Source of the DNA: Candidatus Competibacteraceae bacterium
GTDB lineage: Bacteria; Pseudomonadota; Gammaproteobacteria; Competibacterales; Competibacteraceae
Direction: 5' to 3'
Assembly (NCBI GenBank): GCA_007695245.1
Contig: REEE01000210.1
Location: 1-37,428 of the forward strand
Length of the DNA stretch: 37,428 nucleotides
The translations under genes and the position numbers were made by a program. Each line of letters begins with the position of its first letter. Within the stretch, counting starts at the first letter, position 1. Positions 1-37,428 of the stretch are shown here, piece by piece. The notes below the pieces were generated by a model, which made no database searches, was not told the origin of the DNA, and saw nothing but the letters and a program-made list of their open reading frames with translations.

Positions 1-1071
1 GCACCCGAGTTCAGCGATATCCAGCACCATGATGCCCCGCGCGCCGAAGAGGCACGTATCGACGAAGTGATGGGCGAAGGCGATCGGCTCTTGGCAATCG
101 TCGCTCCGCCGGTCCTTGCGACGCACGGTTCCGCCGCTGGCCACCGACCCCGCCAGTACGGCCCTGAACGCCGCCAGGTCCCGGAGTCTCTCCATCGCGC
201 GGGGCCGCATGGCGGCTTCGATGGTCTCGCGCAGCCCGGCGTCGAAACCCGCCGAGAACACCAGTTGCCGCCCATCCAGCAACGCGGGAGCATTCGGAGG
301 AATCTCGCCCGCGAGCATAAAATACAAGGTCGCACCCAGGGCGTACACATCGGTCCAAGGACCCCGCGGCAGATCGGCGCTGTATTGCTCGATTGCGGCG
401 TAGCCGTCTGAAGCGTCGAGCATGATGGAACGAGTCTTGGCGCTCAGATAGTCGCGGGCCAGACCGAAGTCGATCAGCACGGGGGCGCCGTCCGACTTCA
501 CCAGGATGTTGTGGGGCTTGACGTCCAGATGAGCGAGGCTCTTGCCGTGCAGGTACTCTAGCGCGCCGATCAGGGGCTCGAGCAGGGCGCGGGCCTCGTC
601 CGGGCGGTAGCGGGCGCGACCGACGCGCTCGGCCAGACTGTCCCCGTCGATCAGGTCCAGCACCAGGTAGGCCGTACCGTTTTCCTCGAAGTGATCCCGC
701 AGCGGCACGATGTGCTCGTGGTGCAATTCATGCAGACGATTCGCTTCGTCCAGAAAACGTCGCAACTGAAGCTCGAAATGCTCCCACTCGCGACCGGGGC
801 GCAGGTTGCAACTGCCCGGCGCGCGCCCGCACAGGTCGCGGTCGACCGGAAAGAATTCCTTGATCGCCACCGGACGGTGGCGACTCCGGGCGCGGTAAGT
901 GATGCCGAAGCCGCCCCGGCCGAGCACCCGCTCGATGGTGTAACGGCCGCCATCCAGCGTGGCGCCGGCCGGCAACGCCGGATCGGGGGCGATGAACCGA
1001 TGACCGCACACCCCACAGGCGACGGCGACTTCAGGGTTTTCCGAAGCACAGACCGGGCAGATAACCGACAT
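1..1071 (-). CDS. Zinc-ribbon Ser/Thr protein kinase (3' part outside window)
   Basis: Reading leftward from an ATG at 1071, 357 codons stay open to the window edge, so the C-terminus is missing. A GGAGG lies 8 bases before the ATG. The protein opens with a zinc ribbon (C5-x2-C8, C19-x2-C22) and continues as a Hanks-type kinase: glycine loop GRGGFG at 51-56, VAIK lysine K71, IDFGLA with D201, and a GPWTDVYALG segment. The catalytic loop reads HLDVKPHN (H181-D183), so the usual HRD arginine is a leucine; the catalytic Asp, Lys and Asn remain. It is the last gene of a leftward cassette with two FHA proteins and a vWA protein, so it probably phosphorylates partners read by the FHA domains. Family is certain; substrate is unknown. 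Confidence 0.93.
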   Translation of the reverse strand, partial: MSVICPVCASENPEVAVACGVCGHRFIAPDPALPAGATLDGGRYTIERVLGRGGFGITYRARSRHRPVAIKEFFPVDRDLCGRAPGSCNLRPGREWEHFELQLRRFLDEANRLHELHHEHIVPLRDHFEENGTAYLVLDLIDGDSLAERVGRARYRPDEARALLEPLIGALEYLHGKSLAHLDVKPHNILVKSDGAPVLIDFGLARDYLSAKTRSIMLDASDGYAAIEQYSADLPRGPWTDVYALGATLYFMLAGEIPPNAPALLDGRQLVFSAGFDAGLRETIEAAMRPRAMERLRDLAAFRAVLAGSVASGGTVRRKDRRSDDCQEPIAFAHHFVDTCLFGARGIMVLDIAELGC

Positions 1072-1198
1072 ATTCAGAACCTCCATGGATCCATTCATAC
1101 AGCCTCTCAGCCACATCGGCACCCTTCAACGCGCGGCAATCCGGGCTTACCGGTCCGAGTTCGGCGAGCCGCGGCCGGATCTCGCAACAACCCCTCGG

Positions 1199-1636
1199 TC
1201 AGGCGGTCCCGACCGTAAAACCGGCCTTCCCGAAGCGGAGGTCATCTCCCGAAACGAGCGCGTGGAGCCGACCGGGCTCGAGGCGCTGGCCGTTCAGATA
1301 GGTTCCATGCCGGGAACCACAATCTTCCACCGTCCAGCCGCGATCCCCGCGCCGAAGATACGCATGCAGGCGCGAAACACCGTCCTCGTCCGGGCGCCCG
1401 GCGAGATTGATATCGACCGGACCGAATTCCGGATCCAGCCGCGCCGGATCCAGATCGAAAACGAACCGCCCGACGAGACTGCTGGCCTCGATCCGGATCG
1501 GTTCCGCCGCGCCCTCCCGCGGCTCGAGGATCAGCTCCCGGACCGCCTCGTGAAGCCCCTGCTGGTACAGCCGACGCAACGCCGGCAAATCGTAACGCTT
1601 GAGGATGCGCGCCGCCGCCGCGCTCAGGCGGGACAT
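1199..1636 (-). CDS. FHA-domain protein
   Basis: A 145-residue protein with a short helical N-terminus (about residues 1-40) and one FHA phosphothreonine-binding domain. FHA signatures visible are VGRFVF, VSRLHAYL, the GSRHGTYLNG turn and a final GDDLRFG strand. I chose the ATG at 1636 because a GAGGG lies just upstream; a GTG at 1660 would add eight residues. It lies 57 bases after the vWA gene and 127 bases before the kinase gene on the same strand. It has a close counterpart at 21068-21481 in the same position after a vWA gene. Likely role: docking to phosphorylated kinase or vWA partners. Confidence 0.88.
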   Translation of the reverse strand: MSRLSAAAARILKRYDLPALRRLYQQGLHEAVRELILEPREGAAEPIRIEASSLVGRFVFDLDPARLDPEFGPVDINLAGRPDEDGVSRLHAYLRRGDRGWTVEDCGSRHGTYLNGQRLEPGRLHALVSGDDLRFGKAGFTVGTA

Positions 1637-1693
1637 CGTTTCGCCCTCGCCCCAGACCACCGCCCCAACCCGAGTCGCCAGGCTCGCATCTTT

Positions 1694-2995
1694 TCAAGTT
1701 CCCAAATCGGAGCGCGTGCGTCCCGCAACCCCGCGTCGCGGCGTGAAACGGCTCAGCCGGGTCATCGTGCGCGCGGCGCTCAACAGGCGCTTGACGGTCT
1801 CGCCGTGGATCCGCCCCTCCCGCTGTAATTCCCGGCGCGCGGCTTCGATCGTTCCCCCGGCCAGCGGGTTGCCGACCGTCGCGGCCACCTGGTTGGCCCG
1901 CTCCAGAAACGCCGTCGCCTCCGCCGGCGTCCTCGCGGCGCGGGCCTTGCCCAGCAGCTCGAAAAGATGGCGTTGGTTGAGATAGTCAAACACTTCCGGC
2001 TCGACGGTCTTGATCGAGGCCGCGTCATCGGTGTACCGAACCCGCACCAGGGCTTCATCGCGCCAGGTCTCGCCGCCGGCCAGGGTACATTGCAGCGCCA
2101 GGGTCACGACCCGAAACTCACCCGTGGGTCGAGGGGCCGTATGCACCCCTAACAGAAACACCGTGTCCCGATCGTCGCGCAGATGCCCCAGCGCCAGGTC
2201 GGTCGCGCCGTCGGCGATCGGAAACTCCGCCAGCGTCGGAATCACGCGGTGGATCGATCGAACGCAATTCCCGGGCGCCGGCTCCAACCGCATCCGCAGG
2301 TTGCGACCGGTCTCCCGCTTGGCGGCGATCAACTGCTGGGCCAGTCCGGCGGCGAAATCGTCCATGCGCTCCAGATGGTAGTAATCCCCGGCGCTGCCAT
2401 CCGCCAGCGCCAGCAAGAGATCCTCATTATAGCGATCCCCGACTCCGTAACCGATCAGAGCGAGCTGGCGCCGCCGCAGCTCGGGCAGAATCGCACCATG
2501 CACTTCCGGCGCGTCGTGCGCCTCGCCGTCCGTCAAGACCAACAGCTTTTGCTGGGCGTGGCGCGCCGACCGCAGGGCCTCCAGCGCCTGGCGCAGACCC
2601 TGGGTCATTTGCGTGCTGGACCCCAGGTTCTCCGCCATCCCCCGCACCGCCTCGGCCACCGAGGCGGCGGTCTTCGGTCCCGCGATTCCGCGATACAACG
2701 TGGACGCATCCCGATCGAACCGCACCAAAATCAGCTCGTCGCCCGGGTGGAGCGCCGGATGCCCGGCCAGGGTGTCCAGCGCCTCGACCACCTTGTCGAT
2801 CTTGCGCCCGCCACCGACCACGGTCTCGCCCATCGACAAACTGGTGTCGATCACCACCGCCAGCGAGACCGGGAGCGGCGACTCCTCCCCCGCGATATTC
2901 CAGCCGCCGACGCGGACCATCACCGGCAGCAACTGCGGCGTCTCGAGATCGCCTTTCAGAAACCGTCTTGCCGGCTTGACGTTGAGTTCGAACAC
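1694..2995 (-). CDS. vWA-domain protein
   Basis: The chosen start is the GTG at 2995, giving 433 residues that begin VFELNVKP. This aligns with MFEFVVRP at the start of the paralogue at 21478-22812. The frame is open further upstream, but that stretch is the neighbouring FHA gene out of frame. A von Willebrand A domain carries an intact metal site (MIDAS): VIDTSLSMG with D50, and LLVLTDGEAHD further on. The domain is followed by beta-rich and helical regions, ending in LSRFTPRRG, also shared with the paralogue. vWA proteins of this kind are cytoplasmic scaffolds that bind ligands through a divalent metal. Here it lies between two FHA genes and upstream of a kinase, suggesting a TerY-P-like phospho-signalling module. 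Confidence 0.9.
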   Translation of the reverse strand: MFELNVKPARRFLKGDLETPQLLPVMVRVGGWNIAGEESPLPVSLAVVIDTSLSMGETVVGGGRKIDKVVEALDTLAGHPALHPGDELILVRFDRDASTLYRGIAGPKTAASVAEAVRGMAENLGSSTQMTQGLRQALEALRSARHAQQKLLVLTDGEAHDAPEVHGAILPELRRRQLALIGYGVGDRYNEDLLLALADGSAGDYYHLERMDDFAAGLAQQLIAAKRETGRNLRMRLEPAPGNCVRSIHRVIPTLAEFPIADGATDLALGHLRDDRDTVFLLGVHTAPRPTGEFRVVTLALQCTLAGGETWRDEALVRVRYTDDAASIKTVEPEVFDYLNQRHLFELLGKARAARTPAEATAFLERANQVAATVGNPLAGGTIEAARRELQREGRIHGETVKRLLSAARTMTRLSRFTPRRGVAGRTRSDLGT

Positions 2996-3021
2996 GGCCT
3001 CGCCTCTCGAAGGTAGAACAC

Positions 3022-3609
3022 CTATTGCCGCCCCCGCCCCGCGCCAGAATCCCCGGCTGCCGTTTCCCGGCCGCGGACCAGCACCAAAACCATCACCAAT
3101 CCGAACGACAATGTATCCCCCACCCGCACCGCCTCCGGGGTTCGCGGTCGCAACCGCCGCCCGTTGCGACAGGTTCCATAGGTGGAGCCCCGTCCTTCCG
3201 TCCCCACATCCTCCAGCACCCATCCATCATTCACCGGGCGCAATTCGGCATGGCGCCGCGATACGCTTTTACCCTCCCTCCCGCGGCCGCCGAGGTCCAA
3301 CACGGCGCGATCCGGGCCGGAGTCGGCGCCGATCGTGGTCCGAGCCGTCAGGGTCCACCGCGCGCCGGTGAACCGTCCCCGACGCTTTTCAGCGAGCACC
3401 AGGACGGTTGTGGTTGGGGCGGCGGGGCCGCCGGGCGAGCGTTCCGCGGCGTCCGTGCCGCCGACAACACCGTTGGCCGCGTCAGGAGCCGCGCCAGGAG
3501 CCGCGTCAGCCGGTTCTCCTTGTTGAAACAGCCATCCACACCTCGGACACGCCCCGTGGCGATCGGGTAGCACATTATGACGACAGGATGGGCATTCACG
3601 CTGGTTCAT
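3022..3609 (-). CDS. Zinc-ribbon FHA-domain protein
   Basis: The first gene of the leftward cassette, 195 residues from the ATG at 3609 (MNQRECPSC). A zinc ribbon (CPSC then CPRC within the first 25 residues) is followed by a Pro/Ala-rich linker to about residue 70 and an FHA domain: TIGADSG, KSVSRRHAEL, STYGTCRNGRRL, VGDTLSFG. The C-terminus is Gly/Arg-rich. Longer in-frame starts up to 3678 exist, but the added Arg-rich residues look non-coding. The vWA start follows 26 bases after the stop. The counterpart in the second cassette is at 22794-23297. Confidence 0.87.
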   Translation of the reverse strand: MNQRECPSCRHNVLPDRHGACPRCGWLFQQGEPADAAPGAAPDAANGVVGGTDAAERSPGGPAAPTTTVLVLAEKRRGRFTGARWTLTARTTIGADSGPDRAVLDLGGRGREGKSVSRRHAELRPVNDGWVLEDVGTEGRGSTYGTCRNGRRLRPRTPEAVRVGDTLSFGLVMVLVLVRGRETAAGDSGAGRGRQ

Positions 3610-3903
3610 GGTCGCACCCGCTCTTGAAATCGCCGATCTTGATACCATTGCACCCGCATGGCGGCGACGGCGTCGCACGGGGCCATGCCTGATGGATGGC
3701 CGGCTTCACGGTCCTCGCACTCGAATCCGCCGACCCTGGGACCAGGGCGCCAGCGTATCGGGCAACGCGACGCGCCGCAACAAACCATCGGCGGCGACGA
3801 TAGCCCTGAGACCTGCGTCAAACCCTTGGCTTCTCCTCCGCCAGACTGACGGTTCCACCGGCGGCGCGAGGGCCTTCAAGACCATAGCCCGCGGATCGCT
3901 TTG
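3610..3903. promoter_or_regulatory. Divergent intergenic region between cassette A and the plus-strand operon
   Basis: This gap separates leftward and rightward operons, so both promoters probably lie here. I see no gene. On the minus strand TGGTATCAA (3647-3639) is a weak extended -10 candidate about 30 bases before the FHA start, but no good -35 accompanies it. Assignment as a promoter region rests on the divergent gene layout. Confidence 0.4.
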
Positions 3904-5619
3904 ATGAACACACTCGATTTCGATACCTACACCCGGCTGACCGGGCCGCTGCTCGATTACAACCGGTCCTGGGCCAGAAACTACCTGTGGCTCTACCGCG
4001 CCAGCGTTTCGAGCGCGCTGCCGCGCATCGAGGAACATCCAGCCTTGAACGCACTGGCCGCGATCGAGCATACGGAAACCTTCCGGCATTTCCACGCCCG
4101 GCGCGGGCCATCCGCCGCGAGGCAGGCGCCGCGGCAGGCCAAACAGGCGCTCCTGCGGACCCTGCTTGAGACCTGGAAGCGCCTCGACGCGCCGACGCGC
4201 GCGCAGGCCACTGAAGCCCTGCGACAGGAACATCGGGACATTTTCGACCGCTACATTATCCCCTCGGTCCACGACCTTGCCAACGCGCAGGTTTCCCCCC
4301 TGACCGTGGTGACGAAGAAGATTCTCACCCCTCGCTTTCGGGAAGGCGCCCCGGGGGACCGCGAGGCGCCGCTGGCCAACCAGATCCGCAAGGCTGGCCT
4401 GATCTTTGCGCGATTTCTGCCGCTGAAGGATGGGTTGGATGAGGGGGCGACGCCCATCGGTTCGCCCCATTCGGCAGGCCCCTCCGACCAGAGCATCCGC
4501 CGAGCGAACCAACAAATCGTCGCCTGGTTGATCGACGTCGCCTACCGCGCCGTGGGTTTCGGTGAGATCACGGATGCAAAATTTCTCGCGACCCTGGGCT
4601 ACGAAATACTGCTGGTGGCTCTGCTGTCCCATTGGCGGGAACTCGACCCGGACGGGATGGAGCGGGACCGCAACCGGCTTGCCCAACATGCGCAAAACCG
4701 CACCCTGAACGCCTACGCTGGCGAAGATTCGCTGCTGGGGCCAGCGGTCCTCTTCTTCACCAGGACCACCAAGGAGATCGCCCGCGGCAACCACACTGAT
4801 TTATCCCATCACCGGATCGCCGCCGATTTATCGATGGTGCGACAATCCACCGCGGAAGCCATCGCCGGCGCCATCGACCGTCTCGCCGAACAAAGCGAGC
4901 GCCTCGCCAGCGACCCCAGCCACCCGGCGCACCGGGTCTTCCCGAGCCTGTTTTCCAAGGCCTGCCACCGGGCGCGGGGCCTGGACGAACCCATCGACAC
5001 GCACCAACCGGCGATCCTTGAGGACTTCAAGGATCGAATTCTCGACGATCTCGAGTGGAGCAAAAGCGCTGTCGATGACCCCCGGCTTGCCGCCCGGTTG
5101 CGCCAAGTGGAACGGGGGTATCAATCGTTCTCGCTCTATGGCGCGTCGCCGCATCCGCGGCTGGGCCGGACCGGCGGACGCCTGTATCCACGCTCCTGGC
5201 TCGCCTCCGCGACGACCGAGGGATCGCACCCGCGGTTCTTCCTGTGGGGCGCCGATTTTCACCAACAGGCGTGCGCCGCGGCGTGCGCGGTTCAAGGCGT
5301 CGATCCCGACCGTCCGCCGCCCCTCCCCAACGACTCGCCCGACCGCGACCCTCTCTCCCTGCCGGTTTGCTTTCTGACCCAACGCTACCTTTCCTCCGAG
5401 TCCGGGGACCTGCTCTTCACCTTGAGTCGGGTCGAGATGGACCAGTACGCCTCGGCGCTGAGTCGGGGCAAGCGCTTCCATTCCGAGCCGGTCGCGCACT
5501 GTCGAGCGATCGCCGAAAGACTCCATCTGGCCCACCAACGCCGGACCACCCTGATCGACCACCTGATTCCCCTCTTCGCCCACGGCGGAATCATTAACTC
5601 CAACGGTGAATGGCGATAA
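3904..5619 (+). CDS. Unrecognised 571-residue protein, first gene of the ternary-system operon
   Basis: I do not recognise this family. Starting at the ATG at 3904 (preceded by an in-frame TTG) it encodes 571 residues, mostly amphipathic helix by appearance, with no signal peptide, membrane segment or obvious catalytic motif. The region from about residue 300 to 370 looks like long helices. The last 150 residues hold more aromatic, strand-like segments such as PRFFLWGADFHQQA. It overlaps the next gene by a TAATG junction, so the two are probably translationally coupled. By position it may correspond to one of the bpX accessory domains named for MoxR-vWA-beta-propeller systems; that match is a guess that a profile search would settle. 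Confidence 0.75.
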   Translation: MNTLDFDTYTRLTGPLLDYNRSWARNYLWLYRASVSSALPRIEEHPALNALAAIEHTETFRHFHARRGPSAARQAPRQAKQALLRTLLETWKRLDAPTRAQATEALRQEHRDIFDRYIIPSVHDLANAQVSPLTVVTKKILTPRFREGAPGDREAPLANQIRKAGLIFARFLPLKDGLDEGATPIGSPHSAGPSDQSIRRANQQIVAWLIDVAYRAVGFGEITDAKFLATLGYEILLVALLSHWRELDPDGMERDRNRLAQHAQNRTLNAYAGEDSLLGPAVLFFTRTTKEIARGNHTDLSHHRIAADLSMVRQSTAEAIAGAIDRLAEQSERLASDPSHPAHRVFPSLFSKACHRARGLDEPIDTHQPAILEDFKDRILDDLEWSKSAVDDPRLAARLRQVERGYQSFSLYGASPHPRLGRTGGRLYPRSWLASATTEGSHPRFFLWGADFHQQACAAACAVQGVDPDRPPPLPNDSPDRDPLSLPVCFLTQRYLSSESGDLLFTLSRVEMDQYASALSRGKRFHSEPVAHCRAIAERLHLAHQRRTTLIDHLIPLFAHGGIINSNGEWR

Positions 5620-6725
5620 TGGAATACCGAAGCGTCCCCAACCGCGCGCTGCGGACTTTTGTCCTCGCCGACGGCGTTCTGGCCCAGGGTCAGGACCTTC
5701 CCGAAAGCTGGTTCCAATTCGCGCTGGATGCCTCCGGCGCCTCGCGCATTTCCCTGGCGTCCGCCCAGGACGAAATTCTGGAAGCCTGCGCGCGCGGCGA
5801 TCGGGCCGGATTTCAGCCCGTGGTGATCGTGCCCAACGCGGATTCCGACGCGCTGTTCCGCGTGCGGTACGCCACCGCCACCGGACCCGAGGTCGAATAC
5901 GCGCTGCGGGATGTCCAACCGCTCAACCTGCTCGATATCCTCGCCCGCCCGGACGATCGCGCGCTCGAAGCCTGGACGGCCTTGTGCCAGAACACGATCC
6001 CCCAGAGAACCCCCGTGTGGCCGGATTCGATGCATGCCCTGCGGGCCTTCGGCGAGCGCTGGCTCGCCTGGGTGGCGTTCTCGGGCGACGAACGCGCCCC
6101 GCGAACGACCCGGATTCCCCGCGCGCTGGAGCCCGACGAATTCGAGCCGCGCGGCGAACCGGACGGAACCGTGTATTTCACCCATCGAACCGCACCGTTC
6201 GCCATCTTGCGGCTGGCTCCGGAACAACGGCAACTCCTCCCGGAAGGGGCCCTGGTCGAGTTGCCGATGGGGCTGCGCTTCGAAGACTTCGCGGCCCGCG
6301 CGCCGGCACCCGGCGCTACGACCCCGTCCACCTCACGACCCTCGGCCCGGATCTTCGAGTTTCGACTGCCGGGAGCCTCGGCCGCCGGCGGCGCGGTTGA
6401 GGCCGGTCCGTGGGCCGAGGCCGCCGCGGATGACCTTCCCGCGCAACGCGTACTGGTCGACGAGTGGCTGGAAGAGCCGCGGCTTCGGTTCGTGGCGTCG
6501 ATCGCCGCGGATGGCCTGACCATCGACCTCCTGAGCGAGAACCCGAATCTCGCGGGCCGCGCCTATCGCTGCGGCTACGTCGGCCGGGACGCCGACGGCG
6601 AGCCCCCCGAGGTAGAGATCGCGCTGGCGCCGAATTTTCTGGATCCGGCACAGATCGAAGGCCACGGCGTCCTGCCCCTCAAACCCGGTGACGACCGGCT
6701 GCGGCTGAGGGAGATCGAAGAATGA
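5619..6725 (+). CDS. Unrecognised 368-residue protein, coupled to both neighbours
   Basis: The start is taken as the ATG at 5619, sharing one base with the preceding TAA; an ATG at 5610 would add three residues. The 368-residue product is soluble and acidic. It has alternating strand and helix segments in its first 130 residues, a Pro/Ala-rich spacer near 225-240 and a C-terminal segment of about 75 residues (VLVDEWLEEPRL onward). No known motif was found. Its end overlaps the next gene by ATGA, so genes at 3904, 5619 and 6722 form a tightly coupled trio and their products probably act together, possibly as a complex. Confidence 0.75.
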   Translation: MEYRSVPNRALRTFVLADGVLAQGQDLPESWFQFALDASGASRISLASAQDEILEACARGDRAGFQPVVIVPNADSDALFRVRYATATGPEVEYALRDVQPLNLLDILARPDDRALEAWTALCQNTIPQRTPVWPDSMHALRAFGERWLAWVAFSGDERAPRTTRIPRALEPDEFEPRGEPDGTVYFTHRTAPFAILRLAPEQRQLLPEGALVELPMGLRFEDFAARAPAPGATTPSTSRPSARIFEFRLPGASAAGGAVEAGPWAEAAADDLPAQRVLVDEWLEEPRLRFVASIAADGLTIDLLSENPNLAGRAYRCGYVGRDADGEPPEVEIALAPNFLDPAQIEGHGVLPLKPGDDRLRLREIEE

Positions 6726-7555
6726 CCGCGGCCGCCGCCCGGGAACCTCTCGATACGCTGGAGGACCTGTACCACCACCTTCGGGCCGAGCGCCGGAGCA
6801 ACCCGGGCCCGCCGGTGCGCAGCCGCGCGACTTCGGATCTGTTCCTGCGCCCGACCGGGGAGCAGGGCTGGTTCACCCTCGTGCGCGGCTCGCTCCTCCA
6901 CGGCGACCCCTTCGCCCAGGGAACGCTGGCGGACGCGGAATTCCGCCATCTCGGCGACCTTCCCACCGAGATACCGGGTCAGGGTTACTTCCGACTCTCG
7001 CTGGCAATCCTCCGGTGGCTGGCCCGGACCTTCCCGCGCGAGACCCCGGCGATGGATCGGGAATCCTGGCTGCGCGGCGAGGGGCGGCCGGCCGCATTGC
7101 GAGACTTGGCCAAGGCTTCCCCCCTGCCCGCCGGCGCCGCGGTGGATCTCGCCCGGTTTCTGCTGCGAGAACCGGAAGCCGACCCGGAGCGGCCCCCCGC
7201 TCCCGACACCCGCGAGATCGCACTGCCCATCGCGCTCTGGTCGCCGAACCAGGAAACGATGGGGCGGATCGCCATGCTGAGGCTTTGGGCGTCGGCGGCG
7301 TGGCTCCCCCAGGATACGGGCCGGCCCTACCCAGGCTTGCCGAGCGCCTTTCTCGCGACGAGCCCAAAATTCCAGGACGCCTTGAACGACGCCTGGGCCT
7401 TCGCCGCGCGCGAGTCTCCCGCGCTCGCGGACCTGGACGTGCGCTGGACCTTGCAGGTCGCCCCCCATGCGACCACGCTCCGCCAAGCCTCGGTGGACGG
7501 CGCCTCGGCCGGGGCGGCATTCGCCGCCGCCCTGCTCCAATTGGCGCCCTCGTAA
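6722..7555 (+). CDS. Protein ending in the catalytic-serine half of a Lon-like (S16) protease fold
   Basis: A 277-residue protein starting at an ATGA overlap with the preceding gene. Residues 1-200 are unrecognised. Its last 55 residues resemble the first half of the Lon proteolytic domain: a helix (FQDALNDAWAFAAR), a strand DVRWTLQV, then VDGASAGAAFAAALLQL. In E. coli Lon the motif DGPSAG carries nucleophile Ser679; here the matching serine is S262. The chain stops five residues after that helix, before the strand and helix that normally bring the catalytic lysine. The missing half, with its lysine, is found at the N-terminus of the 14244-18839 product. No Lon remnant follows the stop codon here. 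The Lon resemblance is by eye but the motif is good; the subunit pairing is inference. Confidence 0.78.
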   Translation: MTAAAAREPLDTLEDLYHHLRAERRSNPGPPVRSRATSDLFLRPTGEQGWFTLVRGSLLHGDPFAQGTLADAEFRHLGDLPTEIPGQGYFRLSLAILRWLARTFPRETPAMDRESWLRGEGRPAALRDLAKASPLPAGAAVDLARFLLREPEADPERPPAPDTREIALPIALWSPNQETMGRIAMLRLWASAAWLPQDTGRPYPGLPSAFLATSPKFQDALNDAWAFAARESPALADLDVRWTLQVAPHATTLRQASVDGASAGAAFAAALLQLAPS

Positions 7556-7685
7556 GCCCCGCGGCGGTCCGGGAGCCGCCGCCCGATAGCGCGGATTCCC
7601 GCGCCACCAGGTTTCGCGCGTCATCCCGGATACTTCGAGGCACGGCGCTCGCCGTCCCATCCACCCCAGGGAGGTCCAAAACATC

Positions 7686-7919
7686 ATGACTGAAATCGCC
7701 CTTTCCCGGCCGGCGCAAGCCACCCGCGCCACGCCCGACCCCGCGCGCGCCACCGAAATCCGTCCTTCAAGGTCTGGGTCCACGCCCCCCCCGAGCGAGT
7801 GCCGCGTGCAGGTTCCCTTCCTGCGCGCGATCTTCACCGCGGTCGAGCGGGAAGCGCGCCAGCATCCCCGGCGCGCGGCGCGCCCGCGCCGGGCGCGCGC
7901 GGAATACGGTCTGGACTGA
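7686..7919 (+). CDS. Small basic protein upstream of the E1-like gene
   Basis: This 77-residue ORF has a strong Shine-Dalgarno (AGGGAGG about 11 bases before the ATG) and ends 15 bases before the ThiF-like gene, so I think it is expressed. The first 40 residues are low-complexity (Ala, Pro, Ser, Thr, Arg). Then comes a short hydrophobic helix, VPFLRAIFTAVEREA, and an Arg-rich tail ending EYGLD. It lacks a C-terminal Gly-Gly and any beta-grasp pattern, so I do not call it ubiquitin-like. Function unknown. It could be a binding partner or regulator of the adjacent E1-like enzyme. Confidence 0.6.
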   Translation: MTEIALSRPAQATRATPDPARATEIRPSRSGSTPPPSECRVQVPFLRAIFTAVEREARQHPRRAARPRRARAEYGLD

Positions 7920-7934
7920 TTCACGGACTCGACG

Positions 7935-9203
7935 ATGACCGACGAATCTTCGGCATCCCCGGCACCTCCGCCGGACCGCTGGCTGACCATCGACCTCGCG
8001 CGCCCCGCCCTGGAACGGGCCGTACGCCGCCTGGCCCGCGGCGCGCGCGAGGTCGAACTCAGCGCCGGAACCGCCCGAGACGTCGACGCATTACACGTGC
8101 TGGTCGCCGATGACCGCAAGCCAGCCCTCACCACCGGTCGCCTGCGCCTCACCCTCCGGCGTCGGGACGCGGACGCCGGCGCCGCCGACGCGGCGAAACG
8201 CGACCCGATTACCTGTTACATCGATGACCGGGGCGAACTCTTTACTCGCCATCCTGAGGTGGCCCGGATTCGGGTGATCGGAGCCGGCCTGCATCAAACC
8301 CCTCCGGCGAATTCCGACGCGTCGAATGCTTCCAACCGGTGGTCCCGGATCGCCGGCGCGCTGGGTGCCACGATCCACGCACGGCTGCGGGCGACTCGCT
8401 TCGCCGTCGTCGGTTGCGGCCGCACCGGCAGCCTGGTCGCCTCGACGCTCGCCCGCATGGGCGTCGCCGACCTGACCCTGATCGATCCGGATGGAGTGGA
8501 ACTCCACAACCTCGACGCCATGGACGGCGTGCATTACACGGACCTCGGTCGGACCAAGGTCCACGCCCTGGCCGACCACCTGCGCCTGTTCGCCTGCGGC
8601 GTGCCCCATCCGCTCCCCCAGGCGGTCACCACCAGCACCGCGATCGCCGCGCTGCGCGCCACGGATTTCGTCTGCTGCTGCGTCGACGAGGCCATCGCCC
8701 GGCTCGCCACCACCGCGCTGGCCACGCTCTTCCTGAAGCCTCTGCTCGACATTGGCGTGGGGATTCGCCGGACCGACGGCCGGCTGGACCGGGCGGCCGA
8801 CGTGCGTCTCATCCTCCCCGGCGAACGCCGCTGCCTGTTCTGTTTCGGCGGCATCGCGGAGCGCGAGCGGATGCTTCCTCTGATCGGCGGCGAACCCGCC
8901 CCGGCGGACTGGCGGGCAAGACGCGCGGGCAGCCTGCGTTCGCTCAATCAGATCGCGGCTCATTTGGGCGTGGGCATGATCGAGGACCTCGCGGCGGAGC
9001 GCCTGGACCATTCCCAGTGGTTGCGTCTTCGTTATGCGGGAGCGCTCCCCGGCATCGAGCCGCTGACCGCCGACCCCGATCCCGAATGCCCGATCTGCGC
9101 CCTGGCCGGCAACGGCGACGCCGGCCTGCTCCACTTCTCGACGACGATGCGCGCCGCGGTGCGCAGGGAAACACGCATCCACCCCCCGGACCGAGAGGGA
9201 TGA
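7935..9203 (+). CDS. ThiF/MoeB/E1-like adenylyltransferase
   Basis: 422 residues. The first 140 are a divergent domain with no JAB (HxH) motif. A ThiF-type Rossmann domain follows: VVGCGRTGS (glycine motif from G160), LTLIDPDGVELHNL, a conserved lysine in GRTKV, and VCCCVDEAIAR, which holds the aspartate that usually coordinates ATP-magnesium. Two CxxC pairs (C300/C303 in CLFC, C385/C388 in CPIC) should bind structural zinc. Family members adenylate the C-terminal glycine of a ubiquitin-like protein or a peptide. The segment after the NL of HNL reads DAMDG, where MoeB has QRQ, so the arginine normally placed there is absent. No E2 or Gly-Gly partner is visible nearby. The substrate is unknown. 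Confidence 0.88.
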   Translation: MTDESSASPAPPPDRWLTIDLARPALERAVRRLARGAREVELSAGTARDVDALHVLVADDRKPALTTGRLRLTLRRRDADAGAADAAKRDPITCYIDDRGELFTRHPEVARIRVIGAGLHQTPPANSDASNASNRWSRIAGALGATIHARLRATRFAVVGCGRTGSLVASTLARMGVADLTLIDPDGVELHNLDAMDGVHYTDLGRTKVHALADHLRLFACGVPHPLPQAVTTSTAIAALRATDFVCCCVDEAIARLATTALATLFLKPLLDIGVGIRRTDGRLDRAADVRLILPGERRCLFCFGGIAERERMLPLIGGEPAPADWRARRAGSLRSLNQIAAHLGVGMIEDLAAERLDHSQWLRLRYAGALPGIEPLTADPDPECPICALAGNGDAGLLHFSTTMRAAVRRETRIHPPDREG

Positions 9204-9398
9204 TCCCGTGCGCCTGGGTTCAGTCGCCTCGATCGCGCGCGACGTTGCTGGATCGGGCGCGGCCTTAGGCCCTCACCCTGCGAAAACCCTGGCCTGAGAA
9301 CAGGCGCAGACTGTGCGCCAGAAACGGCTGACGTCGTCCGGGAACGCCGCAACGCCGGTCAGATTCCCTGCTTGAATCCCGATCCTTGAGGAAGCGCC

Positions 9399-12230
9399 AT
9401 GAACGGCCCAAATTTTTTCCAGCACGAGCCCGCGAATCCGTCGGGCGCCTGCCACTTCACCGCGGAAGGTATCGTGGCGCCCATCCGTATCGCCCTGAAG
9501 AGCCCCATCTCCACTTTGGCTTATGCGATGGCGGCGCGGCTGGAACAGGATCTGGCGGCGCGGGTGACGGTTCATCTGGAAGATTCCGGTTTTGGGGTAT
9601 CCCACCGACCGGAGTTGCCGGCCGCGGTTGTGTCTCGCCTGCTTTCATCGCTGAACCCCTTTCGACTCGAGGTGGAACATCCTTTGCCACCAGACACCGA
9701 AGCCGCAAGCGATATGATCGTGCGTCTGGGATGGGGTGGCGGCGCCCCATTGCCTTCGATCCGCTGGTTTTCGCCGACCCCCGACTTTGGCCGTTCGCTT
9801 CTACAGCCCTTGGCCGATCTCGGGTTCAACACCCTGTTTCAAGGAAAAATGTGTTATGACTTCAACATAATGGTTTTCGGAAACCACCTGCATCCCTTTA
9901 CTCGTGGCATCCTTCCCTGGGTGCTGCGCCAACAGGGTATCGAGGTCGCGGTCTTTTCCGAAGACATGCGGGACGACCATGAAGTCGCGCTGATCCTCGC
10001 CGACCCCACCGCAACCTCGGCCGACGATCTGTTCGATCTGGAATTGCGTTGCGATGACCCATCCGTTGCCCTGGACTGGGCCGATCGGGGTTTGGCGGGC
10101 TATCGAACTGCTTCCGGACGCAAGTTCCCCAAGCCCATGTTTCTTCTCGATCTGGGTCCATTGGCGATCCCCCGGTTTCATTTAGCCCGGCTTGCGCTGG
10201 AGCGCGCGTTATTGGAGCGGCTGACGGCGCTGGGCGTCGACCCACACGCCCACCCGTTACGGATTCGCGCAAAGAAAAAAAAGGCCCTGGAACCGTACCG
10301 GGCGCGGGTGGTCGCGCATCTCCCGATCGCCGCCTGGAAGGCCGGTCGGTTGCGACCCTATGCCAAAGAGCATCCCGAACGCTTCGATGTCATCGTCCGC
10401 ACCGACGAACCGGCAAGCTGCGCCGACTTCGTTGCCGAATTACGGGCCAATGGTTACCGGGTGATCGAAGAGCCGATCGCCTCGGTCGCGCAGGCCCAAT
10501 CGGGGTTCGCGATCGCCTGGGGGAGCGCCGCGCGTTCCGCACGACACCAGATGCAGATCAAGCACCTGTCGTTAGCGCTCGACAAGAAGATTCGCGCGCC
10601 CTTCAGCCTCAAGCACCAGCAAGATGCGGACTCTGGACCGAACGTCCACATTCACCTGCCTTTCGCCCTGGCCGCCTCGGGGCGCCTGGATCATCTGGCT
10701 GGAAAGGGTTTTGATCTAAGAATCCATTTTTTCAAAAGCAAGGACGGCTGGGAGGAGTTGATCGCGGCCTTGCGGGCAATGGGCTTCAATCAGACGGAAG
10801 TCAGGGAGGGGTTCGAGCCCGACCTGCCCAGCAGCGGCAACAATCATCTTGAATTCGGCGGCGCCCCATTGCGTTTGGTGGAATACATTCAGTCCCTGGT
10901 CCAAAAAGAAGGCATTCCGGATCTGATCCTCGATAAACGCTGGCCCGATATGGATAATGACCTGTGGGTTTTCCTGCGCGAGCATCCCAAAATGGTGGAG
11001 GCCAGTTCCGTCGCCACTCAGGGGGCAATTCAGGGGACGAATCGGTGGACGACCGATGACGCCGCGGCCACGCTGGCCGCTTCCGATCTTTGGGTGGAAC
11101 CCGAGGACTGGAATGCCGTCGTTCCCCTGAGACTCGTCGATGGCTCCACCGTGACCTTGGGCGAGTGGGCGCTCCCGCGACGCAGCGACGTGCCCGCCGC
11201 TTGCCCGTGGGCGCCCGACCCGCCGGCGGACGGCTACTGCCTGGATGCGCCGACGCTGGCAACCCTGGAATTTCTCGCCGGCGCGGTGGCCTTGCGCGAA
11301 CCGGCCTTGTTGGAAGGCTATACCGCGACGAGCAAAACCAGCGCGGTTTTATATCTTGCCGCCTTGCTGGGGCAACCCGTGCTGCGTTTGAATCTCAACG
11401 GCATGACCGATACCCAGGAACTGATCGGCAAACCCTGGCCCGCCGAAGGGGGCGGATGGCGCTGGCAGGATGGCGCGGCGCCAATCGCCTTGCGCGAGGG
11501 GTATTGGCTCTTGCTGGACGAAGTCAATCTCGCGCCACCCCAGATTCTGGAGCGTTTGAATTCGCTATTGGAACGGCAACCCACCCTGATGATGAGCGAG
11601 CACGATGGACGCCGGATCGCGGGGACCGCGGCGCATCCGGCGTTCCGGGTATTTGCGACCATGAATCCGGCTGAATTTTCCGGGCGCAACCTGCTGTCGC
11701 CGGCCTGGCGGGATCGGTTTCTGGCCTATCGACACTGCCCGGTCGCGGGGGAACGTGAATACTGGGAGCTGTTGACCTACCTGATCTACGGCGAGCAGCC
11801 CGCCGTGCGCTGGCGACAAGCCTGGGTTCAGGCGGAGGCCTCGGCATCCCCGCCGTTTGCCGACCTGCGGGCTCTGCCCCAACTGCGTTGGCGCTTGCGC
11901 AACTGGGCGCGATTCCATGCCTCCATGACCCATCTCACCGGGCAGGACGGCGCGCGGTCCGCCCAATTAGCGGTGCGCCGCAAGGAAAAGCCGGTGTTCA
12001 GTCGTCGCGGTCTGGGGGCGGCCCTGGGGTATTTGCAGCGCTGCATCCAGGATAACCCGGCCTGGACCGCGGCCCCCGAGGCCCTGTTTGCTCGCCTGCT
12101 GGAGCGTTACTACCTCAGTCGGATGGCCAGCGCCGAAGATCGGGACACGGTTCGGCAACTGGCGGTGGCGACCGAACTGGGGGCGGTGGCGATGGTGGCC
12201 CCGGAAACCGCCATGGAGGTTCCGGGCTGA
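9399..12230 (+). CDS. MoxR-type AAA+ ATPase with a large N-terminal region
   Basis: A 943-residue protein with a GAGGA ribosome site 6 bases before its ATG. Residues 1-600 are an uncharacterised mixed region with some similarly built segments. From about 605 a AAA_5/MoxR-type ATPase begins. Walker A reads GYTATSKT (lysine K646), so the glycine usually found before the lysine is a serine. Walker B is intact: LLLDEVNLAP with D707 and E708. Sensor 1 (VFATMNP) and the arginine-finger region (LSPAWRDRF) are present. MoxR ATPases act as chaperones with vWA partners, and the next gene encodes one. The family fits the MoxR component of MoxR-vWA-beta-propeller systems. Whether the altered Walker A still hydrolyses ATP is open. 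Confidence 0.88.
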   Translation: MNGPNFFQHEPANPSGACHFTAEGIVAPIRIALKSPISTLAYAMAARLEQDLAARVTVHLEDSGFGVSHRPELPAAVVSRLLSSLNPFRLEVEHPLPPDTEAASDMIVRLGWGGGAPLPSIRWFSPTPDFGRSLLQPLADLGFNTLFQGKMCYDFNIMVFGNHLHPFTRGILPWVLRQQGIEVAVFSEDMRDDHEVALILADPTATSADDLFDLELRCDDPSVALDWADRGLAGYRTASGRKFPKPMFLLDLGPLAIPRFHLARLALERALLERLTALGVDPHAHPLRIRAKKKKALEPYRARVVAHLPIAAWKAGRLRPYAKEHPERFDVIVRTDEPASCADFVAELRANGYRVIEEPIASVAQAQSGFAIAWGSAARSARHQMQIKHLSLALDKKIRAPFSLKHQQDADSGPNVHIHLPFALAASGRLDHLAGKGFDLRIHFFKSKDGWEELIAALRAMGFNQTEVREGFEPDLPSSGNNHLEFGGAPLRLVEYIQSLVQKEGIPDLILDKRWPDMDNDLWVFLREHPKMVEASSVATQGAIQGTNRWTTDDAAATLAASDLWVEPEDWNAVVPLRLVDGSTVTLGEWALPRRSDVPAACPWAPDPPADGYCLDAPTLATLEFLAGAVALREPALLEGYTATSKTSAVLYLAALLGQPVLRLNLNGMTDTQELIGKPWPAEGGGWRWQDGAAPIALREGYWLLLDEVNLAPPQILERLNSLLERQPTLMMSEHDGRRIAGTAAHPAFRVFATMNPAEFSGRNLLSPAWRDRFLAYRHCPVAGEREYWELLTYLIYGEQPAVRWRQAWVQAEASASPPFADLRALPQLRWRLRNWARFHASMTHLTGQDGARSAQLAVRRKEKPVFSRRGLGAALGYLQRCIQDNPAWTAAPEALFARLLERYYLSRMASAEDRDTVRQLAVATELGAVAMVAPETAMEVPG

Positions 12231-12289
12231 GCGGAAGGCGTCGCGATCCGCTCCCCCCGGAGAGCTCTCGACCGCGGAGGTATTCAGAG

Positions 12290-14158
12290 ATGCAACGAGA
12301 CCCAGGCCAACCCATGGAAAATTCCCGCCGACCTTCTCCCCTGTCCGGGCGGCGGGCGACGCAACGCCTTTTGGCCCTGGCCGCCGGCCTGGCGCAAGAC
12401 TCCGGGATCCGGATTGCGGTGCGGGATGCGCCAACCTGGTCTTGGGATCCGCAACAGCACGTCCTGGTCGTCGCCCGGGATACGCTGGATCAGCTGGGAC
12501 CCGCGCAATGCGCGGGTCTGGTGGCTCATGAAATCGGGCATTGCCTGGTCTCGCGCTATCATCGGTTCGATCGCTCCGAGTGGCCCACCTGGCTGGGTTC
12601 CGAGCTGATGAACGCCCTGGAGGAATCCCGCGCCGAGGGCTTTATCAGCGCCCGTTTCCCAGGGGTTCGCGCGTGGCTGGAATCGTTGAACGAGCGGGAG
12701 GATCCGGCGTTTTCGCCCGATCTACCCTGGATTGCGCTGTTTGCCCTCGCCTGCGTGGTCGAGCCGCGCCATCACTGGGTGCCCTTGCCCCATCCGTTGC
12801 CGGCGGAGGTGCAAGACGCTCTCACCGCCACCCGGACCGCCCGGCGCCGCTACATGCGGACCGTGCCGAAGCCGGACTGGTCCCTCGATGACCGAGTCCC
12901 GATCCCCCACCACGACCTCCCCGCGGACCCGCCAGCGAACGCACCCACCACGACCCCGCGGGAGCGGGTCGTGCTGGCCCACGCCTGGCAAGCCTATCTC
13001 CTGGCCCGGCGGACGATCTTGCCGGTGGCCATGCGTCTCTATCAGCAAGATGTGGATCATCTCGCGCGGGGACTGGCTTCGAATCCGACCTGGATTCCGC
13101 TGGCCCAGCAGGCGTTGGCTCTGGGGATTCAGCCCCTGATCTGGACGATCGTCCAGTTGGGCTTGCGGCAGGGACGCGCCACCCCGGCACCACAACCGGC
13201 GGCCGATGCCTTGATGCGCTTGAGCGTCGCTTTGCTCGAGCGTTCCACCATTACCGACCCGCCGGCGGTCGCGACGACGCCCGGCTCCAGCCCGCCGGCG
13301 GCCGCCCGAGCGACCGTGGCCCCTCGCCCGTCCCCGGTCCCTGAATCGGGCTTCGCGCCTGCCACCGGATACCCCGGTCCGATGGATTACCGCGAGCTCC
13401 TGGATCGGCATCTGGTCCATATCGACCACCTGGTCCACCGGATCGAGGCCATCCTCGAACCCCAGCGCAACCCGGCGCTCCAGGCGGGGTTTGCCTCCGG
13501 AACTCACCTGAATCTGCGCCATGCCATGGCCTGTGAGTTCGATCCACGCGAATACACCCGTTTGTGGATGCGGCGGTCCCTGCCACAGGCTCATGATCTG
13601 ACGGCGTTTTTGTTGGTGGATCTGTCCGGAAGCATGGCCCGCGCGAACCGAATCGAGGCCGCGACGGTCGGCTTGCTGATCCTGGCCGAAGTGCTGGAGC
13701 GGATTCCCAACGTTCGTTGGGCCGCGGCGGGATTTCAAGATGAAATCATCCCCATCGCGGACTTCCATGAGGGGCTGACGGCCGCCGTACAGCGGCGTTT
13801 CGAACACCTGCGCGGTGAGGTCCACGGCAGGAATCCCGGAGGCCACAACCAGCCCTCATACAATGACGATGGCCCCGCGGTACGGCATGCCACCCGCCGC
13901 CTGCTCGAACGCCCGTCCACCCGCCATTTACTGATCGCGATCAGCGACGGCCTCCCCGAAGGACGGCATTCCACCGAGGAGGATTTGCGTCAGGCGATCC
14001 GGGAAGCCAGCCAGGCGGACGTCCAGGTGGTCGGCGTGGGAATCGGGGAACACACGGATCACGTGGCCAACTTCTACCCGCATCATCTGGCCAGGGTGCC
14101 CATCGACGATTTCCCAAGGCGAATGGCCGCCATGATCGAGCGTTTGCTCCTGCCCTAG
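12290..14158 (+). CDS. CobT-like vWA protein with N-terminal HExxH metalloprotease-like domain
   Basis: 622 residues; GGAGG lies 9 bases before the ATG at 12290. Near the N-terminus, GLVAHEIGHCL provides a zincin-type HEIGH (80-84), followed by NALEESRAE, where a glutamate could be the third zinc ligand. This pairing is common in CobT-like vWA proteins. The middle, about 200-360, is helical with a Pro/Ala-rich linker near 330. The C-terminal vWA domain has a full MIDAS: VDLSGSM with D444, S446 and S448, then AISDGLPEG and VVGVGIGE. vWA proteins of this class are obligate partners of MoxR-type ATPases, and the ATPase gene is directly upstream. It could clip or hold a substrate remodelled by the ATPase; peptidase activity is not shown by sequence alone. 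Confidence 0.9.
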   Translation: MQRDPGQPMENSRRPSPLSGRRATQRLLALAAGLAQDSGIRIAVRDAPTWSWDPQQHVLVVARDTLDQLGPAQCAGLVAHEIGHCLVSRYHRFDRSEWPTWLGSELMNALEESRAEGFISARFPGVRAWLESLNEREDPAFSPDLPWIALFALACVVEPRHHWVPLPHPLPAEVQDALTATRTARRRYMRTVPKPDWSLDDRVPIPHHDLPADPPANAPTTTPRERVVLAHAWQAYLLARRTILPVAMRLYQQDVDHLARGLASNPTWIPLAQQALALGIQPLIWTIVQLGLRQGRATPAPQPAADALMRLSVALLERSTITDPPAVATTPGSSPPAAARATVAPRPSPVPESGFAPATGYPGPMDYRELLDRHLVHIDHLVHRIEAILEPQRNPALQAGFASGTHLNLRHAMACEFDPREYTRLWMRRSLPQAHDLTAFLLVDLSGSMARANRIEAATVGLLILAEVLERIPNVRWAAAGFQDEIIPIADFHEGLTAAVQRRFEHLRGEVHGRNPGGHNQPSYNDDGPAVRHATRRLLERPSTRHLLIAISDGLPEGRHSTEEDLRQAIREASQADVQVVGVGIGEHTDHVANFYPHHLARVPIDDFPRRMAAMIERLLLP

Positions 14159-14243
14159 ACGACCTTCCTGGTTCCAGGACTTGCGCTCCTGAACGCAGGC
14201 CTGGCACCAGAATTTCAAGGAACCACAGACCCGGTACAGCCCT

Positions 14244-17200
14244 GTGAAGTCCATGAATCTCACCCAGGTGCTGATCTCGGCATCCATCCATCCCGATGGA
14301 ACACTCGGGCGGGTGGAGGGATTAGGCGAGAAACTCAATGCGCTCATGGGAACCCGCTGGCCCGCCCGGATCCACACCCTGGTCGTGGCGAGACAACAAG
14401 CCTTGGGCTCCCAGTGGAATCCCTGGCTGCACGATCGGCTGGGGATTCGCCTCATCGAAGCGGAAACCCTGGATGAGGCCCTGGCTCTGCTCCAACGGCG
14501 CCTCGGCGAGTTGGAAGCGGCGTCGCCGTGGGGTTCCCCGGCGAACGCCATCCCGGTTCCACCGCCGGCCCGCGCGATCAATCGACCATGGTTGAAACAG
14601 TCGTTGCGGGCCGCCCAGCGGACCTTGATCCAACGCGCCCCCAAAGGCGAACTGGCCCGAGGATATATCTGGGTGCTGGGCGCCGCCGGTTCGGGAAAAA
14701 GCGCGCTGTTGGCGGATTTCGTGACCGAGGAGAGACGACGCGGCCTGGAGTCTCGCTGCGCGGCGTTTCATTTCATCCGACGCAAGCATCTGGCGGCGGA
14801 CGACCCGGCGCGCTTCTTACCAGAGTTGACGCGGCAACTGTACGTCTTCCGGGGCCTGGAGCCTCCTCCATACGCGGTGAATCTGGATCCCAAGCCGATG
14901 TTCGAACGCGGCCTGGCCGAGGCGGCTCGTGGCCTGGAGCGCCCGGTGGTCATCGTCATCGATGCCCTGGACGAATCGTTTGGTGAAGGGGGCCGGTTCG
15001 CGCGGGTCGGAGCGAACACCGTTTTACCAGACCCGGCGGCCTTGCCTCCAGGAATCATTCTTTTGGTCGGCTCCCGTCTGGACGAGCATGATCTTGCCGC
15101 GTCTTCTCCAGGCCCCATGGTAGAGGTGCGCATCGGCGGGCCGCAAGCCGAGCAGGATATTGTCCGTTACATCGAAAAACTCAACCAACAATTGGCCCTG
15201 GCCCTCGAACCCGAACTGCGCCGGGCCATCGCCCGGCGGGTTCGAGATAATTTCATGTTGGTCACCGAATTATTCCGGCGAGCCGGCGCCGCCAGCGCCG
15301 CCGAGGTTGAGTCCTGGTATCGGGATGTTTGTCTCTGGCGCAGCGATCCGGAACGGATTCCCTCCGATCCGATCCGCTATATGGAGATGGAATGGACGAG
15401 GCTGGTCGAGGCCTGTTGGTCCCAGACCCCAGCGGAGACGCGTTTCGAGGCCGAACGATGGCTGTTGGCTGTATTGGGGCTCGTCTGCTTCGCGCGCCGG
15501 GCGCTGTCCCCAGATGAACTGGAGGCCATCGTCGATACCCTGCGGGAACCCGAGTCCCCCGTGCCTGGATGCTCTCGACCCGTGCGCCTGGGCGGCCGAC
15601 GCGACAATCTTCGCGGTCTGGATCGCGCGCTTTATCTGGTGCGCCTGGCGCGGGCCTTTCTTGAGGTGGATGCGCCAGATCGCGGGATCAGCGCGCGTAA
15701 TCCGACCTTTGAGGAGTTTATCGCCGACAAATTGGCGGCGCGGTCCTGGGGCATGGATTTCCATCAGATCCTCGCCTGGGGAGCCAGTTTCCATTCTCAC
15801 CCACACATGGGCCGCCTGTTGCGGGCCTACGGTTTGCAGGCGCTGCCCTGGCATCTGTTCCACGCCGGCCAGGAGCGATGTGCGTTGCGGGTACTTTGTC
15901 AGCCGGAGTACTTGCAGGCGGCCTACCATCATTATGGTTCTCAAACCCTAACGCTCTGGGAAGAATTGTTCGCCGACTTCGAGCGATGCTTGACCGGTAC
16001 ACCGCACGGGCGACAAGCGGCGGTGTTGTGGCGTTGTCTGGCGCACCATGACGCCGATTTCGCGCTTGGCAACCTGCGCGTGGATGTGACTTTGTACAAT
16101 GACTTGGGTGGCGTACCCGAGGCGGCCCACTCTTGGCGTCAGAAACCCGATCGTCCAACCGGCAGGCCGGCCATCCTCCGCGCGCTTCCCGCGCAACCCG
16201 GGGTCTTTGTACGCCGGCGCTTTTTCCCCGACAAGTTTATTCCCGACCGGTCCGGAATTCCTTGGATCCTGGAAAAGCGCTTTCCCACCAACCGGGAGGT
16301 CGCGCTGCTCGCGCTGTCCCGTTGCGGGCGCTGGATCGCCGTGCCGGAGCAGCGTCACATCGTCCTGCTGCGGCAGGACCCCGCGGGTCGGACGTGGCTG
16401 GAAGCGACCCGTATTCCGAATCTTGGCGATGATTGCCACACTCGTGTGTCGCTGTCGGCGCCCAATCCCGCGAACGGGCAAGTGGATTTGGTCGTCGCGG
16501 GTCCGCGGGCCTTGGCGGTCTGGACCTTGGTGGAAGCGGGTCCGCCCATCTGGCGTTGCTCGGTGGAGAGCCCCACGACGCGACCCTCGCTGCTGGCCTT
16601 GTCACCGCGGTGCCGGGATGGAGGCTATTGGGTGGCGCTGCGGGATGAAAATCACGCCGTTTGGTTGACGCGGGTGGATGCGCATCAGGATGATCCACAA
16701 CCGCCTTGGCGCTGGTCCGTGGCGGCCGCCGAGGTCCGCGATCTGATCTTTTCCGAATGCGATGCGTGGGGACGGTTTTTCATGGCCGTGGCCCGATTCG
16801 ATCGCCTTCTGTCCGTGTCGCCGTTCGCGGCGTCGGGCGACATCGGGGAACCGATTGTTTTGCGCGAACCGGATCCGGGCTGTTCCAGAGTCGATAAATT
16901 CAGGTTTTCGGCACCGGACGCGCGGGGGCGTTTTTGGTTGGCGGGCGTCGGGATGGGGGGGCCGAGCCTCTGGCGTCTTACTGGGCCGAGCGCTGGCGCC
17001 GCCCCGCTGGTAGAGCCTCACGCGGTTCCCCTCGAAGGCCAATCGTGGTTGGGGCACTGGGACGTCCGCATATCGCCGCGCACGGAGACCGACGCGGTAT
17101 GGATGGCTATTTTCAATCCATTCGGAACCGCGGCCATCGGGCGCTTGGAGCCCGACGGGCGCATGCAGTCCTGGGAATGGGACCATTTTTCGGAGACCTG

Positions 17201-18839
17201 GCGACACGTTGCGTTCTCCGGACATCGGCGCGAGTCGGAGCTGCTCCTGGCGGTGGCCCTGGACAGCAGTCTCGTGGTGGCTCACGTCGCGCCCGACGGA
17301 CCGGGCTGCTGCCTGTTATCCGATCTGGGCGGGATTCTGGACATCGCCATGACCCCGCCGGAGCCATCCGGCCGGGTCCGTCTGCTGGCTTTCTCGGAAG
17401 ATCGGTCTTTGGGCGTTGTTTCCAATCAAGATTTAGCGTTCGAGCGCACCAGCATGAATCCGTGCTTACGCGCGCGGATCCAGCAGTCGCGGCTCGTGCC
17501 AGAGGGGGGTGGGCACGATCCCGCATCCATAAGACCATTACGCATGGTGACGACCGACTGGGACGGAGAACTCTCCGCGTGGGAATTCGCGGCGGATGCC
17601 GCCGCGCCGGCGCGGCGCATTACCCTGGTCCGCCGCGAGCCGGGCTGGTCCACGATGATGGCGCTGGTCTCCGGCCCGAACCTGTGGACCGCGGTCGTGG
17701 GGCTTTCCCGCGATGGGCAAGTTTTTTGCTTGTCCTTTGGTGCGGATGCGGCCCGGTATCGCGTGGAAAAACCGGTGTTGACCCGGCGGATCGATGCCAG
17801 CGGATCGATTCGCGCTTTGTTCTGTTCGCCCTGGATCGCGAATTTCGGTGTCTGGTGTTGCATTGTTTACGCCGACGGCGGCGGAGAGTTGTTTGCAATC
17901 CGGCCCGATGGCGCCGTCCGGCAAAGCCGGCGAATCAAAACCCCGGTGCTGCGGGAAGCCGAGCATTTCGCGTTCTCCCAGCCGGACGCGCGCGGCAATG
18001 TGTGGCTGGTGGGTATTCTCCCGAACAGGAGCGTGCTTCTCTGGCGATTGCGACCCGACGGGCGGATCAGCGATAGGGTCACTGCGTCGATCCCGACTTC
18101 CCAGCATCTGGGCGATCTTTTTGCCCTGCGGCATCACTTGCGGAGCGTCTTCGGCGATCCTTCCGCGGATTCGGAGTCCGCCGCCCTGTCCGTTGGTTTT
18201 ACCCAGGGGAGGCCCGGATTGGATCAGGTTTGGCTCTACGGTTTTTTTCATCGCCATGTGGCCTTGCTGCGCATCGGCGACACCGGTCCAGTCGGAGCAT
18301 TCGAACAGTTGCACGCCTTGCGGGACTGGCGAGGCGATCGGGTGTTCGCGCTGGAAGACGCGCGTGGCAACCTGTGGTTGCTGGCCAACGGCTCGGATGA
18401 CCCGCGCATGGTTCGCGTGCGGCCTTCGGGGCCACCATCCTGCGCGGTGCGGCTTTCGGGGGCGCGTGGTGCGCTGCGTCATGCGATTCTTTGGGAGCCC
18501 CCGTCCACGGGTGAGCTCTGGTTTGCTGGCGCGACGAAACAAGGGGTAAGCATTTGGCGGGTCGATCCCGCGGCGCTGCCGCTGGATCGAGAAGAGGTGG
18601 CCGTGGCCCCCTGGAGCGAGATCGACCTGAGTTTGACGGGAGAACGCATTCACGGCCTGCGTTGGGACCAGGACGGCGAACGCCTGTCCGTGGCGGTCGA
18701 GCACAATGGCCGCGCGGGACTCATCCGCCTGCATCGGATCGGAGGATCTGATCCGCCCGATGCGCCGGACAGCGAAGGCGTGGCGCGGCGCAACCCATCC
18801 TCGCCTCGCCAGCGGCCCCCGCGGCGCCATTCCTCCTGA
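14244..18839 (+). CDS. Lon-like lysine half + STAND NTPase + beta-propeller protein
   Basis: 1531 residues from the GTG at 14244; an ATG at 14253 is an equal alternative, and neither has a clear ribosome site. Residues 5-95 resemble the second half of a Lon protease domain: QVLISASIHPDGTLGRV, EGLGEKLNAL, IHTLVVARQQ, then TLDEALALL. K30 of GLGEK matches the E. coli Lon catalytic Lys722, but no serine half is present upstream. A STAND-type NTPase follows: Walker A GAAGSGKS at 146-153, Walker B VVIVIDALDES with D240, and a helical region to about 660. The remaining 850 residues are repeating strands such as GNVWLVG...LLWRL and GELWFAG...SIWRV, a beta-propeller probably of two rings. The propeller should sense a ligand and the NTPase should switch state. 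Confidence 0.88.
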   Translation: MKSMNLTQVLISASIHPDGTLGRVEGLGEKLNALMGTRWPARIHTLVVARQQALGSQWNPWLHDRLGIRLIEAETLDEALALLQRRLGELEAASPWGSPANAIPVPPPARAINRPWLKQSLRAAQRTLIQRAPKGELARGYIWVLGAAGSGKSALLADFVTEERRRGLESRCAAFHFIRRKHLAADDPARFLPELTRQLYVFRGLEPPPYAVNLDPKPMFERGLAEAARGLERPVVIVIDALDESFGEGGRFARVGANTVLPDPAALPPGIILLVGSRLDEHDLAASSPGPMVEVRIGGPQAEQDIVRYIEKLNQQLALALEPELRRAIARRVRDNFMLVTELFRRAGAASAAEVESWYRDVCLWRSDPERIPSDPIRYMEMEWTRLVEACWSQTPAETRFEAERWLLAVLGLVCFARRALSPDELEAIVDTLREPESPVPGCSRPVRLGGRRDNLRGLDRALYLVRLARAFLEVDAPDRGISARNPTFEEFIADKLAARSWGMDFHQILAWGASFHSHPHMGRLLRAYGLQALPWHLFHAGQERCALRVLCQPEYLQAAYHHYGSQTLTLWEELFADFERCLTGTPHGRQAAVLWRCLAHHDADFALGNLRVDVTLYNDLGGVPEAAHSWRQKPDRPTGRPAILRALPAQPGVFVRRRFFPDKFIPDRSGIPWILEKRFPTNREVALLALSRCGRWIAVPEQRHIVLLRQDPAGRTWLEATRIPNLGDDCHTRVSLSAPNPANGQVDLVVAGPRALAVWTLVEAGPPIWRCSVESPTTRPSLLALSPRCRDGGYWVALRDENHAVWLTRVDAHQDDPQPPWRWSVAAAEVRDLIFSECDAWGRFFMAVARFDRLLSVSPFAASGDIGEPIVLREPDPGCSRVDKFRFSAPDARGRFWLAGVGMGGPSLWRLTGPSAGAAPLVEPHAVPLEGQSWLGHWDVRISPRTETDAVWMAIFNPFGTAAIGRLEPDGRMQSWEWDHFSETWRHVAFSGHRRESELLLAVALDSSLVVAHVAPDGPGCCLLSDLGGILDIAMTPPEPSGRVRLLAFSEDRSLGVVSNQDLAFERTSMNPCLRARIQQSRLVPEGGGHDPASIRPLRMVTTDWDGELSAWEFAADAAAPARRITLVRREPGWSTMMALVSGPNLWTAVVGLSRDGQVFCLSFGADAARYRVEKPVLTRRIDASGSIRALFCSPWIANFGVWCCIVYADGGGELFAIRPDGAVRQSRRIKTPVLREAEHFAFSQPDARGNVWLVGILPNRSVLLWRLRPDGRISDRVTASIPTSQHLGDLFALRHHLRSVFGDPSADSESAALSVGFTQGRPGLDQVWLYGFFHRHVALLRIGDTGPVGAFEQLHALRDWRGDRVFALEDARGNLWLLANGSDDPRMVRVRPSGPPSCAVRLSGARGALRHAILWEPPSTGELWFAGATKQGVSIWRVDPAALPLDREEVAVAPWSEIDLSLTGERIHGLRWDQDGERLSVAVEHNGRAGLIRLHRIGGSDPPDAPDSEGVARRNPSSPRQRPPRRHSS

Positions 18840-18906
18840 ACGCGGGTGTTCGTGGCGCGTACCTCACGCCTGGGGCGAACGAGGAAGATAACGAGAGGAG
18901 GCATCC

Positions 18907-20958
18907 ATGATGATCTGTCCGTCCTGCGCGCAGGAAAATCTCGATGACGCGCCGCGTTGCGTCAAGTGCGCCTGGCCGTTCGCGGCCGAGGCGATCGCTT
19001 ATCCGGCGGCCCTGCCGGTGGGAACGGTGCTGCAAGACGGGCGCTACACGGTCCACGAACCGCTGGGGCGGGGCGGGTTTGCCTACACCTACGCCGGCTG
19101 GAGCCGCAACTTCAACCGTCCGGTGGCGATCAAGGAGCTGTTTCCGAACGACGACCGGCTCTGCGCGCGGGCTTCCGGAACGCGGCAGGTGCGGAGCGGA
19201 ACGCGGGGTGCGGGTTTTGGGGAGAGCCGGCGGCAATTTTTGGCGGAGGGGCGCCGCTTGTTGGGGTTGCGACACGAAGGAATCGTCGGGGTATTAGACT
19301 GCTTTGAAGAACACGGAACGGCGTACATCGTCATGCAACGGGTGGCGGGCGAGCCGCTGAGCGCCCGGATCGCGCGGGAAGGACCGCCGCCGGAGGCCGA
19401 GGCGGTCGGGATGGCCCGGCGCTTGGCGGGAGCTTTGAAGTATCTGCACGGGAAAGGGCTACTCCACCGGGATCTGACCCCGGACAACGTGCTGCTGGAG
19501 GAATCGGGCACGCCGGTGTTGATCGACTTTGGACTGGCGCGGGAATACCTGGCGCGGGAGGGCCTGTCGACCTCGGTGGGTTTCACCGACGGCTATGCGC
19601 CGCTGGAACAATACCAATCCGATGGCGAGTGGGGTCCGTTCACCGACCTGTACGGTCTGGGGGCGGTGCTGTACTTTATGGTGACAGGAACGCACCCACC
19701 GAGCGCGATAGACCTGATGTCGGGCACGCCGTTGCGGTTTCCGGACGGGATCAGCGAATCGTTGCGGGAGGCGGTGACGGCGGCGATGCAACCGCGGCCC
19801 GAGGGTCGGGTGCGGGACACCGATGCGTGGCTGGCGCTGCTGGATGGCGAGGCCCGGCGGGCCGAGCGCGAGCGGCGGGCGCGCGAGGAGGCGCGACGCC
19901 AGGCGGAACAGGCGCGTCTCCAGGCGGAGATCGAGCAACAAGCCCGAGACGAGCGCGAGCGGCGGGCGCGCGAGGAGGCGCGACGCCAGCAAGAGCGACA
20001 GCGCGAACAGGCTCGAGAGCTGGCGCGAAAGCTGCGCCGGGAAGAGCGGCTGCGGGCGTTGCGGGACTTCTGGGTTTATAAAATGAACAAGGGCCTGGTG
20101 CTCGTTGCGTGGGTCCCTTCTTTCTTAGCCGTTGTGTTATTCATGGTTTCCATATTGCAGACCGAGCCTGGCTTTGGAATGCAAATCGAGCGCAGCCACA
20201 TCGATTCATTTCCGATACGCATCATCCTGCTCGGATTATTGCTCATCCTCAGCGGGTGGGGAATCATCCGCTTGTGTTTTTTCTTTCGCAACGAAGTTAA
20301 TATTATTGTTTTTTTATTGGTTTTTGGGTTAATTTTTTTTGGGTGGTTAGCAACTTATTTGTTTGACTATTTTTTTGATGCGCGGCGATTTGCTATTATC
20401 GAATTTTCCGTCGCTACGTTTCCTATTTTTTTCTTTATATTTTTCTGTGCGTTTTTTTTACCTGTAAAGATTTTTATTCTTGAGCAAGTGGCGGATGAGG
20501 CGATCACTCCGTTATTACTTGTCGCCGCCGTATCTGCTTTCAGCTTAGGCTATTTACTGTATATGTTTTCATACTCTCAAGGCGAGGATCACTTCAAGGC
20601 AACGCATGGCTCCGCTCAGGAAAGCGTCCAACCTTCTCCTCGGTCCGCGGCACAACAGGAACGTTCGGCGACCGTCCCACGTCCCGAACGCACGGCGGCG
20701 GGCACCTCCCGAACGGCTCCGGCTTCGACCTGTTGCAGGTTATGGGTGAAAGCCACGCCAGCGGATGCGCGAGTGCGGATCATGAGCATCGTTCCGGTTT
20801 ATCGAGATGGGATCGCGGTCGAGCCGGGCCGCCACCGGATTCGCGTGGAGCGGGATGGTTACGTGACCTACGACCGATGGGTGGAGATCGATCAGGCCGA
20901 ACAGGTGGTAACCGTAGACCTGCCAAAGAGCGCCCCGGCGCGCGGGTCGCGCCAGTGA
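18907..20958 (+). CDS. Membrane Ser/Thr kinase with zinc ribbon, coiled coil and PEGA domain
   Basis: 683 residues, with AGGAGG 6 bases before an ATGATG start. Order: zinc ribbon (C4, C7, C18, C21), kinase domain about 40-310 (GRGGFAYTY, VAIKELFP, HRDLTPDN at 187-194, IDFGLA), Arg/Glu coiled coil about 315-385, five predicted membrane segments about 395-555, a Pro/Ser/Arg linker, and a C-terminal PEGA-like domain (RLWVKATPADARVRI to YVTYDRWVEI). The catalytic loop has Thr where HRDxK has Lys, a variant I know from other bacterial kinases. The gene starts 68 bases after the STAND-propeller gene, so it may be the membrane-tied kinase output or input of that operon. The membrane part is strikingly AT-rich compared with the rest. 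Confidence 0.93.
   Translation: MMICPSCAQENLDDAPRCVKCAWPFAAEAIAYPAALPVGTVLQDGRYTVHEPLGRGGFAYTYAGWSRNFNRPVAIKELFPNDDRLCARASGTRQVRSGTRGAGFGESRRQFLAEGRRLLGLRHEGIVGVLDCFEEHGTAYIVMQRVAGEPLSARIAREGPPPEAEAVGMARRLAGALKYLHGKGLLHRDLTPDNVLLEESGTPVLIDFGLAREYLAREGLSTSVGFTDGYAPLEQYQSDGEWGPFTDLYGLGAVLYFMVTGTHPPSAIDLMSGTPLRFPDGISESLREAVTAAMQPRPEGRVRDTDAWLALLDGEARRAERERRAREEARRQAEQARLQAEIEQQARDERERRAREEARRQQERQREQARELARKLRREERLRALRDFWVYKMNKGLVLVAWVPSFLAVVLFMVSILQTEPGFGMQIERSHIDSFPIRIILLGLLLILSGWGIIRLCFFFRNEVNIIVFLLVFGLIFFGWLATYLFDYFFDARRFAIIEFSVATFPIFFFIFFCAFFLPVKIFILEQVADEAITPLLLVAAVSAFSLGYLLYMFSYSQGEDHFKATHGSAQESVQPSPRSAAQQERSATVPRPERTAAGTSRTAPASTCCRLWVKATPADARVRIMSIVPVYRDGIAVEPGRHRIRVERDGYVTYDRWVEIDQAEQVVTVDLPKSAPARGSRQ
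19864..19989 (+). repeat. Exact 39-base direct repeat inside the kinase coiled coil
   Basis: Positions 19864-19902 and 19951-19989 are identical, 87 bases apart and in frame, encoding ERERRAREEARRQ twice. It lies in the Arg/Glu-rich coiled coil between kinase and membrane domains, so copy number could vary by recombination and change linker length. Confidence 0.9.
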
Positions 20959-21067
20959 CTCCTCCGAACTCTCGGCCGCGCCGCTTCGAGTCGCGCAAGG
21001 GTATGGCGGGCGGTGGTGGGCGACAACCGGTCCCTCGTCCGCCACGCTCGATGCCCGAGACCGACGT
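20959..21067. other. Short convergent gap
   Basis: The rightward kinase gene and the leftward FHA gene end here facing each other. I see no gene, and no clear T-rich hairpin that would act as a terminator. Confidence 0.5.
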
Positions 21068-21481
21068 TCATCGTCTCGCCTCCGGGTTGACGAGCACGAC
21101 CTCGAAACAGACGTTGGCGAAACACAGACGAGCGCCCGGCGCCAGCACCCTGGCGCGCTCGATCCGCCGTCCGTTGAGCCAGGTGCCGTTGCGCGAACCG
21201 AGATCCTCCACCAGCCACAGCCCCTCGTGGATGAAAAGCCGCGCGTGACGCCCGGAGACCCAGCGTCCGCCGGGCTGATCCCCCAGATCGAGATCGACCG
21301 GCCCGGTCGCTCGGCAGTCGACTCCGACCAAGCTATTGACCTGCAAGCGGACCCGCGGGCCGCGCGTCTCGCCCTGGGGCGCGAGCACCAGCTCCTCAGC
21401 GAAGGCTTGGGCCAGCGCCGCGATGGCGGGTGTGGGCCAGCGCGCGGCCAGCGCGCGGGCCAGCGTGGCGAGTCGGCTCAC
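21068..21481 (-). CDS. FHA-domain protein, last gene of cassette C
   Basis: 137 residues beginning at an ATGA overlap with the vWA stop. A helical N-terminus (SRLATLARALAARWP) precedes an FHA domain with VSGRHARLFI, EDLGSRNGTWLNGRRI and GARLCFANVCFEV. It is the counterpart of the FHA protein at 1199-1636, which has the same layout and the same position after a vWA gene. Likely role: reading phosphothreonine marks placed by the cassette kinases. Confidence 0.9.
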   Translation of the reverse strand: MSRLATLARALAARWPTPAIAALAQAFAEELVLAPQGETRGPRVRLQVNSLVGVDCRATGPVDLDLGDQPGGRWVSGRHARLFIHEGLWLVEDLGSRNGTWLNGRRIERARVLAPGARLCFANVCFEVVLVNPEARR

Positions 21482-22812
21482 GGGCGCCGCGCCCCCAGGC
21501 CGGTGGCTTCACGGATGCGGCGCGCGCGCGCTTCATCGAGCGCCGCGGCGCGCGGGTCGGCGTCGGCTGGTCCGGTCGCGCCGGGCGTGAAGCGACTCAG
21601 CCGCGCGGTGTGCCGCTGTTGGCTGGCGAGCTGCTTGAGGGTCTCGGGATGGATGCCGCGCCGCGCGGTCAGATCGTCCATCGCTCGATCGATCGCCGTG
21701 CGCAGCGCCGGGTTATCCAGGCGCTCGGTCAGCGCGCGGGCCTGGCGCAGCAGCTCGCGGGTGCGGCCGGCGTCGGACTCGCGCCGGGCGGCGTCGATCA
21801 GTTCCTGACTGGCGCTCTGCGCGCTGTACTCGCGAACCTCTGGATCGATCGAACAGCGGATCTGGTCCTGATCCTCGGTGTATTCGACGATGGCGTCGCC
21901 GGTCAGTCGGTGAGATTCGCCCTCCAAGGTGAAATCCAGGCGCGCGCTCAGCACGCGCATCCGCCCCGGCGGGCGTCGGGGCAGCCGCAGGCGGGCGATG
22001 AACACCGAGGGCTGGCCGGCGCTGAGGTGCCCGAGCGGCCAACCACCGTCGCGGGGCGGGATGACGCCGGAGAGGGTGCCGACGCGGTGCAGATGCCGCA
22101 GCTGGACCTGCTCGGGCAGGGCGAACGTCAATCGCGCTTCGCGTAGCGCCTCGCGCTTGGCGGCAATGAGATGCTCCTCCAGACAACGACCGAATTGATC
22201 CAAGTCGTCGAGGTGATGATAGTCGCCGCCGCTGCCGTCGGCCAGTTGCAGCAAGAGCTGCTCGTTGTAATCCGGGCCGACGCCGAAGCCGACCGTCGGG
22301 ATGGCCCGCTCGTCCAGCAGATTCTGGATGCGTCCGGCCACCTCCGACTCATCCTGAGCCCGACCATCGGTGAACAGCAGGATCTTGCGCGCTGGATGGG
22401 CGGCGCGCTCCAGGGCGCGCAGCGCCGCGTCGAAGCCGACGGCCATGTGGGTCAGACCACGATAATCGGCCAGGCGGCGAAGGTGCGGGCGCAACCGTTT
22501 GCGTTCGGCGAAGCGGCCCTGGTGCAGCAGTTCGGCGGCGCTGTCGAACTTGACCAGCAGCAGCTCGTCCTCGTCGGCCAGGCCCTGGTGCTCGGCGAGC
22601 TGCTCCAGGGCTTCGATCACCTTGTGAATCTTGCTGCGGCCATCGGCCAGGGTGGCCGACATGGAGCCGCTGGTGTCGATCAACAGGGCCAGCGACAGGG
22701 GCACGCGCGGGCCACAATCGGGGGTCTGCACGCGCAGCATCACCGACAGTGATTGCTCCTCGCGCTGGGTGCTGACCCTGCCGCGGTCGGGCCTTACGAC
22801 GAATTCGAACAT
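21478..22812 (-). CDS. vWA-domain protein, paralogue of the one at 1694-2995
   Basis: 444 residues from the ATG at 22812 (MFEFVVRP), with GGAGG 4 bases before it. The frame is open further upstream but only as an out-of-frame shadow of the FHA gene. vWA signatures: LLIDTSGSMS (D46), ILLFTDGRAQD and VGFGVGPDYNEQLLLQLADGSGGDYHHL, a stretch closely matched in the paralogue. The C-terminal tail LSRFTPG is also shared. The start overlaps the upstream FHA gene by 19 bases and the end overlaps the downstream FHA gene by four. Probable metal-dependent scaffold of a kinase/phosphatase/FHA module. Confidence 0.93.
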   Translation of the reverse strand: MFEFVVRPDRGRVSTQREEQSLSVMLRVQTPDCGPRVPLSLALLIDTSGSMSATLADGRSKIHKVIEALEQLAEHQGLADEDELLLVKFDSAAELLHQGRFAERKRLRPHLRRLADYRGLTHMAVGFDAALRALERAAHPARKILLFTDGRAQDESEVAGRIQNLLDERAIPTVGFGVGPDYNEQLLLQLADGSGGDYHHLDDLDQFGRCLEEHLIAAKREALREARLTFALPEQVQLRHLHRVGTLSGVIPPRDGGWPLGHLSAGQPSVFIARLRLPRRPPGRMRVLSARLDFTLEGESHRLTGDAIVEYTEDQDQIRCSIDPEVREYSAQSASQELIDAARRESDAGRTRELLRQARALTERLDNPALRTAIDRAMDDLTARRGIHPETLKQLASQQRHTARLSRFTPGATGPADADPRAAALDEARARRIREATGLGARRP

Positions 22813-23297
22813 GAATCCTCCGTATCGAACTGGATCAGAAAGAGCAGGCGGCCGAAGGCCAGGGTGTCGCCGGCGCGCAACCGTTCCGGCGCGCCGCGCT
22901 CCAGGCGCCGGCCGTCGAGATAGGTGCCGTGATGCGAACCCACGTCCTCGACCAGCCATCCGCCCTCGCGCGGCAGAAGCCGGGCGTGGCGGCGCGAGAC
23001 GCTGTCGCCGTCGGGCAGCGCGCCGAGGTCCAGATCCACCGGGCCGAGAGTGGGGTCGCCGCGCCCGATCTGGCTGTCGTGGCGGACCAGAAAACGGGTG
23101 CCGGTAAGACGGCCGCGATGTTTCCCAGCCAGGACCAGGGTGGAGGTCGGCACCGCCGCCGGAGGCGGCGCGGCGGCGGGGGAACCCAGCGCGGGGCCAA
23201 GGGGGGCGCCGGACGGCGCCAGCTCGCGCCCGCAGACCAGGCAAAAGCCGTCGGGGTCGGGCGCGCTCGGACGGCGGCAGACGGGGCAATCGATCAT
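22794..23297 (-). CDS. Zinc-ribbon FHA-domain protein
   Basis: 167 residues from the ATG at 23297, which forms an ATGA overlap with the PP2C stop; an ATG at 23303 adds two residues. It opens with a zinc ribbon (CPVC, then CLVC), has a Pro/Ala linker and a full FHA domain: QIGRGD, DSVSRRHARLL, GSHHGTYLDGRRL, AGDTLAFGRL. Same design and operon position as the protein at 3022-3609. Confidence 0.9.
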   Translation of the reverse strand: MIDCPVCRRPSAPDPDGFCLVCGRELAPSGAPLGPALGSPAAAPPPAAVPTSTLVLAGKHRGRLTGTRFLVRHDSQIGRGDPTLGPVDLDLGALPDGDSVSRRHARLLPREGGWLVEDVGSHHGTYLDGRRLERGAPERLRAGDTLAFGRLLFLIQFDTEDSCSNSS

Positions 23298-24925
23298 GGC
23301 CATCGGGGTGCGCTCCTGCTGTCATCGGGGACCGGCGCGGCCGTCGCCGGTGGCGGGCGCGGGGGTGCGAACGGATCGGCTTCCGCCGGGAGCGGATCGA
23401 CGAGCAGCGGCTGGCGGCTGACGACCGCCAGCACCAGCGACAGATTGTCGTCGCCGTCGCGCGCCAGCGCCTCGCTCAGCACGGCGCGCGCCAGCGCGAC
23501 CGCGTCCCCGCCCGCGGACGCGCCGAGTCGTTCGAGCAGGTACGCATCCTCGCCGGACTCGTCGAACGCCCGATCCCACCAGTCCCACAGACCATCGGAG
23601 CAGAGCAGCAGCCGATCCCCGTCTTCCAGGGTCAGGGCGTCGCCCGCCAGTCCGGGCGGCGGCGTCATCCCGGCCGACTCCAGATGCGCCAGGGTCTTGA
23701 TGTGCTCCCGCGTCAAGTCGCTCGCGCCGAGGTTCGAGACCAGGGTGTTGCGCCCGGCCTCGGCCCCGCGCGCCGCGGGAATGACGCCGGCGCGCGCCAA
23801 TACGGTCCGCTGGGTCTGATCCTGGGTGAGGCGCCACACCCGCCCGGCGCGCAGCAGGTAGGCGCGAGTGTCGCCGACATGGGCCAGGCGCAGCCGGGCA
23901 TCCTCGATCAGGAGAAGGCTGGCGGCCGCCCCAGCGCGCCCCGGCAGCGCCGCGACCGCCTCATGGGCGCGCCAGAGCCAGTCGACGGGGTCGGGGAGCG
24001 GCGCGGCGTCCGGCGCGCGCGCCGCGGCCGCCAGCGTCTCTCGCGCGCGCCGGGCGGCATCCTGACCGTCTTCCATGCCGCCCATGCCGTCGATCACCGC
24101 AAAGACTGCCCGCAGGGCGCGCCGGTCGTCGCCCGCGACCGCGTCGATGTACTGGAGCACCGCGTCCTGATTGATGGGCCGGGCGGGATTGCGTCCGACA
24201 TGGGTGAGCGCGATCGCGCCGAGCGCAACGACCGGTAGTAGATCGCGTTGCAGCCGGGCGACGAGCGGCGGCACGGCCTCCATGCGTTGCAGGCGCTCGG
24301 CGGGCTCGCGCGCGAGCAGCAGGGCCAGCAGGTGGCGATAGGCCAGCGGGATCGCGTCGGTGGCGGCGGCGAGCGGGTCGAAGGGGCGACCGACCAGCAG
24401 GCGGTAGCTCAGGCACCCCAGCGCGTAGAGGTCGGCGGCGCGCGCGAGCGGGCGCCGCCATGCCGTTTCGGGGGCGGCGTAGTCGTCTTCGAAAGGATCG
24501 GCCGGCGGTCGATCGCGGGCGGTCAGAGTGTGGAAGGCGGTCAGCCGCGGGCCGTCGGGGGTCAACCGGATCGACTCCGGAGCCAGGGTCAGAATCAGCC
24601 AGCCCGACTCGTGCAGGGTGGCGAGTCCTTCGGCCAGGGCGGCGATCAACGCCAGCGCCTCGATCGGGCTCAGGGCGGCGATTCGGTCGTAAAGCCTGGG
24701 CCAGGCGGGGTCCAGGTCGGGACGCATCCGTCCGCCGGCATCGGTGCGCAAGGGGGGGATCAGCGGACAGTCGAGCGCTTGCAGGTCGGCGACCAAGCGC
24801 GCGGGGATGGGTGGGAAAGGCTCGGGGGCCTCCGGGCGCGGCGCGATCGGAACTCGAACCAGCGCCGGCGCCGGCGCCGGCTCGTCGGTCAGGCTCGGGT
24901 GAATCGTTTCTTGTTCGGGCCGCAT
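23294..24925 (-). CDS. Pseudokinase-PP2C phosphatase fusion
   Basis: 543 residues from the ATG at 24925 (MRPEQETIHP). Residues about 60-255 look like a kinase fold that has lost catalysis: the ARAADLYALGCLSYRLLVGRPF segment is recognisable, but the HRDxKPxN and DFG positions read LTLAPESIR and LTAFHTL. Residues about 260-510 are a PP2C-type metal-dependent Ser/Thr phosphatase: HVGRNPARPINQDAV, VFAVIDGMGG, LAHVGDTRAYLL, LLLCSDGLWD and DGDDNLSLVL, so the metal-binding aspartates are present. The Pro-rich C-terminus is probably disordered. It should reverse phosphorylation by the neighbouring kinases, with the dead kinase domain as docking or regulatory part. The kinase-SUMF1 frame runs into this gene out of frame from upstream. 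Confidence 0.92.
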   Translation of the reverse strand: MRPEQETIHPSLTDEPAPAPALVRVPIAPRPEAPEPFPPIPARLVADLQALDCPLIPPLRTDAGGRMRPDLDPAWPRLYDRIAALSPIEALALIAALAEGLATLHESGWLILTLAPESIRLTPDGPRLTAFHTLTARDRPPADPFEDDYAAPETAWRRPLARAADLYALGCLSYRLLVGRPFDPLAAATDAIPLAYRHLLALLLAREPAERLQRMEAVPPLVARLQRDLLPVVALGAIALTHVGRNPARPINQDAVLQYIDAVAGDDRRALRAVFAVIDGMGGMEDGQDAARRARETLAAAARAPDAAPLPDPVDWLWRAHEAVAALPGRAGAAASLLLIEDARLRLAHVGDTRAYLLRAGRVWRLTQDQTQRTVLARAGVIPAARGAEAGRNTLVSNLGASDLTREHIKTLAHLESAGMTPPPGLAGDALTLEDGDRLLLCSDGLWDWWDRAFDESGEDAYLLERLGASAGGDAVALARAVLSEALARDGDDNLSLVLAVVSRQPLLVDPLPAEADPFAPPRPPPATAAPVPDDSRSAPRWP

Positions 24926-27053
24926 GGGGGTCTCCCGGGTTGTTCTGGGCCGGCACCGGTCTGGAATGGATCCGGCGGATGGCTGAGGGACGGGCGTCCC
25001 GTCCGCCCGACGCTCGGACGCCGCGCGCGTCTGCTCCGCCCTCGCCGCCGCAAACAGGCGCCGGACGTTCGGCATCGCCTACCAGTCCGGCACCTCGACT
25101 TCCTTGCCCGGCTATTTGGCACCCGCTGCCTTGCGGGGCGCTGGAAGCGCGCTCATGGATCCCCGCACACCACGCCCGCGATATCCTTAAACATCGCGGC
25201 TCAGGGTTGTACGCGGGTAGCCTGGCCAGACGGAAACCCCTGTTGTGGTTCCGGTTGTCGGGGTTGTTCCTGTTGCGCTGGGCGCAACGCAGGTTCCGCG
25301 CGTTGTTGAACCAAGACCCGCCGCGCAGCACCCGGCAACTCGGGTCGCCTCCCTCCACCCAAGCTCGGCCATCGCCCGGTGCCCGGAAATAGTCGTCGTG
25401 CCAGACATCCTCGATCCATTCCCAAACATTGCCGTGCATCTGATAAAGCCCCCAAGGATTGGCGGCAAACTGATGCACCGGCGTGGTCTTCTCTCGATAG
25501 AGACCCTGGGGAGCACCGCCGTAGGGAAGCTTGCTGCCGTCGTAGTTGGCCTGGTCCGTCGTGAGGGCGTTCCCGGTCCAGAACGGGGTGGTCGTCCCGG
25601 CCCGGCAGGCGTATTCCCATTCGGCCTCGGTCGGCAGCCGATACGTCTGCCCGGTTTGCGCCGAGAGCCAGGCGCAATAAGCCTTGGCGTCGTTCCAGTT
25701 GACGTTGATCGCCGGACGGCTGCCGCGCCCCCAGCCTGCGTCCGGCGGCGGCTCGCGCCCGGTGGCGGCGCAGAAGCGGTCGTAGTCGGCAAAAGTCAGC
25801 GCCGTTTGACCGATCGCGAAGGGCGCGTCGAAGGTCACTTCATGCACGGGACGCTCGGAGTCGTGACTGTCGGTCTCGCTCTCCGGAGCGCCCATCAGAA
25901 AGCGCCCCGGGGGAATCCAGACCATCTCCGGACCCTCACCGCCGTCGCGCAGTCGGTCGCGAAACTCCACCGGGCCGCCGCGCGCCGCCGCGGTCTCGCG
26001 TTGCCAGCTTCGCACTTGCTCGGCGCTCCAGCCGTGGATGAAGGGAATGACGGGCCGCGCCCCGCCGGCCCCGGCACCGACGTCGGCGCTGGCCTGGTCC
26101 GACACGGCCGCCAGAAAGTCCGCGGCGCTTTGCGGCCGCCGCGCGTGGTGCGGGTCGAGCGCCCGCGCGATCAGTCCGCGCAGTCCTGGGTCGAGGCCGT
26201 CGGGCCAGCGCAGGCTCGCGCCATACAGGATCCGCTTCTGAGCGCTCGGCGGCGCCTCGCCGACCAGCATGAAATAAAGCACGGCCCCCAGACTGTAGAG
26301 GTCGCTGTAGGGGCCGCGCGCCAGGTCCGGCTCGTATTGCTCCGGCGGGGCGTAGCCCTCGGTGAGGGCCGGGCGGCTGACGCTCAGCTCGTGCCGATAA
26401 TCGCGCGCCAGACCGAAGTCGATCAGCACCGGGTCGCCCGGCGCGCGCACCAGGAGGTTGCCGGGCTTGAGGTCGCGGTGGATCAGCCCGTGCCCGTGCA
26501 GGTAGTCCAGCGCCCCGGCCAGCGGGCGGATCAGGGCCAGGGCGGCCTCGGGCGCCAGCCGCCCCCCGGCGGCGGCCACATGGTCATCGAGCCGCGCTCC
26601 GCCCTCCAGACGCATCACCAAGTATTCGGTGTGGTGCGCGGCGAAGCGGTCGTAGGCCGGCACGATGTGCGGATGGCGCAGATCCAGCAGCCGCTCGGCT
26701 TCCGCGGCGAACGCCTGGCGGTAGCCGGCGAACACGCCGACGCCCCTCCGCCCGGTCACCACCTCGGTCCGGTCGGGACCGCGCGCGCACAGCCCCTGGT
26801 CGTTGGGAAACAGTTCCTTGATCGCCACCTCCCGCTCGCGTCGCCGGTCGCGCGCCCGATAGGTCAGCGCGAAGCCGCCGCTGCCCAGCAGCTCCAGCAC
26901 TTCGTAGCGCGCGCCGTCCAGCACCGTGCCCGCCGGCAGCGCCGCCGGGTGCTCCGGCGCGCCGGGGTCGTGCAGCCGCCAGTCGCAGTCGGGACAGCGC
27001 GCCACATCGCCCGACAGTCCGGTCCACCCGCATTCGGGACAGGAGATGGTCAT
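23961..27053 (-). CDS. Ser/Thr kinase-SUMF1 (FGE-like) fusion with lost stop codon
   Basis: Starts at the ATG at 27053 (MTISCPECG) with GAGG 9 bases upstream. Zinc ribbon (CPEC, CPDC), kinase domain about 40-310 (GSGGFALTY, VAIKELFP, HRDLKPGN from H192, IDFGLARD), then a SUMF1/formylglycine-enzyme fold about 400-610 (MVWIPPGRFLMGAPE, RLPTEAEWEYACRAG, MHGNVWEW, RVLRGGSWFNN, RGFRLAR). The cysteine pair of true formylglycine oxidases is not apparent, so a ligand-binding C-type-lectin-like fold is likelier. Normal relatives end just after RGFRLA, near 25200. Here that frame has no stop until 23961, running about 400 residues through the PP2C gene in another frame. Stops in the other two frames occur at 25201 and 25187, so a small indel near the end is likely. 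Trust only about 25200-27053. Confidence 0.85.
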   Translation of the reverse strand: MTISCPECGWTGLSGDVARCPDCDWRLHDPGAPEHPAALPAGTVLDGARYEVLELLGSGGFALTYRARDRRREREVAIKELFPNDQGLCARGPDRTEVVTGRRGVGVFAGYRQAFAAEAERLLDLRHPHIVPAYDRFAAHHTEYLVMRLEGGARLDDHVAAAGGRLAPEAALALIRPLAGALDYLHGHGLIHRDLKPGNLLVRAPGDPVLIDFGLARDYRHELSVSRPALTEGYAPPEQYEPDLARGPYSDLYSLGAVLYFMLVGEAPPSAQKRILYGASLRWPDGLDPGLRGLIARALDPHHARRPQSAADFLAAVSDQASADVGAGAGGARPVIPFIHGWSAEQVRSWQRETAAARGGPVEFRDRLRDGGEGPEMVWIPPGRFLMGAPESETDSHDSERPVHEVTFDAPFAIGQTALTFADYDRFCAATGREPPPDAGWGRGSRPAINVNWNDAKAYCAWLSAQTGQTYRLPTEAEWEYACRAGTTTPFWTGNALTTDQANYDGSKLPYGGAPQGLYREKTTPVHQFAANPWGLYQMHGNVWEWIEDVWHDDYFRAPGDGRAWVEGGDPSCRVLRGGSWFNNARNLRCAQRNRNNPDNRNHNRGFRLARLPAYNPEPRCLRISRAWCAGIHERASSAPQGSGCQIAGQGSRGAGLVGDAERPAPVCGGEGGADARGVRASGGRDARPSAIRRIHSRPVPAQNNPGDPHAARTRNDSPEPDRRAGAGAGAGSSSDRAAPGGPRAFPTHPRALGRRPASARLSADPPLAHRCRRTDASRPGPRLAQALRPNRRPEPDRGAGVDRRPGRRTRHPARVGLADSDPGSGVDPVDPRRPAADRLPHSDRPRSTAGRSFRRRLRRPRNGMAAPARARRRPLRAGVPELPPAGRSPLRPARRRHRRDPAGLSPPAGPAARARARRAPATHGGRAAARRPAATRSTTGRCARRDRAHPCRTQSRPAHQSGRGAPVHRRGRGRRPARPAGSLCGDRRHGRHGRRSGCRPARARDAGGRGARAGRRAAPRPRRLALARP
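25205..25315 (-). other. Candidate DGR-type variable region at the SUMF1 C-terminus
   Basis: The last part of the SUMF1 domain reads SWFNNARNLRCAQRNRNN, then PDNRNHNRGFRLA, with most asparagines encoded by AAC. Asn-rich (AAY) C-termini of C-type-lectin/FGE folds are typical of target proteins of diversity-generating retroelements, where template adenines are randomised. No template copy and no reverse transcriptase is visible in the window, so this may be an inactive or remotely served target, or simply an Asn-rich SUMF1 family tail. Confidence 0.4.
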
Positions 27054-27063
27054 GGTTGGATCC

Positions 27064-27756
27064 TCACGTCGTCGAATTTCGAGTTCCATCGGCCCCCGCG
27101 ATGGGTCCGGCCGCGCGCCCGCCATCGGCGAACTCCCCAGGCGCGGCGGACGGCGCGCCGAGGCGCTGGTGTACCGCCTCCCAAACGCCCGGCGCGGGGA
27201 TGCCGGCCATGAAGAAGGCGCCGTTGCGCCGCACCAGGAATTCCAGCCCGTCGAGCGGCGCGGCGGCATGATCGCGCGCGCCGTAGCGGTCGCTGAGAAA
27301 ATGGATGCGCTGGTTGGTGGAGCCGCGCCAGGGATCGGGGCTTTGCTCGGCAACGACGAAAGGGCCATCCACCAGGATGTCGGCCTGCGCGAGAATGGCG
27401 CGACCGTCGGCCTGGTCCTCCAGGCGTTCGCGTCGGTAGCCGCTGTAGAGCATCAGCGAGAGATCGGAGCGCCGTTCGCGGAGGCCTTCGAGCAGGGCGC
27501 GCAACGCTGGAGCCTGGTCGAACGGCTCGCCGCCGCTGACGGTGAGACCCTCGATCGCGGGCAGCGCGACCAGGCGGTCGATCAAGCCGTCGACCGCCAC
27601 TTCATCGCCCGCGTTCGGATCGTGGCTGTCCGGAACCAGACAGCCCGGACAGCCGATGCGGCAGCCCTGCACCCAAAGCCCGGCGCGGCGACCCGGTCCC
27701 AGAGTGGTCACCAGAGGCTCCAGGTGATAGAGGCGCAGGATCGTCGCATGGGCCAT
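27064..27756 (-). CDS. NrdG-like radical SAM protein
   Basis: 230 residues. The C32-x3-C36-x2-C39 motif in GCRIGCPGC binds a 4Fe-4S cluster, and GLTVSGGEPFDQ matches the SAM-binding GGEP motif. The layout is that of small activase-type radical SAM enzymes such as NrdG. Residues after about 165 form a short extension with ERF-like basic and Gly/Ala-rich sequence. No NrdD or other glycyl-radical enzyme is nearby, so the role is probably not ribonucleotide reductase activation. It starts at a TGATG junction with the upstream SAM-domain gene and ends 10 bases before the kinase-SUMF1 gene, so it is likely co-expressed with the signalling cassette and may modify one of its proteins. Confidence 0.88.
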   Translation of the reverse strand: MAHATILRLYHLEPLVTTLGPGRRAGLWVQGCRIGCPGCLVPDSHDPNAGDEVAVDGLIDRLVALPAIEGLTVSGGEPFDQAPALRALLEGLRERRSDLSLMLYSGYRRERLEDQADGRAILAQADILVDGPFVVAEQSPDPWRGSTNQRIHFLSDRYGARDHAAAPLDGLEFLVRRNGAFFMAGIPAPGVWEAVHQRLGAPSAAPGEFADGGRAAGPIAGADGTRNSTT

Positions 27757-28031
27757 CAGACAACCCCGCGCGATTCGTGAAACCGCCCGGACAAGGCCCG
27801 GGGCTGGTGGTTGATTCGGTAGGAAGGCGCGGGACCGGCGGGCGCCACCGCACGTCGGGCCTCGCCCACGGCGAGCCGCACGGCGCTCGCCGCGACCCTC
27901 AATCGCTCCAGATCGGTCTCGGTCAGGCTCGACAGCGTCGCCAGGTCGAGGTCCTGAGCGCGAAACGCCTCGGCATAAACCTCAAGTTCCAAGGCCGCCA
28001 GCCGGCTCCCGATGCGGTGGGTATCGTGCAT
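27756..28031 (-). CDS. Small sterile-alpha-motif (SAM) domain protein
   Basis: 91 residues from the ATG at 28031, with GGAG about 8 bases upstream. Residues 7-50 (LAALELEVYAEAF, then LDLATLSSLTETDLERLRV) match the helical pattern of a sterile alpha motif: the L-x-x-Y-x-x-x-F helix followed by the LT-x-x-DL-x-x-L turn. The rest is basic and Ala/Pro-rich. These domains form oligomers and adaptor contacts. It overlaps the radical SAM gene by a TGATG junction and heads the same leftward operon or nearly so. An upstream in-frame ATG at 28091 would run into the neighbouring gene. Confidence 0.72.
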   Translation of the reverse strand: MHDTHRIGSRLAALELEVYAEAFRAQDLDLATLSSLTETDLERLRVAASAVRLAVGEARRAVAPAGPAPSYRINHQPRALSGRFHESRGVV

Positions 28032-28056
28032 GATTCCGTCTCCGTTGCCATTGAAT

Positions 28057-28464
28057 TCACTGACGGCGGCCAACATACTCTTTACCATCATAAATGCCGC
28101 TCACCCCGCAGGTCCAAATATCCTGGTATCCATGATGTTGGGATTTTTTAACCTTAAATTCACCCTCGCCCTCACAACCACACCAACTGCCAATAGACTC
28201 CCATTTCATCTGGTTATCTAACTTAAACACATAATGATGGGTGCCACAAGAACCCGTTCCGTATTGAAAAATCAACTCCTTGGCTCCATCGTCGTTCAAA
28301 TCCACATACCTGGCGAAAGTCTTTTTTTCAGTGAGTTCAGAGCACTCATCCGTCCCTACCTGATCGCAGATTTCCTCGGGCAGCATCGAATCAACTTCGC
28401 AAAAGGCGTCATGAATACCTAATGAAGAAAGAATCAAAATTCCTGCAAGCGCTAAGCCCTTCAT
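28057..28464 (-). CDS. Small secreted protein with a signal peptide and EF-hand-like loop
   Basis: 135 residues from the ATG at 28464, with AAGGAGG 7 bases upstream, a very clear start. Residues 1-22 (MKGLALAGILILSSLGIHDA) look like a signal peptide. The mature part contains DLNDDGAKELIF, a calcium-loop-like DxNxDG motif as in FG-GAP/EF-hand-like secreted proteins. Several cysteines (GSCGTHHY, WCGCEGEGEF, IWTCGVSG) could form disulfides. Codon use is more AT-rich than in the neighbours, suggesting separate origin. The ORF stays open upstream to 28698. It ends 26 bases before the SAM-domain gene. Confidence 0.82.
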   Translation of the reverse strand: MKGLALAGILILSSLGIHDAFCEVDSMLPEEICDQVGTDECSELTEKKTFARYVDLNDDGAKELIFQYGTGSCGTHHYVFKLDNQMKWESIGSWCGCEGEGEFKVKKSQHHGYQDIWTCGVSGIYDGKEYVGRRQ

Positions 28465-28966
28465 TGCTAAACCTCCTTCGAGGGTGAGGCGGTGGCGGAC
28501 CGTTGCGAACGGTCGGATCGTGGGATGGGCGGTGATCGCCGGGTCGAGCGCGTAGTCGTCAATGTATTTTTGACCCAGGACCAGGGAAGGGCCGAGGGTA
28601 TCGGTCGGAACGGCGGAAGGCCGGACTCGAGGTGGAAGAGGAAGAGCCGCGGCGACGGCTTGATATCGTAATGCTAGCAGTGGCTTGATGAGTTTCACCT
28701 CGACCCCCGCACGGAATTTGGATTGAACCAGAAGAGATATAACCGGCGCACGGCATGTTCGACGACGCTGGGCCGGGAGATTTCGAGGGGGTTTTCGCTT
28801 TCATGCATCGCCTTGATCCCGATAGGAGGAATGGAATGGACCTTTACGCCATGGACGAACCGGCCAGTCATCTTGCAAAAAACGGACCTACCGACCGTGC
28901 CCCTGAGTCAACCGGATTGTGTGTCGCGAGAGGATGAATGCGGAGTGCGCCAGCCCCCCGCACGCT
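28465..28966. other. Intergenic region without a convincing gene
   Basis: About 500 bases between the secreted-protein gene and the end of the transglutaminase gene. The minus-strand frame upstream of 28464 stays open to 28698 with moderately protein-like sequence (such as LVLGQKYIDDYALDP), possibly a remnant. Plus-strand frames look like noise. The promoter for the 28464 gene should lie here. Confidence 0.5.
28498..28514. promoter_or_regulatory. Inverted repeat upstream of the secreted-protein gene
   Basis: GACCGTT-GCG-AACGGTC is a perfect 7-base inverted repeat with a 3-base centre, 34 bases upstream of the ATG at 28464. It could be an operator or a leader hairpin. No T-tract follows, so I do not call it a terminator. 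Confidence 0.35.
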
Positions 28967-30991
28967 TCAGGTTTCCATGGCGCCCGCCGGACCGATGCGA
29001 GCGGCCACGGCCGCGGCGAGCCGGCGCCGTTCTTCCTCGGGGAGACCGGCGGGATCGAACCGCCACCGCTGGTGCCAGCGGACCATGTCGGCCATCCCCG
29101 GCCGGTCCCAGGCCCCGATCCGCCGCAACCAGCGTTCCAGCGGTTCGCCGGGCGGCCGGGGACCGCGCTCGTCGGCGAGCTGCTCCAACACCCGGTAGAA
29201 AGGCGATTCCGCGCCGGGCTGAGACCGGAGCGGTGGCGGGCGCGCGGCCGGAAGCCGCCGGACCCGCCGCCGGTGGAGCAGTCGCCCGACCAGAAGGACC
29301 GCCAGCAGGCCCGCCGCTCCCCACCACCCGCGCCGGTCGCCCGCGGCGACGCTCGCTTCCCGCCAGCGCCAGCGGTTGAATCGATGGCTCGACCAGTCCC
29401 ACAGATCGCTGAGGTCCTGCCACCACGGTGCCCGCGCGGCCTCGAAACTCGTCCAATCGGGCGGCGTGGCGTCGAAATCCCGCCAGCCGCCGTCCAGCCA
29501 GACCAGCGCCCAGGCATGCGCGTGGCGGCGGCGAGCGACGTACGCGCCTTCCCACGGGCTGTATTCGGAGACGGAGAAGCCGGTGGCGTAACGGGCCGGC
29601 ACGCCCGCGGCGCGCAGGAGCAGGACGGCGGCGGTGGCGAAGTATTCGCAATGCCCGGCGCGCGCTTCGAGCAGAAAGGTTTCCAGGGCGGTCCGGCCGG
29701 CCGCCGGCGCGGGCAGGTCGAGACTGTAGCGGAACTCGTCGCGCAGGAAGGCGCGGAGCCTGGCGGCGGCGACGGCGGGCGGTTGGCCGGTGAGGCCGAG
29801 GTCGTCGGCCAGGCGGTACAGGGTGGCCTGTTCCCGGCGGGGCAGACCGAGGTCGAGTTCCCACCCCTCCCGATCCACCTCCGCGCGGGGGAAGGCGGTG
29901 GGTGGGTGGCTCTCCCCGGTGGGGGAGACCGCGGCCGATTCGACGGCAAACTCGATCAATCCCGGCCCGTCGCTGGCCTTGAGCGCGCCGAGGCTGCCGA
30001 GTTGTAGCTCGCCGACCGGCAACCGCGTCAGCCGCCAAACGTCGACTGGCAACGGCAGCATGCCGGTCCCCCGCCGCAGCTCCAGGGTGATGTCCAGGCG
30101 TCGGGATTCCCCCGGCGGCGGGGGATGCAGCCGCCATTCGCCGCCGTCGCCCCATGGCTCGAGGCGGGCGAAACGGACGCCACGCGCCAGCCAGACGCCG
30201 TCGAAGTAGGTATTGTAACTGGCGGCGCGCAGCAGCCAGGGTCCCCGGTCGTCCGGCGTCGGTTTCAGCCGCAGCACGATCCGTTCGGACACTTTCAACG
30301 AGCCGATATCGCCCAGCGCCGTCGAGCTGCGGTAGGGATCGAAGTCGGCGAACCGGTCCTGGAGCCACGCGGCGAAGGTCTCTTCCAAGCCCGACTGCAG
30401 GCGATGCAACCCCTGGCTCGCCGGCCAGGCGGCGAGGCCGGCCGCCAGGGCCAGCGTCAGAGCGAGGGGCCAGCGGTACCGGCGGGGCCGCCGGGCGAGC
30501 AGCACCCAGAGCAGCAACACGCCGACGCCCGGTAAGTAAAACGGCCGGCTGGTGACGCCGGCGGCCAGCAGGCACGCGAGAAAATAGGCGACGTCCAACC
30601 GCAGGGGGCGGTGCGCCCGTTCGCTCTCGGAGCGGCGCAGGCCGTGGACCCAATGCCCGACCCGGAACGTTCCCGCGGTCGAGTAGCGCTGGATCGCCAG
30701 CGGCGGGAACAGCAGCAGCGGCCCCCAGCCGGCCAGCGCGTACAACTGGGTCGCCAGCGGCGGCTGGGCGAGCGCGCGGGCGAACAGCACGCCCAACGCG
30801 CCGAGCCAGAGCAGGGCGGTCAGATCGACGACCCGCCCCAGCTCCCGATCGCTCAAGGCCCAGCGGCGGTTCACATAGGGCGCCGCTTCCAGGATCAGCG
30901 CCAGGAGCAAGGCCCAGAACCACAGGTCCGCGCGCCAGCCCCAGAACAGCAGGACGGCGGCCAGCAACCCGGGCGGCAGCGTCAGGGCCAT
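28967..30991 (-). CDS. tgpA: TgpA-like transglutaminase-family membrane protein
   Basis: 674 residues. About six hydrophobic segments occupy residues 1-200, followed by an extracytoplasmic region and a transglutaminase core. The catalytic triad is visible: C448 in AGHCEYFA, H492 in RRHAHAWALVW, and Asp in DFDATPPD near 507. A further membrane segment near 555-575 (GWWGAAGLLAVLLVG) precedes a cytoplasmic DUF4129-like tail. Length matches the TgpA family of about 670 residues. It overlaps the DUF58 gene by 10 bases and follows DUF58 and MoxR, the usual order of this operon. TgpA of Pseudomonas aeruginosa is essential for viability, and its exact substrate is uncertain. Confidence 0.93.
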   Translation of the reverse strand: MALTLPPGLLAAVLLFWGWRADLWFWALLLALILEAAPYVNRRWALSDRELGRVVDLTALLWLGALGVLFARALAQPPLATQLYALAGWGPLLLFPPLAIQRYSTAGTFRVGHWVHGLRRSESERAHRPLRLDVAYFLACLLAAGVTSRPFYLPGVGVLLLWVLLARRPRRYRWPLALTLALAAGLAAWPASQGLHRLQSGLEETFAAWLQDRFADFDPYRSSTALGDIGSLKVSERIVLRLKPTPDDRGPWLLRAASYNTYFDGVWLARGVRFARLEPWGDGGEWRLHPPPPGESRRLDITLELRRGTGMLPLPVDVWRLTRLPVGELQLGSLGALKASDGPGLIEFAVESAAVSPTGESHPPTAFPRAEVDREGWELDLGLPRREQATLYRLADDLGLTGQPPAVAAARLRAFLRDEFRYSLDLPAPAAGRTALETFLLEARAGHCEYFATAAVLLLRAAGVPARYATGFSVSEYSPWEGAYVARRRHAHAWALVWLDGGWRDFDATPPDWTSFEAARAPWWQDLSDLWDWSSHRFNRWRWREASVAAGDRRGWWGAAGLLAVLLVGRLLHRRRVRRLPAARPPPLRSQPGAESPFYRVLEQLADERGPRPPGEPLERWLRRIGAWDRPGMADMVRWHQRWRFDPAGLPEEERRRLAAAVAARIGPAGAMET

Positions 30992-32271
30992 GCGGTCAAC
31001 CGCGCCAGCTCCACCGCCAGCGTCTCGACCGTCGCCACCCGCACGCCGGGTTCCGGCGGCGCGCTCGGCGGACCGATGACCAGCGCCACGGTCGCCACGC
31101 CCTGCCCCCGCAGCAAGTCCAGCAGCTGCCGCCGTCCGGCGTCCCAGTCCAGCAGGATACAGACGCAGGCGCTCAATGCGGGCGCGTGGCCGGCGACCAG
31201 AGCGAGCAGGTCCGCGAACGGCCGATCCCGGCGCGGCGCGACGCCAGCGAGAATTTCCAGCAACTGCTCGGTTTGCCCCAGCCCCCGCCCGGCGGTGACG
31301 CAGTAGGCACGGTCGCCGACGAACAGCAAATCCAGCATCGCTTCCGGGCCGCGCTCGGCGACGGCGAGCGAGGCGGCGGCGGAAACGGCGGCTTCGAACC
31401 GCGCGTCCTCGGGATCGGTGGCGTAGCTGTCCAACAGCAACCCGTAACGGATGAAAAATTCATCCTGAAATTCCTTGACGACGGGTTCGCCGCGCTTGGC
31501 GAAGCTGCGCCAGTGGATGCGCCGCGGTGGATCGCCGGGCCGGTAGTCGCGCAGGCCGACGCATTCATCCTCCTCACCCACCGACTGCGCCAGGTTGACG
31601 CCCCCGCGCTGATAGCGCCGCCCCTCGGGGAAATGCAGGGGCGGCACGGGATAGCGGCGCGGCAGCACCAGCACGCGATCGGGCAGCGGGTGACGGTACA
31701 ATCGCTGCCATAACCCCAGCGGGTCCGGACGGCCGAAGCGCAGCGCGGCGAATTCCAGCCAGCCCCGCCGCAGCGGGGTGAGCGTCAGTTCCGCCTCGGT
31801 GATGGCGCCCGGCGGTAACACCGGCAGCGGCTGGACGGCGCCGTCGGCCCCGCGCGCCCAGGCCGTCCATCGCCGCCATTGCCGATAGGTGGGCGGACGT
31901 TGGAAAGCGGCGGCGGCCGGCGGCGCGGCGCGCAGTTCGTCCGCCACGCTCAAGTCGCGTTCCGCCCGCGCGCCGCGATTGTGCAAGCGCAGCCGGTAAT
32001 GCAGCGGACGACCGACCGTGGCCAGGCGCGGCAGCCGCCGGGTGGCGACCACCGGCAGGGAGCCGAAGCAACTGACGAGCAGGGCGATGGCGAAGAGCGC
32101 GGTCAGCAGGACGAACCATTGGTAAGTCATGCCGACCTGGGTGTTGACCCCGAACGCGCCCGCCGCGATCCAGCCGCCGAACAACCAGCCCCCCAGCGGG
32201 GTCAAGCGCTGGCGCAGGAAGCGGCCCGGTCGCTCGACCGCCGCGTAAAGCCGTGGCAGCACTTGGCGCAT
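30982..32271 (-). CDS. DUF58 domain protein
   Basis: 429 residues with two adjacent N-terminal membrane segments (GGWLFGGWIAAGAFGV and FVLLTALFAIALLVSCF). The DUF58 signature follows about residues 240-275: GLRDYRPGDPPRRIHWRSFA then KRGEPVVKEFQDE. The last part is a vWA-like fold. DUF58 proteins work with MoxR ATPases at the membrane. Its start is 3 bases after the MoxR stop and its end overlaps the transglutaminase start. Confidence 0.93.
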   Translation of the reverse strand: MRQVLPRLYAAVERPGRFLRQRLTPLGGWLFGGWIAAGAFGVNTQVGMTYQWFVLLTALFAIALLVSCFGSLPVVATRRLPRLATVGRPLHYRLRLHNRGARAERDLSVADELRAAPPAAAAFQRPPTYRQWRRWTAWARGADGAVQPLPVLPPGAITEAELTLTPLRRGWLEFAALRFGRPDPLGLWQRLYRHPLPDRVLVLPRRYPVPPLHFPEGRRYQRGGVNLAQSVGEEDECVGLRDYRPGDPPRRIHWRSFAKRGEPVVKEFQDEFFIRYGLLLDSYATDPEDARFEAAVSAAASLAVAERGPEAMLDLLFVGDRAYCVTAGRGLGQTEQLLEILAGVAPRRDRPFADLLALVAGHAPALSACVCILLDWDAGRRQLLDLLRGQGVATVALVIGPPSAPPEPGVRVATVETLAVELARLTAWP

Positions 32272-32274
32272 GGG

Positions 32275-33204
32275 CTAAACCGGCGCGGCGACCCGCCGCA
32301 GCACTTCCTCGACCGCCGCCTCGGCCGTCAGGCCGCTGAAGCGCGCCTGGGGATCGAGCCGCAGGCGGTGCGCCAGCACCGGAGCCGCCAGCTCCCGCAC
32401 CAAGTCCGGGGTCACGAACGCCAGCCCATCGAACAAGGCCAGCGCCCGGGCGCTCTTCAGCAGCGCCAGCGAAGCGCGGGGGCTGGCGCCCAGCGTGACG
32501 CCCGGCGCTTGCCGGGTGGCGGCGACCAGTTCCACCAGATAGCGGCTGACTTCGGTGCTGACCCGAATCGCCGTGGCGGCCCGCCGCAGGTCGCTTAAGG
32601 CCGCCCGATCGACGCAGGGTTGCAAGGCGTCCAGCGGATGTCGGTCCCCTTGCGCGGTCAAGATGGCCAGTTCCCCATCGAGGTCGGGATAGCCCAGCGC
32701 GAACCGCAGGGCGAATCGATCCATCTGCGCTTCCGGCAGCGGGTAAGTCCCGTGGAATTCAATCGGGTTCTGCGTGGCGATCACGAAGAACCATTCCCCG
32801 AGGTCGTAGCGCTGGCCGTCCAGGCTGACCTGCCGCTCGCCCATCGCTTCCAGCAACGCGGCCTGCGTGCGCGGCGAGGCACGGTTGATCTCGTCGGCCA
32901 GCAGCACCTGGGTGAACACCGGGCCGCGATGCAGGCGAAATTCCTGGCGCTGGGGATCGAAGATCGAGACGCCGAGCAGGTCGGAAGGCAACAGGTCGGG
33001 CGTGAATTGAATGCGCTGGAATTCCAGCGTCAGCGACCGGGCCAGGGCCTTGGCCAGAGTGGTCTTGCCGGTTCCCGGCAGATCTTCCAGCAGGACGTGA
33101 CCGCCGCCGACGAAGGCGGCCAGCAGCCAGCGGATGGGTTGCCGTTGGCCGATCATGACGGTCGCCAGATGATCCGAGAGGGTTTGGCCAATGGCGCGGC
33201 TCAT
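32275..33204 (-). CDS. moxR: MoxR-family AAA+ ATPase
   Basis: 309 residues from the ATG at 33204 (MSRAIGQTL). The frame remains open to 33444 but the added 80 residues look non-coding and MoxR proteins are normally this length. Walker A is a normal GDLPGTGKTT-type motif (LLEDLPGTGKTTLAKA), Walker B is VLLADEINRASP, sensor 1 is FFVIATQNPIE, and LPEAQMDRF carries the arginine-finger area. It heads an operon with DUF58 and TgpA. It is a general envelope-type MoxR, distinct from the large MoxR-type protein at 9399-12230, which has an altered Walker A. Confidence 0.95.
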   Translation of the reverse strand: MSRAIGQTLSDHLATVMIGQRQPIRWLLAAFVGGGHVLLEDLPGTGKTTLAKALARSLTLEFQRIQFTPDLLPSDLLGVSIFDPQRQEFRLHRGPVFTQVLLADEINRASPRTQAALLEAMGERQVSLDGQRYDLGEWFFVIATQNPIEFHGTYPLPEAQMDRFALRFALGYPDLDGELAILTAQGDRHPLDALQPCVDRAALSDLRRAATAIRVSTEVSRYLVELVAATRQAPGVTLGASPRASLALLKSARALALFDGLAFVTPDLVRELAAPVLAHRLRLDPQARFSGLTAEAAVEEVLRRVAAPV

Positions 33205-33710
33205 GGCGGGCGACTCCGTGGGTCGGGCGTGAGGGGTGCGGACGGTCCTCGCCACCGATCGGTTGCGCGGGACCAGGCGGCCGGATACGGGCGAGCGATC
33301 CAAGTCTAGGTGCTCCGCCGAGGCGGCGCCAGAAGCGCTTCCCGTTGGGTGAAACGGCCGCACAGGGTTTGGATCGCTGCTGATGGCGATCAGGATCTGC
33401 ATCACCTGCCGCAGATCCACGGATTCCAGCAGCAGAACGTCCACGCCCTGGCCGCGCCGCGCGCGCGGGCCGAACTCTCTGCGTCTCGAACCCCTGGACG
33501 GTGGGATGGTTCCGGGGGCGATCTCCCGGCCGTGAACCGCTCCAGCGACCCGCGCGCAGCCGCTATCCAGCGGGGCACGCCTCGATCAACACCGGTTGGC
33601 ACGGCCCGGCGGCGGTTCGGCGGCAACGGGATTCGGACGGTTATGATGGGGATGGCCAGATTTCAAGTCGGGCCCTACACTAACCGCGTTACGTGACACG
33701 GATTCGAGCC
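33205..33710. other. Divergent intergenic region
   Basis: About 500 bases between the leftward MoxR operon and the rightward ParB-like gene. Open frames on both strands (for example 33310-33696 plus, and the minus frame upstream of 33204) are Arg/Pro-rich and lack convincing protein features. Promoters for both directions should be here. I found no clear -35/-10 pair. Confidence 0.45.
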
Positions 33711-34506
33711 ATGCGCGCTGTTCCCCTCGATCTTCTGCAGATCAGTCGCTTCCGGTCGCCGGCGCCGTTACCGTGGCCACCGGCCCAAGCCGTCGCCCTG
33801 GCCCGCGCTGTCGGCTTCGTCGATCCGGTGACGGTGCGCCCGTTGCCGGGAGCCATCCCACCCCGTTACGAAATCCTCACCGGCCTGCGGCACTGGTTGC
33901 TGGCGCAGCGGGCGCAACTGGCGACGGTCACCATCCAACCGCGGGAATCCCTGAGCGACGATGAGGCCCGCCGGCTCGTCGAACTGGATACCGGCCTGAC
34001 GTTCGATCCCATCGCCGAAGCCCGGGCGATCCAGGCCGAGGTGGAACAGGGCACGAGCATTACCGCCGCCGGCCGAGTCTTCGGGCTGTCGCGCACCGAG
34101 GCCTCGCATCGGCTGCGGTTGTTGCGGGCTGACCCCAAGCGTGCGGGCCCGGGTTGCGACCGGCGCGCTGGACCTCGGAAAGGCCCGCGCCCTAGTGGGG
34201 TTGGCGGAACGCGACCAGATCGACCTGGCGCAACGGATCACGCGGGAGGACTTGAATACCCGCCAAGTGGAGGTTTTGGCCAAAGCCTGCAAGCAAGGCG
34301 ACCGTCACCCCCAAGTCAGTCCGGGAATTCCGCCACCGGCACCGATCAAAGACCCCAACCTCGTTCGGCTGGAAAACGACTTGGCGGAATTCTTCGGGAC
34401 GCGGGTGACGCTGGCTTACGAGGGAGGCCGAGGGCAATTGGTCATCGACTTCGTCAATCTGGAAATTTTGGAAGGGGTGCTGGAAAAAATTGGATATGGA
34501 TCTTAA
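33711..34506 (+). pseudogene. Frameshifted ParB-like protein gene
   Basis: From the ATG at 33711 (MRAVPLDLLQ) the first frame encodes a ParB-like N-domain (RYEILTGLRHWLLAQRA) and a helix-turn-helix region (TAAGRVFGLSRTEASHRLRLL), then degenerates at RADPKRAGPG. The expected continuation, VRARVATGALDLGKARALVG and a C-terminal domain to IGYGS, is in another frame at 34141-34506. A single-base indel near 34128-34141 therefore breaks the gene; repaired, it would encode about 265 residues. It could be real decay or an assembly error. The uncorrected first frame runs on to 34520. No parA is next to it on the plus strand, so it may be a solitary ParB-like regulator rather than a segregation factor. 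Confidence 0.82.
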
Positions 34507-34542
34507 CGGGCAGGCGATGAAACAGCCGTCCTCAACAAAAAT

Positions 34543-35397
34543 TTAACCGGCGGCATGTAACAAAAACTCCAGATTTTCCATGCACTTTTTTAATTCTTGA
34601 TCAACTTCCAAGGTATTTTCAGAAATCACCTTGCGGTAATTTTTGATCGCTATCAATAATTTTTTTTCAGCTTCTCGTACGTCGGAAACTTGCCCGTTTG
34701 GGCATGTTTTCGGCCCATCGTCTAGTGCGCCCAGCCAACGGCGTACAGTGTTGGCGGACTTACCCAGCACAACGGAAAGGGCTGGGCGTAAAGCTTTTTC
34801 ACCGGTGCGTGGCCTCCCTTCTCGCTCTACGAATCCCGCCGCCCGAAGTCGTTGAACAAGCGTTAGAATTTCATCCTTGGAGTAGGATCTCCGCTGGGTG
34901 TTCTCACTCGTTTCGATGGCCAGAGCCCTGGCGGCATCTTCTACTGCGTTAAAGGGTAGAATCATGACCGGGACTTCTTCCATCTCTAATGGAGACAGCA
35001 CCTTCAAACGTTCTACCGCGATTTCCTGCCGCGCTGTTAGTCGAGACTTATCCAAGCGAGCAAGTTCCAGCCAACTTTCTGCTCGAGCGGCCACGTCGGA
35101 CTGGGCCAACAGTCTCAATGCGGCCACGCGATGGGCGCCCGCCAACAGATGTCCAACTTGATCCACTGTAGGAGGTTCCACCAGCCCTACCGCGGCAATC
35201 GATTCGGCCAGATTCAACACATGGCTGGCCTTGAGTGAGCGTGTATCCCCTCCAGGTCGTGGATGGATAGCCGATAGAGGAAGCATCCCCCGTCTGGCTT
35301 GCTCCTGCTCCATCCAAGCAACCACTTGCTGGGCTTGCGCCCGCCCAGCGGCCGCGGCGTCACTTTGAATCAAGCGATTTATGGTACGTTTAGCCAT
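34543..35397 (-). CDS. parB: ParB-like partition protein
   Basis: 284 residues from the ATG at 35397 (MAKRTINRL), which overlaps the ParA stop by eight bases. The ParB N-terminal domain is recognisable (LPLSAIHPRPGGDTRSL, LAGAHRVAALRLL), followed by a helix-turn-helix (VVLGKSANTVRRWLG) and an acidic/lysine-rich C-terminal helix. Chromosomal ParB proteins use GERR in the nucleotide-binding box where this has GAHR. It is downstream of ParA, the usual parAB order. This pair has lower GC and different codon use from the rest of the window, suggesting a plasmid or integrative-element origin. Confidence 0.9.
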   Translation of the reverse strand: MAKRTINRLIQSDAAAAGRAQAQQVVAWMEQEQARRGMLPLSAIHPRPGGDTRSLKASHVLNLAESIAAVGLVEPPTVDQVGHLLAGAHRVAALRLLAQSDVAARAESWLELARLDKSRLTARQEIAVERLKVLSPLEMEEVPVMILPFNAVEDAARALAIETSENTQRRSYSKDEILTLVQRLRAAGFVEREGRPRTGEKALRPALSVVLGKSANTVRRWLGALDDGPKTCPNGQVSDVREAEKKLLIAIKNYRKVISENTLEVDQELKKCMENLEFLLHAAG

Positions 35398-36115
35398 TCT
35401 GTAACCATCCAACTACTTCCTGAAGATCAACGATACCCCGGCAATTTTGGGGTGCTGCCTTTACTACGGGCACTCGTTCTGTGGTAGCCAGTGATAGGGC
35501 AACATCTTGCCTGATCAACAGACGATCTATATCCGGAAACATAGCTGCGAGGGCAGACTCAAGGTCTTTATCCAAGGCACGACGCAGATCCACTCGACTC
35601 ATAACGAGCGCCCAGCGCTGGGCGCCTTGCCGCTTCTTCTGTCGCCGCGCCGAAAGCGTTTCCACCACCCGAGCCGCGCCCTGGATCGCAAAAGGATGCG
35701 CATCGACCACGATGAGGACAACCTCAGCAGCCACTAACCCAAATCGCTCTAAATGATCCCAACCGGGCGGGCAGTCGAAAATAACCGCCGCATGGTCGAA
35801 AGCCGCGATGGCATCCGCCAGTGCTTCCGGGTCTAATCGCATAACTTCATGCCCTTTGAGTCCGGGCCCACCCGGCAAGACCCACAAGTTTTCGGCAATT
35901 TGGATTGGAACAGGGTTATCACCCAAAAGTAACTCCGCTGTACCAGGTTGGGTAGGATCTGCGCCCAAACCCCAAGCAGCGTTGCTTTGAGGATCCAAAT
36001 CGACCAACAAAACCGGATTTCCTTGGGCCGCCAACACTGAAGCGATCCCGCAAGCAACCGTCGTTTTTCCAACCCCTCCCTTCCCGGCAGCCACGGCGAC
36101 CTTCATTGATGCCAT
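35390..36115 (-). CDS. parA: ParA-family partition ATPase
   Basis: 241 residues from the ATG at 36115 (MASMKVAVAAG). Deviant Walker A is AGKGGVGKTT, Walker A' is LLVDLDPQSNAAWGLG and Walker B is VIFDCPPGWDHL, so this is a standard small ParA without an N-terminal DNA-binding domain. ATGs at 36106 and 36130 are alternatives. I prefer 36115 because the 20 bases around it (36111-36130) resemble those around the ParB start (35393-35412) at 16 of 20 positions. The insertion sequence ends 37 bases upstream, so the original promoter is separated from the gene. Confidence 0.9.
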   Translation of the reverse strand: MASMKVAVAAGKGGVGKTTVACGIASVLAAQGNPVLLVDLDPQSNAAWGLGADPTQPGTAELLLGDNPVPIQIAENLWVLPGGPGLKGHEVMRLDPEALADAIAAFDHAAVIFDCPPGWDHLERFGLVAAEVVLIVVDAHPFAIQGAARVVETLSARRQKKRQGAQRWALVMSRVDLRRALDKDLESALAAMFPDIDRLLIRQDVALSLATTERVPVVKAAPQNCRGIVDLQEVVGWLQNG

Positions 36116-36152
36116 CTTGTAGTCATCCAATTAGAGAAACAGAAATAACCTA

Positions 36153-36180
36153 GTGCTTTGTCACACTTCTAATTTAGGGT
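36153..36180. repeat. Left terminal inverted repeat of the IS630 element
   Basis: Begins GTGCTTTGTCACACTTCTAA and is the reverse complement of 37348-37375 except for one base. The transposase stop codon lies inside it at 36161-36163. Confidence 0.93.
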
Positions 36181-37294
36181 AGATTGACTTCAGTTTCACC
36201 CGCGCATCATCGACCTTAAACTGCCAATCGACGGTCCGCTGCCGGGCATTACTGTGCTCATGCCAAGCGGTCGTTTGGGCGCGGAGTTCCTCGGCCGTCG
36301 CAAAACGACGCCCCGTAACACCTTGCCGAGTCATCGCACTCAGTTCGTTTTCGGCCATATTTAACCCACTGCCGTGCTTGGGGGTGTGACAAAATTCCAC
36401 CCGCTGTACCAACGACCGCGCCGTCGCCGGCTCAAAGGCCTCGTAGCAGGCGCCTTTGGTGTGCGCGTTCAGATGGTCACAGACCAAGCTCACCTTCTGC
36501 GCCGAGGGGTAGCGCGTACCCAGGAAGTGCGCCATTTCTTGGGCCCAGTCCACCTGGGTCCGTCGTTCGCGTACCGAGACCTGCCGCCAGCCCGCCAGCG
36601 GTTCGCAGAACATAAAAATGCTGGCGGTGCCCGCCCGCTCGTACTCATAGTCTACGCGCCGCGGGTGCTGGGGCGTCCCGGCGATGGGGATGCGCGTTTC
36701 CTTCAGTCACTGGAGTCGGTTGCTCGTCCATGCAGAGCACGGGAAAGCGGGGATCGTAGGGCCGGGCGTAGACGTCGAGCACTTCCTCCATGCCGGCGGC
36801 GAACTCGGCATCGGCGTCGGGCGGAATCACCCAACAGGCGATCTTCCGCGTGGTGAAGTGATTTTTTTTAGGGTCCTCCGCAGCGTCTCGTGACCGACCG
36901 TCTCGACCATCTCTAACGTGACGGCCTGTTCCGCGAGCAGGCGGAGGGTCCAGTTGGCGAATCCGGGCGGCGGCGGTCCCAGCCGCAAGGCGATGATCCT
37001 GGCTTCTTGATGGCCGTCGAGCCGCTTGCCGCGCACGCGCTGCTTCGGCTGGCCGTGGAGGGTGATCTCCAACCCCTCCCTCACCAAACGCTCCCGAATG
37101 TTTTCGATGGTTTTCGTGCGACAGTCGAAGGCGTTCGCGATCGCCGCATCGGTCCAGTGCGGTCCATCCGCATCGGCCTTGAGCAGAACGCGCGCGCGAA
37201 GCACCTTCTGGGCCGATCCCCGTTGCTTCTTGACCAGACCGTTCAACAGGTCTCGTTCACTCTCCGTTAGCCGAACCACATACTTTTTTTGCAT
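36161..37294 (-). pseudogene. IS630-family transposase, two frame disruptions
   Basis: The N-terminal part (37294 down to 36827, MQKKYVVRLTESE) has the helix-turn-helix region. An A8 run near 36867-36874 interrupts the frame: a -1 shift gives TLKKNHFTTRKIACWVIPPD, joining to the second part (36830-36645) with the first DDE aspartate in LCMDEQP. A +1 shift near 36710 is then required to reach the third part (36613-36161), which has CDHLNAHT and NMAENELS, the second Asp and the Glu. The A8 slip could be a programmed -1 frameshift as in some IS630 members. The second break looks like an indel, so this copy is probably inactive or the sequence has an error. Confidence 0.85.
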
Positions 37295-37347
37295 CGCCCA
37301 ACCCTCCTTCGTTGAGCGTACCTTGCCTAAAATTGTCCGTGAACGCT

Positions 37348-37375
37348 ACCCTGAATTAGAAGTGTGACAAAGCAC
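37348..37375. repeat. Right terminal inverted repeat of the IS630 element
   Basis: Ends AGAAGTGTGACAAAGCAC, the reverse complement of the left repeat with one mismatch, followed by the TA target. Confidence 0.93.
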
Positions 37376-37428
37376 TAGCGTACGCACACCCGATTCTCCA
37401 CAAGTCAGCAGCGATCCAGATGTATCCT

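Follow-up and report, generated by a model that had tools for sequence, protein, structure and literature searches.

The window analysed here is the whole stretch of 37,428 nucleotides, and its source is a gammaproteobacterial assembly of 4.08 Mb in 389 contigs, from an uncultured bacterium. A run of same-strand genes extends from about 3901 to 20958 on the plus strand, where all features described below are located. It holds both P0001 and P0002, the two genes with segments similar to halves of an S16 (Lon-type) peptidase domain. The first gene (3901..5619) encodes a 572-aa protein whose family was not recognised, and shares 10 bases with the next frame. That frame (5610..6725) encodes a 371-aa protein, also of no recognised family, and P0001 is coupled to it through a 4-base ATGA overlap at its 3' end. 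P0001 itself (6722..7555) encodes 277 aa and lacks a Pfam domain. It is followed by a small coding-like open frame of 77 aa (7686..7919), which is preceded by GGAGG.

The middle of the run encodes a ThiF/E1-like adenylyltransferase (7935..9203; PF00899, E=2e-23; PADLOC E1-E2 models) with a C-terminal CxxC...CxxC, a MoxR/CobS-like AAA+ ATPase (9399..12230; PF07728, E=1e-18) with an N-terminal region of about 580 aa, and a CobT-like VWA protein (12290..14158; PF11775) with an N-terminal HEIGH motif. P0002 (14244..18839, 1531 aa) comes next, and a Ser/Thr protein kinase with a PEGA domain (18907..20958) is the last gene. P0001 and P0002 are in one operon, 6.7 kb apart. No terminator-like sites were found in the gaps flanking either of these two genes, and no good ribosome-binding site was found upstream of the P0002 start. 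The codon use of both S16 halves is that of real genes; their GC3 values are unequal (0.89 vs 0.75).

The P0002 protein consists of the C-terminal half of the S16 domain, a NACHT/STAND ATPase and a long C-terminal region. In Pfam, the ATPase matched NPHP3_N above the cut-off (E=5e-8) and NACHT below it (2e-4). The long C-terminal region has probable propeller-like repeats, and is probably a sensor region. Ahead of the STAND ATPase there is only the half S16 domain and no complete effector domain; the half-domain stands at the effector position of STAND proteins.

The serine and lysine segments

The N-terminal half of the S16 domain corresponds to residues 161-277 of P0001 (7202..7552); residues 1-160 gave no Pfam match. 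The C-terminus reads ...RQASVDGASAGAAFAAALLQLAPS*, in which VDGASAGAA is followed by a helix, and the stop is located three residues past this helix. In the alignment, S262 (codon 7505..7507), the Ser of DGASAG, takes the position of Lon Ser679, and D259 (7496..7498) that of Asp676. The C-terminal half covers about residues 4-90 of P0002 (14253..14513). The N-terminus of P0002 reads VKSMNLTQVLISASIHPDGTLGRVEGLGEK, with the lysine as residue 30, and its opening segment is TQVLISASIHPDGTLGRVEGLGEKL. K30 (14331..14333) is aligned with Lon Lys722 and S12 (14277..14279) with Thr704, the residue 18 before the catalytic lysine in E. coli Lon. Suitable residues are therefore present at each of the four catalytic-site positions examined (D259, S262, S12 and K30), and the Ser of DGxSAG and the Lys of GxxEK are provided in trans by S262 and K30. 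The original prediction had P0001 ending with the Lon serine motif and helix, and P0002 beginning with the next Lon strand, with S262 and K30 at the Ser679 and Lys722 positions; the reading frames and the S16 profile matches agree with it on both genes.

The position of the cut was examined through the spacing of the two catalytic residues. All S16 domains measured share a Ser-to-Lys distance of 43. P0002 has two alternative starts, GTG at 14244 and ATG at 14253, and its upstream extension is bounded by an in-frame TGA (14190-14192). P0001 has 15 residues after S262, and P0002 has 27 (ATG) or 30 (GTG) up to K30, so that the joined distance is 42 or 45. The cut therefore lies in the loop past the serine helix and is essentially lossless. 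As was also claimed earlier, the forward frames contain no trace of the missing half, neither after P0001 nor before P0002. Joining of the halves by read-through or frameshift was considered and found no support. The S16 domain is here carried by two genes and not by a single polypeptide.

Profile, database and model comparisons

An S16 profile was built from 13 domains of fetched loci, 11 of which had been fetched through the joined sequence. Among all open frames of at least 60 aa in the window, P0001 and P0002 ranked first and second with this profile; no other such frame, on either strand, gave a convincing match. P0001 scored 20.9 bits at profile positions 61-114 (best of 3,000 shuffles, 7.1). 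For P0002, the score was 6.5 bits over the full protein and 16.2 bits when only the first 110 aa were used, at positions 124-149 and 190-218 (best of 3,000 shuffles, 10.0). The two genes thus match neighbouring stretches of the profile without overlap. Joined in the native order they scored 46.9 bits; the reversed order gave 35.5, and shuffles no more than 10.

To avoid the bias of this set, most of which came through the join, a second, independent profile was built from 18 Lon/LonH domains from a PF05362 search, which were not selected via P0001 or P0002. With it the native join reached 12.9 bits and the wrong order 4.3, and none of 9,000 shuffles exceeded 4.4. The join also came first with a narrow profile restricted to LonA, yet with just 8.6 bits, this profile being too specific. 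In a tblastn search with the joined sequence, S16 domains from archaea and TM6, among the matches listed, aligned without interruption across the joint, the candidates having been preselected in part by the serine motif. The candidate scan, which covered the whole genome collection, used designed motif patterns guided by alignments with artificial variant rows (A1-A7), which were used nowhere else.

By usual standards, the similarity of the halves to Lon is weak. Pfam and NCBIfam gave no S16 match for P0001, P0002 or the artificial join, neither half nor the join reached the curated PF05362 cut-off, and a PDB sequence search with the joined domain returned no Lon. The earlier claim that the two halves make one S16 active site stands in part: homology, complementarity and the four catalytic-site positions speak for it, and the curated models, which gave no S16 match, against it. 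The alignments and profiles support the homology of both segments to a single S16 domain, within which they complement each other.

Structure models of the separate halves pointed in the same direction. Residues 4-118 of P0002, modelled alone, gave a pLDDT of 80.6, and the best solved match was the LonA protease domain 5e7s (probability 1.00, E 0.013). Residues 161-277 of P0001 gave a pLDDT of 72.4, and the top solved matches were Lon protease domains (probability 0.97, E about 0.01); BrxL structures were also among the matches. The models support the view that each half alone resembles Lon best among solved structures. Since S16 sequences were in the model alignments, this likeness indicates compatibility and is not independent proof.

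Relatives and alternative explanations

P0001, P0002, the join and the N-terminus of MoxR served as queries for orthologues in genome collections of the order, the class and the phylum, and in plasmid and phage records. No orthologue of P0001 or P0002 turned up among about 770 genomes or in the plasmid and phage records; the genomes covered were 40 from the order, 369 from the class and 398 from the phylum. The searches returned relatives of the MoxR-VWA pair only. A match in G009 was rejected as chance (internal stops, weak score and no S16 motif), and one in G259 covered only the STAND region of P0002. Full-length relatives of the MoxR-VWA pair were found in two genomes of the same family, G028 and G038. 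In G028 the pair stands alone (MoxR 35% identity over 619 aa, VWA 37%), and in G038 it is followed by a PARG-like gene. The pair, found with varying partners and located here between the Lon halves, therefore resembles a combinable module, and it looks like one that joins different partners.

The halves might pair into a Lon-type domain that serves as a structural or docking module, tying P0001 to the STAND protein without proteolysis. Protease-inactive Lon-like domains do occur in defence proteins: BrxL has no obviously conserved Lon active-site motif (PMC10164562), and it was BrxL that appeared among the P0001 model matches. The BrxL motif is lost, whereas the present pair keeps S262, D259 and K30, with a hydroxyl residue where Lon has Thr704. 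The retained dyad makes a non-catalytic domain of the BrxL/RadA kind less likely, and we regard this reading as unlikely, though it is the best placed of the alternatives. The Lon-like domain of RadA has no proteolytic function.

Still less probable, in our judgement, is that the halves are remnants of an ancestral gene encoding P0001, Lon and STAND parts, broken in the loop by the ThiF-MoxR-VWA block, and now non-functional or vanishing. An insertion into one gene would give a near-lossless cut such as the one observed; the MoxR-VWA pair is also found in genomes where it has no Lon halves beside it, as a movable module would be, and no orthologue in the collections searched shows long-term conservation. 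Neither frame is interrupted, however, and the codon use of both is of the coding type; the domain joint is where the stop and the start fall, and the catalytic residues are retained. No repeats lie beside the presumed insert, so that an insertion via flanking repeats found no support, and the unequal GC3 of the halves speaks weakly against a very recent break. That each half folds alone or with another partner, and that the two never meet, seems highly improbable: the single-half models are moderately confident (pLDDT 81 and 72), but each would be an open half of one domain whose core partner is missing, and the window contains no other matching half.

A candidate two-chain peptidase and its known counterparts

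It is probable, in our view, that P0001 and P0002 jointly encode one two-chain S16 (Lon-type) peptidase domain. P0001 would contribute the first strands, the helix after them and the serine helix, and P0002 the remaining strands and helices, including the lysine. The two chains would pair, and S262 and K30, with S12, would form the Ser-Lys active site. As the cut lies in the loop behind the serine helix, the chains can pair without missing residues. From the complementarity of the segments we infer that they fold together, and the retained catalytic positions suggest that the complex would cleave peptide bonds.

The way in which such a domain might be controlled is more speculative. The P0002 half-domain may substitute for a STAND effector, a speculative assignment made because the ATPase behind it is of the NACHT/STAND type and is joined to a long region that is probably a sensor. 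Sensing and oligomerisation might gate the docking of P0001, and the MoxR-VWA pair and the E1-like enzyme might be remodelling or modifying partners. A conditional split protease, with halves inert apart and an S16 active site built upon NACHT/propeller sensing, so that defence-type proteolysis is controlled, is offered as a tentative possibility and is rather doubtful as a whole. Two predictions follow from the two-chain peptidase: an obligate complex, and an activity that requires one residue per gene. Should the halves assemble, their active site would be made only on the meeting of two proteins, for the first time in a known Lon-type enzyme. A natural split that separates the catalytic serine from the catalytic lysine would add a new mode of controlling a Lon-type enzyme, and through it the sensor-driven proteolysis of bacterial conflict systems might be approached.

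All Lons were described as single-chain multidomain proteins in a study of the Lon subfamilies (PMC9569914). The assertion in the original prediction that a split Lon had not been described held, in that none was found in the open-access literature. The serine-helix and lysine motifs, as well as the order of strands and helices, are the same here as in LonA, LonB, LonC and the small archaeal-type S16 peptidases (MEROPS S16), with a spacing of 42-45 vs 43. Lon proteases are formed by one chain, whereas here there would be two chains, from genes 6.7 kb apart; moreover, their helper Thr is a Ser here. LonA and LonB carry the Lon AAA+ in cis; it is absent here, and the ATPase of P0002 is of the NACHT/NPHP3_N type.

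The Lon-like domains of BrxL and RadA have the fold predicted for the halves; BrxL is without the conserved protease motif, whereas the Ser and the Lys are kept in the present pair. A Lon-type effector protease in defence is represented by CalpL (CRISPR-associated SAVED-Lon), which two reports present as sensor-gated (PMC11417357, PMC12751052). CalpL is a single chain with a SAVED sensor; the catalytic domain considered here is divided between two chains and is linked to a NACHT/STAND ATPase.

The middle of the operon can be compared with the MoxR-vWA ternary conflict systems of Kaur et al. 2020, in which a MoxR AAA+ stands beside a vWA gene and STAND-type or beta-propeller proteins, with a patchy distribution (PMC7159879). 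Lon is mentioned 0 times in that paper (PMC7159879). Among the third components of these systems (VMAP, inactive STAND, double-FtsH and propeller), none was matched here by Pfam, NCBIfam or PADLOC; P0002 may contain a propeller-like region. The FtsH class of the ternary systems includes E1/Ubl genes (PMC7159879), and the E1-like enzyme, like the MoxR-VWA pair, has a resemblance to components of the described systems. The adjacent MoxR AAA+ and vWA genes by which the systems are recognised are found at the present locus.

The MoxR-VWA pair

The MoxR AAA+ ATPase of the MoxR/VWA pair (9399-14158) has a long repeat-like N-terminus, and the VWA protein contains an N-terminal, zincin-like HEIGH motif (about 12527-12544). 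Two further genomes from the same family also contain a pair of this type, including the long, repeat-like N-terminus of MoxR, at 16066-19092 of locus L040 (genome G028) and at 12696-17559 of locus L047 (genome G038); the motif takes the form HEAGH in both relatives. These pairs occur either alone or with a PARG-like macro-domain gene after them, and therefore the MoxR AAA+/VWA pair looks like a modular system in its own right.

Composition and surroundings of the operon

The GC3 values are 0.79-0.86 in the first part of the same-strand run (3901-9203), whereas they are 0.70-0.77 in the second part (9399-20958); the drop is located 3' of the E1-like adenylyltransferase gene. Directly 5' of this gene is a small, Arg/Pro-rich plus-strand frame (7686-7919) of 77 residues, with GGAGG upstream. 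Signalling genes on the minus strand lie on both sides of the operon (1694-3678 and 21478-27368); they encode a VWA protein, an FHA protein, a PP2C-type phosphatase, a second VWA protein, and a fusion of a Ser/Thr kinase with a formylglycine-generating-enzyme-like domain. Near the window end, putative ParA- and ParB-like genes were recognized by sequence reading on the minus strand (34543-36130), which may be a sign of a mobile or plasmid-derived stretch.

Other Lon-like domains in the genome

Three ATPases with C-terminal Lon-like domains (at loci L003, L004 and L005) are also present in the organism's own genome. The DGPSAG motif is absent from these three domains, and by our reading the ATPases are BrxL-like.
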